NCBI GenBank assembly: GCA_963575745.1
Contig: CAUYUJ010019360.1
Span: 1-64,000, forward strand
Origin: Prorocentrum cordatum
Lineage: Eukaryota > Sar > Dinophyceae > Prorocentrales > Prorocentraceae
DNA length: 64,000 bases
Direction: 5' to 3'
Shown: positions 1 to 64,000 of the stretch, one piece after another
Layout of the letters: each line of letters opens with the position of its first letter
How positions within the stretch are numbered: position 1 is the stretch's first letter
The notes under the pieces: generated by a model
Databases searched by the model: none
What the model was told of the DNA's origin: nothing
The model's input: only the letters and a program-made list of their open reading frames with translations
Position numbers and translations under genes: made by a program

Positions 1-75
1 ACACGGACACACAGACACACAGACACATAGACACACAGACACATAGACACACAGACACACTGACTGGCAGACAGA
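1..75. repeat. CACAGA-type simple-repeat array, left fragment
   Basis: Irregular ACACAGAC/ACATAGAC repeat. It is the left remnant of the same array that resumes at 886 and again at 9376, and it abuts the 3' end of the short LINE-A copy. Confidence 0.9.
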
Positions 76-885
76 GCCCCCCCCCCCACCCACCCACCCA
101 CCACGCCCCCTTCCGGCGCTCCGGAGGGGGGAGGCTTGGCTTGGCTTGGAGTCGACTGAAGCGGGCTCTCAGAGCCCAGTCGCAGTGTCCACACGGCAGC
201 ATCAGCTGTTACAATTCATCCTGTACAGTATAAAGCGCGAAGCGCGTAGATATACACAAGCACAGGCATCAACATGAAAAGAGACGGCAAACACGCGCAA
301 GACGACCTGTGGCTGCATGCAGCCGTTCCGCGGCACTCAGTTCAGCTTGAGTAACTGAACATGCATCGCTCAAACACCAGGCCTCTCTGTACACCTCCGT
401 CCAAACACAGTCGTTAGTATTTGTCCGAAACCCGATATCAAGCCAGCAGCCACACCCAACCCCTAAGGCCGAGACGTCACCATCCCAGGCACCCCGCATG
501 GCAACGACATTCATCGTGTCAGTAAATATAGAATCGTACGACTCTTTGATGTAAGTTCGGCCCTCGCGGGCCTCATGTGTCAGTCTGTCAGCCCTCTCAT
601 TGTTTTCCCTAAAGATATGCTTCACAATGTCCCGCCCCTTCATAGGTGGTCTCCCTCCCTCCTGCACACATGTTGTATAACCGATCCTGCAAGTTGGCAA
701 CTCGTTTGCGATAGTCCACCTGTTCACATGCCCACACACCGTTGATCCACGACACAATGAGCAGGCTATCCCCGCAGATCTCCACAGGTAGGGGCCGGCC
801 CTCCCTCCACTCCAACCACTCCGCCCTCGCGGAGCGCCCGAGAAACGGGAAGGGCGGGGGGGGGCCAGCACGGGGCTGCCAGCGC
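76..885 (-). mobile_element. Internally deleted LINE-A copy
   Basis: On the minus strand this segment carries both ends of the full LINE-A at 3481-9375. The 5' head is the GC-rich block 784-885 (GGGCCGGCCCTCCC and onward), matching 9272-9375. The 3' end is 76-783, matching about 3481-4190. Homology switches abruptly at about 783, just upstream of the permuted RNase H region, so endonuclease, reverse transcriptase and ORF1 are missing. Simple repeat flanks it on both sides, as for the full copy. It is a non-autonomous derivative or a recombination product; the head-plus-tail structure argues against simple 5' truncation. Confidence 0.75.
269..783 (-). pseudogene. LINE-A RNase H-like C-terminus, frameshifted
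   Basis: Translated on the minus strand, this is the last 170 or so codons of LINE-A ORF2: the [10 protein letters not shown] segment, the ENNERADRL segment and then GAWDGDVSALGVGCGCW. Relative to the intact copy, two bases are missing near 675 (cacacatgttgtat against cacacatacgttgtat), so the reading frame shifts between the first and second segments. The 759-codon frame that runs through here into 2548 is only this remnant joined to translated simple repeat. Confidence 0.8.
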
Positions 886-3480
886 CGCGCGCGCACGCAC
901 ACACACACACACACTGACACACACACACACACACGCACGCATACACACACACACACACACACGCAAATACACGCGCACAGACACACAGACAGACAGACAC
1001 ACACACAGACGCACAGAAAGACAACACAGACAGATCCACAGGCAGACAGACACACGGACACACAGACAGACGGACACGCAGACACACGGACACACAGACA
1101 CGCAGACACAAGGATACACAGACACACAGCCAACCAGACACACAGACACACAGACATCCAGACACGCAGATACTCAGACACACAAACACGCGGACACACA
1201 AACACACAGCCATGCAGACACACAGACACGGACACACGGACACAAAAGACACACGGACATACAGACACGCAAACCCAGACTCACAGACACACAGACACAC
1301 AGACACACAGACACACAGAAACACAGACACACATACACACAGACACACGGACACACAGACACACAAACACACAGATTCACATGCACACAGACACACGGAC
1401 ACACAGAACACAGACACCAACACACAGACACACAGACACACCAACACAAAAACACAGACACACAGACACACAGACACACAGACACACAGACACACAGACA
1501 CACAGACAAACAGACACACGGACACGCGGTCACGCAGACACACACCCACACGGACACGCACACGGACACACAGACACGCAAACACACCGACACACAAACA
1601 CAGAAACAACCAGACACACAGATGCACAGACACACACACACACACACACACAGACACACAGACACGCGGACACACTGACAGACTGACACCCAGACACCAA
1701 GACACACAGACACACAGACACATAGACACACAGACACACTGACACACTGACACACTGACACACTGACACACAGAAACACAGACACACAGCCACACTGACA
1801 CACGGACACACAGACGCACAGACACACAGACACATAGGCCACCAGACACACAGATACACAGACACAAAAACACACGGACACAAAGACAGACAGACAAACA
1901 CACACACACAGGAACAGGGACACACAGACACACAGACACACAGACACACAGACACAGAGACCCACAGACCCACAGACACACAGACGCACAGACAAGCGGA
2001 CACTCAGACACACAGACACACAGACACACAGAAACACAGACACACAGAAAGACAGAAAGACAGAAACACAGGCACACAGGCACACAGACACACAGACACA
2101 CAGACACACAGACACACAGACACACAGACACACAGACACACAGACGCGCAGACACACAGACACACAGACATACAGACACACAAATACAAAGACACACAGA
2201 CACACAGACACTCAAGCACACTGACACACAGATGCACAGACACACAGACACACAGAGACTCAGACACACAGACACACAGAAACACAGACACACAGACACA
2301 CAGGCACACGCATACACGCACACAGACACACAGACACAAGGACACACAGACACGCAGGCACAAAGGCACACAGGCACACAGAAACACACAGACAGACACA
2401 CAGACACACACAAACGGATACACCGAACCTGACACACAGACACACAGACACACAGACGCAAAAGGAAACAGAAACACAGACACACAGACACACAGACACT
2501 AGACACACAAAATAGGGACACCCCAGACTCACAGAAACACAGACACAACAGGACTCACTGACACACAGGCACCTCAGGCTCACAGACACACTGACACACA
2601 AAACAAAGACACGCAGACACACAGAGACACAAACACACAGACACACAGACTCACAGACACACAGACACACAGACAAGGCAACACAAACACACAGACACAC
2701 AGGAAGACACGCAGACAGAAACACAGGCACACATACAAACAGACACACAGACACACTGACTCACAGACACACAGACACACAGACACACAGACACACAGAC
2801 ACACATACAGACAAACAGACAGACAGACATAGGCACACAGACACGAAGACCCACAGACACACAAGCACACAGACACACAGACACACGGACACGTGGACAC
2901 ACGGACAAACTCTCACACAGACAGACAGACATACGGCCATACAGACACAAAAGACACACGGACACACAGACACACAGACACACAGACACAGACACACAGG
3001 CACACAGACACACAGACACACAGACACACAGACCCACAGACACACAGACACACAGACACACGGACACATAGACACACAGACACACAGACACACAGACAAA
3101 CAGACACACAGAAACACAGACACGGAGACACACAGACACACAGCCATACAGACACACAAATACACAGACACACAGACACACAGACACTCAATCCACAGAC
3201 ACACAGACACTCAAGCACACAGGCACACAGACACACAGACACATAGACCACACGGACACACAGACACGCAGACACACAGACACGCGGCTGCGAAGGACAC
3301 ACAGACACGCAGGCACAAAGGCACACAGGCACACAGACACACAAACACCCAGACAGACAGACACACAGACACACAGACAAACAGATACACAGACACACTG
3401 ACACACACATGACACACAGACACACAGACACAAAACACAGACACACAGATACACAGCCACACAGACACACATACAGGCAG
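886..3480. repeat. CACACAGA/CACAGACA simple-repeat array, about 2.6 kb
   Basis: Nearly all CACACAGA, CACAGACA and CACGGACA variants, with scattered GGACACGC and AAAGACAC substitutions. All six frames stay open for hundreds of codons (Thr-Asp-Thr-Gln-Thr-His on plus, Cys-Val-Ser-Val-Cys-Leu on minus) because the repeat rarely makes stops. It separates the two LINE-A copies. Confidence 0.95.
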
Positions 3481-3661
3481 ACCGAGCCCCCCCACCCACC
3501 ACACCCCCTTCCAGCGCTCCGGAGGGGGGGGGGCTTGGCTTGGAGTCGACTGAAGCGGGCTCTCAGAGCCCAGTCGCAGTGTCCACACGGCAGCGTCAGC
3601 TGTTACAATTCAGCCTGTACAGTATAAGCGCGAAGCGCGTAGATATACACAAGCACAGGCA

Positions 3662-6600
3662 TCAACATGAAAAGAGACGGCAAACACGCGCAAGACGAGC
3701 TGTGGCTGCAAGCAGCCGTTCCGCGGCACTCAGTTCAGCTTGAGTAACTGTGCAAGCATCGCTCAAACACCAGGCTTCTCTGTACACCTCCGTCCAAACA
3801 CAGTCGTTAGTATTTGTCCGAAACCCGATATCGAGCCAGCAGCCACACCCAACCCCTAAGGCCGAGACGCCACCATCCCAGGCACCCCGAATGGCAACGA
3901 CATTCATCGCGTTAGTAAATATAGAATCGTACGACTCTTTGATATAAGTTTGGCCCTCGCGGGCCTCATGTGTCAGTCTGTCAGCTCTCTCATTGTTTTC
4001 CCTAAAGATATGCTTCACAATGTCACGTCCCTTCATAGGTGGTCTCCCCCCCTCCTGCACACATACGTTGTATAACCGATCCTGCAAGTTGGCAACTCGT
4101 TTGCGATAGTCCACCTGTTCACATGCCCACACACCGTTGGTCCACGACACAATCAGCAGACTATCACCGCAGATCTCCACAGGTAGTCCAGGGGTGGTAA
4201 AATCCCAGACCGTCTCACGCATGTACGATAGTGCAATACGCTTGCTGAGTCTCAAATTCTCCTCCTCCTCCATCCTTCTTCTCTTGGGTTCCCTTTCTTC
4301 CTCCATACCTCCACTAATACCGAACTCCTCCTCCTTCTCGTAGTTGATACCACATCCTCTCTTGTGTTCTGGCTGAAAATATTTGTGTATATGCTCGGCC
4401 GCCGTCACGACAGCCCATGTGAAAAAATCACTGTGCAGCATGCAGTCCCACCAGTCATCACCAAAGAACTGCTGTAGTGGGTACTGCCATGTGCGCTGAG
4501 CCGTCACTTCCCTCCCCATTTTCCTCCTCCTCATATCCCCTTCCTCCCGACGAATACGTGTGGAAGCATGTGCATGGAAAAATGCGGCAGCTCGATCACG
4601 CATGTTATCCCACTGCTTAGGGAAAGCCATCATACCAAATCTCGCATCATACCAACAACGATCGTGGCAGTTATGCACAGGCACAGACTGGATAAAATTT
4701 GACAAATCCTTGGCAACATTCCCGCATGCTAACAATAAACGCTGTGGCAGTGGCATCAAACCTGCCTCCTGAAACAATGTCCTGCATCTCCTCCTCCGAC
4801 GCAGCTCATAGTCCTGAATGGACTCCTCTGGCAGTCTCCTCGTGGCCACGATCTGCAGCAAGCATTGGCCCTCAAAGCGGTGGATGTCCTCAAGACTGCT
4901 GTCATCCAACGTGAGATTCTCTCCTCCATACAGTATCTGAGATTGAATCCGCTCCGTATACCTCTGAAACTTAGCGTTGGTAGGTACACATCTGGCCCCA
5001 TAGTAAGCCTTCTGTGCATAGAATGCCCTCCTTGCAGCATCCAGTCGATAGGCCAGATCCTCATGAGAATGTGCCCGATAGTCGGTGGTAATGAATACAC
5101 CCAACAGCACCGTAGACGTCACACGAGATAAACGAAAAGTCTGAAATTCCTTGGTCGTCGATGAGATCTCAATATTATGTGCCTGTGAGATCGTACCGTC
5201 CTGTTCAAAAATAACATCCTGTCCAAATACAAGGTATTCGCCAAGCAGAGGGATGGGAGTGGCATCAGCTTGAATGGGTTTCAATTCCATGCCGTGTCGC
5301 ACAAGAGAGTGTGTGAGCTGCGAAAGCATCTCGGTAAGTTGTGATTCGCTTTGAGCCAGTACTACCACGATATCAGCCCATACCATGTGGTTGACCGTAT
5401 GCTGAACCGTCGTACTCCATTTTCCCCCTACAATCTCGCATCTGTAACCGTACCCCAAGACATCCCATGTATGAAACGTCGCACTCCACATGTGGGCAGC
5501 AATAAGGTTGAAAGCCAGTGGCCCTTCTGGACCTCCAGTTCTAATATTCACATCCCAAGAGAATCCCCCAATACTCAGACCCTCACCTGTGACCTCACAA
5601 CTCCCATAAAGTACAGCCTCCAGAAGGGGTATCTGAAACTGCAGAGGTACCTGACTCCATTGAAGGGCCTCACGGAGTTTCCCCACAGTGGCATGGTCGA
5701 AGGCCCTACGGATATCACAGATAGCAACGTGCAGTTCTTGATCACGCCATTTGGACGCATGTTGGCCCATATTTTTGAGGGCCGCAGTGATTTCGAAAGT
5801 CTTGCGGTTACGCTGGAATCCGTAGAGGCCCAAACGGCGTAGTACACCCGAAGACTCCACAGACTCCTCAATCATACACACAAGCGTGCTGACATACCAA
5901 CGTGCGATAGCATTGAGCAAGCACAGGAACCTGCAGTCGGACATGTTACTAGTGAGGGTCTTCTTCGGCATAACACAAACAAGGATCTCACGCCAACTTT
6001 CAGGGTATGGGATCACACCCCTAAAGACCTGGTCAAAGATTGTGTGCATCTTATTCAGAGAGGCCCATGGTATTTTCTTCAATATCTCGCACGGCACACC
6101 GTCCCGTCCTGTCGCCCTGGACGATCGGAGCCGACTCCGAGCACGCAAGAGCGTGCTGAAAGGTAAATTCGAGGCCGGCATCATGTTGGCCTCCCGTCGC
6201 AGCTCCTGCAACAGGCGACTGTTGGCCGAACGTGCCTCAAGAGATGAGAACTGCTCCTGACAAGTACGATGTATGATCCTCTCCCAATGCTGTCTATCCT
6301 CCGTCCCTCCCAGATTGTGTAGTGTGTTGCGTACACGTCTGCGCACGGGCGGGATCTGCCACTCCAGACGAGCACGGCGGTATTGTCTCCGCAGGGCGTT
6401 GAGCTGACGTGTCAGCTCACGCCTCTCAGGACTCTGTCCAGGCGGCAGTGCACGACGCCGTTCAAGCAACGGCTGGAGTCCTGACGGTCGCACGGGAGGT
6501 TTTCGAGCGGCATCCCTGGTCTGAAAAGCAACTCCCTGGGTAAAACTGTTCACGAGTCCAGAAGCCAAACCACGAAAGTCCCGAGGAGTACCACATCCAG

Positions 6601-7666
6601 GACCGTCGTCGTCGCAGGTCTTTGTCTCGTAAGGTATACCATTGGGGGTCCCTTTGAGGCCCATGTCATCATCATCACCGTCACCCTGGAGATCCTGAAT
6701 CCGTTCCATCATCTCATCACATTGTGTACGTGCGATGTTCTCGTCATACCATGTACTAGGCGTGTAACCTACCAACTGCACCCGTGGTCTATAACATGCA
6801 TTCCAAAATCTGTCAGGACTCCCGTGGTCTCTAGCAGAAAGAAAAAGCATCGCATGGTCAGACAAGCGGCTGGTAGCCAGCTTACCCCCTCTGTGAAACT
6901 CGTATGATACCGTCATCTCCGCTATGTCCCAGCGAAGCGGTATACACATATAGTCGAGCACAGCGGACCTTGCTGGCACGCGCCCCCTCGCGTAGCCTGT
7001 CCACGTCACAGACCTATCTTGAAATGTGTTGGCAGCCTTCAAACCGAACTCCATGAGCATACCTATTATCCTCCTCCTCATGTCGTTTTTGATCCTCTCC
7101 CTCTCTCTGATCTTAGTACCCTCCTCCGAATAAACCATCCTCCCATCCACACCACCACCCGTGATAGCATATCTAATACCCTTGAATTCCCCACAAGTGT
7201 TCCCAGGGAGCTCCACATTGAAATCCCCTGAGATAACCACGCTTGGAGTCCTATATTTCCCACTGCATTCTCTAATAATCCGTGTAAGTTCCGCAACCGT
7301 TTCGTCACATATAGTCTCGGCATCTTTGACGCTCTCATCTGGAAGATAAACGCTCGCAAAGATAATTGGGTGGTTTTTCTTGCCCAAGACAGCCACGACC
7401 AGCCTAGATTGTGTAGCGATAATATCCCGAATCTGTCCCTTCCATTGTCCATTCATCATAATGGCCGCCTTCCCATCCTTTGATGGGAAAACACTAAACC
7501 CCAGGCGTGTGCACTCACTAGATATCAGATGTTGTCCCTCCTGAATAGCAGCAAGGCCAACATGGGCCAGACAGTGTATTACTTCCGCCGCTCTGCAATT
7601 CTTTGCACCAGCCCTTTGACAGTTCCACGTCGCAGCATTTATTTGAAAGAACTGTCGGGCTCTCTT
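3662..7666 (-). CDS. LINE-A ORF2: endonuclease, reverse transcriptase, permuted RNase H
   Basis: The frame is open from the codon after a TGA at 7667-7669; the first ATG is only at 7459 (1265 codons from there). The region before that ATG already encodes AP-endonuclease-like sequence (AATWNCQRAG), so translation probably begins upstream. Numbering from 7459: SVYLPD and SGDFNVEL near residues 40 and 100, and RLSDHAML near 210, are endonuclease motifs. Reverse transcriptase blocks follow: RATGRDGVPCEILK, CDIRRAFDHA, RTGGPEGPLAFNL and MVWADIVVV. The last replaces the usual YADD, so the second Asp is absent. The C-terminus (about 1093-1265) has RNase H motifs in permuted order: GDSLL, then NERAD, then AWDGG, then TQAEL. 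It is probably a nuclear element replicating by target-primed reverse transcription. Confidence 0.85.
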   Translation of the reverse strand, partial: KRARQFFQINAATWNCQRAGAKNCRAAEVIHCLAHVGLAAIQEGQHLISSECTRLGFSVFPSKDGKAAIMMNGQWKGQIRDIIATQSRLVVAVLGKKNHPIIFASVYLPDESVKDAETICDETVAELTRIIRECSGKYRTPSVVISGDFNVELPGNTCGEFKGIRYAITGGGVDGRMVYSEEGTKIRERERIKNDMRRRIIGMLMEFGLKAANTFQDRSVTWTGYARGRVPARSAVLDYMCIPLRWDIAEMTVSYEFHRGGKLATSRLSDHAMLFLSARDHGSPDRFWNACYRPRVQLVGYTPSTWYDENIARTQCDEMMERIQDLQGDGDDDDMGLKGTPNGIPYETKTCDDDGPGCGTPRDFRGLASGLVNSFTQGVAFQTRDAARKPPVRPSGLQPLLERRRALPPGQSPERRELTRQLNALRRQYRRARLEWQIPPVRRRVRNTLHNLGGTEDRQHWERIIHRTCQEQFSSLEARSANSRLLQELRREANMMPASNLPFSTLLRARSRLRSSRATGRDGVPCEILKKIPWASLNKMHTIFDQVFRGVIPYPESWREILVCVMPKKTLTSNMSDCRFLCLLNAIARWYVSTLVCMIEESVESSGVLRRLGLYGFQRNRKTFEITAALKNMGQHASKWRDQELHVAICDIRRAFDHATVGKLREALQWSQVPLQFQIPLLEAVLYGSCEVTGEGLSIGGFSWDVNIRTGGPEGPLAFNLIAAHMWSATFHTWDVLGYGYRCEIVGGKWSTTVQHTVNHMVWADIVVVLAQSESQLTEMLSQLTHSLVRHGMELKPIQADATPIPLLGEYLVFGQDVIFEQDGTISQAHNIEISSTTKEFQTFRLSRVTSTVLLGVFITTDYRAHSHEDLAYRLDAARRAFYAQKAYYGARCVPTNAKFQRYTERIQSQILYGGENLTLDDSSLEDIHRFEGQCLLQIVATRRLPEESIQDYELRRRRRCRTLFQEAGLMPLPQRLLLACGNVAKDLSNFIQSVPVHNCHDRCWYDARFGMMAFPKQWDNMRDRAAAFFHAHASTRIRREEGDMRRRKMGREVTAQRTWQYPLQQFFGDDWWDCMLHSDFFTWAVVTAAEHIHKYFQPEHKRGCGINYEKEEEFGISGGMEEEREPKRRRMEEEENLRLSKRIALSYMRETVWDFTTPGLPVEICGDSLLIVSWTNGVWACEQVDYRKRVANLQDRLYNVCVQEGGRPPMKGRDIVKHIFRENNERADRLTHEAREGQTYIKESYDSIFTNAMNVVAIRGAWDGGVSALGVGCGCWLDIGFRTNTNDCVWTEVYREAWCLSDACTVTQAELSAAERLLAATARLARVCRLFSC

Positions 7667-8960
7667 TCACTGACGATTGTACTCCGTAAGAAATGTATCC
7701 TTTGTGATCTGCACACCGTATGTCGTCACAAGATTCCTCCATGCATCATCCCAGAGCTGCCAGCCTGTACCTTCACGAAATTCCCCCAGAGCGAAAGGGC
7801 GTTGACCATTTCACAGTACAATAGATGGTGCTGACAGGGGGGCCGATCTCAGGACGAAGTGACACCGTAGGAATCTGTGCTCGCATAACTGCCATGAATC
7901 GGCTCGTAGCTTTTACATGTGGTCGCTTCCATGGTGCACAGTCCACCGAGAAACGCAATGAAGTCGGATCTATATGTTGAGAAAGGCCCTGGATGAGGTG
8001 TTCAGGCGATGGCATCTGGATACCTGGGGGGGAGGTGTACGATTCTGCACAGGAGTCACAACTTGATCGAGGTATTTTTTCCATCTCCAAATGATGTCTG
8101 CCTCAACCCCCCCCCTTCACTGCCATCTTCATGTTACCGAACATCACCCGGCCTGAGTTGAGTCGTTCAGTCCTGTCTGAGTCGAGCAACGCCCTGTCGT
8201 CCTCACTGAGTACGCTGGCAATATTTTTAATAATCATCATACCATCCTCATATGTCAACATTTGTTGGTTGCGCACAGCAGGGTTTCGCCAATCCTTGAC
8301 CCACCCCTTAACCTCCAGGAAAGTCGGGCGCCACATGTTACGTGCCGCCTGTTGTGCAGTCGTACCTCCCGTACCTCCGCCCGATCCTGGACCCGACGCG
8401 ATCGAGGGAGCACCTCCCGCTTGAATAGACGCAACAAGGGACTCAAGTTTCGTCTGACGATCTCCGAGGTTGTCTATGGCCTTCTGCTGAACATCCATTC
8501 TGGTCGTATGTTGATCGAGGGTATGTCGAATGGCTGTCTGGTTGTCTTTGCTGGCAAAACCCATTTCAAGCAACAAACGAATACTGTCATTCTTCTCATT
8601 GGCAATCACATTTTGTCTCCTCACCTCCTCCGCCTGTCTATCATCCTCTGATACCCGTGCACGAACAGAGCGATCGCCAGGGAAAGGCACAGTTGCAGAT
8701 ATGTTATCCTGAGAGGACTTCACTTCTTGCAACATCTTTTTGTCAGCGCTGTACCTACTGAGCCACTGTGTGTCTGTGACTTCCTGAACACCGTACCTGT
8801 TGAGCCACTGTGTGTCGGAAACCTCTGATTGTCTGGACCGTCGCTTATTGAGCTGCCGAAAGTCGCAGCCCGCCGTTGTCACAAGAAGAGATAGCAACAA
8901 TGTGTCCGTCAGACCAAAGAATGTGCAATGTGCGAACAATGTGTCCGTCAGACCAGACAA
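7667..8960 (-). pseudogene. LINE-A ORF1 (gag-like), frameshifted
   Basis: Residues from 8960 down contain two 14-residue repeats (VSDTQWLNRY, VTDTQWLSRY), a likely coiled coil (QQKAIDNLGDRQTKLESLV) and a block FLEVKGWVKDW ... MLTYEDGMMII ... LSEDDRALL ... RTERLNSGRVMFGNMKM. That block aligns with VELKGWVTNW ... TERINAGRYMFGSAKI in LINE-B ORF1, so the two ORF1 proteins are homologous. The frame breaks at a nine-C run (8107-8115), resumes at 8090-7773, and breaks again near a C run at about 7789. The last part reads WQLWDDAWRNLVTTYGVQ and ends at TGA 7667-7669, in the ORF2 frame. Homopolymer breaks could be assembly errors. Confidence 0.7.
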
Positions 8961-9066
8961 TATGCAGTGTCAGAACAATGTGTCCGTCAGAACAATGTGT
9001 CCGTCAGATGAGACAAGAAGCAATAGCAACAATGTGTCCGTCAGAGAATGTGTCCGTCAGACCCGA
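8895..9066. repeat. Tandem AATGTGTCCGTCAGA motif in the LINE-A 5' region
   Basis: AATGTGTCCGTCAGA occurs six times at irregular spacing between ORF1 and the GC-rich leader. On the minus strand it encodes repeated LTDTL. Arrays like this at the 5' end of non-LTR elements can be promoter repeats, but nothing here shows that. Confidence 0.75.
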
Positions 9067-9375
9067 TAAGATACGAAGAAAAACTCCCTGCAATGTCGAT
9101 GTACACAGTGAAGCACAAAAACAAGCAAGACAAAGCACCTAGCTGACCTGTGTCGTCGCCGAACTCGTCGGTGCTCTGACGGCAGGCTATGGCCCCGCGC
9201 TGGCGGGCCGCCCGCTGCCCTGGACGTCCGTGGGATCCAGCCGTCCTTGAGGAGGGAGGCGCCGCCCCATTTGGGGGCCGGCCCTCCCTCCACTCCAACC
9301 ACTCCGCCCTCGCGGAGCGCCCGGGAGGGGGGGGGGGGGGGCGGCAGCGCGGGGCTGCCAGCGCCGCGCGCGCAC

Positions 9376-10101
9376 ACACTCACACACTGACACGCACACA
9401 CGCACGCGCACACACACACGCAAATTCACGCGCACAAACAGACAGACAGACACACACAGACGCACAGAAAGACAGACACACAGACAGATCCACAAACAGA
9501 CAGACACACAGACACGCAACACACACACAAAGACACGCAGACACAAGGATACACAGACACACAGACAACCAGTCACACAGACACACAGACACCCAGACAC
9601 GCAGACACTCAGACACACAGACACACGAACACACAAACACACAGACATACAAACACACAGACACGAGCACACGGGCACAAGGACACAAAAGACACGGACA
9701 TACAGACACACAGACAAACAGACACAGAGACACACAGACACACAGACACACAGGCACACAGACACAAAGAAACACAGACACACATACACACAGACACACG
9801 AACTCACAGACACATACACAAAGACACACAGACACAAAGGCACACAGACACACACACACAGACGCACAGAAAGACAGACACCCAGACACGCAGACACTCA
9901 GACACACAGACACACGAACACACAAACACACAGACATACAAACACACAGACACGAGCACACGGACACAAGGACACAAAAGACACGGACATACAGACACAA
10001 AGACAAACAGACACAGAGACACACAGACACACAGACACACATACACACAGACACAAAGGCACACAGACACAAAGACACACAGACACACATACACACAGAC
10101 A
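9376..10101. repeat. CACAGA-type simple-repeat array, right part
   Basis: The same irregular CACACAGACA array as 886-3480. A block of about 190 bases is internally duplicated (compare 9594-9700 with 9892-10000, both reading ACACGAACACACAAACAC). The array ends abruptly at coding sequence beginning GACATGCGCTCCGGGCGG. Confidence 0.9.
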
Positions 10102-13100
10102 TGCGCTCCGGGCGGTGCGGGTCGTCGGGGCGCTCGCCAGGTCCGCGCACCGAGTTCACGCGATCCCCGACGCGGTACCCCTTCATCAGCTCGTGACGCC
10201 GCGCGAACCCGGCCACATCCTGCGGGAACGAGATGATGTTCTTGCGGAACTTGCGCAGCCCTGTCCGAGACACGGTGGCCAAATGCACCTGCATGTGGTC
10301 CAGAGCAATGAGCAGGCTCTCCGTGAGCGTGGCCTGGTCGAACAGGTCGCGCAGGTCATCGGAGGGGAACCGGAAGCACGGGTCCATGTGATTCTGCGCG
10401 GTGCGGAGACCCACCACCTGATACAAGTCGTCTTCCGTGGGCGCGGCCGCCGCCTGCTTGTCCAGATCCCGCCTGCACCGCATGCACACGCCCGCGCACT
10501 CCAGGGCGAAGCCATCCGGCGGGTCGCTCGGCGGCACCTCGTCCCACTCGGCCACCTCCGCGCAGCACGCAGCCAGCCCGTCCCCGCCGCGACGGAGCAG
10601 CAGCATCTTATCCGCGAGCTGGCCCGGCGGCTCGAAGGCAGGGTGGAACGCCGGGAACCGCTCCTGGCACTCGTGGCACGCGAACTTCACCATGCGCGTC
10701 AGGATCGCCTGCGCCGCCTGCACGGCCCGCACGGACGCATCGCGCAGCTGCACGTCATACTTCGCCACGCGCAGCGGCACCGTCTTCAGCGCCAGCAGCA
10801 TGCACTTCTGGTGAACGCCCCCTGCAGCAACACGCGCTCGTTGGTCTACACGCCCTCCGCAGCGATCGCGCAAACGCGCCTCCGGACGAATCTCCCAATG
10901 CTCCGATTCTGGCGCTGATCCAAACACAAACGACTCCGCGACGCCCAGGCCGGCACCTTCCGACGACCTTCCAGGCGCCCATCTGGTCCGAATAACGGCC
11001 CGCAAATCATTCCCGTACCGACCGCGCTTCTTCGCTCGGCGCCCCCGGCCACGACCCGCGCGACCCGCCCCCCGAGCTCCCTGACCGGCCTGCTGCAGCG
11101 CGTCGAGCCCCTCCTTCGCAGTGCGCTCGCCCGCGCCGCCCTCGGGCAGCAGCCCCGCCACGCCGGCGCCCTCCTGCAGCTGGCCCACCCAGACGCGCCC
11201 GGGATTCTCCCCCTCCTCTGCTCTGCGCCCCCGCGGGCCCTGGCCCCGCCACCACGCCCCCGCCATGTGCGCGGGCTCCGTCCACCCGGCAGGCCGCTCC
11301 ACAGGCAACACGACCACGTCGTCATCCCGAACCACGTTCGCTGCGAAGCCGGCCGCGACCCGCGACTCGCGCTGCCACAGAGCCTGGAAATCGTCCGCAT
11401 CGCCCCCGTCCGGCTCATCGCAGCACCGCACCGCCCGCCACTGCGCCCCGCCGCTCTCGGACACGACCGGCGTCTGCAACATACTACACTCGAAACGCAC
11501 TCGGGGCCACTTCGAGCGACGACGGAAATCCTCCTCCACGGCTATCGCCTCCCAAGACGAACGCTCCGCGCTCGGCCCACGACCGCGCGCGCGATCCTCC
11601 AGCTCCAGCAGCACGCGCCCGAACTGTCCTGGCCGCCCCGGCTCCATCAGCGCACCCCGCAACTTATCACCGTCCGACCCCTGGATCCGAAAACTAGCCC
11701 GGTCGCACTGACGGCACAACACCAAGTACTCGCGGACGGCACCGACCAATGCCACCATCCGCTTGTCCTTGAGGTGGGGCACGGACGCAACTGCCCACGC
11801 CCGCGCATCCCCACCTCCGGTTCGCGACAATCCCGCGCGGCGCGGCGCGCTCCCGCGCCCTTCCTCGGCCGCTCGCGCCCCCGCCAGGTCTGCCTCCGTC
11901 GGCGGCCCAGCACCCGCGAAACGCACCAGCTCCGCATCGAGCGCGCTGCGCACCTCGCGCGGCAGCGGCGCCGCGTCTTCTTCCGAGGCGCACTCATGAT
12001 CTGACGCAGAACGCTCGTCGTCGCAATCCGAGGCCGATAACTCCGCCATGCCGCCGCAAGCCTCGTCACCACCGCCCTCCTCATCCACGGCTCCGCGGAC
12101 CGCACCGCCCGCTTCGGCCCATTCTTCGGCGGACGTCTTGCGCTCGAGTCTCCGGCGCCCCCAGCGCGCCTCCGGCACCTCCGCGCCCCCCTCGCCAACT
12201 CGCCCCTCCTCCGCGCCCATGCGCCCCGCACCGCTCTCAGCGGCCTCTGCCTCGGACGTCTTGCGCCCCAGCCGCCGCTTCCGCGCCGCCGCCACCTCCG
12301 CGGCGCCCTCCCCCGCGGGCCCGGCCCCCGCGGCCTCGCGCCCCGCGTCGCCCCCAGCAGCCTCTGCCTCGGACGTCTTGCGCCCCAGCCGCCGCTTCCG
12401 CGCCCCGCCGCGCACCGCGGCGGGCTCGGCAGCCTCCGCCTCGGACGTCTTCCGCCCCAGGCGCCGCTTCCGAGCGCCGCCGCGCACCCCCCCCCCACCC
12501 CCGCCCTCGCCCGCGCCGCCGCCCTGCTGCATCGCACCCTCCACGGCGTCGCCGCCCCCCCCACCGAGCGCAGCGTCCTGGTCTCTCGACGCACCAGCCG
12601 CCGCCGCACACCGATGCGCCGCCCCCCTCAACCACTCCTCCCAATCCAAGTCGGCATCGCGAACCTTGCAATACTCATCCCCTCGCGCGCGCGCAGCGCA
12701 GGAAGGCAGGAGCAGGCGCCAGCAGTGGCACCGATCACACTGCGCCCAATTCTGAATACAGAACAAGTGCGACGCCCCGTCGTCGGCTCCCCCGCACGCC
12801 TCGGGCCCGGCGCCGCCGTCGCCGCCCCCCTGCGGATCCTCTCCGGGCGCATGCCCCATTTTCTCGTTCGCGCGCAGCCTGTTCTCCTTCGAACGCGGAT
12901 CAATGTGCGGATAGCACTGCGGGCCTGCGTACGGCTTCAGATACTGCTGCTTCATTGGGTACCGCCGGATCTCCTCGCTGGTCAACCGCAACGCCTCCAC
13001 GCAGTCCTTCTCGCTACATTTCATTTCGGAAGCTTGCAGCTGCCCCAGGTACTTGTTGAAGACCGCCCTGCTGTACCACATGAACACCTTCCCCCCCTGC

Positions 13101-13790
13101 TGCCCATTGTAGGACTCCCTCTCTGATCCGAACCGAGTAGTTCCCTCCCCGCAACGATCCTGCAGTGTCCGCACCCCTGCCCCCTTCTCGTATACGAAGC
13201 CAGAACGGCCTTGGCCCTTATTCTTTCTCAAATTGTCATGGACTTGCTTGAGGCACTGCTCGTACTCACTGTTCGTTAACACGAATCGCCCGTGCTCGTC
13301 CACCTCACACAAGGACTTCAGCTCAGGCTTCATCTTCGACGCCACGTCCCACATCGCGTGCCGCGCGTACCACTGCTTAGATGGCTTGTTCGCCTTGAGC
13401 GCGAACTCCTTGAACTTATCCAACGCGCCTGCAGGAATCGGGCCCCTGACGCGCCCGTGCGGGCACCCATATCGAGCACACTTCCCGCACACGTCGCCCC
13501 CCGTCTTCGGCCGAAACCGGCACTGCTCTCGCCCCCAGCCCCCCCCCCACGTCAGCCCTTTGCAGCGGTCCTCGTCCACGTAATCCGGCTGGAACTGCCG
13601 GGACTCTGCCTCGGACGCAAGCGCCCCGTCCGCGGCCCCGCGCTTCCGGCGCGCTCTCCGGGCACCGCGCGGACGCGCGGCCGGCCCGCTGCCATGGTTT
13701 GCACCATCGTCAGCACCCCCGACATCCACGATCACTCCACGATCAGACAGGCATCTCCTCGCCATCAGAATCGCTTGGCGGCGCCGCGGC
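10102..13790 (-). CDS. Large Cys-rich protein with CW-like zinc finger and helicase-associated-like C-terminal region, 3' truncated
   Basis: Coding on the minus strand, GC-rich, with its reading frame open from 14581 to 9380; only this part looks genuine. In order it encodes a Cys/His module ([16 protein letters not shown], then [19 protein letters not shown], about 13570-13430); a CW-type zinc finger-like segment ([14 protein letters not shown] ... EYCKV ... AHRC, about 12760-12600); four or five [15 protein letters not shown] repeats (about 12480-12110); and a Cys-rich end (CHECQERFP ... [12 protein letters not shown] ... [12 protein letters not shown], about 10700-10150). The last resembles the region preceding helicases in Helitron-like proteins (DUF6570-like). 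That likeness is from memory and unproven. The frame then runs into simple repeat at 10101, so any helicase part is missing from this locus. It is probably the continuation of the frame that ends at 13743. Confidence 0.55.
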
Positions 13791-15990
13791 CGAAGCCGCG
13801 CCCCGAAGAGCGGGCCTCGCAGCCGCTGCCTGCGGTGCGACGGCGTCCGATCGCGCCCGAGCAGCCCCCGCGCCATCCTCTTCCACCGCAACCCCTGGAA
13901 GCATCGGCATGTCCTCACCCGAATCGCTCTCGTCCCCAGACGCACGGCCGCGCGTGGCGACCGCAGCTGCAGGTCGACGAAGCACGGACGCCCCCGCGGC
14001 ATCGCCCGAATCGGCATCGTCGACGGTGACTCCCTGGATGACTGGCATGTCCTCGCCAGACGACGACGGCGCCCCATCCTCACCGGTCGCGCGTCGCTCC
14101 CGCGCAGCAACGCCCGCCATGACGTTCGGGTTCTGCGCACCGCGGAGATGCGCACCTCGCTGGCTTTTCGCGGCGGCCTTCTTTTTCGGCGCACTCCTCT
14201 TCGGCGCGCCTGCAATCGACCGCAGCCACGGCGCGGCGCCTGCGTCTCCGAGAGATACGCCAGCGGCCAAGCGACCGTCCACATCAACGACCGTCGCGAC
14301 ATGGCCCTCTGGGTACCACACAACGCTGCCGATCTCGGCCCCCCCCGCGGAACCCAAAAACCATGCGCCGGAACACTCCCCACGCAGTAAACCATCTGCA
14401 CTCTCCGCCTCATAGACTCGCATCCTCGAACGGCGCGCCTCCAGCCAATCCTGCACGATAGCAAAGTTCGCCTTCTCCGCTGCGTCACCGCACGCCCCAG
14501 CTCCGGAATCATTAGCGCACTGCAACTCGAAGAAGCACTCCGCCTGCGCGCGCGCGCCAGCACCCCCGCACCGAGCGACACTCAATTGCAGACACTTATT
14601 CCGCCACGGCCCCAGGCGATCTCCCGCATCAACAACTCCGAGTCGCCCCGACGCGACGCCACGTCGAAGGCGCCGCCGCCACGCGCGGGACGCGCCAGAC
14701 CCCCCAGCAGCACCGAGTCGTCCCACGCGGGAACACACATCCCAGAAAACACCGCCCAGCGCGGCGAAGACACAGGCCACGCGCAGAGCCGCATCGCCAA
14801 CGCACTGCCCCGCCCTCTGCGACGCCCTCCAGGCAGCGCCCCCCACGCACTCGTCCGCGCCCCGGCCCGCCCTGGCCTTGGCAGCGCCGATGCCAATGCC
14901 GGGGGAGAACCTGCGCGCGCACACGCGCCGCCCCCCGCACCTCCGCGCGGAGAGCCCACGCAGGCCACAGTAAAACCACTTGGCGACCCGAACCTTCGCG
15001 GCAGACGGCGCCGCATCGGACGGAGCGTCCACGTCGCGCCAGAAGCTCTCTCTCTCTTTCCACATCCGCGCGCGCGCCATCGCGCGCGTCACAGCGCGGC
15101 CACCCGACAGAACTTGTGGCCTTGGCGGGAACAGACCCAGCGCAGCGAAAACTGAAGCTGCAATCAGCGCAACCTCCCCGACTGACAGCGCAGACACACG
15201 CGCTTCCAGAGACGGCAGCGCCACGCGCGGGGTGCACACGGAATCAACAGCCCGCGCCGCTCGGGCATTCAGAAACTGCTGCAGTCGCGTGAGTCTCCGC
15301 CCCCCCAGCGCCGCGCGGGACACCCGGGCACGCCGCGGCGACTCATCGCGCGGACGCGGCGACTCATCGCGCGGAAGCGGGCGCGGCACGACCGGAAGCG
15401 GGACACGGACCGCCATCTCTTCGTTACGCGCCGCCGCCGCCTCCGTCCGCCGCGCCCACTCCGCCTCCCGCCGCGCACAGCGCGACCTCCGAAGCGACGC
15501 GCGGCACGCCTTGCGATGCGCTTTCTGCTCGCGCTGCGCTGCCTCCCAGGCGGCATCACCCACGACTTCCTCCCTGATCACGTCGTGCTCTGCGCGCAAG
15601 CTCTCACGCAGCCGGTCCTCCCACTCAACAGATTCCCCCAGCGGCGGGGCGCGCTCCGCGCCCCGCACAGACGGGGCCGGGACCGAGACCACGGCCGAGA
15701 CAGAAGCCGAGGCCAACGCCAGTGCCAAAGCGGAAGCCCGGACGGGGGCTGACCAGACGACGTCGTCAGGTCCAAACCAATCGTCGTCATCGTCATTCTC
15801 GTCGTCGTCGTCACAGTCGCTGGCGGCAAAAGCATCACTTTCCCCCGCGTCGAAGAGCTCTATAAATTCACGGTCATCACTGCTTTCCCACGGCAAATCG
15901 TCAGCGAGCCGCGCTGGGACTGGCACGGCGACGGAATCCAAGACCCGCGCGCTCCCGCCCGGAAGGACCGGAGCCGAAGCCCGCGACGCC
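13743..15990 (-). CDS. Ala/Arg-rich protein with SGEDMP repeats, probable N-terminal part of the same gene
   Basis: The reading frame is open from 18605, but upstream of about 15990 it is made of palindromic repeat. The plausible coding part has an acidic stretch (SDCDDDDENDDDDDW, about 15780-15830), REEMAV- and RDESPR-rich segments, and a C-terminal third with EKANFAIVQDWLEARRSRM, SVVWYPEGHVATVVDVDG and three copies of a SGEDMPV-type motif ([36 protein letters not shown]). It stops at 13743, where the next frame continues with [10 protein letters not shown], matching what should follow EEMPV. An 11-bp tandem duplication (TGATCGTGGAG/TGATCGTGGAT) sits at the join, so one lesion probably splits a single gene. 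Function unknown. Confidence 0.45.
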
Positions 15991-15999
15991 GCCGGAACC

Positions 16000-16930
16000 T
16001 CCCGCGAAAAGTCAAAAAAAAAACTCTCCCTCCCAGCGCCCTGACCCAGTAGCCTCCTCTCCGCAACGCACAGCCCGCGGCAGAGCCGAAGACGACCGCG
16101 AACATTTCGCGAACGTCTCCTGCTCCGAGCGCGGAGCGCAACGACGGCCGCCCACCGCGCCCGCCGCACGCGCAGACTGGGGAAACTGTCGCGAAAAATT
16201 CGCGATGCTTTCCCCCTCCCAGCGCGCTGCCTCCGAAGAGACACATCCGCACCGAGCGGCCCCCGGAGCAAAAGACCCTCGGGAAAAATCCGCGAGCGTT
16301 TCCCCCTCGGAGAGCGCCACTCCCGAAACGCCCGCTCCGCCCAACAGGCCACACGCCGGAGCAGGAAACCGTCGCGAAAAATTCGCGACAGTTTCCCCCT
16401 CCCAGCGCACTGACCCAGAGGCCACCTCCCCGCGCCGCACAGCCCGCGCTGGCGCCGAAAACGCCCGCGAAAATTTCGCGAGCATTTCGCCCTCACAGCG
16501 CAGACCGCAGTCGCGTCCGCCCACCGCGCCCGCCGCACGCGCAGAATCGGGAAACTGTCGCGGGAAATTCGCGATAGTTTCCCCCTCCCAGCGCGCTGCC
16601 TCCGAAGAGACACATCCGCACCGAGCGGCCCCCGGAGCAAAAGACCCTCGGGAAAAATCCGCGAGCGTTTCCCCCTCCGAGTTCCCGATACGCCCGCTCG
16701 GCCCAACAGACCACACGCCGAAGCAGAAAACCGTCGCGAAAAAATCGCGATAGTTTCCCCCTCCCAGCGCACTGACCCAGAGGCCTTCTCCCCGCGCCGC
16801 ACAGCCCGCGCTGGCGCCGAAAGCGCCCGCGAAAATTTCGCGAGCGTTTCGTCCTCCCAGCGCAGACCGCAGTCGCGGCCGCCCACCGCGCCCGCCGCGC
16901 CACCGCCACACCAGGCTTCCGCACATACAA
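16000..16930. repeat. Cluster of long palindromes centred on TCGCGAAAAATTCGCGA
   Basis: About seven units of 90-100 bp, each centred on a near-perfect palindrome such as GGGAAACTGTCGCG with AAAAA then TTCGCGATAGTTTCCC (around 16185, 16365, 16555 and 16735). Variants have GAAAATTTCGCGAGC or GGGAAAAATCCGCGAG. The units also share CCTCCCAGCGC and CACATCCGCACCGAGCGG. One open frame runs through the block, but both strands give similar RGKLSRIFR or ENFASISPSQ peptides, which is what palindromic repeats produce. Confidence 0.8.
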
Positions 16931-17880
16931 ACATTCTCTCCAAACCTTCGTTTCCTTCAGTGTAACCCGATGCGATGAACCACCGGGCCCCCTCGGCACA
17001 AGGCCCACCTGGAAGGGAACCAGGGCCCGCTTTCGCGGGACTTTCCCAGGCCGCACAGCGTGGCGCGACCAGGGGCCCAGCCGGAGCTGGGGCTTCCGCA
17101 ACAGCTAGCTGCCAAGGGAGAGGAGACTCCCGAGCGCCCGATGCAGCGGTCCTTTGTTTAGCCTCGGTAGGATCGAGGTTCCCTTCACTACTATCTCTCT
17201 CGGAGAGTGGAGACTCCCGAGCGACTGCAGTGAAGTGTCGGTGAACCCAAGTGTGTCTAGCCCTGGGGTGTCCGCGCATCGCACCCGCGGAGGGAGAGCC
17301 GGCATCAACCCAGCATTTCTCTCGATCACTCGAGAGCACAACCGCGTACGCGGCCGAGCCTTCCCCCACAGCGTGCTCGAAAGCTTCTGCAGGCTCCAGC
17401 GTTTCCTCAGATTGCTCTGAGGCACACCCCGAAGGGCGGCCCGGGCAGGAGAGCCCAGGTCTTGAAGAGAGAGGTTCCCGGGCTCTCACCGGGCACGCCG
17501 CAGTCCCCGGAGGGGGCCACAGCTCTGCTGGACTTTCACCAGCGCCCCCGCCGCCTCCGGGAGGAAGCAACAGGAGGTCGTCGCGGGTGTCCACCGGACG
17601 CGCCGCAGTCCGCGCAGGATGCACGACCCTGCTGGGCTTGCACCAGCTCCCCCACCGCCACCCGGAGGCAGCAGCAGGTCCTGGGCTTTCACCAGGTGCC
17701 CCGCCATCTCCTGTGAGACAGCAGATCTCCCTCGGGTTAGCCCAGAGGATAGGCCCCAGAGCCCGCCGCCGCTCCCTGCGGAACGACTGCAGACCCCCGG
17801 GCCGCGCTAGAAGCTCAAGGCTCCTTGAGCCTAAAGGAAGAGGAAGGAGGAGCGCCTGTGGAGGCTGCGTGGCGGCGGCG
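16931..17880. other. GC-rich low-complexity stretch with degenerate duplications
   Basis: No convincing gene. About 17520-17580 and 17625-17690 are diverged copies of one segment (GCTGGACTTTCACCAGCGCC against GCTGGGCTTGCACCAGCTCC), each near a CGCCGCAGTCC motif. The minus frame stays open but is Pro/Ala/Gly-rich without recognisable motifs. Confidence 0.5.
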
Positions 17881-17889
17881 GCCCCCCCC

Positions 17890-17891
17890 CC

Positions 17892-17944
<53 letters not shown>

Positions 17945-18100
17945 GTCGTCGTCGTCGTCGTGCCTCCCGCTCCGTCGCCGCTGCTGCCCTTTTCTGCTCC
18001 CCGCTGGCCGGCCCCCCTCTGCTTGCCTTGCCCTGCTGCGCTCTCCCGGTGCCCCCCCGCGGGCCCCTCGCGCCTCTGTCGTCGTCGTCGTCGTCCCTCC
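17890..18100. repeat. TCG trinucleotide microsatellite tracts
   Basis: About 23 near-perfect GTC/TCG triplets at 17893-17962 and a shorter tract at about 18076-18098, separated by CTCCCGCTCC(C/G)TCGCCGCTGC duplicated on both sides. Poly-Val or poly-Asp frames here are artefacts of the triplet repeat. Confidence 0.9.
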
Positions 18101-18169
18101 CGCTCCCTCGCCGCTGCTGCTCTCTTCTGCTCCCTGCTGGCCGGCCCCTCCTCCGCGGCCGCGGCCGGA

Positions 18170-18610
18170 GCCGCAGCCGCGGCCGCGGCCGCAGCTGGAA
18201 GAAAAAAACCACCGCGAAAAATTGGCAATGGTTTCCCCCCTCCCAGCCGCAGCCACAGCCGGACCCGCAGCCGTGGCCGCGGCCGCGGCTGGAAAAGCAA
18301 AACCACAGCGAAAAAATCGCAATAGTTTCCCCCTCCCAGCCGCGGCCAGAGCCGCAGCCCGGCCGCGGCTGGAAGAAGAAAACCATTTCGCGGTGGTTTC
18401 CCCTTCCAGCCGCAGCCGCAGCCGCAGCCGCAGCCGCAGCAGCGGCCGCGGCTGGAAGAAGGAAACCGCCGCGAAAAATTCGCGATAGTTTCCCCCTCCC
18501 AGCCGCGGCCGCAGCCACAGCCAGAGCCGCAGCCGCGGCCGCGGACGCGGCTGGAAGAAGAAAACCACCGCGAAAAATTCGCGATAGTTTCCCCCTCCCA
18601 GCCACAGCCG
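18170..18610. repeat. Second palindrome cluster with GCAGCCGCGGCC repeats
   Basis: Units of 85-100 bp made of a GCAGCCGCGGCC-rich half and the same CGCGAAAAATTCGCGATAG core followed by TTTCCCCCTCCCAGCC as in 16000-16930 (cores near 18220, 18305, 18475 and 18575). One unit lacks the right arm (CATTTCGCGGTGG). Confidence 0.8.
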
Positions 18611-18724
18611 CAGGTGGCTGCGGTAATTCTGGAGCGGCGAAGATGGGCTGCTGGCAGGCACCACCAGTCCAGCTTTTTATCTAAAACCCTCTAGCTTTCA
18701 GAGAGCTCTCGGGAAAACTGGGCG

Positions 18725-18758
18725 CCGGCGGTAAACCGTCAACCTTTGTTACCGCCGG
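18725..18758. repeat. Stem-loop repeat H1 (consensus form)
   Basis: CCGGCGGTAA pairs with TTACCGCCGG around an ACCGTCAACCTTTG loop, followed by GGGACTCGTAGAGCTTCC and TATATAATG. It heads the first composite unit. Confidence 0.9.
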
Positions 18759-18789
18759 GGGACTCGTAGAGCTTCCTGACAACATATAA

Positions 18790-19680
18790 TGTCGGAAAAA
18801 ATTACACTGCAAAAACAGTTTTTCAGCCCAAGCAATTTCAGACCTCTCGGATGCAACAGCCGAACGCCCCCGATGCTTCTGGATTGTCTTCTGTACGAGC
18901 TCTGTAGCTCTCCTACAGCCCGAGTTACGTGCGTAAATCGACAGCACCTCTCAAGATGACTCGAACAATACGAATAGTTTCGCAAACCTAGCTCGAGTAT
19001 CAGACCGAGTTCAGACCTCTGCATGCGACAGGCGGACGCGCCTGATGTCTCTGAATCGATTCCTGTTATTACCAGCCCTGCAGCCCCCCCTACAGCCCGA
19101 GTTAAGTGCAGGAAACCGACAGCACCTCTCAGGATGACTCGAACAATACGAACAGTTTCGCGCACCTAGTTCGGGCAGAAGACAGAGTTCGGAGCTCTGG
19201 ATTCGAAAGGCGGACGCGCCTGATTTCTTCGAATCGATTGCTGTGATAACCATCCCTGCAGTCCCCTTACAGCCCGAGTTAAGTGCAGAGAACCGACAGC
19301 ATCTCTCAAGATGACTCGAACAACACGAATAGTTTCGCGATTCTAGATCGGGCAGCAGACCGAGTTCAGAGCTCTCGATTGAACAGACAACGACCACTGA
19401 TTATTCTGAATCATATTCTGTAAGTATCAGTTCTGTAGCTCGAGTTTCGTACAGAACACCGAGAGCGTCTGTCAAGATGACTCGAATAATACGAATAGGT
19501 TTGCGCACCTTGCTCGGCTAGCAAACCGAGTTCAGACCTCTAGGTTCAACAGGCGAACGCGCCGAATCATTCTACATCGATTAGCTGTGTTTATCAGCTC
19601 TTTAGCTGTCCTAAAGCTCGAGTTATGTTCAGAAAACCGTTATTGCGTGTCAAGATGATTCGAAACGGCCGATCCCGCCT
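18790..19680. repeat. 175-bp tandem repeat array A1
   Basis: The motif CAGACCGAGTTCAGACCTCT recurs near 19001, 19181, 19356 and 19522, giving a 166-180 bp period. Each unit contains a CTCGG ... CCGAG hairpin, a GGCG(A/G)ACGCG(C/T)C element and AGCTGTCCTACAGCT or a variant. The array ends in a conserved tail (GATCAAGATGGCGAGCGG, GAATAAGATCGAATATCA). Confidence 0.85.
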
Positions 19681-19812
19681 GCCTGCTTTTTGGCAGTAAA
19701 AGGTACCCGATCGAGCTGAGATCAAGATGGCGAGCGGGAATAAGATCGAATATCATGGGAAAAAATACTGGAGCTCAAACGAATTGTTGACTTTCGAAAA
19801 CAAAACTGGGCG

Positions 19813-19833
19813 CCGGCGGTAAACCGTCAACCT
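19813..19833. repeat. Left half of stem-loop H2, split by LINE-B copy 1
   Basis: CCGGCGGTAAACCGTCAACC is followed directly by the LINE-B 3' end (GTTTTTTTGCGGACTTTGCG). The other side of the split, GGGGGGACTCGTAGAGC, is at about 25594. Confidence 0.85.
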
Positions 19834-20032
19834 TTGTTTTTTTGCGGACTTTGCGGTCGACTGCGCAGGCTTTCCAGCCTAGTCGGAAGCAAGGAGCGGG
19901 CGCATCGGGAGTAGGCGGAAGCCTCACCGATCCAAACGATCAGAGGCGAAAGCCAACTCTTATTAGGAGGATGAGAGGTCAAGCACACACACACGACAAA
20001 CGAAGGCATGGCGTGAGTGAGCACAATCAAAA

Positions 20033-23000
20033 TCACATCATATCCTGTCCGAAATACGCTTGTACAACCCGCGGCAAGATCATAATCGTATGCTCAACGG
20101 CCGAGACCTCGGCATCAGTCACTGTTGAAGTTGGATCAATCGAGAGTGCCGCACTGTACACCTCCGTCCAAATAATCTCATGGCTGAGTGGCTGCCTTGA
20201 GAGCCTCGATACCCGTCCAACATCTATCCAGCACCCGACTCCCACGCCGTCGCAAGAGACACCACCATCGAATCCAGCTCTGATGGCACAAACGCGAAAC
20301 ACCTGTTGTAACTGAGGGGCGTGAAGCCCTATCCTATCTCGAATCACTGGTGGCCCGACACGGGCCGTATGAGTGAGTACATCTGCACGCGTGTTCCATT
20401 CCCTATATGTGTGGTCTACAATTTCCCTCCCATGACAGGCAGGCCTAATTCCATACCTTTGACACATGTTGTCGAGTTGGTTTATCATTCTGTTGATCCT
20501 ATCCTGATAAGTACGATTAAGCACCCTCCAGACACCCTGCAGCCAAGACACCACCAGAAGACTGTCCCCAGAAATGTACACAGGGATCCCAAATGAGTCG
20601 AGGTCGTACTCAACCTCCTTCATATTTTGTAACGCAATACGTTTGGCCAGTTTGTCGTTGAAAGCCGCAGTGCCCTCTTGGGCCCCATAGGTGTGTAGGT
20701 CGTTTTGTGTGATGGTAAGTACCTCCTGCAGGGCCCCACCTGTTGTACCGTACCCTTTTCTTTTCTGAAAATAACTCAGCATCGTCCGTGTACACATGTG
20801 TTCGCAGAACTGAACATACGCAGCATCTGTCGGCACAAAGGACTCCCACCATTTGAGTCCGTAGAATTCGCAGAAAGAAAATAGCCAGCATCTCTGGCCG
20901 ACAGCTCGACCTGAACTAACATGTCTCCTTTTTAGCTGCGAAGCCTCCTGGAAGTGAAACATACCCCGCAGGCACTCAGACGCATCCGTCCTGAGTCTGT
21001 CCCACAGTGGGCCATACGCAACCGTAGTCATGTGGTGATCTCTCCACGTACGTTGCGTCGAAGATATTTCCTCATGAGAAGCAGTACACAACATAGAAAT
21101 GAAATCAGCAGCATCCTTAGCGGAGTTCCACACCATACGAAGAAATCGCTGCACCAAACTCGCAAATCCATAAGATCGAAATTGCTCTCTGGCCTCGTGG
21201 TACCGTCGTCGGTTCCAGTCCGCCATAGTCTCCTCCTCTCTCCTCGGCCGTCGAAACATACGGCACAAACACCATCCCTCGAAGGCATTGAGCATGTGTA
21301 GCGAGGAAGTATCAGCAGTACATGTCTCTAGACAATACAACGCCATACTCTGCACCTTGTCTTGATAACGACAAAACTTATCACGAACAGCTACCGCTCT
21401 GTTACGAAAGAAATCCGACTGTCCAATGAAACAAGCACGAGCCTCCTTGATGCGATATTCCACATCAGGATGAGCGGGCACTAAGTAGGTGGAGAAAATC
21501 TCATGACCCAATACTTTCATTCTGCACACACGTCGAAGTCTAAAGTCCTGATATCTCGAGCACGCAGGTATACACAAATCCTCGCTGGTAAGTATATGTC
21601 CGTCACCGTCCCCTTTCGCATTTTCCCCACATGTCATGTACAACAGGCTGCTATCCTTCCATCTCATCCCCCAGTCATGTAGTGGTAGTGCTAGATCGTG
21701 CATCATCTGAGCCAACACAGTTGAGGAGGCAGAGACAAGGTAGCAGTTGTCCGCTTACAAAGTGGTTCACTATTGTCCGTCGCTCATACTCACCACAGAC
21801 GCCCTCCAGCACATACCCCAGTCCTCTACTGTCCCAATCCCGAAATATAGGTCCCCACATGGCACATATGATGAGATTAAAGAGAAGAGGCCCCTCAGGG
21901 CCGCCCGTCCGTATGCAGACGTCCCAGTTGATGTCGTGAATGGCCATACCCTCGACAACTAACGACCCCGTAGTGCAAACCAGCGGTGATAGCAAAGCAT
22001 ACTGGAGATAGGCAGGAATATTGGCATGGCACATAGCTCGCTTGGCGTTTTGAAGGCTGCAGTGGTCGAACGCTTGTTTGATATCGGCGTTAGCGATATG
22101 GACCGTCTGATCCTTTCCCCAGATGTCCCCATGTTGAGCCAGAGCCTTGAGGGCCCCCACAATTTCCACCGTCTTACGTCCCTCCTGGAAGCCGTAGATG
22201 CCCAGGGGTCCCATGAGGCCAGCCCGAGACACAAATTGTTCGACCAAGATCACCACACAAGCAGAATACCAACGGCTGAGACTGTTTTGCAGACAGAGGT
22301 ACCGTGCATCTGTCAGCGATGTCAAGCTCGGCAGCTTGGGCATGAAGGCGATCAAAATTTGCCTCCAGTCCTGCGGATACTGCCGTGCCAAGCGAAATAT
22401 CTCATCAAACATCCGAGCTACGCCACGCAAAGTCGCCCACGGCAATGCCTTGAGTATTTCACAAGGCAGCCTGTCGGGGCCAGTGGCACGCCTGGACTTG
22501 AGACGTGACCGTGCCTGGCATACCACCGCCATTGTCAGTCCCTCAGTGCAGTACCCGTCACATAGGTTCTGTTGTGCATCCCTCCTCAACTCCTCCAACA
22601 TCGCCATATCCCGTCCTCTGACCTCCTCCGAAGTATACCTCTGTCTGGTATGTGCTCTGATCTCCTCCACCCACTCCTCCCTGTCCTCAGATATCCGTCC
22701 CTGCACAATGAGGTGCTTGATACCATGACGCTCTTTGCGCCTGGAGGCAGGAGAGGTCCACGCGGCCAACGCCGCACGATACTCCCTCCGCAGTCCGTTG
22801 GCACGTCTGCGCAAGCTGGGCACGTCCACTGACGCTGGTAAAGGCTTCCGTCGCAAAATCTCCTGGCAGGCCGTGAGCCCTGCAGGCCTAATTGGCGGTA
22901 GTCCCCGTCCCGTGGTGGCAGTCGTGAATTTGATTTCCTCCTGCTCAGTACAGGCCCGAATAGTGGTCGACACAAGGTCCCCTGGAGAACAAGTAGTATT

Positions 23001-24002
23001 GGCATCTCCCAAGACCCGATCGATTTCCTTTCGCGCCATATTGAGGCCCCCCCAATTCACCGTCTTATAACCCACCAAACTCTTTTCACGAGCTGCCGTC
23101 GGGATACTACGTTTGACCAGCTCAGCGCCTGTGTCACTAAAAGTCCCCTGAAGCAGGCCATGGTCGCTGAGACGACTACGATTTGTCCCCCCCCCATTAC
23201 TCATGATCGTTTCGACCGTCATCTTATCGATCACCCACGTCCTGGGAACAAAAATGTAATCAAGAACCTTCTTACACGTCCCCCACCGAGATACTCCGTA
23301 GCTCTCCCATGTGTGTAGTCGTCGTGGCAAGAACGAATTGGCAGCCTTCATCCCCAGGCGCCCTAGAAAGCATAGAACACGCTCGCGCAACTGTTGTCGT
23401 ACGTCCCTCCTCACCCGCTGTGCACCTCCCTCCTCGCAAGTCCTCCTCTCCTCCTTGGTAGCACTTCCCACCGCCTCATAGACAGTCCCAGTGCGTGAGC
23501 ACTGCAGCTGAGTTGATGGGGATAGCTCAACGTTGGCATCGAGCAGCACAGAGACAGTCGCCCCCTTCCAGCGGCTGCGCAGAGTGAGAATGACTGACTC
23601 GAGCGTGTCCAACACCACGCACTGCACATCTACGGCGTTCTCGACGCCGGGGTCGGGAAGATACGCAGAGGCAACTATCACAGGGGCACTTCCACTACCA
23701 AAGACCACCACACAGAACCGTTCATATTGACATATTGATTCACGCACACATGTACTCCACTCTTTGTTAAATAATAACCCACACTTACCGTCACAACTCA
23801 CACGATATGATAGACCACACCGTCTGATATATGCATCGAATTTGCCTCCAAAAAGATTCTGGCATTCCTGAACACCCCAGATGCAATCTCGCATTGAAAG
23901 GCACCTCAGAATCTCATTCCCCTTGAAATTGGCCGACCCCGCCCGATTGAGGTTCCAGCTACCCAGTCGGATCCCCTTGAACGGTGTTCGGCGTCGTCGT
24001 CG
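20033..24002 (-). pseudogene. LINE-B copy 1 ORF2, frameshifted in the RT domain
   Basis: Two overlapping frames (23894-21675 and 21718-20033) together make the protein that is intact at 30559-34530. The break is at about 21750, where copy 1 has GTCCGCTTACAAAGTGG and copy 2 has GTCCGCCCACACAAAGTGG. It falls exactly in the WADN catalytic box. Endonuclease motifs (SAYLPD, RLSDHG), RT blocks (ADIKQAFDH, RTGGPEGPLLF) and the permuted RNase H are otherwise preserved. The frame is open upstream of its first ATG (23894) to TGA 24003-24005. Confidence 0.85.
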
Positions 24003-25500
24003 TCACACCCTCCTGTTGACTTCCGTCTCGATATCAGCCTTCGTCTTAGTAAACGCAGGTGTGAGTTGATGCAACCTGTCGACAGTCTCACTCGATACCT
24101 CCCATGTCGCCCGCGTCGTGGTAAACTCGGCCAGAAGCATTGGCCTCGGAGCGGCCGTCGTGGGCACTGTCCATATAGTCGATTTGGGCGGTCCCATTTC
24201 CCCTCGCACAGCAATAACCTCAATGCCAATCTGTGTACACATGCTCCGAATAGTGCCGCAGAATCTCCCCACCGCCTTAACGTGGTCCCTCTTCCACTCG
24301 GGGCACTCGACACTGACTTTGATCGACTCAGGGTTGATTACCTGCTTCATATTCTCAATGAGGCACTGTGGTGCAGCGATCTGGATTCCTGGAGGAGGCG
24401 CGGGGCGTTTAGCAGGGGGTACCGTCACAAGGTCGATGCACCGTTTGACCCTCCAAATAATATCCCTGTCGGTCCCTGGCTTGAATTTGATTTTGGCCGA
24501 TCCGAACATGTAACGGCCAGCGTTAATGCGCTCCGTACCGTCAACACACACGTGCACACGATCATCCTCCGAAAGACAATGATTTGTAATGTTATCTATG
24601 AGCACCTTCACATCCTCCCACATGAGCATCTCCTGAGACCTCCTATCCCTGTCACTCCAGTTGGTGACCCATCCCTTGAGTTCGACATACGTTGGAGAGA
24701 AGTAGGTGGTTCCAGGAGCCTGGTATCTTCCCGTCCTGGTATTATCAGGCCTCGTCGAAGCGTCACTGGCAACTGAACCCGCACGAACCTGTCCCTGGAG
24801 GTCCCTGGACGATCGTCTCGAGTCGATTATGTTTAGTCTCCAGCCCCTGAACGCTCGACTCCAGATTAGAAATCGTAACACCCTGCTTCTGGACCTGGGC
24901 CTGAACGTTGTCGATTTTGGTCCCCTGAACTCCTATGGCATCCTGGATCCTTTCAGTGTTATCATCCATCTTGTGCATCATCTGCAATAGTAAACTCTGC
25001 ATACCATCCTTCCCCTCCAAGGCGGCCTTCCTTTCAGCAAGAACCTCCTCACGATTACGCTTCACAGGGGGGGCGCCGCCATCCACCGTCATGTTATCTG
25101 CATGCTCAGGCATCTTTTCAATACACTGAGGTCCGTATCCCCACGAGTGCAACCACTGTCGCGTCACAGTCCGTTCGCAGAGAGGTACAACAGATTCACT
25201 ATCTGGAGTGGAGTCGGCAGTATTCAATCTTCCGTCCAATGGGTAGTCACCTGGGGTCTTCTCAATATCCTGAAGTTGTCTTTTACGAGAAGCTCTCTCG
25301 ACAGCAGTATCTGGCTTCTGACCGTAATCCTGTGAGTACTGCAAATATGGCACTGTCGGTGATGTATCCTCCAGCTGAAACCTTCTCGCGAGAACCGAAA
25401 AGTCGTATCCGTCCGTCTTCACACACGTACAACAAAAGAGAACAAGCGCAGCAAACAAAGGAAGCAGCCTAGCTGACCTCGAAGATGCCGTACCCGTCGA
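24003..25500 (-). pseudogene. LINE-B copy 1 ORF1, one frameshift
   Basis: Two frames: 25713-24763 carries the N-terminus and coiled coil, and 24881-24003 carries the VELKGWVTNW block to the end. Copy 1 has GGAGGTCCCTGG where copy 2 has GGAGCCCCTGG (about 24797), a one-base difference that breaks the frame. The C-terminal part is undamaged here, unlike copy 2, and ends ETEVNRRV then TGA, in frame with ORF2. Confidence 0.8.
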
Positions 25501-25629
25501 TGGCAGCGATGGCTGCCGCGCCGTCTCCCCGCGACGCCGACACCCCCTGAGCCCCAGTGGGATCCTGGAGCCCTGGAGCCGAGATGTCTTGAGCCGGGGG
25601 GACTCGTAGAGCTTCCTGACAGTATATAA

Positions 25630-26400
25630 TGTGGAAAAGAAGACTAGTTTTTCAGCGCAAGCGATTTCAGACCTCTCAAAATGACTCTGACAAAAAAACG
25701 AACAGTTTGGCAACCCAGCTCGAGTATCAAACCGAGTTCAGACCTCTGAATGCGACAGGCGGACGCGTCTGATGTCTGCGAATCGACTCCTGTGATTACA
25801 GCCCTGCAGCCCCCCTACAGCCCGAGTTAAGTGCAGAAAGCCGACAGCAGCTCTCAGGATAACTCGAATAATACCATAGTTTTGCAGACCTAGTGCGAGC
25901 AGCAGACCGAGTTCCGAGCTCTGGGTTCGACAGACGGACGCGCCTGTTGTCTCCAAATCGATTTCTGTGACCAGCAGCACTGTAGCCCTTCCCCAGCACG
26001 AGTTAAGTGCAGAAAACGGAGAGCACTTCTCAAGATGACTCGAACAATACGAATAGTTTCGCGAACCTAGCTCGGGCAGCAGGCCGAGTTCAGAGTTCTC
26101 GATTGAACAGACGAACGCGCCTGATGATTCCCAATCGATTTCTGTCACTATGAGCTCCGTAACTGCCCTACAGCTCGAGTTAAGTACAGAAAACCGAGAG
26201 CGTCTGCTACGATGACTCGAATAATACGAATAGGTTTGCGGACCTAGCTCGGCTAGCAGACCGAGTTCAGACCTCTGGATTCAACAGCCGAACGCGCCTA
26301 ATCATTCTGAATCGATTAGCTGTGCTTACCAGCTCTGTAGCTGTCCTGAAGCACGAGTTATCTTGAGAAAACCGACAGCCCGTATCAAGATGACTCGAAA
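25630..26400. repeat. 175-bp tandem repeat array A2
   Basis: Four or five units (GACCGAGTTCAGACCTCT near 25730, GACCGAGTTCCGAGCTCT near 25906, GGCCGAGTTCAGAG near 26082, GACCGAGTTCAGACC near 26260). It follows the right remnant of stem-loop H2 and ends in the GCGAGCGGGAATAAGATCG tail at 26460. Confidence 0.85.
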
Positions 26401-26519
26401 CAGCCGATCCCGCCGGAGTGCTTTTTGGAAAAGGTACCCGATCGAGCTGAGATCAAGATGGCGAGCGGGAATAAGATCGAATATCACGGGAAAAAATAAT
26501 AGAGCTCAAACGAATTGTT

Positions 26520-26790
26520 AAATTTCGAGAACCAAATTTTCAACCGACCAAAAGTCACCAACAGGTCCGTCGAGATTTTTCTTGCCAACTAGCTCTCCAG
26601 CGCCCCGGAATTACTCTCAAGCTTCCAGCAATAACTTGCTAAGGGGAAGCTCTACGAGTTATTTTCAACCGACCTCAAGTCAGCAAAAGGTCCATCGAGA
26701 TTTTTCTTCCCAACTAGCTCTCCAGCGCCCCTGAATTACTCTTAAGCTTCCAGCAGTAACTTGCTCAGGGAAGCTCTACGAGTTAAACCT
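26520..26790. repeat. Tail and palindromic AAGCTTCC modules
   Basis: Two tandem copies of ATTTTCAACCGACC(A/T)(A/C)AAGTCA ... CAACTAGCTCTCCAGCGCCCC followed by AAGCTTCCAGC(A) ... GCT(A/C)AGGGAAGCTCTACGAGTTA. The last element folds on itself (AGCTTCC with GGAAGCT). Confidence 0.7.
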
Positions 26791-26799
26791 GGAGAGCAG

Positions 26800-27060
26800 A
26801 GAGAGCAAAGAGAGTACGCGCAGGAAAGCTTTCCTGGCGGGCCCTCGGACGCTCTCGTGAAGCGTATCTGGAGATCTGGGGGCTTCCCTGCAGCGCTTCC
26901 GAAGCGCTGCCGGGAACGCTTCCACGCGTGCCTGCACGCGTGCAGGCACGCGTGGACGCGTGCCCGAAGCGCTCCCGGACCCGCTGCGACGTTTCACAAG
27001 TCGCTGCGGGGATACTGGGGCGGCGAAGATGGGCTGCTGGCAGACACCACCACCGTCCGG
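26800..27060. repeat. GC-rich block with a perfect 34-bp palindrome
   Basis: Contains GCAGCGCTTC, one C, then GAAGCGCTGC (about 26890-26911), and a perfect palindrome at 26922-26955 whose half is CCACGCGTGCCTGCACG. The end (GGCGGCGAAGATGGGCTGCT) matches the block just before array A1 at about 18632. Related material recurs at 58450-58830 and 63270-63390. Confidence 0.75.
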
Positions 27061-27081
27061 CTTCTAATCTAAAACTGGGCG

Positions 27082-27115
27082 CCGGAGGTAAACCGTCAAC
27101 CTTGGTTACCGCCGG
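27082..27115. repeat. Stem-loop repeat H3
   Basis: CCGGAGGTAA ... TTACCGCCGG: one stem mismatch (A opposite C). Followed by AGACTCGTAGAGCTTCC. Confidence 0.85.
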
Positions 27116-27129
27116 AGACTCGTAGAGCT

Positions 27130-27680
27130 TCCTGGCTCGACTAAAGTTCAGAAAACCGACAGCACCTCTCAGGATAACTCGAACAATACAATAGTTTCGC
27201 AGACCTAATTCGGGCAGCAGACCGAGTTCCGAACTCTCGATTCGACAGGCGGACGCGCCTGATTCTTCAAATCGATTCCTGTGACCACGACTGTAGCCCC
27301 CAAACCGAGAGCCTCTTAAGATGACTCGAACAATACGAATAGTTTCGCGATTCTAGATCGGGCAGCAGACCGAGTTCAGAGCTCTGGTTTCAACAAACGA
27401 ACGCGCTTGATGATTCCGAATCGGTTTCTGTAAATATCAGCTCTGTAGCTGTCCTACAGCTCGAGTTTAGTACAGAAAATCGAGAGTTTCTGTCAAGATG
27501 ACTCGAATAATACGAACAGGTTTGAGGACCTCTCTCGGCTAACAGACCGAGTTCAGACCTCTGGATTCAACAAGCGAACGCGCCTAATCATTCTACATCG
27601 ATTAGCTGTGCTTACCAGACCTGTAGCTGTCCTAAAGCGAGTTATGTTCAGAACACCGTCAGCACATCAAGATGACTCAA
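27130..27680. repeat. 175-bp tandem repeat array A3
   Basis: About three units (near 27215, 27365 and 27545). It lacks the usual TATATAATG leader after the stem-loop and starts directly with GGCTCGACTAAAGTTCAG. Confidence 0.8.
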
Positions 27681-27924
27681 AACGGCCGATCCCGCCACAG
27701 TGCTTTTCGATAGTAATACTCACCCGATCAAGCTGAGATCAGGATGGCGAGCGGGAATAAGATCGAATATCACGGGAAAAAGTACTAGAGCTCAAACGAA
27801 TTGTTGAATTCCGAGAACAAAATTTTCAAGCGACCAAAAGTCATCAAAAGTTCCGTCGAGATTTTTCTTGTCAACTAGCCCTCCAGCGCGCCGGAATTAC
27901 TCTTAAACTTCCAGCAACTGGGCG

Positions 27925-27958
27925 CCGGCGGTACACCGTCAACCTTTGTTACCGCCGG
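27925..27958. repeat. Stem-loop repeat H4
   Basis: CCGGCGGTAC ... TTACCGCCGG: the innermost pair is disrupted; otherwise as H1. Confidence 0.85.
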
Positions 27959-27979
27959 GGGACTCGTAGAGCTTCCTGA

Positions 27980-28870
27980 CAACATATAATGTCGAAAGAA
28001 ATTACACAGAAAAAATAGTTTTTCAGCCCAAGCAATTTGAGACCTCTCGGATGCAACAGCCGAACGCCCCCGATGCTTCTAGATTGTCTTCTGTACGAGC
28101 TCTGTAGCTCTCCTACAGCCCGAGTTACGTGCGTGAATCGACAGCACCTCTCAAGATGACTCGAACAATACGGATAGTTCGGCAAACCTAGCTCGAGTAT
28201 CAGACCGAGTTCAGACCTCTGCATGCGACAGGCGGACGCCTCTGATGTCTCTGAATCGATTCCTGTGATTACAAACCCTGCAGCCCCCCCCATGCAGCCG
28301 AGTTAAGTGCAGGAAACCGACAGCACCTCTCAGGATGACTCGAACAATACGAATAGTTTCGCGGATCTATTTCGGGCAACAGACCGAGTTCCGAGCTCTG
28401 GATTCCGCAGGCGAACGCGCCTGATGTCTCCGAATCGATCACAGTGATTACCAGCCATGCAGCCCCCCTACAGCCCGAGTTAAGTGCAGAGAACCGACAG
28501 CATCTCGCAAGCGACTCGAACAATACGAATAGTTTCGCGATTCTAGATCGGGCAGCAGACAGAGTTCGGAGCTCTGGATTCAACAGACAACGGCCACTGA
28601 TGATTCTGAATCAGATTCTGTACGCATCAGCTCTTTAGCTGTCCTGTAGCTCGAGTTAAGTACAGAACACCGAGAGCGCCTGTCAAGATGACTCGAATAA
28701 TACGAATAGGTTTGCGCACCTAGCTCGGCTAGCAAACCGAATTCAGACCTCTGGCTTCAACAGGCGAACGCGCCTGATCATTCTGAATCGATTAGCTGTG
28801 CTTACCAGCTCTTTAGCTGTCCTGAAGCTCGAGTTATCTTGAGAAAACCGACACCGCGTGACAAGATTAC
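27980..28870. repeat. 175-bp tandem repeat array A4
   Basis: A diverged duplicate of array A1: the same TATATAATGTCG leader, then units near 28200, 28380, 28556 and 28735 in the same order of variants, including the ACGGCCACTGATGATTC variant. A1 and A4 are therefore copies of one composite unit. Confidence 0.85.
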
Positions 28871-28999
28871 TCGAAACAGCCGATCCCGCCCGTGTGCTCT
28901 TTGGCAGTAAAAGGTGCCCGATCGAGCTGAGATCAAGATGGCGAGCGGGAATAAGATCGAATATCACGGGAAAAAAAACTAGAGCTCAAACGAATTTTT

Positions 29000-29290
29000 G
29001 AATTTCGAGAACAAAATTTCCAACCGACCAAAACTCTGCAAAAGGTCCGTCGAGATTTTCCTTGCCAACTAGCTCTCCAGCGCCCCGGAATTACTCTTAA
29101 GCTTCCAGCAATAGCTTGCTAAGGGAAGCTCTACGAGTTACTAGCTTAGGGAAGCTCTACGAGTCACCCTTTATCTCTCAGAGAGCTCTCCGGAAAAACC
29201 GACCCAAAGTCATCGCATTGTCCGTTCTGGTCGGGTCGGCCAACTAGCTCCGGCCCGCGCCGGAATTCCTCTAGCTCATCGATAACGAAA
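29000..29290. repeat. Cluster of palindromic AAGCTTCC and AGAGCTCTACGAGG modules
   Basis: Contains AAGCTTCCAGCAATAGCTTG with GGGAAGCTCTACGAG, a second partial copy, and CTAGCTCATCGATAACGAAA with AGCTCTACGAGG, preceded by CTTGCCAACTAGCTC. Confidence 0.7.
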
Positions 29291-29311
29291 AGCTCTACGA
29301 GGTACTGGGCG

Positions 29312-29345
29312 CCGGCGGTAAACCGTCAACCTTTGTTACCGCCGG
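29312..29345. repeat. Stem-loop repeat H5
   Basis: Consensus CCGGCGGTAA ... TTACCGCCGG, followed by GGAACTCGTAGAGCTTCC. Here it is preceded by AGCTCTACGAGGTACTGGG, so right and left flanks can pair imperfectly. Confidence 0.9.
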
Positions 29346-29369
29346 GGAACTCGTAGAGCTTCCTGGCAG

Positions 29370-30120
29370 TATATAATGTGAAAAAGAATTCCAGAGAATT
29401 TCAGCCCAAGCCAGACGTCTCAAGATGACTCTGGCAAAAAAACGAACAGCTTGGAACCCAGCTCGAGTGTCAAACCGAGTGCAGACCTCTGAATGCGACA
29501 GGCGGACGCGTCTGATGTCTGTGAATCGACTCCTGTGATCACCAGCCCTGCAGCGCCCCTACAGCCCGAGTTAAGTGCAAAAACCGACAGCAGCTGTCAG
29601 GATGACTTGAATAATACAATAGTTTCGCGGAGCTAGTTCGAGCAGCAGACCGAGTTCCGAGCTCTCGGTTCGACAGACGGACGCGCCTGATGTGTCAAAA
29701 TCGATTTCTGTGACCAGCAGCACTGTAGCCCTCCCCCAGCACGAGTTAAGTGCAGAAAACCGAGAGCACTTCTCAAGATGACTCGAACAACACGAATAGT
29801 TTCGCGGACCTAGCTCGGGCAGCAGGCCGAGTTCAGAGCTCTCGATTGAACAGACGAACGCGCCTGATGATTCCCAATCGATTTCTGTGACTATGAGCTC
29901 TGTAACTGCCCTACAGCTCGAGTTGAGTGCAGAAAACCGAGAGCGTCGGCTACGATAACTCGAATAATACGAATAGGTTTCCGGACCTAGCTCGGCTAGC
30001 AGACCGAGTTCAGACTTCTAGATTCAACAGGCGAACGCGCCTAATCATTATGTCCTGAAGCTGTCCTGAAGCTCGAGCTGTCTTGAGAAAACAAACAGCG
30101 CGTATCAAGATGACTCGAAA
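29370..30120. repeat. 175-bp tandem repeat array A5
   Basis: Units near 29473, 29650, 29826 and 30000. The order of variants parallels A2, so A2 and A5 are also duplicates. The last unit has lost about 45 bases after CTAATCATT. Confidence 0.85.
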
Positions 30121-30341
30121 CGGCCGATCCCGCCGGAGTGCTTTTTGGCAGTAAAAGGTACCCGATCGAGCTGAGATCAAGATGGCGAGCGGGAATAAGA
30201 TCGAATATCACGGGAGAAAATATCAGAGCTCAAACGAATTGTTAAATTTCGAGAACAAAATTTTCAACCGACCAGAAGTCAGCAAAAGGTCCGTCGAGAT
30301 TTTTCTTACCAACTAGCTCTCCAGCGCCCCGGAACTGGGCG

Positions 30342-30363
30342 CCGGCGGTAAACCGTCAACCTG
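30342..30363. repeat. Left half of stem-loop H6, split by LINE-B copy 2
   Basis: CCGGCGGTAAACCGTCAACC then TGG and the LINE-B 3' end (TTTTTGCGGACTTTGCGGTC). The right half, ACCTGGTTACCGCCGG, is at 36231-36246. Confidence 0.9.
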
Positions 30364-30558
30364 GTTTTTGCGGACTTTGCGGTCGACTGTGCAGGCTTTC
30401 CAGCCTAGTCGGAAGCAAGGAGCGGGCGCATCGGGAGTAGGCGGAAGCCTCACCGATCCAAACGATCAGAGGCGAAAGCCAACTCTTATTAGGAGGATGA
30501 GAGGTCAAGCACACACACACGACAAACGAGGGCATGGCGTGAGTGAGCACAATCAAAA

Positions 30559-33500
30559 TCACATCATATCCTGTCCGAAATACGCTTGTACAACCCGCGG
30601 CAAGATCATAATCGTATGCTCAACGGCCGAGACCTCGGCATCAGTCACTGTTGAAGTTGGATCAATCGAGAACGCCGCACTGTACACCTCCGTCCAAATG
30701 ATCTCATGGCTGAGTGGCTGCCTTGAGAGTCTCGATACCCTTCCAACATCTATCCAGCACCCGACTCCCACGCCGTCGCAAGAGACACCACCATCGAATC
30801 CAGCTCTGATGGCACAAACGCGAAACACCTGTTGTAACTGAGGGGCGTGAAGCCCTATCCTATCTCGAATCACTGGTGGCCCGACGCGGGCCGTATGAGT
30901 GAGTACATCTGCACGTGTGTTCCATTCCCTATATGTGTGGTCAATAATTTCCCTCCCGTGACAGGCGGGCCTAATTCCATATCTTTGACACATGTTGTCG
31001 AGTTGGTTTATCATTCTGTTGATCCTATCTTGATACGTACGATTTAGCACCCTCCAGACACCCTGCAGCCAAGACACCACCAGAAGACTGTCCCCAGAAA
31101 TATACACAGGGATCCCAAATGAGTCGAGGTCGTACTCAACCTCCTTCATATTTTGTAACGCAATACGTTTGGCCAGTTTGTCGTTGAACGCCGCAGTGCC
31201 CTCTTGGGCCCCATAGGTGTGTAGGTCGCTTTGTGTGATAGTAAGTACCTCCTGCGGGGCCCCACCTGTTGTACCGTACCCTTTTCTTTTCTGAAAGTAA
31301 CTCAGCATCGTCCGTGTACACATGTGCTCGCAGAACTGAACATACGCAGCATCTGTCGGCACAAAGGACTCCCACCATTTGAGTCCGTAGAATTCGCAGA
31401 AAGAAAATAGCCAGCATCTCTGGCCGACAGCTCGACCTGAACTAACATGTCTCCTTTTTAGCTGCGAGGCCTCTTGGAAGTGAAACATACCCCGCAAGCA
31501 CTCAGACGCATCCGTCCTGAGTCTGTCCCACAATGGGCCATACGCAACCGTAGTCATGTGGTGATCTCTCCACGTACGTTGCGTCGAAGATATATCCTCA
31601 TGAGAAGCAGTACACATCATAGAAATGAAATCTGCAACATCCTTCGCGGAGTTCCACACCATACGAAGAAATCTCTGCACCAAACTCGCAAATCCATAAG
31701 ATCGGAGTTGCTCTCTGGCCTCGTGGTACCGTCGTCGGTTCCAGTCCGCCATAGTCTCCTCCTCTCTCCTCGGCCGTCGAAACATACGGCACAAACACCA
31801 TCCCTCGAAGGCATTGAGCATGTGTAGCGAGGAAGCATCCGCAGTACATGTCTCTAGACAATACAACGCCATACTCTGCACCTTGTCTTGATAACGGCAA
31901 AACTTATCACGAACAGAAACCGCTCTGTTACGAAAGAAATTCGATTGTCCAATGAAACAAGCTCGAGCCTCCTTGATGCGATATTCAACATCAGGATGAG
32001 CAGGCACTAGGTATGTGGAGAAAATCTCATGACCCAATACTTTCATACTGCCAACACGTCGAAGTCTAAAGCCCTGATATCTCGAGCACGCAGGTATACA
32101 CAAATCCTCGCTGGTAAGTATATGTCCGTCACCGTCCACTTTAGCATTCTCCCCACATGTCATGTACAACAGGCTGCTATCCTTCCATCTCATCCCCCAG
32201 TCATGTAGTGGTAGTGTTAGATCGTGCATCATCTGAGCCAACATAGTTGAGGAGGCAGAGACAAGGTAGCAGTTGTCCGCCCACACAAAGTGGTTCACAG
32301 TTGTCCGTCGATCATACTCACCACAGACGCCCTCCAGCACATACCCCACACCTTTACTGTCCCAATCCCGAAATATAGGTCCCCACATGGCACATATGAT
32401 AAGATTAAATAGAAGAGGCCCCTCAGGGCCGCCCGTCCGTATGCAGACGTCCCAGTTGATGTCGTGAATGGCCATACCCTCGACAACTAACGACCCCGTA
32501 GTGCAAACCAGCGGTGATAGCAAAGCATACTGGAGATAGGCAGGAATATTGGCATGGCACATAGCACGTTTGGCGTTTAGAAGGCTGCAGTGGTCGAACG
32601 CTTGTTTGATATCGGCGTTAGCGATATGGACCGTCTGATCTTTTCCCCAGATGTCCCCGTGTTGAGCCAGAGCCTTGAGGGCCCCCACAATTTCCACCGT
32701 CTTACGTCCCTCCTGGAAGCCGTAGATGCCCAGGGGTCCCATGAGGCCAGCCCGAGACACAAATTGTTCGACCAAGATCACCACGCAAGCAGAGTACCAA
32801 CGGCTGAGACTGTTTTGCAGACAGAGGTACCGCGCATCTGTCAGCGATGTCAAGCTCGGCAGCTTGGGCATGAAGGCGATCAAAATCTGCCTCCAATCCT
32901 GCGGATACTGCCGTGCCAAGCGAAATATCTCATCAAACATCCGAGCAACGCCACGCAAAGTCGCCCACGGCAATGCCTTGAGGATTTCACAAGGCAGCCT
33001 GTCGGGGCCGGTGGCACGCTTGGACTTGAGACGTGACCGTGCCTGGCATACCACCGCCATTGTCAGTCCCTCAGTGCAGTACCCGTCACATAGGTTCTGT
33101 TGTGCATCCCTCCTCAACTCCTCCAACATCGCCATATCCCGTCCTCTGACCTCCTCCGAAGTATACTTCTGTCTGGTATGTGCTCTGATCTCCTCCACCC
33201 ACTCCTCCCTGTCCTCAGATATCCGTCCCTGCACAATGAGGTGCTTGATACCATGACGCTCTTTGCGCCTGGAGGCAGGAGAGGTCCACGCGGCCAACGC
33301 CGCACGATACTCCCTCCGCAGTCCGTTGGCACGTCTGCGCAAGCTGGGCACATCCACTGACGCTGGCAGAGGCTTCCGTCGCAAAATCTCCTGGCAGGCC
33401 GTGAGTCCTGCAGGCCTAATTGGCGGTAGTCCCCGTCCCGTGGTGGCAGTCGTGAATTTGATATCCTCCTGCTCAGAACAGGCCCGAATAGTGGTCGACA

Positions 33501-34530
33501 CAAGGTCCCCTGGAGAACAAATAGTATTGGCATCTCCCAAGACCAGATCGATTTCCTTTCGCGCCATATTGAAGTCCCCCCAATTCACCGTCTTATAACC
33601 AACCAAACTCTTTTCACGAGCTGCCGTCGGGATACTACGTTTGACCAGCTCAGCGCCTGTGTCACTAAAAGTCCCCTGAAGCAGGCCATGGTCGCTGAGA
33701 CGACTACGATTTGTCTTCCCCCCATTACTCATGATCGCTTCAACCGTCATCTCATCGATCACCCACGTCCTGGGAACAAAAATGTAATCAAGAACCTTCT
33801 TACACGTCCCCCACCGAGATACTCCGTAGCTCTCCCATGTGTGTAGTCGTCGTGGCAAGAACGAATTGGCAGCCTTCATCCCCAGGCGCCCTAGAAAGCA
33901 AAGAACACGCTCGCGCAACTGTTGTCGTACGTCCCTCCTCACCCGCTGTGCACCTCCCTCCTCGCAAGTCCTCCTCTCCTCCTTGGTAGCACTTCCCACC
34001 GCCTCATAGACAGTCCCAGTGCGTGAGCACTGCAGCTGAGTTGATGGGGATAGCTCAACGTTGGCGTCGAGCAGCACAGAGACAGTCGCCCCCTTCCAGC
34101 GGCTGCGCAGAGTGAGAATAACTGATTCGAGCGCGTCCAACACCACGCACTGCACATCTACGGCGTTCTCGACGCCGGGGTCGGGAAGATACGCAGAGGC
34201 AACTATCACAGGGGCACTTCCACTACCAAAGACCACCACACAGAACCGTTCATATTGACATATTGATTCACGCACACACGTACTCCACTCTTTGTTAAAT
34301 AATAACCCACACTTACCGTCACAACTCACACGATATGATAGACCACACCGTCTGATATATGCATCGAATTTGCCTCCAAAAAGATTCTGGCATTCCTGGA
34401 CACCCCAGATGCAATCTCGCATTGAAAGGCACCTCAGAATCTCATTCCCCTTGAAATTGGCCGACCCCGCCCGATTGAGGTTCCAGCTACCCAGTCGGAT
34501 CCCCTTGAACGGTGTTCGGCGTCGTCGTCG
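30559..34530 (-). CDS. LINE-B ORF2: endonuclease, reverse transcriptase, permuted RNase H
   Basis: Intact frame. The first ATG is at 34422 (1287 codons), but the frame is open 36 codons further to TGA 34531-34533, and that stretch holds the endonuclease start (LGSWNLNRAGSANF). Numbering from 34422: SAYLPD 76-81, LLDANVEL 117-124, LDYIFVPRTW 211-220 and RLSDHGLL 241-248 (AP-endonuclease fold); TGPDRLPCEILK 471-482; ADIKQAFD 603-610 (catalytic Asp604); RTGGPEGPLLF 662-672; FVWADNCYL 712-720, where the expected second Asp of YADD is Asn717. The C-terminal RNase H-like region is about 1105-1287 with candidate catalytic residues Asp1111 (GDSLL), Asp1172 (NTRAD), Asp1210 (FDGG) and Glu1263 (DAEV), a permuted order. 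Several His/Cys residues lie between the RT and RNase H parts. Confidence 0.9.
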   Translation of the reverse strand, partial: RRRRRTPFKGIRLGSWNLNRAGSANFKGNEILRCLSMRDCIWGVQECQNLFGGKFDAYIRRCGLSYRVSCDGKCGLLFNKEWSTCVRESICQYERFCVVVFGSGSAPVIVASAYLPDPGVENAVDVQCVVLDALESVILTLRSRWKGATVSVLLDANVELSPSTQLQCSRTGTVYEAVGSATKEERRTCEEGGAQRVRRDVRQQLRERVLCFLGRLGMKAANSFLPRRLHTWESYGVSRWGTCKKVLDYIFVPRTWVIDEMTVEAIMSNGGKTNRSRLSDHGLLQGTFSDTGAELVKRSIPTAAREKSLVGYKTVNWGDFNMARKEIDLVLGDANTICSPGDLVSTTIRACSEQEDIKFTTATTGRGLPPIRPAGLTACQEILRRKPLPASVDVPSLRRRANGLRREYRAALAAWTSPASRRKERHGIKHLIVQGRISEDREEWVEEIRAHTRQKYTSEEVRGRDMAMLEELRRDAQQNLCDGYCTEGLTMAVVCQARSRLKSKRATGPDRLPCEILKALPWATLRGVARMFDEIFRLARQYPQDWRQILIAFMPKLPSLTSLTDARYLCLQNSLSRWYSACVVILVEQFVSRAGLMGPLGIYGFQEGRKTVEIVGALKALAQHGDIWGKDQTVHIANADIKQAFDHCSLLNAKRAMCHANIPAYLQYALLSPLVCTTGSLVVEGMAIHDINWDVCIRTGGPEGPLLFNLIICAMWGPIFRDWDSKGVGYVLEGVCGEYDRRTTVNHFVWADNCYLVSASSTMLAQMMHDLTLPLHDWGMRWKDSSLLYMTCGENAKVDGDGHILTSEDLCIPACSRYQGFRLRRVGSMKVLGHEIFSTYLVPAHPDVEYRIKEARACFIGQSNFFRNRAVSVRDKFCRYQDKVQSMALYCLETCTADASSLHMLNAFEGWCLCRMFRRPRREEETMADWNRRRYHEAREQLRSYGFASLVQRFLRMVWNSAKDVADFISMMCTASHEDISSTQRTWRDHHMTTVAYGPLWDRLRTDASECLRGMFHFQEASQLKRRHVSSGRAVGQRCWLFSFCEFYGLKWWESFVPTDAAYVQFCEHMCTRTMLSYFQKRKGYGTTGGAPQEVLTITQSDLHTYGAQEGTAAFNDKLAKRIALQNMKEVEYDLDSFGIPVYISGDSLLVVSWLQGVWRVLNRTYQDRINRMINQLDNMCQRYGIRPACHGREIIDHTYREWNTRADVLTHTARVGPPVIRDRIGLHAPQLQQVFRVCAIRAGFDGGVSCDGVGVGCWIDVGRVSRLSRQPLSHEIIWTEVYSAAFSIDPTSTVTDAEVSAVEHTIMILPRVVQAYFGQDMM

Positions 34531-35984
34531 TCACACCCTCCTGTTGACTTCCGTCTCGATATCAGCCTTCGTCTTAGTAAATGCAGGTATGAGTTGATGC
34601 AACCTGTCGACAGTCTCACTCGATACCTCCCATGTCGCCCGCGTCGTGGTAAACTCGGCCAGAAGCATCGGCCTCGGAGAGGCCGTCGTGGGCACTGTCC
34701 ATATAGTCGATTTGGGCGGTCCCATTTCCCCCGCACAGCAATAACCTCGATACCAATCTGTGTACACATGCTCCGAATAGTGCCGCAGAATCTCCCCACC
34801 GCCTTCACGTGGTCCCTCTTCCACTCTGGGCATTCGACACTGACTTTGATCGACTCAGGGTTGATAACCTGCTTCATATTCTCAATGAGGCACTGTGGTG
34901 CAGCGATCTGGATTCCTGGAGGAGGCGCGGGGCGTTTAGCAGGGGGTACCGTCACAAGGTCGATGCACCGTTTGACCCTCCAAATAATATCCCTGTCGGT
35001 CCCTGGCTTGAATTTGATTTTGGCCGATCCGAACATGTAACGGCCAGCGTTAATGCGCTCAGTACCGTCAACACACACGTGCACACGATCATCCTCCGAA
35101 AGACAATGATTTGTAATGTTATCTATGAGCACCTTCACATCCTCCCACATGAGCATTTCCTGAGACCTCCTATCCCTGTCACTCCAGTTGGTGACCCATC
35201 CCTTGAGTTCAACATACGTTGGAGAGAAGTAGGTGGTTCCAGGAGCCTGGTATCTTCCCGTCCTGGTATTGTCGGGCCTCGTCGAAGCGTCACTGGCAAC
35301 TGAACCCGCACGAACCTGTCCCTGGAGCCCCTGGACGATCGTCTCGAGTCGATTATGTTTAGTCTCAAGCCCTTGAACGCTCGTCTCCAAATTAGAAATC
35401 GTAACACCCTGCTTCTGGACCTGGGCCTGAACGTCGTCGATTTTGGTCCCCTGAACTCCTATGGCATCCTGGATCCTTTCAGTGTTATCATCCATCTTGT
35501 GCATCATCTGCAATAGTAAACTCTGCATACCATCCTTCCCCTCCAAGGCGGCCTTCCTTTCAGCAAGAACCTCCTCACGACTACGCTTCACAGGGGGGGC
35601 TCCGCCATCCACCGTCATGTTATCTGCATGCTCGGGCATTGTGTCGATACACTGAGGTCCGTATCCCCACGAGTGCAACCACTGTCGTGTCACCGTCCGT
35701 TCACTGAGAGGTACAGCAGACTCACTATCTGGAGTAGAATCGGCAGTATTCAATCTTCCGTCCAATGGGTAGTCACCTGGGGTCTTCTCAATATCCTGAA
35801 GTTGTCTTTTACGAGAAGCTCGCTCGACAGCAGTATCTGGCTTTTGACCGTAATCCTGTGAGTACTGCAAATATGGCACTGTCGGTGATATATCCTCCAG
35901 CTGAAACCTTCTCGCGAGAACCGAAAAGTCGTATCCGTCCGTCGTCACGCACGTACAACAAAAGATGACAAGCGCAGCAAACAA
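34531..35984 (-). pseudogene. LINE-B copy 2 ORF1 (gag-like), single-base frameshift
   Basis: The frame from 35984 encodes a hydrophobic start (FAALVIFCCTCV), a coiled coil of about 70 residues (MMHKMDDNTERIQDAIGVQG to NRLETIVQG), then the VELKGWVTNW ... TERINAGRYMFGSAKI block and ECPEWKRDHVKAVGRF. At about 34734 one base is missing relative to copy 1 (TTTCCCCCGCAC against TTTCCCCTCGCAC). The natural frame continues at 34833-34531 and ends ETEVNRRV-TGA; the other frame runs on to 34434. No ATG precedes the hydrophobic start, so the initiation codon is unresolved. Probably an RNA-binding ribonucleoprotein component. Confidence 0.75.
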
Positions 35985-36339
35985 AGAAAGCAGCCTAGCT
36001 GACCTCGAAGATGCCGTACCCGTCGATGGCAGCGATGGCTGCCGCGCCGTCTCCCCGCGACGCCAACGCCCCCTGAGCCCCAGTGGGATCCTGGAGCCCT
36101 GGAGCCGAGATGTCTTGAGCCGGGGACAACAAGCTGAGATGTCTTGAGCCTGACCTGGTTACCGCCGAGATGTCTTGAGCCTGACCTGTCTTGATGCCGA
36201 GATGTCTTGAGCTGAGATGTCTTGAGCCTGACCTGGTTACCGCCGGGGACCTCGTAGAGCTCTTTTCTTGCCCAGCTCCTCGGAACACGTGAAGCAAGCT
36301 TAAGCGAGAGCCAAAAAACTCCAAAAAATCGATCGCATA

Positions 36340-36850
36340 CAAATAGCTTTGCGGACTTAGCTCGAGAAGCAGAATCTGTTCAGAGCTCTAGATGCTTCAG
36401 CCAAACGCCCTTGATGATTCTGTATCGGTTTCTGTGCGTACCACCTCTGTAGCTGTGCTACAGCTAGAGTTAAGTGCAGAATACCGACAGCGCCTCTAAA
36501 GATAACTTGAGAAATACGAATAGTGTTGTGGACCTAGCTCGACTAGCAGAACGAGTTCAGGCCTCTCGATGCAACAGACGCAAGCGCCTGGTGATACTGA
36601 ATCAGTTTATGTGCGTACCAGCTCTGTAGCTCCTCTGAATCTTGAGTTGAGTACAGACAACCGGCATCACTGGTGAAGATGACTTTTTCGGACCTAGCTC
36701 GAGTAGCAGACCGAGTTCAGGCCTCTGGATGCAACACGCGAACGCGCCTGATCATTCTGAATCGGCTTCTGTAAGTATCAGCTCTGTAGCTCTCAAAATC
36801 TCGAGTTAAGTACAGAAAACCGTGAACGCGTGTCAAGATGACTCGGAACG
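36340..36850. repeat. 175-bp tandem repeat array A6, diverged
   Basis: Three units (near 36371, 36549 and 36706) that differ more from the consensus than other arrays. They are followed by a distinct tail (TCTTTTGATAGTAATATTGC, CTGGCAGACGCGGCATAACC) that recurs near 60095. Confidence 0.75.
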
Positions 36851-37126
36851 CAGTTGGTTCCAGCAAGTCTTTTGATAGTAATATTGCAGCTACGGACCTC
36901 AGAATTTAACTGGCAGACGCGGCATAACCCACTACACGTGAGAATAATACCGATTCTCAAAATGAATTATCAAATATCTTTCAAATCAAAGCAAAACCGA
37001 CCCAAGGTTATCACATTACTCTTAAGCTTCCAGCAATAACTTGCTCAAGGGAAGCTCTACGAGTTACTTGCCCGACCCCGCGCTGGAATTCCTCTAGCTC
37101 ATCGATGCCGAAGAGCTCTACGAAGT

Positions 37127-37382
37127 ATTTTTGGACTGCCAACGTGAAGTCGGTCCCTGGCTTCGCTCGGGAGAATTTTTCGACGGAATAAACTAAGAAC
37201 TTGTGAGAGAACTTCGTAATCCCAAGCTTCGCTCTGCGCAAATAGCAGCCCAAACGAATTGTTAGAACTGCAAAATCGGCTGAGCCAGGCCGCGGAAGGT
37301 ATGATTGCGTCCCTTTTCGACATTTCGCCAACTAGCTCCACCCTTTTGCCGAATTCCTCCTCTTCTACCCTCAGAGAGGCAC
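37127..37382. repeat. Long direct repeat, left copy, flanking the 15-kb block
   Basis: From CTGCCAACGTGAAGTCGGTC to the end of the ACTAGCTCCACCC region, this matches 52676-52920 in the same orientation with few differences (GGAGAATTTTTCGACGGAAT, CCAAACGAATTGTTAGAACT, GGTATGATTGCGTCCC are shared). Confidence 0.85.
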
Positions 37383-37398
37383 TAGAAGTGCAAGCAGA
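37383..37398. repeat. 16-bp direct repeat TAGAAGTGCAAGCAGA, left
   Basis: Identical to 52610-52625. It lies 12 bases outside the left terminal inverted repeat; on the right it overlaps the last three bases of the repeat. Possible target-site duplication, or part of an ancestral tandem unit. Confidence 0.7.
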
Positions 37399-37410
37399 CG
37401 CCGGAGAGAA

Positions 37411-37475
37411 CTACCCAGAGGATGGATCGATCTCATTATGAGATCGCGTTTTTTACGATCTCATTTTGCGATCGC
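37411..37475. repeat. Left terminal inverted repeat and subterminal palindromes
   Basis: CTACCCAGAGGATGG at the edge, then GATCTCATTATGAGATC (37429-37445) and GATCTCATTTTGCGATC (37458-37474). Confidence 0.85.
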
Positions 37476-38184
37476 AACAGTGGTTGCTTTGGTGTACTTT
37501 TTTTTTATATGTTGGCAGATGCGGTGCGTTTTTGTGTTTTTGATGTATTTGCACATATTGTTGCTTACGCGCGAACCCAAACTCCTTCCTCCTTCCTTAT
37601 CCTTCGTCCTCTAGCCTTTGCCTCTTCCTTATCCTCTCCCTCCGTCTCTCCCCCTTCATTCTATCATTCATCCTCTCCCGCCGTCCCTCTATGCCCCTTT
37701 CCCTCGTCATGTCCATATTGCTTTCCTTGGTGTTCCTCCTCTTCCGTCGTTCCTCCATTCCTCTTTCCGTCTCCTGCTCCACATCCGTCATATCAGTTTG
37801 CATTTCTATCATTTATAAATCCGCCCCTTCGTCAGTCACCCGCATCCTTCGTGTTTCGTTTCCCCCTCCATATTCCCATCCGTCTTATTTCGTGACTACT
37901 TAAAATAAAGAGCAGCGTGCGACAAAACCAGACACAGCACATTACATTACGACGTGATCCAAATGAAGCATGCACGCTGCCATACCCCACCGCCGACCCC
38001 CTATCAATCAACATACATATTGGATTCGGCGAGGGTGAGCATCAACGGAATAAGAACGAGCACGATGCATCACATGCGTGACGAATCCATGGGGCCCCGA
38101 ACAAACCCGCGGGCTCGAGATGGGGCGATCGTTGATTGACCAGGCTTGCTCTGACATCCTCCCGCGCTTATTTCGCCGCCGCCA
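37476..38184. other. Gene-free pyrimidine-rich interval inside the left end
   Basis: T-rich, then TCCTCTCCC/CCTTTCCT-rich sequence (37590-37870). The overlapping short frames on both strands have no recognisable content. The downstream gene stops at 38185. Confidence 0.6.
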
Positions 38185-38636
38185 TTATTGCCAATCCTCA
38201 TCCGAATCGTAGTCGGGGTCACAGCCCCGCTCGTGCTGCCACATGTCTTCTACACGGAGCATGCAAGGATGGCACGTGTAACCGATGAGGTCACACATCT
38301 GACAGAAACCCCAGGCGGCAGGGCGACGCTTACGTTTCCGTGAGGGTGGCGTAATCCCCCATGGCAAATGGGTGGGTTGTGGCGTTTCGCTTTAGACGAT
38401 CCTCACAATGTCCGCTTGATTACCATGTCACCCGACATTGCCTTGCAAGAGTAGGCCTCCCATATTGCAGCACCTAGCTTTCCTTTCAATCCGTGAAAGG
38501 TATTCGGCCATCTCATTATCATCGCGGATCGTCTTCAGTTGCTTGAGCTTCGCCTTGCGCATCGCAATGTGGGGTGGCCTCCAGCTCGAACTGCTGGAGC
38601 GGAATTTGCACGTTTCGTACGAGGTGCGCGAGGAGG

Positions 38637-38678
<42 letters not shown>

Positions 38679-38765
38679 GAGAGGGAGAGGGAGAGGGAGA
38701 GAGGGGATAGGAAGAGAGAGAGAGAGAGGGAGAGAGGGGGAGACGGCGAGAGGAGCGAAGCACCA

Positions 38766-38796
<31 letters not shown>

Positions 38797-41017
38797 TCAT
38801 GTGCATTCGTAGCAAATTGATTGATACAGCGATGTGCCCGTGGCACGGACGGGATGGACCATCATCTGATCGGGGGGGTGGGGTGAACGAGGGTTTTCGA
38901 GTTCTGTCTGTGGGCGATCTCCCGAGCGTGAGTGCTAGGGGTCAGAGTAAAGGTGTTCAAGCGAAAAATCGGGTTGCGAGCCGTGTCCGTAACATCGTTG
39001 ATGCCCATCCTGTTCTTCTGATGTTGCCTCTTCGCTCATCCACGGCACTGCCCCCATCCCGCATGTCACCATTCATATTACATTGCGTCTCCCGTGGCAA
39101 AACAAAAAAAAACAGCAGCCGTTTGTCCATATGGTTGCCATCGTAAATAGTGAATTCGATGATGTCGGATGGCCTGGGCTGGGGGGTAAGGATGTGGCGA
39201 CAGCGGCCCAGGGAACCGGGGCCAGGGCCCGTGTGGGGGGGGGGGTGCGCACATCCAGGAACAAAACTCAGGCAAAACTCAGGCAAAACTCAGGCAAAAC
39301 TCAGGCAAAACTCAGGCAAAACTCAGGCAAAACTACAGTGTCGCCCCAAAGAGGCCACATCCAAACTCCAACGGGCCGTCGATGTCGGCCTTACAATCAA
39401 ACACTGCTCGGAAACCCGAGCAACCTCCAGACTTGCTCCAGCAAGCCTTAGCGCCGTGAAGCTGTGCTGAAGTCTGCTCGAGGTTTGCTCGACGAAATGT
39501 TTGAGTTCGGGCGTGTCGTTCTCATCCCATACCCCCAATCATTTCACAGCTTAGTGCGGCCCCTTCGCCCAGGCAACGCCAACCGCACTTTCACCTTCAG
39601 GAGGAGGATGCGGGGGAGGAGAATGAGAAGAGGGAGGGGGATAATGGAAGAGGAGGGGGAGGAGGAGGAGAATAGAAACGATGGCTGATTACCTTCAATG
39701 GTAATACACAACCCTCGTTGTCGGACTCGGCGTCGATAATGGTCTCGGAGTCGCACTCTGGGAGGTTCCCCGAGAATGCATTTGCCAGCCTGGCTATTTT
39801 GCAGAAATGGGGATCTCGGCATTGTCACGTGTTGGCTTTCAGTCTCATCCTCCTCCTCCTCCTCCTCCTCCTCCTCTGTCTATACCTCCTCTCAAGCTCT
39901 TTTTTCCATCCTTCTCAGCACCCTCCCCTCCTTGACTGCCTCGGCTCTCATCCAAGTCCTCCTGCGCCTCGCCCATCATGACCCAAGTTCCGACTCGGGA
40001 GGCGCGACACAGTCAAACAGTCAATTGATGCATTTCACCCCCGCAGCCAAGAACATGAATCTGCGAATCGGCGGGCTTACCCAACATCAGCCAGGCACGC
40101 TTGCGCGTGCAATTCCAGCTCAAGTGCCGACACCATCCCTAAACGGCCGCTCTAACCCCAGCGGACAAAACATGCAGCTGACTGTGGCGGTGTGCGGCGG
40201 GTCTTGGGATCTGTGGGCGAGGTGACATGGAACGGTGGCCAGGACAGTGAAACCCGCTGCTTTCGAATGACCCCCCCCCCCCCCCCAGCATGGTTGCCCT
40301 CGCTCTCAGGACTTCGGTCTAGACTGTATGCGATTAGCGGGTACTTAGGTGGGGCTGGCTCAGGGCAGAAGGCATCGGCTTCTCCTATCCTCCTCCTCCT
40401 CTTCCTCCTCCTCCTCCTCCTCAACCTTCTCATCCTCCTGACCCCTCTCCTCCTCATCAGCATCCGCATCATCATCCTCAGCATGATTATCCTCCTCCTG
40501 ATGCCCCTCATCATCCGTCCTCATACTCCACATCCTCCACTTCCGCTCCTACCATCCTCGATCCTACCATTTCCTTTCCTAACATCCTCGATCCCCAATC
40601 CTCTGAAACTGGTAAGCGCCTCTGGCATATGCGCGCATCCGTTTTGCCACCAGCCCGAGGTAGTGTCGCGGCACGCCGCTCGAAACTGTCACGGACATCA
40701 CACGCACGGTAAAGTCGATGACGATGTCGACCTTGGCGACGCTGTCACTGCCGCAACTTCCCTATATCTGTTTCACTCCTACCCTCCTCGCATGCGCCAT
40801 ACACGCGTCCCAGGTCGCATCGTCTGCCCCCCCCCCCCCCCCCCCCCCTCCCCCCCCCCCCCCCCCCCCACACATCTTTCATCAAATCTCTCTTCGCACG
40901 TCCCTCCGCGACCTGCCGCACGTCAGATGCGTCTGCGCTTCCGTGGAGGTTCGTCACCATCAGCTGGATCATCATCGTCTCCAGCGCCACGGCCTGCCGC
41001 TCCCACAGCTTGCCCAT
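38185..41017 (-). CDS. Multi-exon gene of unknown function with C-terminal Cys cluster
   Basis: Exon pieces are read on the minus strand. They are 41017-40874 (ATG; GKLWERQAVALETMMIQL, RQVAEGRAKRDLMKD); 40761-40601 (KVDIVIDFTVRVMSVTV, PRHYLGLVAKRMRAYARG); from 40389 (IGEADAFCPEPAPPKYPL); ending 40081 (ELELHAQACLADVG, then GTAAGC); near 40000 (CVAPPESELG); ending 39693 (ARLANAFSGNLPECDSETI, then GTAATC); about 39560-39352 (WDENDTPELKHFVEQ); about 38600-38437 (KLKQLKTIRDDNEMAEYLS); and a last exon to the stop at 38185 (RKRKRRPAAWGFCQMCDLIG, then CHPC and DSDEDW). Introns 40873-40762 (GT-AG) and 40600-40390 (GA-AG, AGGAT at both ends) keep the frame. Other joints are unresolved. The tail is a basic stretch followed by a small Cys cluster that may bind zinc. 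Confidence 0.5.
38640..38810. repeat. GA dinucleotide microsatellite in an intron
   Basis: GAGAGAGA tracts at 38640-38720 and 38770-38797; on the coding strand this is a CT-rich run between two exon pieces of the gene above. Confidence 0.85.
39266..39333. repeat. 11-bp minisatellite ACTCAGGCAAA, six copies
   Basis: Perfect or near-perfect tandem copies. On the minus strand they begin within about 10 bases of a probable donor (CACT then GTAGTTTTGCC), just after the exon ending SLDVASLGRH. The same unit recurs at 44935-45090 and 51163-51215. Confidence 0.9.
40829..40870. repeat. Poly-C run of about 40 bases
   Basis: Almost uninterrupted C on the plus strand with one T; it lies within the intron 40873-40762 of the minus-strand gene. 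Confidence 0.9.
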
Positions 41018-41449
41018 TCTTTACTTGCTCTTTCTTCCTCATCATCCTCTCTCCTCGACCTCCCCATCCTCACAATTCTCAGCATCATGCTCCTATACCC
41101 CTCCGTGCCGACCTCCCCTTACTGGCCCCCCCTCATCCGCCACCCTCGCTCTTCTTCATTCCCCCCTCCTCATCATCCGTTTCATCGTCCGCTTCCTCCT
41201 CCTCCTCATGCTACTCTTCCTCCTCCCCCCTCTCCTCCTCGCCCTGCTATTCTTCCTCCTCATCCTCCCCCTCCTCCCTTGTCCTCGCACCCTCCTCATC
41301 CTCAGCATCCGCCCCTTCATCCTGCTGTACCAGATGTCTATGCATATCGCCGTCAACCTGACTGCGTGGGCGTGGCTAGCTGCAACAATTACAAGGCATG
41401 AGCACGCAGATCGCATTCACCCGAAGCAGCCCACAACGCAACAATGACG

Positions 41450-43907
41450 TTACCGTATCTTTACTGCACATGCTTTCCCCCGAATTCCTAGATCATAATC
41501 GTACTCGTCCTCGTACTGTCCAGCGAATAGATACGCATTGGTACGAAGCATGCCTATGATCTGGAAGCACGTGTACACGCTGAGGTGAATGGTATTCGGG
41601 TGTGCGCGTTCAGCGCAGTCTCTGAGCACCAGGTTCAATCCCTCATCCACGAATGTATCGTAGCATCGAGGGTTCCCAAATGAGAAGCTCCTGGGAGCTC
41701 ATTTTGTTGCTTGCTCACGCGCGGATCGTACGACCCACCCCCCAGGACAAAAACAGAACACCGATGGGGCGCCAGGGGTGCGTTTTTCGACAGAGCACGT
41801 TTGCACGTGATGTGGTGGTACTTTTAAGGAATCACAACGTCCGTTTCGCTAGGTGCTCGAACACGTGAAACTTTGGAGTCGGCTTGACCCCCGCACTCTC
41901 GGCATTGGAAAGAAACCTATCACACGAATCAACCAATCCTTGGTGCTGGGATCCAGAAAGTTTCTTGGGTGATAACCTGCAGATGTCCATGAACCGTCGC
42001 AAAGCTTCCCCAGCTTTCAATAGATAAGCGTGTTTTTCAACATTGATATATATATATACGAAGCCTGTCGAGTGCAAAGTCCAGTATTGTGAGGGTCTCG
42101 GCCGCTTTTAGCTTGAGCACTCCGCCTGTGTACTCGTCATCATCCTGTACCCCTCCCAGCATCTTTTCGGTCAACAGCCCAATTCTGCGAGAGTGTTCAA
42201 CGTTGTTCCGCTGAAAATAAGTAAACATCTCTGATTCTAAACGTTTGCAGCGAAGCTCATTCTGCACGTTCCAGGGGTTCAGGGCTAGTATACGCTGCAA
42301 CGTAACAGAACACCAGCGCATCATAGGTCGGAAATAATATGTGTGTAGGGAATCTATAGCCAGCGTTCTCGATGGGGATGTGCCCAAATGGGTATCAAAC
42401 ACTGGGCACCTATGATGGACTGCATCTGTGCACCGCTTGAACGAGTCGACAGATGCTCTCCAAAAACATGCAGTGAATGGAACAGGGCGGGACGCAAACA
42501 TCGATGGCACCAGGAGCTCGTCCGATGGCTCCAGCCTGTCGCCCTTCTTCAGGCGCCATGTTCCCAGGGGGTCAGAAAGATCAGATTTCAGGACTCTCCC
42601 CCTCCTCGGCTCAGGGCCCTGAACTAACAAACCTGCTATGGTATCCCGAAGGGCGACCGTCCCAATGATAACATGACGTTCGCACTTCGAGCAAGCAGCA
42701 CCAAACTCTTCGTGGGTCTTCTCTGGGTACTCATATCCATTTGCCATCGAAGCTGGTCTACCAGCGTCGCGGATGTCTTTGGGGATCGCACAGAAAGGGC
42801 ACGAATGGTAAATGTTCTGCCAGCTTGGAAGTCCCATCGAATGATGATGCTCGCTCCCATCCCCCTTAATGTAAAGAACCATGCCCGTGAATGGTAGGCA
42901 CCCCTCCTCACTATCCTTGTTGCCCCCCCTGAGCTCTGTGCCATCATGCCCAAACGTTGGCAGCTTCCCATCGACCAGAATTCGGAGCTGCCACTGTAAT
43001 ACCCTGAGCAATGAGTGCACGGTGCAATATCCTGAGCAGCCGCATGAGCAAAGCATTTCTTTCCTCACGAATCCCATGAGATGCCGCTTATCCGTCAGTA
43101 AATTCACCAGCGAAACTCCGAGAAGGTTAACCGCTCGCCCCTCGGGCGGTGCACTGTGCGTGATTGGTTTACATGGTTCCCTAACATACACATGTAGAAC
43201 AACACGCGGTGCGCGAGCATGCTGTGGCTATGTGCTCCATGTGTACATGCGTAGATGTGTAAACATAGAAATGCGCATGCATGATCACGCGAGTGACGCG
43301 CGTGTTTATGGGGGGCTATCGGCGTGCATACGCCAGTCTAGGTATTGCTACGTCCTGCGGCCTGACCTGCATACCTCAACCCATCCATATACACAGCCAA
43401 GGGTAATGGATAGTCGTCGCCACGGGCACGTGACTGTTGAACGAGAGGGTGGGTGATGTAAGCAGGGAGGCTCATTACACTGTCCGACACATCATGTTCG
43501 CCATATTTGAGAGCTTCCCTCACACGATCATTACGTTGAACTTCAGCAGCTAGTGTCCTGTATACTTTCCTAACAGGGATTCGCATGGTCTTCCCTGTGC
43601 TGTGTTTGCGCACCGTTGCTGGCATGTCAAAACGATAAAACGGCCCGCTCTCTGGCAATCGCCTGTCCAAGAATTGTTTATAATTCCCAGATGGACACCC
43701 AGGCTTCATAGCATACGTGGACCAATCGCCCCCAGGAACAGCACACACATCAAAATGATAGCACAATATCGCGAAGTCTTGCGCACTCATACGCTTACAT
43801 GACCCATACAGACCGAGTGAGATATCGAAGGCATCTGACCCAGAAGCTCGTTTCTCTTGTCCCCTCGGGTCACGCACGAATACAGTGCCCCCCCCTCGCC
43901 TCGCCAT
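41450..43907 (-). CDS. Cys-rich dinoflagellate repetitive-family protein, possibly transposase-derived
   Basis: Four exons threaded in frame give about 689 aa. They are 43907-43375; 43180-42060; 42013-41839; and 41690-41450. Introns are 43374-43181 (GTATGC ... GTTAG), 42059-42014 (46 nt, GTATAT ... AAAG) and 41838-41691 (GTTGTG ... CCCAG). The 46-nt piece sits on a TA microsatellite, so slippage is an alternative. Motifs in order: YPLPLAVYMDGL, VSLVNLLTDKRHLMGFVRKE, CSCGCSGYC, FGHDGTEL, KGDGSEHHHSMGLPSW, CPFC, a conserved middle (ALNPWNVQNELRCKRLE), VKPTPKFHVFEHL and FGNPRCYDTFVDEGLN. I recall this motif order (Cys cluster, GD-x-E segment, PKxHxxxHL, GNPR) from a family very repetitive in dinoflagellates. 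A DDE-transposase origin is inference. It contains an exonized 38-bp repeat (43457-43495). Confidence 0.6.
43457..43495. repeat. 38-bp repeat copy within an exon
   Basis: TGTAAGCAGGGAGGCTCATT then ACACTGTCCGACACATCA. It is read on the minus strand as VSDSVMSLPAY within the protein. Three further copies lie upstream of the start codon at 44079-44190. Confidence 0.8.
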
Positions 43908-44078
43908 GAATTGAGACCTAACGGCTCTGGGGCGACGCTGCAGTGTCGGAATGACTGTGCTAGTGATGCCACGCCCCCCTCTCTCCCCCCCCTGCCCCTC
44001 CTCCTCCTCAGCGTCTTGCGCATCCTCTTCCGTCCCCCCTCCTTCTCATATGTCTCCCTTCTCCTCCTCCACTGCTTG

Positions 44079-44190
44079 CAAACAGGGAAGCTCATTACGC
44101 TGTCCGACACACTGTAAGCAGGGGGGCTCATTACACTGTCCGACACATCATGTAAGCAGGGGGGCTCATTACATTGTCTGACACACAGAC
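44079..44190. repeat. Three tandem copies of the 38-bp repeat
   Basis: Units TGTAAGCAGGGGGGCTCATT plus ACACTGTCCGACACATCA with small changes (GCAAACAGGGAAGC, ACATTGTCTGACACAC). About 170 bases upstream of the minus-strand start codon at 43907. Confidence 0.85.
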
Positions 44191-44399
44191 TCGCATCAAG
44201 TTAGACCGCCCGCAGCCCACGGTGCACACCGCGGAGTTACAGCGTTCAAACACAGCGATCACCGACAGTGCCGAAACAGTGGTTCGATGTGGCCGACTGT
44301 ATATACAAGCTCGCCGGCACCCCAGATCGCTGCATTACTAGCCTCGACGTGTCACATAACCCCCGCAACATAAATTCAGCGAGCCCGCATGTGATGCAC

Positions 44400-44560
44400 G
44401 TCTCCCCTCCTCATCCTCCTTCTCCTCGGCATCCTCTCTACTCCCAACCCTCCTCCTCCTCCTCTTTTTCTTCCTCCTCCTCCTCCTCCTCCCCCCCCCA
44501 TCCTCCACCCCTATCTCCCCTCCTCCTCATCCTCCTTGTCCTCCTCAGCATCCTCTATAC
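44400..44560. repeat. CTC/TCC pyrimidine tract
   Basis: CCTCCTCCTCTTTTTCTTCC-type tract with an 8-C run. Non-coding on inspection. Confidence 0.8.
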
Positions 44561-44654
44561 TCTGTTTCGCTCACTGTGCAGCGGGGGGGCGCAGCGGTGC
44601 AACGCTGCGCTAGTCGAGGGAATCGAGTACACCTACTCAGGGCGGCTGTTCCAC

Positions 44655-44897
44655 CCCATCCCAAACAATGAAGATCTCACACGCGTGCCGTCCCACAACA
44701 AAATGAATGTAAGAGGCCCGTACATGCTCAAGCTCTTGCCTGAACCGATACCCAGCCTGACATATCGACACAATCGCGTGCGTCGCATCAGGGCAACCTG
44801 GCTCGAAAACTGCCAGGGCGGAGACGTCCAAATGCAATCGAGCTCCCAGTGGCGTTCGCGAAAAACCGATCGCACCCTTCGGATCGTGAAAAAATCA
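44655..44897 (-). CDS. Isolated coding exon, minus strand
   Basis: The open minus frame FHDPKGAIGFSRTPLGARLH, followed by LDVSALAVFEPGCPDATHAI and RFRQELEHVRASYIHFVVG, then ACEIFIVWDG before a GTGGAACAG donor-like site. Composition is that of ordinary protein, unlike the Arg-rich plus frame opposite. It may be a 5' exon of the gene starting at 43907 or belong to a separate gene. Boundaries are not fixed. Confidence 0.4.
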
Positions 44898-44934
44898 AGT
44901 CGGACAGGTCCTCGGTCAGGATTTTTCGGCGTCG

Positions 44935-45090
44935 GAGTTTTGCTGGAGTTTTGCCGGAGTTTTGCCGGAGTTTTGCCGGAGTTTTGTTGTCCGTTTTTGT
45001 GTGTATATATATATATATATGGTTTGGGTGAGTTTTGTCAGATTTGTCTGAGTTTTGCCGGAGTTTTGCCGGAGTTTTGTCGGAGTTTTG
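44935..45090. repeat. 11-bp minisatellite GGAGTTTTGCC with a TA tract
   Basis: Two blocks of GGAGTTTTGCC tandem units, in inverse orientation to the array at 39266, separated by a TATATATATATATATA run (45003-45020). Confidence 0.9.
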
Positions 45091-45279
45091 TTGCGGGCCC
45101 GTCGGCTTCGATTTCGTGATTTTTTCCTGGTTTTTGTTTTTTCTTCTGAAATTCGCCAGGGGCTTCCACAAACGGCAAAACTAGCCAAGGTCATCAGGAC
45201 ATCCCTGGAAGGATCTAGCAAAACACCTCGCGTTCGAATTGCTCTCCCGATTGCTATTGGATGTAAACAAACTAGCTGA

Positions 45280-48200
45280 TCACTCGTCGCCCCTATACAC
45301 ATGCTTATTCATACCCTCCACGCTAGTGCAAGCAGCCAGAAGCTTCTGGCTCGGTTCTTTGAGGGTCGCCACGGCCTTCTGCAGCTGCTTCTTGTAGGGG
45401 ATGTCACCCACCTCCCTTAGCGCGCTCCCCATGCACATGCACGCTATCCCTTATCCCTCACGCACACACACACACGCACACACACACGCGCACGATATTC
45501 AAACAATGCGTACACGCTCGCCCCTGCTGGTCGATATCTGCCCGCAGCTCCCCTCCCCCGACCTCTTTTTTGTATTCGTTGAGCTTCGACTCGCTCATGA
45601 GCCGCGAGAGGAACTTATGGGAGTTCATCAGCTCGGTCACCTTTGCTGCTACCATTCTGCCCTACCCCACATCCCTGGACCCCCCCCAAGGTCGGCGTGA
45701 CAAACGAGGAGGGATTGGACGATGGGAAGTTGGAGGGAGAGACGGGAAGGGGTAGGAGGAGATTGGGAGAGGATGGGGAGGAGGAAGAGGAGAAGGCGGA
45801 GGAGGATGAGGAGGAGGAGAACCATGAGGAGGAGGATGAGGAGGAGTTTTGGTTGGATATCGCCTTGGCGTTCGCGTCCTTGAACGTAGTCATCAGGTCG
45901 GGGTTCTTCTTCGCCCATGCCCACTCCTTCAGCGTGGACACGTTCCTGTCGATCTTCGACGCGTGCAGCATCGCCTGATCGTATATCTTCTTCATCTTGT
46001 TGAACTCCACGACCTCCTCTGGCGTCTTTTTTTGCTGCGTCCTTGGGGTTGGGACACCCTCGTTCTTGCGGTCGTTGTTCTTGCGGTTCGTGTCCTTCGT
46101 CGTCGGATTTGGCATCTTTTTCTTTCTCTTTTTGTCCGTGGATTCCTTCCCGCGTCTTTCTTTTCTTTTCATTGTCTTGCCTCTTTTCTTCTCCTTTGTT
46201 GTAGTGCGCCTCTTCTTTCCCTTGCGTTTGGGCTGCTCCTCCTCTTCTTCCTCCTCTTCTTGTTCTGCTTCATCTTCCTCCTCCTCATCTTCCTCCCCAG
46301 CCTCCTGTTCGCCCACTTCATCCTCATCAGCACGACCATCGACACCTTCCGTCCACTGCTCGAGCTCCTGCCACGACTGCGAGAACGTCTCCCGCAGCTG
46401 GTGCCTGAAGTGCAAGAACTTGAGGCACTCTCCCATACTGTCGTACTTCACGTAGATGCGGCCCACCATGGCCGCGTTGGTGGCATAGTTGAACGCGATT
46501 CTGTTGCCTTCCACTCCGCCTCCCTCGATCTTCGCGATCCTGGAGAGGCTGCAATACTCGCCGTGCTTGATCTGCGCCCGCTCGAACTTTGTGAGCTTGC
46601 TCTTGACCCATCGCTTCTTCCACTGTGCGTGCTCCTTCCTCATCCACTTCGCGCGGAACTCCCTCTGGTTGCCGTATCCGTGCTGCTTCGCATACTTCAT
46701 GCGCAATGTCTCGCTCACCTGAAGAGCGCGGCGCCACCTGGTGCCAGCTGGGTTGTTCGCCGTGTGCGTCCCGAAGTGGTAGTTCTTCTCCTCCATCTCC
46801 TTGAACAGCGCGCGGTCGCGCTTGGCCTGGTCCGTCATCTCGTCCGTCTTCTCAATCTCATGCGACGCCCGCGGGTCCGACCCGCGCAGCTCGTGGAGCT
46901 TGCCGAGCAGCCCGCCGTTGTAGAACTTTGACAGCACCTCGTTCATCTGAGCCTGCTTGCTGGCCGCATCTCCGTCGATGTCTGCAAGGATCTCGCCGCT
47001 CAGCTGCTCGACCTCCTTCTTGAGCTCCGCAAAGATCGCCTGCCTGTAGGTCAAGTCGTCATCAGGCGTCTCCACGTCGGGCTGGTTGGCCGCCATGAAC
47101 TTCTTGAAACACCCGGAATCCTTGGGCCACAAGGACACGTGCTCGGACTGCATCGTGACCTCGCTGGGCGCCGCCGTCGAAGGGGCAGGCGAGACGAACG
47201 CAGACGACCCACCAGCAGTCGTGGACGCGTCCTTGCCCAAAAAGGGCGGAAAGGGGGTGGAGGAGGAGACCAATACCTCGGAGGAGAAGAGGGGGAGGGA
47301 GGAGAAGGAGAGCGAAGACAAGGTCATATCCTCGGTCGCCACCTGCACATCCGTGAGCGCTTCCTCTGCGTTCACATCCTGGCGGGCGTCACTTCTCCCT
47401 GCTACCGCTGCGTCCCCACCCTATCCTCCCAACTCCATTCGCTCATATCCTCCCCGCGTTTCGTCACACCGTCTCCCTCATAATTGCCATACTCATCCCG
47501 CCCCACGGTCCTGAGAGCCGCGCTTCTTCGTCCTACTCCTCTTCTCCTTTCTCTTGGGCATGGCGTTCCCGATCTTTGGCGTCTCGGATGCGCTGGGGGA
47601 GGCGGCTGGTGCAATCTCGGGCGGTTGAGGCGGCTGGGTGACAGTTGCATCTCCTGCTTCCTCATTATGTTCCTCAGGTGTAATATCCTTTCTCTTCCTC
47701 TGACCCTTGCGCCCTGGCCTCCTCTTCTTTTTCTTGATGGCGCGGGTCTGCTGGCCACCATCGTCCCCGATGACCACCGCATCCTCTTCCTCACCGCCTC
47801 CAAAAAGCTCCTCAAGAAATGAAACGCACACCGAAAGACCGCAGCATTAGACATTGATCTGTAGGGCTATGTAGGTAATAGTGGGTGGACGACCACAACT
47901 GAACAACACGAGATTTGATTGACATGACGTGCTCTCATGCTGTGGGCGATCCTCTGCTTTCTCCAGCGCCTCGGCCATCTCCCTGTCCGCTCTCATCTGT
48001 GCCTGCTCCTGCTCGATCAGACCCTCCACGCGGTTCTGATCTTCCACAGCGCGGCCCCACGCCTCCTGTGCGTTTGGGCTGAGTTCCTCGCGGGTGGCCC
48101 CAGGTCCTGGCTCATTTGGCTGTCGGGTGGGTGGGCTGACGGCGGCTTCGGTCGAGCTCGGTATCTCTACTGGGCCGTCGACCGCCACGTGCGTTCCGAA

Positions 48201-48287
48201 GTCAGCATCTTGTGGATCAACTGGCTCAGCGACTGCAGCCATGGCTCCCTTCGGGGAGGTGGGGGGGTGGGCGGGGGCGTGTTTCAT
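45280..48287 (-). CDS. Five-exon gene, 786 aa, Lys/Glu-rich nuclear-type protein of unknown function
   Basis: Exons 48287-47952, 47810-47511, 47378-45864, 45640-45563 and 45411-45280 join in phase 0 without a stop. Introns are 47951-47811 (GA-AG), 47510-47379 (GA-AG), 45863-45641 (GC-AG) and 45562-45412 (GT-AG). Each has a short repeat at its ends (GAGGA, CAGGA, AAGG, GAGGT). Joined junctions read naturally, for example EALEKAE-ELFGGG, ANAK-VTELMNSHKF and EYKKE-VGDIPYKKQL. The protein is Pro/Ala-rich then basic (KKKKRRPGRKGQRKRK) at the N-terminus. The middle is ordered (KYAKQHGYGNQREFRAKWM, NRIAFNYATNAAMVGRIYV), followed by a long Glu-rich tract, a Lys/Arg-rich tract and a C-terminal helical part. 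ATG 48242 is an alternative start. No domain recognised; the charged tracts suggest a nuclear role. Confidence 0.7.
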
Positions 48288-49583
48288 ACAGTGTTGCGTA
48301 TGTTGTTGCTCTGGTTGGTTTGCTTTGGATTTTGTAGGGTTTAACCAGTGCTATCGGGGATGGCTCTGTGTTTGTTCGGGTCGTTGGTGCGCCCCCGTTT
48401 TACCCGAGGTAACCTGGTGACCACCAGTTTCGTGAAACTGAACCCTCCGAACGTAGGTACGCATGTCCACGAATCGGAGGGGCGACGAGGCTGACGGCTT
48501 GACCATGCGACGGCTGCCAGTGCGTCGGGATATGTGACGCCACGACGCTCTGTGGGGTCGGGGGCACAAGGAGGGGGGTGGGGTGTCGGAAGTAAAACTT
48601 CGGGTCAACGCTCCACCAGAAACGAACGAAACGGGGACACGAGGAACGCGAGGGTCGGAACTCGTAGGGCTGTTACCCGCGTCGCGAGATCCTGCTTGAA
48701 TCACGCAATCGACGCTTGCGTCGAACCTATGAGCGCGATGCAGGCGGGAGCTCACGACGCAGATAACCTATGGAATTCGCCACTTCCAGTGACGACGGTG
48801 ACCGCGACACTTATCTTAGCGCACCGCCCCGATAACCGAACACGCCGTCAGTCAAGGCATTGAGCGCAAGCTGATCACCACATCTCTATACAGATGGTGT
48901 GTGCTTGAAGTCTGTATCATCTCCGTCCTCACCCTCATCTTTATCCCACCACTCCTCGACGCCACCATCTATACCTGCACACGCCCACACCTCCTTACAC
49001 CTCCTCCTCCTCCTCGTCCTCCTGATCCTCCTCCTCCGCCTCCTCGTCCTCCTCCTCCTCCTCCTCCTCCTCCCGCCCTGTCCCAGTCCCACATTCCCGA
49101 CATCAAGCCAGAAACGAACAATCTCGAGCGCCGCAGAGCTCACACCTACCGCTGCTCACCACGTAGATAATGCTGCGCACCATGTAGGTGAAGCTGCGCA
49201 CCATGTCATGCATTATGTGCACCATGTCAATGATGCTGCGCGCCATGTAGGTGAAGCTGCGCACCATGTCAATGATGCTGCGCACCATGTCAATGATGCT
49301 GCGCACCATGTTGATGACGCTGCGCACCATGTAGTGAAGCTGCGCGCCATGTAGTGAAGCTGCGCACCATATGTCAACGATGAAGCTGACCTCGAGGCTG
49401 CAGCGCACCTGCCCGCCCAAATCCGTCGCAGACGGGTCGCATGGACGCACTAACCTCTTTCCCACTAGCAGACGGGTGCGCATGGATCCACGTGATTATC
49501 TAAACACTAGACGCGAAAAAACACCGAGCAATTCAGCACAGCAAAGTGAATATCACGCATACCCCACCCCCATCGCACCATGA
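48288..49583. other. Intergenic interval between two minus-strand genes
   Basis: No convincing gene. Holds a CTCCTC tract (48995-49075), the 21-bp minisatellite described separately, and short Arg-rich frames on both strands with no motif. Confidence 0.6.
49150..49375. repeat. Minisatellite GCTGCGCACCATGT, about ten copies
   Basis: Core GCTGCGCACCATGT alternates with spacers CAATGAT, AGGTGAA, AGTGAA and TGATGAC, giving a period of 20-21 bp. Confidence 0.9.
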
Positions 49584-52308
49584 TTAGCAGTCGCTCAGGC
49601 TAGCCCCGAACTCGTCATCGGATGTATCATGCGCAGTCTTACTCGATGCCTCCTTCTTCGCTGCAAACCGCCTCATCTTCCTCGCTGCGGGCCTCGTTGC
49701 TGCCGTTGCTGCAGGCCTCTTTGCAGCTCCTGCGGGGCGCTTCTTCGCCTGCTCCTCGGCCGTCGCAACGGCAGCCTCCTCTGCTTCCTCTTTCTCTTCC
49801 TCTTCCTCTTCCTCTTGTTCCTCCTCTTCTTTACCAGCTTCTTCAATATATTCTTCTTTATCATATGGTGCTTCTTCCTCGTCTTCCTCCTTCTCCTCTT
49901 CCTCCTCTTCCTCTTCCGCCTCCTCCTCTTCCTCCTCCTCGCCCTCGCCCTTCTCTTCCTCTTCTTCCTCCTTGTCAGCTCCCTGGTCGCCCTCGTCTTC
50001 TTTGTTGCCATCTCCATCGTGTTCGTCTTCAGAAAACACTTTCTTTTGTTTAGTCTCCTTCGGTGAACTCTTCTCGTCTGATGATGCTGGCCTTTTCATC
50101 GCAGCTGCTGGTCGCTTCATCGCTTGTCCTACACAGTTCGCTCTCATGAACTCCTGCTTTATTTGCTCTGCCTGATCTTTATCTATACTTCCATCTGCAC
50201 GGCCTCTCGCAATCCTCTCGAGTAATGAATCTGCGGCTTCCCCGTAGTGAGCAAGGCACATCAGCTGCACAAACATGGATTTCTTTTTGTCGACGGGGTT
50301 CACCGAGAATACAGCCAGGAATCGAATTCTCTCATTACGTTGTGTTCTGTGGAACTGCTCAACTAAAATTTTGTGCCCATTTTGATCGGTGCCACTCCAC
50401 CGCCCTGGCATTCGACTTTTCTGTTCAGCCTGCAGCGTTCTCCATTTTCCGACCGTCATCCCAGGAACAACTCGTCTGCTTCCATCTTCCCATTGAGCGT
50501 ATACCTCATCGTGGTCGACCGCCCCCCCTGGAATATCAATGGTCATGCTGTACTCGGGGGAACCTTTCTTTTTCGTCAAGTCGATTCTCGCGACAGCCTC
50601 CCCTCGTCTGCCACGCGCCCGCCACGAATCGACGACGATGTCGAAGACGTACGTCTACGACGACTGCGACGTCGACACCGACGACCTGCGACGACCACGA
50701 CATCGACGGCGTCGACGGTGGCGCTGACGTCGACGACAATTGTCACCATCGCACCGCCACCTCCCCAACTCCACCTCCAACTGACCTCCACCTCCAACCG
50801 ACCCCCACCTCCAACCAACCTTCACATCCTTAACCGTCTCCTCATCGTATCCATCTATCCACACCTATCCACCTTCCCACCTATCCACCTTCCCACCTAT
50901 CCACCACACGTTCCTCACATCATTGTCCTCGTACTCCTCCTCCGTCTCTCCTCTCCACGGCGGCCCCACCCCCCCCGCCATCATCTCTTTGTTGAACTCG
51001 CACCTGTACTTGTCGTCCTCCACGCGGGAGGATGGGCGAACAACGTGGCGACAAGACATGAGCGTTGTACAAGTCAGAATGCACATGCGAGAACGAGAGT
51101 AGCACATCCAACATACATCAACAACATTGCATATACACTCCAACCATAATCGTGAACCGCTCCAGCAAAACTCAAGCAAAACTCAGGCAAAACTCAAGCA
51201 AAACTCAGGCAAAAAAAGACCCACCCACGTGTCCTGGGCACCGGAACATCTCCAGAATGACCTGATCCACTTCGGCGGCCTCGCAGCGTTCCTCAGCGGC
51301 GGCGGGGGCGGCGGAAGCAGGAGGGCGATACATGCGGGCGCCATAGCGTAGCGTGAACAACCGCTGAGGTAAACCACAAGACAATGAGGAAGAGAAGGAG
51401 GAGGAAAGAGAAGGGACCCCGTCGCAGAGAGCAGGACAGATGTAGGACAACCCCCTCCCACAATAAAGCATGCTGGCAGTGCGGTCCTCGCCTTGATAAA
51501 TACTTGCGATACGTGTCGTAGCATTGATCTGATCCGCTGACACGCCGACGCGTGCATGAGGCATGACCCGATTGTTCCCCATCTCATCTCCGTCATCTTT
51601 CTCATTTCCGCGATGATGATCATATGGATTTGCAGCTGCACATCCATATAATCATCATCGCTCCCTAGGTTCTCGATCCTACCGACGCTCTTGCAAACGT
51701 GTTTTCCCAGGGCTCACCCCGTATCCAAACCCTACCCCTCACGGATGGGGGTGGCGGGAATGGCGCCCAAGCGCACCTAATCATTTTGCTGTGCTGGGCC
51801 GCCCAGCTTTTTTTTTGGTGGGACGACAGTTTCCATTTTGATTCTCGTTTTGCGGCCACCTCTTCGAGAGCTCTTTTCATGTCGGTGTCTATAGCATTTT
51901 CCGATGGGTGCAACGTTTCTCGGAGGCCGTCGATCATCTTCTGCCACTGCTTCAACTTCTCTTGGTCCAGCGGGTCCTCACACGATACATTTTAGTGAAA
52001 TATTTCCCTCTCCTCCTCTTCCCTATCCCTCTCCTCTTCCCTATCCCTATCCCTCTCCTCCTCTTCCTCCCTTTTTGATCATCATCATCCTCTTCCCTAT
52101 CCCTCTCCTCCTCTTCCTCCTCTTATCCTCTTCCATCTCACGTATGTCTCGCACATCGTCACTTTGCAAAGATAGCTCAAAGAAAATCGCGGTCCCCCAT
52201 CTCGAGCGTATAGTCGAGCGACTCGGGACTGTCGATATTCGCAAGGAGGATCTCGACGACGCGCGCATGGCGGCTCTGGGCACCGGCCGCGCTCGATGCG
52301 CCCTCCAT
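49584..52308 (-). CDS. Five-exon gene, about 531 aa, KRPA-tailed dinoflagellate protein of unknown function
   Basis: Exons 52308-52195, 51976-51743, 51363-51229, 51017-50919 and 50597-49584 join in phase 0. Introns are 52194-51977 (GA-AG, GGACC at both ends), 51742-51364 (GTGAGG ... CTCAG), 51228-51018 (GTGGGT ... GGAG) and 50918-50598 (GTGAGG ... GGAG; least certain). Coding text in order: EGASSAAGAQSRHARVVEIL, EKLKQWQKMIDGLRETLHPS, EVDQVILEMFRCPGH, KYRCEFNKEMMAGGVGPPW, then a compact domain (AQWEDGSRRVVPGMTVGKW, RWSGTDQNGHKILVEQFHR, SMFVQLMCLAHYGEAADSL), AMKRPAAAMKRPAS, a long Glu tract and KKRPAGAAKRPA. KRPA repeats are common in dinoflagellate proteins. The acidic/basic tail suggests a nuclear or chromatin-associated role, but that is inference. 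Confidence 0.65.
51163..51215. repeat. 11-bp minisatellite AACTCAGGCAA in an intron
   Basis: Five units AAACTCA(A/G)GCA. On the minus strand it starts about 15 bases inside the intron 51228-51018 (GTGGGTGGG then TTTTTTTGCCTGAG). Confidence 0.9.
52000..52140. repeat. CCCTATCCCTCTCCTCCTCT tract in an intron
   Basis: Tandem CCCTATCCCTCTCCTCCTCT units interrupted by TTTTTGATCATCATCATCC. It lies within the GA-AG intron 52194-51977. Confidence 0.8.
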
Positions 52309-52540
52309 GGGGGCGCGCCACGCGCCCTCTGCGCGTTGACCCTGTCCACGCGAATTCGATCCGAGAGCGCGAGGCGCGCGGAGCAAGCACGCAGCAACCG
52401 CAACAAACACATCAGCGGGGGGGGGGGCGACGGAAGATATCGAATAAGAGGTTCATTGGAGAGTGAGGTTTTTTTAGGAATGAATGCGGTCAATGGAAAA
52501 ATCTGCAAACACGCAAAAAATCGTAACACTTCAAAAATAC

Positions 52541-52612
52541 GATCTCAAAATAAGATCGCGATCTCATTTTGAGATCGGATCTTATTTTGAGATCGAACCA
52601 TCCTCTGGGTAG
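52541..52612. repeat. Right terminal inverted repeat and three subterminal palindromes
   Basis: GATCTCAAAATAAGATC, GATCTCATTTTGAGATC and GATCTTATTTTGAGATC in a row, then CCATCCTCTGGGTAG, the inverse of the left edge. Confidence 0.85.
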
Positions 52613-52625
52613 AAGTGCAAGCAGA
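52610..52625. repeat. 16-bp direct repeat TAGAAGTGCAAGCAGA, right
   Basis: Identical to 37383-37398; its first three bases are also the last three of the inverted repeat. Confidence 0.7.
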
Positions 52626-52675
52626 TAGCGTCTGATGGCATTTTCTGCAAAACTGGAAAATTACATGTTTTGGCC

Positions 52676-52920
52676 TGCCAACGTAAAGTCGGTCCCTGGC
52701 TTCGCTCGGGAGAATTTTTCGACGGAATAAACTAAGAATTTGTTCGGTAACTTCTGTAATGCCAAGCTTCGCCCTGCGCAAATAGCAGCCCAAACGAATT
52801 GTTAGAACTGCAAAATCGGCTGAGCCAGGCCGCGGAAGGTATGATCGCGTCCCTTTTCGACATTTCGCCAACTAGCTTCACCCTGTCGCCGAATTCCTCT
52901 AGCTCTTCTACCATCAGAGC
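52676..52920. repeat. Long direct repeat, right copy
   Basis: Same orientation as 37127-37382; starts CTGCCAACGTAAAGTCGGTC and runs to CCAACTAGCTTCACC. Followed by palindromic AAGCTTCC modules (52925-53190). Confidence 0.85.
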
Positions 52921-53201
52921 TCTACGAGGCATTACTCTTAAGCTTCCAGCAATAACTTGCTCAAGGGAAGCTCTACGAGTTACTTGCCCGACCCCACGCC
53001 GGAATTTCTCTAGCTCATCGCTGCCGAAGAGCTCTACGAGGTATTACTCCTAAGCTTCCAGCAACAACTTGCTAAGTGAAGCTCTACGAATTATTGTCCT
53101 TTCTGGTCGGGTCGGCGAACTAGCTCCACCCCGCGGAATTCCTCTAGCTTATCGATGACGAAGAGCCCTACGAGGGTATTCCTTTAGCTCATCGACTGGC
53201 G

Positions 53202-53234
53202 CCAGCGGTGAACCGTCAACCAGGTCACCGCTGG
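53202..53234. repeat. Stem-loop repeat H7, compensated variant
   Basis: CCAGCGGTGA ... TCACCGCTGG. Two stem positions differ from consensus and both partners change with them. Flank is GGAACCTCGTAGAGCTC, the alternative arm type. Confidence 0.9.
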
Positions 53235-53518
53235 GAACCTCGTAGAGCTCATTCCACGCGTAAAAGTGCTCGGAGTCGAATGAGAGAGCTTCTGGAAGCA
53301 TTTCTCGAAAAAAAGAAAATATAAAGATGGTTCCGCCAAGTGTTTTGATAGTACAAAAGCGCCTACAGAACTCGTACTAAGACAAAGAGGCCCTCATAGT
53401 CGTTTACAGGTGCAAAGAATCTGCTTTCTCAAAATGAATTGTCAAATATCTTTCAAAAAAATGCGAAATCACCCAAGTTATCACTTTGTCCTTTCTGGCC
53501 CGGTCGACCAACTGGGCG

Positions 53519-53550
53519 CCGGCGGTAAACCGTCAACCTGTGTTACCGCC
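53519..53550. repeat. Stem-loop repeat H8, truncated right flank
   Basis: CCGGCGGTAA ... TTACCGCC then GAGTAGAGCTGCC; GGGACTC has been lost. Confidence 0.85.
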
Positions 53551-53569
53551 GAGTAGAGCTGCCTGACAA

Positions 53570-54430
53570 CATATAATTCGGAAGAAGAAATAGTGTTTGG
53601 CAATTTGAGACCTCTCGGATGGAACAGTCGAATGCCCCCGATGCTTCTAGATTGTCTTCTCTACGAGCTCTGTAGCTCTGCTACAGCCCGAGTTACGTGC
53701 GTAAATCGACAGCACCGCCCAAGATGACTCGAACAATACGAATAGTTTGGCAAACCTAGTTCGAGTATCAGACCGAGTTCAGACATCTGATTCGACAGGC
53801 GAACGCGTCTGATGTCTCTGAATCGATCTCTGTAATTACCAACCCTGCAGCCCAGCCGAGTTAAGTGCAGGAAACCGACAGCACCTCTCAGGATGACTCG
53901 AACAATACGAATCGTTTTGCGGACCTAGTTTGGGAAACAGACGATTTCGGAGCTATGGATTCTGCAGGCGAACAACGCGCATGATCTCTCCGAAATGATT
54001 CCAGTGGCTTCGAGCCATGGAGCCCCCCTACAGCCCGAGTTAAGTGCAGAGAACCGACAGCATTCCGCACGCGACTCGAACAATACAATAGTTTCGTCAT
54101 TCTAGATCGCGCAACAAACCGAGTTCAGAGCTCTGGATTGGAGAGATAACGGCCACTGATGATTACGACTCAGATTCTGTACGTATCAGCTCTTTAGATG
54201 TCCTGTATCTCGAGTTAAGTACAGAAAACCAAGAGCGCCTGTCAAGATGACTCGAATAATACAAATAGATTTCCGCATCTAGCTCGGCTAGCAGACTGAT
54301 TTCAGACCTCTCGCTTCAACAGGCAAACGCGTCTGATCATTCTGAATCGATTAGCTGTGCTCAACAGCTCTGCAGCTGTCCTGAAGCTCGAGTCATCTTG
54401 AGAAAACCGATACCGCGTAACAAGATAACT
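53570..54430. repeat. 175-bp tandem repeat array A7
   Basis: Diverged relative of A1/A4 in the same order of variants (AATGCCCCCGATGCTTCTAG leader, then units near 53770, 53940, 54118 and 54295). Confidence 0.8.
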
Positions 54431-54627
54431 CGAAACGGCCGATCCCGCCTGTCTGCTTTTTGAGATCAAGATGGCGAGCGGAGATAAGATCGAATATCAC
54501 AGAAAAAAATATCAGAGCTGACACGAATTGTTGTATTTGAAAATTTTCCAACCAACCACTTGGTAGCGTCCATGTAAGCGTCCAAAACCCAGATAGCGAA
54601 GCCAAGCGCGGAACGCCGCACTGGGCG

Positions 54628-54661
54628 CCGGCGGTAAACCGTCAACCTTGGTTACCGCCGG
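54628..54661. repeat. Stem-loop repeat H9
   Basis: Consensus stem; flank GGAACTCGGAGAGCTTCC. Confidence 0.85.
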
Positions 54662-54679
54662 GGAACTCGGAGAGCTTCC

Positions 54680-55790
54680 AAGCTCGACTTAAGTTGAGAA
54701 AACCGAGAGTACCTACCAACATTCTGACTTATAGTGAATATGTTTTGACCTCTGCATGCGACAAGCGGGCGCGTCTGATCAGACCGAGTTCAGACCTCTC
54801 AATGCGACAGGCGGACGCGTCTGATGTCTGCGAATCTACTCATGTGATTACCAGGTCTGCAGCCCCTCTACAGCCCGAGTTAAGTCCGACAGCATCTTTG
54901 AGGATAACTCGAATAATATAATAGTTTCGCAGACCTGTTTCGAGCAGCAGACCAATTTCTGAGCTCTCGAATCGACCAACGAACGCGCCTGATGTGTGCA
55001 AATCGATTTCTATGACCCGCAGCACTGTAGCCCTCCCCCAGCACGAGTTGAGTGCAGAAAATTGAAAGCACTTTTCACGATGATTCGGACAATACGAATT
55101 GTTTCTCGAACCTAGATCGGGCAACAGGCCGAGTTCAGAGCTCTCGATGCAACAGACAAACGCGCCCGATAATTCTCAATCGATTTCGGTCACTCTAGGC
55201 TCTGTAGCTGCCTACAGCTCGAGTTAAGTACAGAAAATACCGAAAGCGTTTGTCAAGATGACTCGAATCATACGAATAGGTTTGCGAACATAGCTCGGCT
55301 AGCAGACCGAGTTCAGAGCTATATAGTCAACAGGCGAACGCGCCTGATGATTCTGAGTGCGATAGGTGTGCTTACCAGCACTCTAGCTGCCCTACAGCTC
55401 GACTTAAGTAGAAAAGACCGACAACGCGTATGAAGTTGACTCGAATAATACGGATAGGTTTGCGGACCTAGCTCGGCTAGCAGACCGAGTTCAGACCTAT
55501 CGATTCAACAGGCGAACGCGCCTGATGATTCTTACCTGCACTGTAGCTGCCCGCAGCTCGAGTTAAGTATAAATACCGACAACGCGTATCAAGTTGACTC
55601 GAATAATACGAATAGGTTTGCGGACCTAGCTCGGCTAGCAGACCGAGTTAAGACCTATGGATTCAACAGGCGAACGTGTCTGATGATTCTGAGTGCGATG
55701 GCTGTGCTTACCAGCTCTGTAGCTGTCCTAGAGCTCGAGTTAAGTACAAAATACCGAGAAAGTGTATCAAGATGACTCGAAACGGTCGAT
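54680..55790. repeat. 175-bp tandem repeat array A8, longest
   Basis: Six or more units (near 54782, 54946, 55125, 55305, 55486 and 55641). The later ones belong to a GAGTGCGATAGGTGTGCTTA subfamily not seen in A1-A6. Confidence 0.8.
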
Positions 55791-55890
55791 CCCGCCAGTG
55801 TGCTTTTTGGCCTTCAAAGTTACCCGATCGAGCTTAGATCAAGATGGCGAGCGGGAATAAGATCGAACATCACGGGAAAAAATACTGGCG

Positions 55891-55923
55891 CCGGCGGTAA
55901 ACCGTCAACCTGGTCACCGCCGG
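55891..55923. repeat. Stem-loop repeat H10, one uncompensated change
   Basis: CCGGCGGTAA ... TCACCGCCGG: an A-C mismatch, half of the pair change seen complete in H7 and H15. Flank GGAACCTCGTAGAGCTCC. Confidence 0.85.
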
Positions 55924-56155
55924 GAACCTCGTAGAGCTCCTTGCATCCGTGAGGCAGCTCAGGATCAAAGCAAAGAGCTTCTGTGGGCGTTTCTAGAAAA
56001 CTTCAAGTTCAGATTTTTCGGATTCAATATGAGGCCGGTTGCTCCAAGTGAACTGGTACTGGAAATGGCTCTATAGAGCTGAGTTGCTCAGGAAACAAAG
56101 TTCATATGCCAATGCTCGGAGTAAATAAAAATCGCAAAACCACCCAAACTGGGCG

Positions 56156-56189
56156 CCGGCGGTAAACCGTCAACCTTTCTTACCGACGG
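56156..56189. repeat. Stem-loop repeat H11
   Basis: CCGGCGGTAA ... TTACCGACGG, one mismatch; flank GGACTCGTAGAGCTTCC. Confidence 0.85.
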
Positions 56190-56219
56190 GGGACTCGTAG
56201 AGCTTCCTGACAATATATA

Positions 56220-57000
56220 ATGTGGGAAAGAATTTCAGAGAACGACTAGTTTTTCAGCCCAAGCGATTATAGACCCTCAGGATGACTCTAACAAAACAAA
56301 CGAACAGTTTTCCAATCGAGCTCGAGTATGAAGCCGAGTTCAGACCTCTGAATGTGACAGGCGGACGCGTCTGATGTCTGCGGATCGATTCCTGTGATTA
56401 CCAGCTCTGCAGCCCCCATACAGCCTGAGTTAAGTGCAGAAAACCGAGAGTACCTCTCAGGATGACTCGAATAATACAACAGTTTCGCGGATCTCGTTCG
56501 AGCAGCAGACCGAGTTCCGAGCGATTCGACAAACGGACGCGCCTGATGTCTCGAAATCGATTCCTGTGACCAGCAGCACGCCAACCCCCAGCACGATTTA
56601 AGTACAGAAAACCGAGAGCACTTCTCAAGATGACTCGAACAATACCAATAGGTTCGCGAACCCAGCTCGGGGATCAGGCCGAGTTCAGAGCTCTTGATTC
56701 AACAGACGACCGCGCCTGATAGTTCTGAATCGATTTCTGTGGTTATCAGCTCTGTGGCTGTCGTACAGATCGAGTTAAGCACGAAAAACCGAGAGCGTAT
56801 GCTACAATGACTCGCATAATACGAATAGGTTTGCGATCCTAGCTCGGCTAGCAGGCCGAGTTCAGACCTCTGGATTCAGCAGGCGAACGCGCCTGATCAT
56901 TCTGAATGCATTAGCTGTGCTCATCAGCTCTGTAGTTGTCCTGAAGCTCGAGTTATCTTGAGAAAACCGACAGCGCGTCTCAAGATCACTCGAAACGGCT
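56220..57000. repeat. 175-bp tandem repeat array A9
   Basis: Units near 56330, 56505, 56677 and 56850, related to A2/A5 and A12. Confidence 0.8.
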
Positions 57001-57315
57001 GTTCCCGCCTGCCTGCTTTTTGGCCTTCAAAGTTACCCGATCGAGCTGAGATCAAGATAGCAAGCGGGAATAAGATCGAACATCATGGGAAAAAATACTA
57101 GAGCTCTAACGAATGGTCAGATTTCGAACAAAATTTTCAACCGACCAAAAGTCATCAAAAGGTCCGTCGAGATTTTCCTTGCCAACTAGCTCTTCAGCTC
57201 CCCGAAATTACTCTTAAGCTTCCAGCAATAACTTGCTAAGGGAAGCGTTAGGTTACCACTTTAACCTTTCTGGCCGGGTCGGTCAATTAGCTCCACCCCG
57301 CGCCGGAACTGGGCG

Positions 57316-57349
57316 CCGGCGGTAAACCGTCAACCTTTGTTACCGCCGG
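57316..57349. repeat. Stem-loop repeat H12 (consensus form)
   Basis: Identical stem and loop to H1. Confidence 0.9.
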
Positions 57350-57369
57350 GGGACTCGTAGAGCTTCCTG

Positions 57370-58110
57370 ACAACATATACTGTCGGAAAAAATTGCAGAG
57401 AACGAATAGTCTTTGAGCCCAACTCGAGTATCAGACCGAGTTCAGACCTCTGAATGCGATAGACGGACGCGTCTGATGTCTCCGAATCGATTCCTGTGAT
57501 TACCCGCCCTGCAGCCTCCCAACAGCGCGAATTAAGTGCAGAACGCCGACAGTAGCTCTCAAGATGACTGGAAGAATGCGAACAGTTTCGTGATTCTGGA
57601 TCGCGCAACAGACTGAGTTCAGAGCTCTGGATTCAACAGGCGAACGCGCCTGATGATTCTGAGTGCGATAGGTGTGCTTACTAGCACTGTAGCTGAGCTC
57701 GAGTTATGTAGAAAATACCGACAACGCGTATCAAGTGGACTCGAATAATACGAATAGGTTTGCGGACCTAGCCCGGCTAGCAGACCGAATTTAGACCTAT
57801 GGATTCAACAGGCGAACGCGTCTGATCATTCTGAGTGCGATACGAGTGCTTATCAGCACTGTAGCTGCCCTACAGCTCGAGTTAAGCAGAAAATACCGAC
57901 AACGCGTATCAAGTTGACTTGAATAATACAAACAGGTTTGCGGACCTAGCTCGGCTGACAGACCGAGTTCAGACCTCTGGGTTCAACAGGCGAACGCGCC
58001 TGATCATTCTCAATGCATTAGCTGTGCTTACCAGCTCTGTAGCTGCCCTAGAGCTCGAGTTATGTTCAGAAAACCGACAGCGCGTATCAAGATGACTCGA
58101 AACGGGCGTT
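57370..58110. repeat. 175-bp tandem repeat array A10
   Basis: Contains the AGACGGACGCGTCT version of the internal hairpin at about 57463, against AGGCGAACGCGCCT elsewhere in the same array, so both arms changed together. Confidence 0.8.
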
Positions 58111-58449
58111 CCCGCCAGAGTGCTTGTTGGCCTTCAAAATTACCCGATCGAGCTGAGATCAAGATGCAGAGCGGAAATAAGATCGAATAGCACGGGAAAA
58201 AATACTAGAGCTCTTCCGAATGGTCAAATTTCGAGAACGAAATTTTCAACCGAGCAAAAGTCACCAAAAGTTCCGTCGAGATTTTTCTTCCCAACTAGCT
58301 CTCCAGCGCGCCGGACTTACTCTTAGCTTCCAGCTATAACTAGCTAAGGGAAGCTCTACGAGTTATTCCTCTAGCTCATCGATGTCGAAGAGCTCTACGA
58401 GGTACTAGAGCAGAAACGAATTGTTAGATTCCGAGAACAATTGTAAGCG

Positions 58450-58830
58450 TGCGAAACCCGGATAGCGGAGCCAGGCGCGGAGCGCGAAGCGCTCAAAGAC
58501 GCCGCAAGGGGACCTCTGCCGTGCCGCTTGAAACAATGTGCGGGACGCTGGAAACCTCGCAGGAGACGCTTGCAGGTGCGTCGTTTACGATGCGTCGGGC
58601 CCGGCAAAGCGCACAAGGAAGATTTGCCTAGGTGCCTGGAAGAACTGCCGAAGCTCTTCCGAAGCTCTGCCGAAGCGCTCTGCGCACCCTGGAGCCACGC
58701 GTATTGGGAAACGCCAGGAAGCCACGCTCCCGGACCCGCTGCAACCTCCGGCAGGGCGCTGCGGGGATCGTGGACTGGCGGAGGTGGGCGTGTCCCCCTC
58801 ACCACCCACTGCCGGGTTCTTCCTTGAAAC
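58450..58830. repeat. GC-rich block related to 26800-27060
   Basis: GAAGCTCTTCCGAAGCTCTG, CACCCTGGAGCCACGCGTAT and GGAAGCCACGCTCCCGGACC are shared with 63270-63390. The first part (CTTGCAGG(T/G)GC) recurs at 60845-60960. Confidence 0.75.
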
Positions 58831-58919
58831 CCCCCGCTCTCCAAGGAGCTATCCGGGAAAATTTTCGACCGACCAAAACTTGTGAAAGGTTCAGTTCTTT
58901 TTTTTCGAGCCAATGGGCG

Positions 58920-58953
58920 CCGGCGGTAAACCGTGAACCTTTGTTACCGCCGG
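58920..58953. repeat. Stem-loop repeat H13
   Basis: Consensus stem with loop ACCGTGAACCTTTG (one loop change). Confidence 0.85.
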
Positions 58954-58979
58954 GGGACTCGTAGAGCTTCCTGACAACA

Positions 58980-59720
58980 TATAATGTCGAACAAAATTGC
59001 AGAGAACGAATAGTTTTTCAATCGAACTCGAGTATCAGACCGAGTTCAGACCTCTGAATGCGACAGACGGACGCGTCTGATGTCTCCGAATCGATGCATG
59101 TGATTACCCGCCCTGCAGCCTCCCTACAGCCCGAGTTATGCAGAACTCCGACAGTAGTAGCTCTCAAGAGGACTGAAAGAATACGAACAGTTTCGTGATT
59201 CTGGATCGCGCAGCAGACCGAGTTCAGAGCTCTGGATTCGACAGACAAACGCGACTGATAATTTTGAATCAGTTTCTGTAACTATCACCCCTGTAGCTGT
59301 CCTATAGCTCGAGTTAAGTACACGAAACCGAGAGCGCCTATCAAGATGATTCGAATAATACGGATAGGTTTGCGGACCTGCCTCGGCTAGCAGACCGAGT
59401 TCAGACCTCTCGTTCGAACAGCCGAACGCGCCTCATGATTCTGAGTGCGATAGGTGTGCTTACCTGCACTGTAGCTGCCCTACAGCTCGAGTTAAGTAGA
59501 AAATATCGACGACGCGTATCCAGTTGACTCAAATAATACGAATAGGTTTGCGGACCTAGCTCGGCTAGCAGACCGAGTTAAGACCTATGGATTCAACAGG
59601 CGAACGCGCCTGATGATTCTGAGTGCGACAGGTGTGCTTACCAGCACTGTAGCTGCCCTAGAGCTCGAGTTAAGTACAAAATACCGACAACGCGTAGCAA
59701 GATGACTCGAAACGGCCGTT
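58980..59720. repeat. 175-bp tandem repeat array A11
   Basis: Units near 59037, 59215, 59392 and 59567, resembling A10 in order. Confidence 0.8.
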
Positions 59721-59933
59721 CCCGCCACCGTGCTTTTCGATAGTAATATTTACCCGATCGATCTGAGATCAAGATGGCGAGCGGGAATAAGATCGAATAT
59801 CACGGGAAAAAATACTAGAGTTCTAACGAATGGTCAAATTTCGAGAACAAAATTTTCAACCGAGCAAAAGTCACCAAAAGTTCCGTCGAGATTTTTCTTG
59901 CCAACTAGCTCTCCAGCGCTCTGGAACTGGAAG

Positions 59934-59964
59934 CGGCGGTAAACCGTCAACCAGATTACCGCCG
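59934..59964. repeat. Stem-loop repeat H14
   Basis: CGGCGGTAA ... TTACCGCCG with loop end CCAGA and flank GGCCCTCGTAGGGCTC. Confidence 0.8.
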
Positions 59965-60270
59965 GGGCCCTCGTAGGGCTCTTTTCTGGCACGGCCCTGA
60001 TCGGTACATATGCAGGTAGAGTCTGGAAGAAAATCTCAGAAGAATCGAAAAATGAAGTTTCTATGTTTTTATCCGAAGACGGTTTCGCCAAGTGTTTTGA
60101 TAGTAATACTACACCTACAAACCTGATAATGCATTGGAGAACGCGAAATAACCCACTACAGGTGCGAAAAATACCAGATCTCAAAACGAATGTTCAAATA
60201 TCTGACCAAGTTTGTCCAACCGACCCAAAGTTCGCACATTGTCCGTCGGGGCCGGGTCGGCCAACTGGCG

Positions 60271-60303
60271 CCGGCGGTGAACCGTCAACCTGGTCACCGC
60301 CGG
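60271..60303. repeat. Stem-loop repeat H15, compensated variant
   Basis: CCGGCGGTGA ... TCACCGCCGG: A-T replaced by G-C at the inner pair. Flank GGAACCTCGTAGAGCTCC. Confidence 0.9.
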
Positions 60304-60599
60304 GAACCTCGTAGAGCTCCTTGCATCCGTGAGAAAGCTCAGCATCAAAGCGGGAGATTCTGGGAGCTTTTCTAGAAAAACTTCAAGTTGAGATTTTTCG
60401 GAGTCAACATGAAGTCGGTTCCTCCAAGTGAACTGGTACTGGAAATGACTCTAGAGGGCTGAGCTGCTAAGAGAACAAAGTTTATATCTCAATGCTCGGA
60501 GTAAAAATCTGCTTTCTCAAAATGAAATTGTCAAATATCTTTCAAAAAATTGCAAAACCACCCAAAAGTTGTCACATTGTCCGCCTCGGCCGGCTGGGC

Positions 60600-60850
60600 C
60601 AACTAGCTCCACCCCGCGCCGGAATTCTTCTAGCTCATCGATGCCGAAGAGCTCTACGAGGTACTAGCTGCATCCCGCGCCCGAATTCCTCTAGCTCATC
60701 GATGCCGAAGAGCTCTACGAGGTATTACTCTAAAGCTTCCAGCAATAACTTGCTAAGGGAAGCTCTACGAGTTACTAGCTCTCCAGCGCGCCGGAATTAC
60801 TCTTAGCTTCCAGCTATAACTAGCTAAGGGAAGCTCAAAGAGTTACGGGG
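60600..60850. repeat. Cluster of palindromic modules
   Basis: Two copies of CTAGCTCATCGATGCCGAAG with AGCTCTACGAGGTA, and two of the AGCTTCCAGC ... GGGAAGCTC type. Confidence 0.75.
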
Positions 60851-60968
60851 ACCTCTGCCAGGCCGCTTGATACGATGCGCGGGACGCTGGAAACCTCGCA
60901 GGAGACGCTTGCAGGGGCGCCGTTTACGATGCGTGGGGCCCTGCAAAGCGCGCAAGGAAGACTGGGCG

Positions 60969-61002
60969 CCGGCGGTAAACCGTCAACCTTTCTTACCGCC
61001 GG
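60969..61002. repeat. Stem-loop repeat H16
   Basis: Consensus stem with loop ending TTTC. Confidence 0.85.
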
Positions 61003-61024
61003 GGGACTCGTAGAGCTTCCTGAC

Positions 61025-61815
61025 AATATATAATGTGAGGGAGACATTCAGAGAACGACTAGTTTTTCAGCCCAAGCGATTATAGGCCTCTGAAGATGAC
61101 TCTAAGAAAACAAACGAACAGTTTTCCAATCGAGCTCGAGTATGAAACCGAGTTCAGACTTCTGAATGCGACAGGCGGACGCGTCTGATGTCTGCGAATC
61201 GATTCCTGTGATTACCAGCTCTGCAGCCCACCATACAGCCAGAGTTAAGTGCAGAAAATCGCGAGTACCTCTGAGCATCACTCGAATAATACAGCAGTTT
61301 CGCGCATCTCGTTCGAGCAGCAGACCGAGTTCCGAGCTCTCGGTTCGACGAACGGACGCGCCTGATGTCTCGTGACCAGCAGCACTGTAGCCCTCCCCCA
61401 GCACGATTTGAGTACAGAAAACCGAGAGCAGTTCTCAAGATGACTCGAACAATATCAATAGGTTTGCGAACCTAGTTCGGGAAGCAGGCCGATTTCAGAG
61501 CTCTCGATTGAACAGACGGTCGCGTCTCACGATTTACAATCGAGTTCCGTGACTATGAGCTCAGTACGTGCCCTACAGCCCGAGCTAAGTGCAGAAAATC
61601 GAGAGCGTCTGCTACAATGACTCGAATAATACAAATAGGTTTGCGACCCTAGCTCGGCTAGCAGACCGAGTTCAGACCTCTGGATTCAACAGGCGAACGC
61701 GCCTGATCGTTCTGAATGCATTAGCTGTGCTGACCAGCTCTGTAGTTTTCCTGAAGCTCGATTTATCTTGAGAAAACCGACAGCGCGTATCAAGATGACT
61801 CGAAACGGCCGTTCC
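61025..61815. repeat. 175-bp tandem repeat array A12
   Basis: Closely parallels A9 unit by unit (AACGACTAGTTTTTCAGCCC leader shared). Confidence 0.8.
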
Positions 61816-62037
61816 CGCCGGGACGCTTTTTGGCCTTTAAAGTTACCCGATCGAGCTGAGATCAAGATGGCGAGCGGGAATAAGATCGAATATCACGGGA
61901 AAAAATACTAGAGCTCTAACGAATGGTCAAATTTTGAGAACAAAATTTTCAACCGACCAAAAGTCATCAAAAGGTCCGTCGAGATTTTTCTTGCCAACTA
62001 GCTCTCCATCTCAAGCTTCCAGCAATAATTTGCTCAG

Positions 62038-62112
62038 GGAAGCTCTACGAGTTACTGGGCGCCGGCGGTAAACCGTCAACCTTTGTTACCGCCGGGGACT
62101 CGTAGAGCTTCC
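62038..62112. repeat. Stem-loop repeat H17 with complete outer arms
   Basis: GGAAGCTCTACGAGT (62038-62052) is perfectly inverted as ACTCGTAGAGCTTCC (62098-62112), enclosing the consensus CCGGCGGTAA (62062) ... TTACCGCCGG (62086) stem. Confidence 0.9.
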
Positions 62113-62114
62113 TA

Positions 62115-63010
62115 CCTTGATGTTAGTTGAGAAAACCGCGCATCCAACATTCCGACTTATAGTAAATATTTGTTGACCTCTGAATGCGACAGGTGGACGC
62201 GTCTGATGTCTTCGAATCGACTTCTGTCACCAGCCCTGCCGCCCCCCTACAGGCCCGAGTTAGGTGCAGAAAACCGACAGCACTTTTGAGAATGACTCGA
62301 ACAATATCGATCTAATTTGGACAGCAGACCGAGTTCCGAGCTCTGGATCCAACAGGCGGACGAACACCCCTGATGATTCTGAGTGCGATAGGCGTGCTTA
62401 CCAGCACTGTAGCTGCCCTGCAGCTCGGAATAAGTACAAAATACCCACCACGCGTATCAAGTTGAATCGGATAATACGAATAGGTTTGCGCACGTAGCTC
62501 GGCTAGCAGACCGAGTTCAAACCTATGTATTCGTCAGGCGAACGCGCCTGATGATTCTGAGTGCGATAGCTGTGCTAACCAGCACTGTAGCTGCCCTACA
62601 GCTCGAGTTAAGCAGAAAACACCGACAACACGTATCAGGTTGACTCGAATAATACGAATAGGTTTGCGGACCTAGCTCGACTAGCAGACCGAGTTCAGAC
62701 CTATGGAGTCGACAGGCGAACGCGCCTGATAATTCTGAGTGCGATAGGTGTGCTTACCAGCACTGTAGCTGCCCTACAGCCGAGTTCAGTAGAAAATACC
62801 GACAACGCGTATCAAGTTGACTCAAAGAATACGAATAGGTTTGCGGGCCTAGCTCGGCTGGCAGACCGAGTTCAGACCTCTGGATTCAACAGGCGAACGC
62901 GCCTGATGATTCTGAGTGCGATAGCTGTGCTTACCAGCTCTGTAGCTGTCCTCAAGCTCGAGTTAAGAACAAAATAGCGACAGCGCGTATCAAGATGACT
63001 CGAAACGGCC
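62115..63010. repeat. 175-bp tandem repeat array A13
   Basis: Five units, mostly of the GAGTGCGATAG subfamily as in A8, ending in the GCGAGCGGGAATAAGATCG tail near 63075. Confidence 0.8.
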
Positions 63011-63269
63011 GTTCCCGCCAGTGTGCTTTTTGGCCTTCAAAGTTACCCGATCGAGCTGAGATCAAGATGGCGAGCGGGAATAAGATCGAATATCACGGGA
63101 AAAAATACTAGAGCTCTAACGAATTGTCAAATTTCGAGAAAATAATTTTCAACCGAGCAAAAGTTGTGAAAAGTTCAGTTCTTTTTTTTCGAGCCAACTA
63201 GCTGTGGGGCGCGCCGGAATTACTCTTAGCTTCCAGCTATAACTAGCTAAGGGAAGCTCTACGAGTTAT

Positions 63270-63390
63270 TTGCCTAGGAGCCTGGAAGAACTGCCGAAGC
63301 TCTTCCGAAGCTCTGCCGAAGCGCTTCGCGCACCCTGGAGCCACGCGTATTTGGAAACGCCAGGAAGCCACGCTCCCGGACCCGCTGCCG
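63270..63390. repeat. GC-rich block, short copy
   Basis: Near-identical to part of 58630-58740. Confidence 0.75.
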
Positions 63391-63394
63391 GTAA

Positions 63395-64000
63395 CTCGTA
63401 GAGCTTCCCTTAGCTAGTTATAGCTGGAAGCTGAAAGTAACTCGGAGAGCTTCCCTTAGCAAGTTATTGCTGGAAGCTTAAGAATAATACCTCGTAGAGC
63501 TCTTCGTCATCGATGAGCTAGAGGATTAACTCGTAGAGCTTCCCTGAGCTAGTTATAGCTGGAAGCTAAGAGTAATTCCGGCGCGCTGGAGAGCTAGTAA
63601 CTCGTAGAGCTTCCCTTAGCTAGTTACAGCTGGAAGCTTAAGAGTAATTCCGGGGAGCTGGAGAGCTAGTAACTCGTAGAGCTTCCCTTAGCTAGTTATA
63701 ACTGGAAGCTAAAAGTAATTCCGGCGCGTCCCAGAGCTAGTACCTCGTAGAGCTCCTCGTTATACCTCGTAGAGCTCTTCGGCAAAGATGAGCTAAGAGG
63801 AATTCGGGCACAGGGTGGAGCTAGTTAGCCGACCCGACGAAAAGAGACAATGTGATAACTTTGAGTCGGTTTTCTGAACTTTTTGCAGAGTTTTGAAATT
63901 CATTTTAAGAAAAAAGATTTTTGAGCGGTGAATAACAATATAAATTGAATTCTGAGAGCAGAAGGAGTCTGTAGCCCAGGTATTACTATCGGAAAATTTC
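63395..64000. repeat. Palindromic-module cluster in inverted orientation
   Basis: AACTCGTAGAGCTTCCCTTA with GCTGGAAGCTAAGAGTAATT repeats at least five times, the reverse complement of modules on the plus strand upstream. The final part (GATAACTTTGAGTCGG) is the inverse of the CCGACCCAAAGTCATC stretch near 29203. Orientation of the field therefore flips at about 63395. Confidence 0.75.

Follow-up and report, generated by a model that had tools for sequence, protein, structure and literature searches.

Inverted ends and subterminal palindromes

The window, meaning the entire 64,000-nucleotide stretch of Prorocentrum cordatum DNA analyzed here, contains a 15.2-kb block (37411..52612) that is bordered by inverted repeats and carries an intron-split transposase gene on the minus strand (43.9-41.45 kb), together with further open frames (Table 1). 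The end motif TACCCAGAGGATGG[A/T]TCGATCTCA is found in inverse orientation at 37412-37435 (+) and 52588-52611 (-). No third match with up to three mismatches exists in the window, and shuffled windows (n=100) gave a mean of 0.00 matches. Including the outer C/G (37411, 52612), the terminal inverted repeats are identical at 24/25 positions, as an earlier note on this DNA had described, against 16/25 for the best of 300 random pairs of 50-bp pieces taken from the window. The end motif has 0 matches in viral contigs. A 15-base end motif matched at least 118 stretches in prokaryote contigs, which were set aside as uninformative: among 257 billion bases, chance alone should yield hundreds of matches to a pattern that short.

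Just inside the ends lie five copies of the 19-bp palindrome CGATCTCAWWWTGAGATCG (up to three mismatches), with none elsewhere in the window and a chance expectation of 0.02; palindromes at both ends were likewise part of the earlier description. They are candidate sites at which a protein of the element itself probably binds. Of the 7-base core GATCTCA, the window has 26 copies compared with 12.0 expected (maximum of 20 in 100 shuffles): seven at the two ends, one elsewhere in the block and 18 outside. Because 18/26 copies are outside the block, the core alone is no marker of the ends. The interior is free of any dispersed repeat common to block and flanks, as previously claimed; the single outside match of the block in the window, at a cut-off of E 1e-5, is a 31-bp CA run. 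The flanks, for their part, hold one dispersed unit in equal orientation on both sides (37129-37376 versus 52668-52919, 92.9%). No RNA families were detected in the window by Rfam at gathering scores.

Table 1. Features of the block and its borders (positions in the window).
Feature	Position	Strand	Remarks
Left terminal inverted repeat, (C)TACCCAGAGGATGGATCGATCTCA	37411..37435	+	motif search and random-pair control
Right terminal inverted repeat	52588..52612	-	24/25 versus left; motif search and random-pair control
Two subterminal 19-bp palindromes	37428-37446, 37456-37474		motif search
Three subterminal 19-bp palindromes	52540-52558, 52559-52577, 52577-52595		motif search
16-bp repeat, left copy	37383..37398	+	probably part of pre-insertion target
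16-bp repeat, right copy	52610..52625	+	first bases coincide with element border
TA, left copy of 2-bp target duplication	37412..37413		TA model (element 37414-52609)
TA, right copy of 2-bp target duplication	52610..52611		TA model
AA, 2-bp target duplication	37409-37410, 52613-52614		rival model (element 37411-52612)
Transposase exon 1, homologous part	43349..43865	-	first catalytic D; open frame continues upstream to 44045
Intron 1, 215 bp	43134..43348	-	GC-AG, homology-placed
Transposase exon 2/3	41842..43133	-	second D, C(2)C, H(3)H; frame change at (TA)n tract near 42063-42045
Intron, 151 bp	41691..41841	-	GA-AG, homology-placed
Last transposase exon	41450..41690	-	catalytic E; stop 41452-41450
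Three copies of a 41-bp exon 1 piece (43457-43497)	44077..44191	-	upstream of the gene's homologous part
601-aa open frame, charged tail	45615..47420	-	candidate accessory protein, putative coding
356-aa open frame, acidic tail	49584..50654	-	candidate accessory protein, putative coding
167-aa open frame	47847..48350	-	putative coding

Transposase gene

The spliced transposase query returned three proteins (P0001-P0003; E 1.8e-111, 1.6e-92 and 4.5e-78) from a protein database search that scored only the 8000 candidates with the most shared words. They are 33-36% identical to the query over 69-96% of its length, and one is labelled Pyramimonas, a green alga. Conversely, tblastn of the three homologues against the window yielded four exon blocks (E 2.5e-7 or better), all of them within the block. 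The search did not confirm an expectation that similar proteins abound in dinoflagellates: none of the three proteins returned carries a dinoflagellate label. Of the results here, only the intron borders bear on a dinoflagellate host. No relatives were present among 157 pattern stretches in viral contigs or 60 stretches in prokaryote genome contigs.

The present copy retains its inverted ends and a transposase gene, the latter with a frame change at a (TA)n tract. In addition, the window transposase reads KGDG where the three homologues read KGDW. With these two changes the present copy may be inactive, and the frame change suggests that it may lack a complete transposase.

Catalytic layout

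The conserved acidic residues, presumably catalytic given the motif order, comprise two D present in 4/4 sequences (window, P0001, P0002 and P0003) and an E present in the 3/3 that reach that far; the layout holds at an identity of about 35%. We compared their arrangement with mouse RAG1, for which D600, D708, C727/C730, H937/H942 and E962 are reported, corresponding to spacings of 108, 19, C(2)C, H(4)H and 20 (PMC4914335). First, the spacing between the two D is 102, 108, 109 and 100 residues in the window, P0001, P0002 and P0003, respectively. Second, the distance from the second D to C is 20 in 4/4 sequences, all of which have C(2)C, and H(3)H is present in the 3/3 sequences covering that part. 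Third, H-to-E is 20 in P0001 and P0002, and in the window too once the homology-placed exon junction is used. The C-to-H insertion spans 302-315 residues in this family versus 207 in RAG1. A C(2)C and an H(3-4)H between the second D and the E are common to the CMCT group (CACTA/EnSpm-Mirage-Chapaev-Transib), which makes target duplications of 2-5 bp, TA in the ESTA lineage, and usually has CA..TG termini (PMC12730594). The termini of the element are CCC..GGG or CTACCC..GGGTAG and not CA..TG, which is no strict requirement for CMCT.

Neither the separate frames, nor the spliced query (E up to 1), nor P0001-P0003 (E up to 10) had a significant Pfam match; the best PDB sequence match of the transposase was not significant either (E 0.93), and fold prediction on P0001-P0003 gave a mean pLDDT of 37.9. 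With no significant Pfam or PDB match, CMCT membership is argued from motif order and spacing, which make a distant kinship of the transposase with the RAG1/CACTA enzyme group probable. The empty Pfam searches, the atypical termini and the long C-to-H insertion would also suit a DDE transposon that does not descend from the CMCT group but represents a separate superfamily, in which the zinc and spacing pattern arose by convergence. We consider such convergence unlikely, as all five motif elements are in the right order and the D-D, D-C and H-E spacings fall within 8, 1 and 0 residues of RAG1.

Target site

An exact 2-bp duplication is found at the inverted-repeat border, either TA or, with boundaries 3 bp further out, AA; the two fit equally. 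No exact duplication of 3-10 bp was found at symmetric offsets of -6 to +7 around the borders. By itself, a 2-bp duplication at a single locus with two equally fitting boundaries is weak evidence.

The flanking 16-bp direct repeat was confirmed where it had been reported: it has two copies in the window at up to two mismatches, matching at 16/16 bases, whereas shuffles contained a mean of 0.06 copies, and two copies in 1/100. Twelve bases separate the left copy from position 37411, and the right copy starts within the last bases of the right inverted repeat. The earlier conclusion that the target duplication is not clean is probably a misreading, as the 2-bp TA or AA duplication is clean. Given this clean duplication at the border, the simplest account of the 16-bp repeat, and the probable one, is that it belongs to a tandem pair already present in the target. 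Exact 15-bp tandem pairs with a period of 16-40 occur outside the block as 12 pairs in six places in the flanks. The 2-bp model does require a coincidence, namely that the element inserted precisely where a tandem pair of 15-18 bp lay.

In a rival reading, the target duplication proper is the 16-bp repeat, and aberrant, microhomology-mediated joining left the 12 bases between it and the left end, either as filler or as a trimmed piece of the element. The perfect match of two copies confined to these positions in the window speaks for such a history, and trimming of the right end by TAG microhomology would yield the observed right junction on sequence inspection. We nevertheless rate it as quite improbable: a clean 2-bp duplication is on hand at the border, similar tandem pairs populate six other places in the flanks, and we know of no DDE superfamily that makes a 16-bp duplication.

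Other open frames

Stop-to-stop frames of at least 90 aa number 84 in this stretch. Pfam scans of nine of them, three being transposase pieces, gave no significant match (sub-threshold E 0.12-0.43 in two). The 601-aa frame has no relatives in the protein database or among 600 pattern stretches in viral contigs, and no significant PDB match (best E 0.074). The 356-aa frame, also without relatives in viral contigs (600 pattern stretches), matched the ribosome-assembly protein MAK16 (E 1.6e-5, residues 76-338) and RanGAP1 (E 0.013) in PDB. Both matches span the acidic tail and, in our judgement, are probably driven by composition.

The earlier note had seen four minus-strand, intron-rich genes here. 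One of them, the transposase, is now validated by homology, while the other frames tested have no credible relatives. The proposal that host-like genes form the cargo finds no support: the transposase is the only gene with relatives, and the two largest accessory frames, of 601 and 356 aa, have none that are credible. It is very unlikely that the block is a host gene island caught between two chance inverted ends and moved by an unrelated system; its length, its several open frames and the MAK16 match would fit an island, but convincing homologues exist for one gene only, the transposase, the nine scanned frames lack a significant Pfam domain, and the MAK16 match is probably due to composition. 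An assembly artefact at one or both junctions is hardly credible, for although both lie in the dispersed repeat found on each side, where assemblers err, a misjoin would not yield matching inverted repeats and subterminal palindromes with a transposase between them.

Relation to known elements

We consider it highly likely that a large DNA transposon with terminal inverted repeats occupies the block (37414-52609 or 37411-52612) and encodes its own CMCT/RAG1-like DDE transposase. The transposase gene within the block supports the earlier suggestion of a very large cut-and-paste element.

The element shares the D..D..C(2)C..H(3-4)H..E layout and a short target duplication with CACTA/EnSpm, Mirage and Chapaev, and differs from them in its termini, which are not CACTA or CA..TG, and in having no Pfam match. 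Like the present element, those of the CACTA type can reach great length and have subterminal repeats. In its D-D, D-C and H-E spacings, which match or nearly match those of mouse RAG1, the element recalls Transib and RAG1, but the C(2)C-to-H(3)H insertion is longer here, and Transib has 5-bp target duplications and CACWATG-like ends, unlike the element. Starship-like giant cargo elements are similar in size and in bearing several genes; they use a tyrosine recombinase and are without inverted repeats of the kind seen here, whereas the present transposase is of the DDE type and none of the 9 open frames scanned has a Pfam match to a DUF3435 tyrosine recombinase captain. The KDZ elements (Kyakuja, Dileera, Zisupton) resemble ours as large inverted-repeat elements with extra genes, but the Zisupton target duplication is 8-bp (PMC12730594), and no 8-bp duplication exists at the borders here. 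Plavaka has the CMCT layout and a target duplication of 2-bp in PlavakaA and 2 or 3 bp in PlavakaB, with TGT..ACA or CATCA..TGATG termini (PMC12730594) in contrast to CCC..GGG here. ESTA of rust fungi, compared by description only, shares the CMCT motif layout and, under the TA model, the TA duplication; the ESTA families first defined in PMC12730594 carry a TET/JBP gene, which was found in none of the nine frames scanned here, and the present host is not a fungus.

Proposed mechanism and significance

The transposase would bind the ends and the palindromes, perhaps with help from an accessory protein encoded by the element, pair the ends and then cut at the inverted-repeat boundary, and each insertion at a new site would duplicate 2 bp of target. 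On this view the 601-aa and 356-aa frames would belong to the element and not to host cargo; one may guess at TnpA-like helpers. The present copy would have inserted in the dispersed repeat, either within a short tandem pair or next to it.

We found no description of this transposase family in the open-access literature, which is no proof of absence. The word ‘transposase’ does not appear in the main text of a 2024 dinoflagellate genome review (PMC11453091), and the Amoebophrya genome paper lists two putative transposases in one strain and 0 in the other (PMC7789003). DNA transposons with an identified enzyme thus seem little described in dinoflagellates. More tentatively, the window transposase, P0001, P0002 and the Pyramimonas protein might represent a deep, undescribed RAG1/Transib/CACTA-like lineage of marine algae that moves 15-kb elements, along with the accessory genes these carry, and might also act as an enzyme source for small inverted-repeat introners in dinoflagellates. 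The element may represent a further branch of the RAG1/Transib/CACTA group, and it indicates that, in such a genome, a single element can account for a large block bearing genes. With its ends, candidate binding sites and enzyme, it offers a handle for tracing non-autonomous relatives, perhaps introners too.

Inverted ends and interior of the element

The inverted ends that the earlier note described for the 15.2-kb block (37411–52612) are genuine. The pattern TACCCAGAGGATGG[A/T]TCGATCTCA matches twice in the 64 kb, once at each end, where no match is expected, and the two ends agree at 24 of 25 positions once the outer C/G is counted; when 50-bp pieces drawn from the window were paired at random 300 times, the best score was 16/25. 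Five copies of a 19-bp palindrome, CGATCTCAWWWTGAGATCG, occur with up to three mismatches (0.02 expected): two inside the left end, three inside the right, and none in the rest of the window. The GATCTCA palindromes noted at both ends are confined there in their 19-bp form but not in their 7-base core, which occurs at 26 places (12 expected), 18 of them outside the block. The interior was said to be free of the flanking repeats, and at a cut-off of E 1e-5 the block resembles no other part of the window, apart from one CA run. The two flanks have a dispersed unit in common, in identical orientation. An 11-bp minisatellite built around AAAACTC forms four arrays, seen inside the block only and in both orientations; single AAAACTC words also occur outside.

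Coordinates of features in and around the block
Feature	Position	Strand	Remark
Left end, pattern match	37412–37435	+	
Right end, pattern match	52588–52611	-	
Dispersed unit of the flanks	37129–37376; 52668–52919		
AAAACTC minisatellite arrays	39262–39334; 44933–44986; 45030–45091; 51160–51214		
tblastn block 1	about 43865–43332	-	to 43272 with P0003
tblastn block 2	about 43215–42052	-	
tblastn block 3	about 42023–41841	-	
tblastn block 4	about 41692–41507	-	
Transposase intron	43348–43134	-	GC-AG
Transposase intron	41841–41691	-	GA-AG
41-bp piece of exon 1	43457–43497		
Further copies of 41-bp piece	44077–44191		three copies
601-aa frame	45615–47420	-	long charged tail; no credible relatives
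356-aa frame	49584–50654	-	long charged tail; no credible relatives
Non-LTR-like frames or frame pairs	3662–7666; 20033–24002; 30559–34530 (-)		
1733-aa open frame	9380–14581	-	within GC-rich island
(ACACAG)n-like long arrays	894–3482; 9373–10101		open frames on both strands

Target site

Symmetric borders were scanned at offsets of up to 6 bases outward and 7 inward. Exact 2-bp duplications occur at two offsets, TA (element 37414–52609) and AA (element 37411–52612), and no exact duplication of 3–10 bp was found in this range. Both borders fit, and a single locus is not enough to choose between them; the TA duplication is weak evidence, because TA is self-complementary and any inverted repeat starting with TA shows it. 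The 16-bp direct repeat flanking the block had been regarded as an unclean target duplication. When the flanks are rejoined with one TA, the target holds ACTAGAAGTGCAAGCAGA twice, 29 bases apart; when they are rejoined with AA, it holds AGAAGTGCAAGCAGA twice, 23 bases apart. The simplest reading of the repeat is therefore a tandem pair older than the insertion, which landed in one of the two copies, with a 2-bp duplication fitting the border. The scarcity of such pairs counts against this reading (with simple sequence excluded, 12 exact 15-bp pairs with a period of 16–40, in six places, in the roughly 48.7 kb that flank the block), and a longer target duplication plus filler is kept as a rival explanation.

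Transposase gene

Adjacent minus-strand open frames of the block read like one protein, as seen in the frame list and the translation of four minus-strand stretches. The spliced transposase assembled by hand from these frames matched three proteins among 8000 candidates scored: P0001 (E 1.8e-111, 36% identity over 93%), P0002 (E 1.6e-92, 33% over 96%), and P0003, labeled Pyramimonas sp. in EukProt (E 4.5e-78, 35% over 69%). With these homologs as tblastn queries against the window, four strong blocks (E 2.5e-7 or better) were obtained, all inside the 15-kb block; the remaining matches have E 0.029 or worse. The proposal of a very large cut-and-paste element is supported, and a transposase-type gene lies between the inverted ends.

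Both introns were placed by homology. According to PMC11453091, the joint share of GC-AG and GA-AG introns is 25–74% in Symbiodiniaceae but less than 3% in Amoebophrya; the borders seen here agree with the dinoflagellate host suggested in the earlier note, though two introns located in this way are thin evidence. The copy may be defective because a (TA)n tract between 42063 and 42045 shifts the reading frame, unless a splice or assembly error accounts for the change. The alignment has KGDG in the window's transposase versus KGDW in all three homologs. About 600 bp upstream of the 41-bp piece of exon 1 lie its further copies, one of which is 98% identical.

Enzyme class

Pfam gave no significant match for the separate frames, the assembled protein, or P0001–P0003, and no PDB chain matched significantly by sequence. 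In the alignment, the first D is invariant (YMDG / YLD[GA]), the second lies in YIKGD with C(2)C 20 residues on, and H(3)H is present, its second H followed by E at a spacing of 20 residues; in the window this last spacing uses the homology-placed exon junction, and the assembled protein, short four residues, shows 16. P0003 stops short of H and E. The mouse RAG1 counterparts (PMC4914335) are D600, D708, C727/C730, H937/H942, and E962. The second D lies 102 residues after the first in the window's protein; in P0001, P0002, and P0003 this distance is 108, 109, and 100, compared with 108 in RAG1. The C(2)C-to-H stretch is longer, 302–315 in this family versus 207 in RAG1. From this motif layout and these spacings, we take the enzyme as CMCT-like (CACTA/EnSpm-Mirage-Chapaev-Transib, RAG1-like); membership of the group is likely rather than proven. 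The TA and AA duplications each fall within the CMCT size range of 2–5 bp. The block termini do not match the usual CA..TG. A structure prediction from three sequences failed, at a pLDDT of 37.9.

Other frames and surroundings

The 601-aa and 356-aa frames may encode accessory proteins that belong to the element. The genes of the block had been proposed as host-like cargo, and nothing marks either frame as a host gene; Pfam, viral contigs, and PDB gave no credible relative of either. The protein database returned nothing for the 601-aa frame with 8000 candidates scored, many presumably drawn in by low-complexity words, and nothing for its residues 85–345 with 797 candidates. In PDB the 356-aa frame hit MAK16 (E 1.6e-5); this match was discounted, as the alignment passes through the acidic tail.

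The surroundings of the block include frames with reverse transcriptase similarity, and three long frames or frame pairs look like non-LTR retrotransposons. The Pfam family RVT_1 matches the first (E 2.1e-7) and the third, a 1323-aa frame (E 2e-6, slightly below the curated cut-off); the second, a near-identical copy, is broken into two frames. A putative endonuclease part was read from the translation. The 1733-aa frame has a weak DUF6570 match (E 6.6e-4, below the curated cut-off), a domain that often accompanies Helitrons.

Proposed mechanism

The transposase would pair the two ends, possibly with an accessory protein on the 19-bp palindromes, and would cut at the CCC/GGG or CTACCC/GGGTAG borders. 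If RAG1 and Transib are a guide, cleavage may proceed through a hairpin formed on the flanking side. Integration would then leave a 2-bp duplication. The block is a real, large transposon-like element, and its family is without a name in the databases searched.
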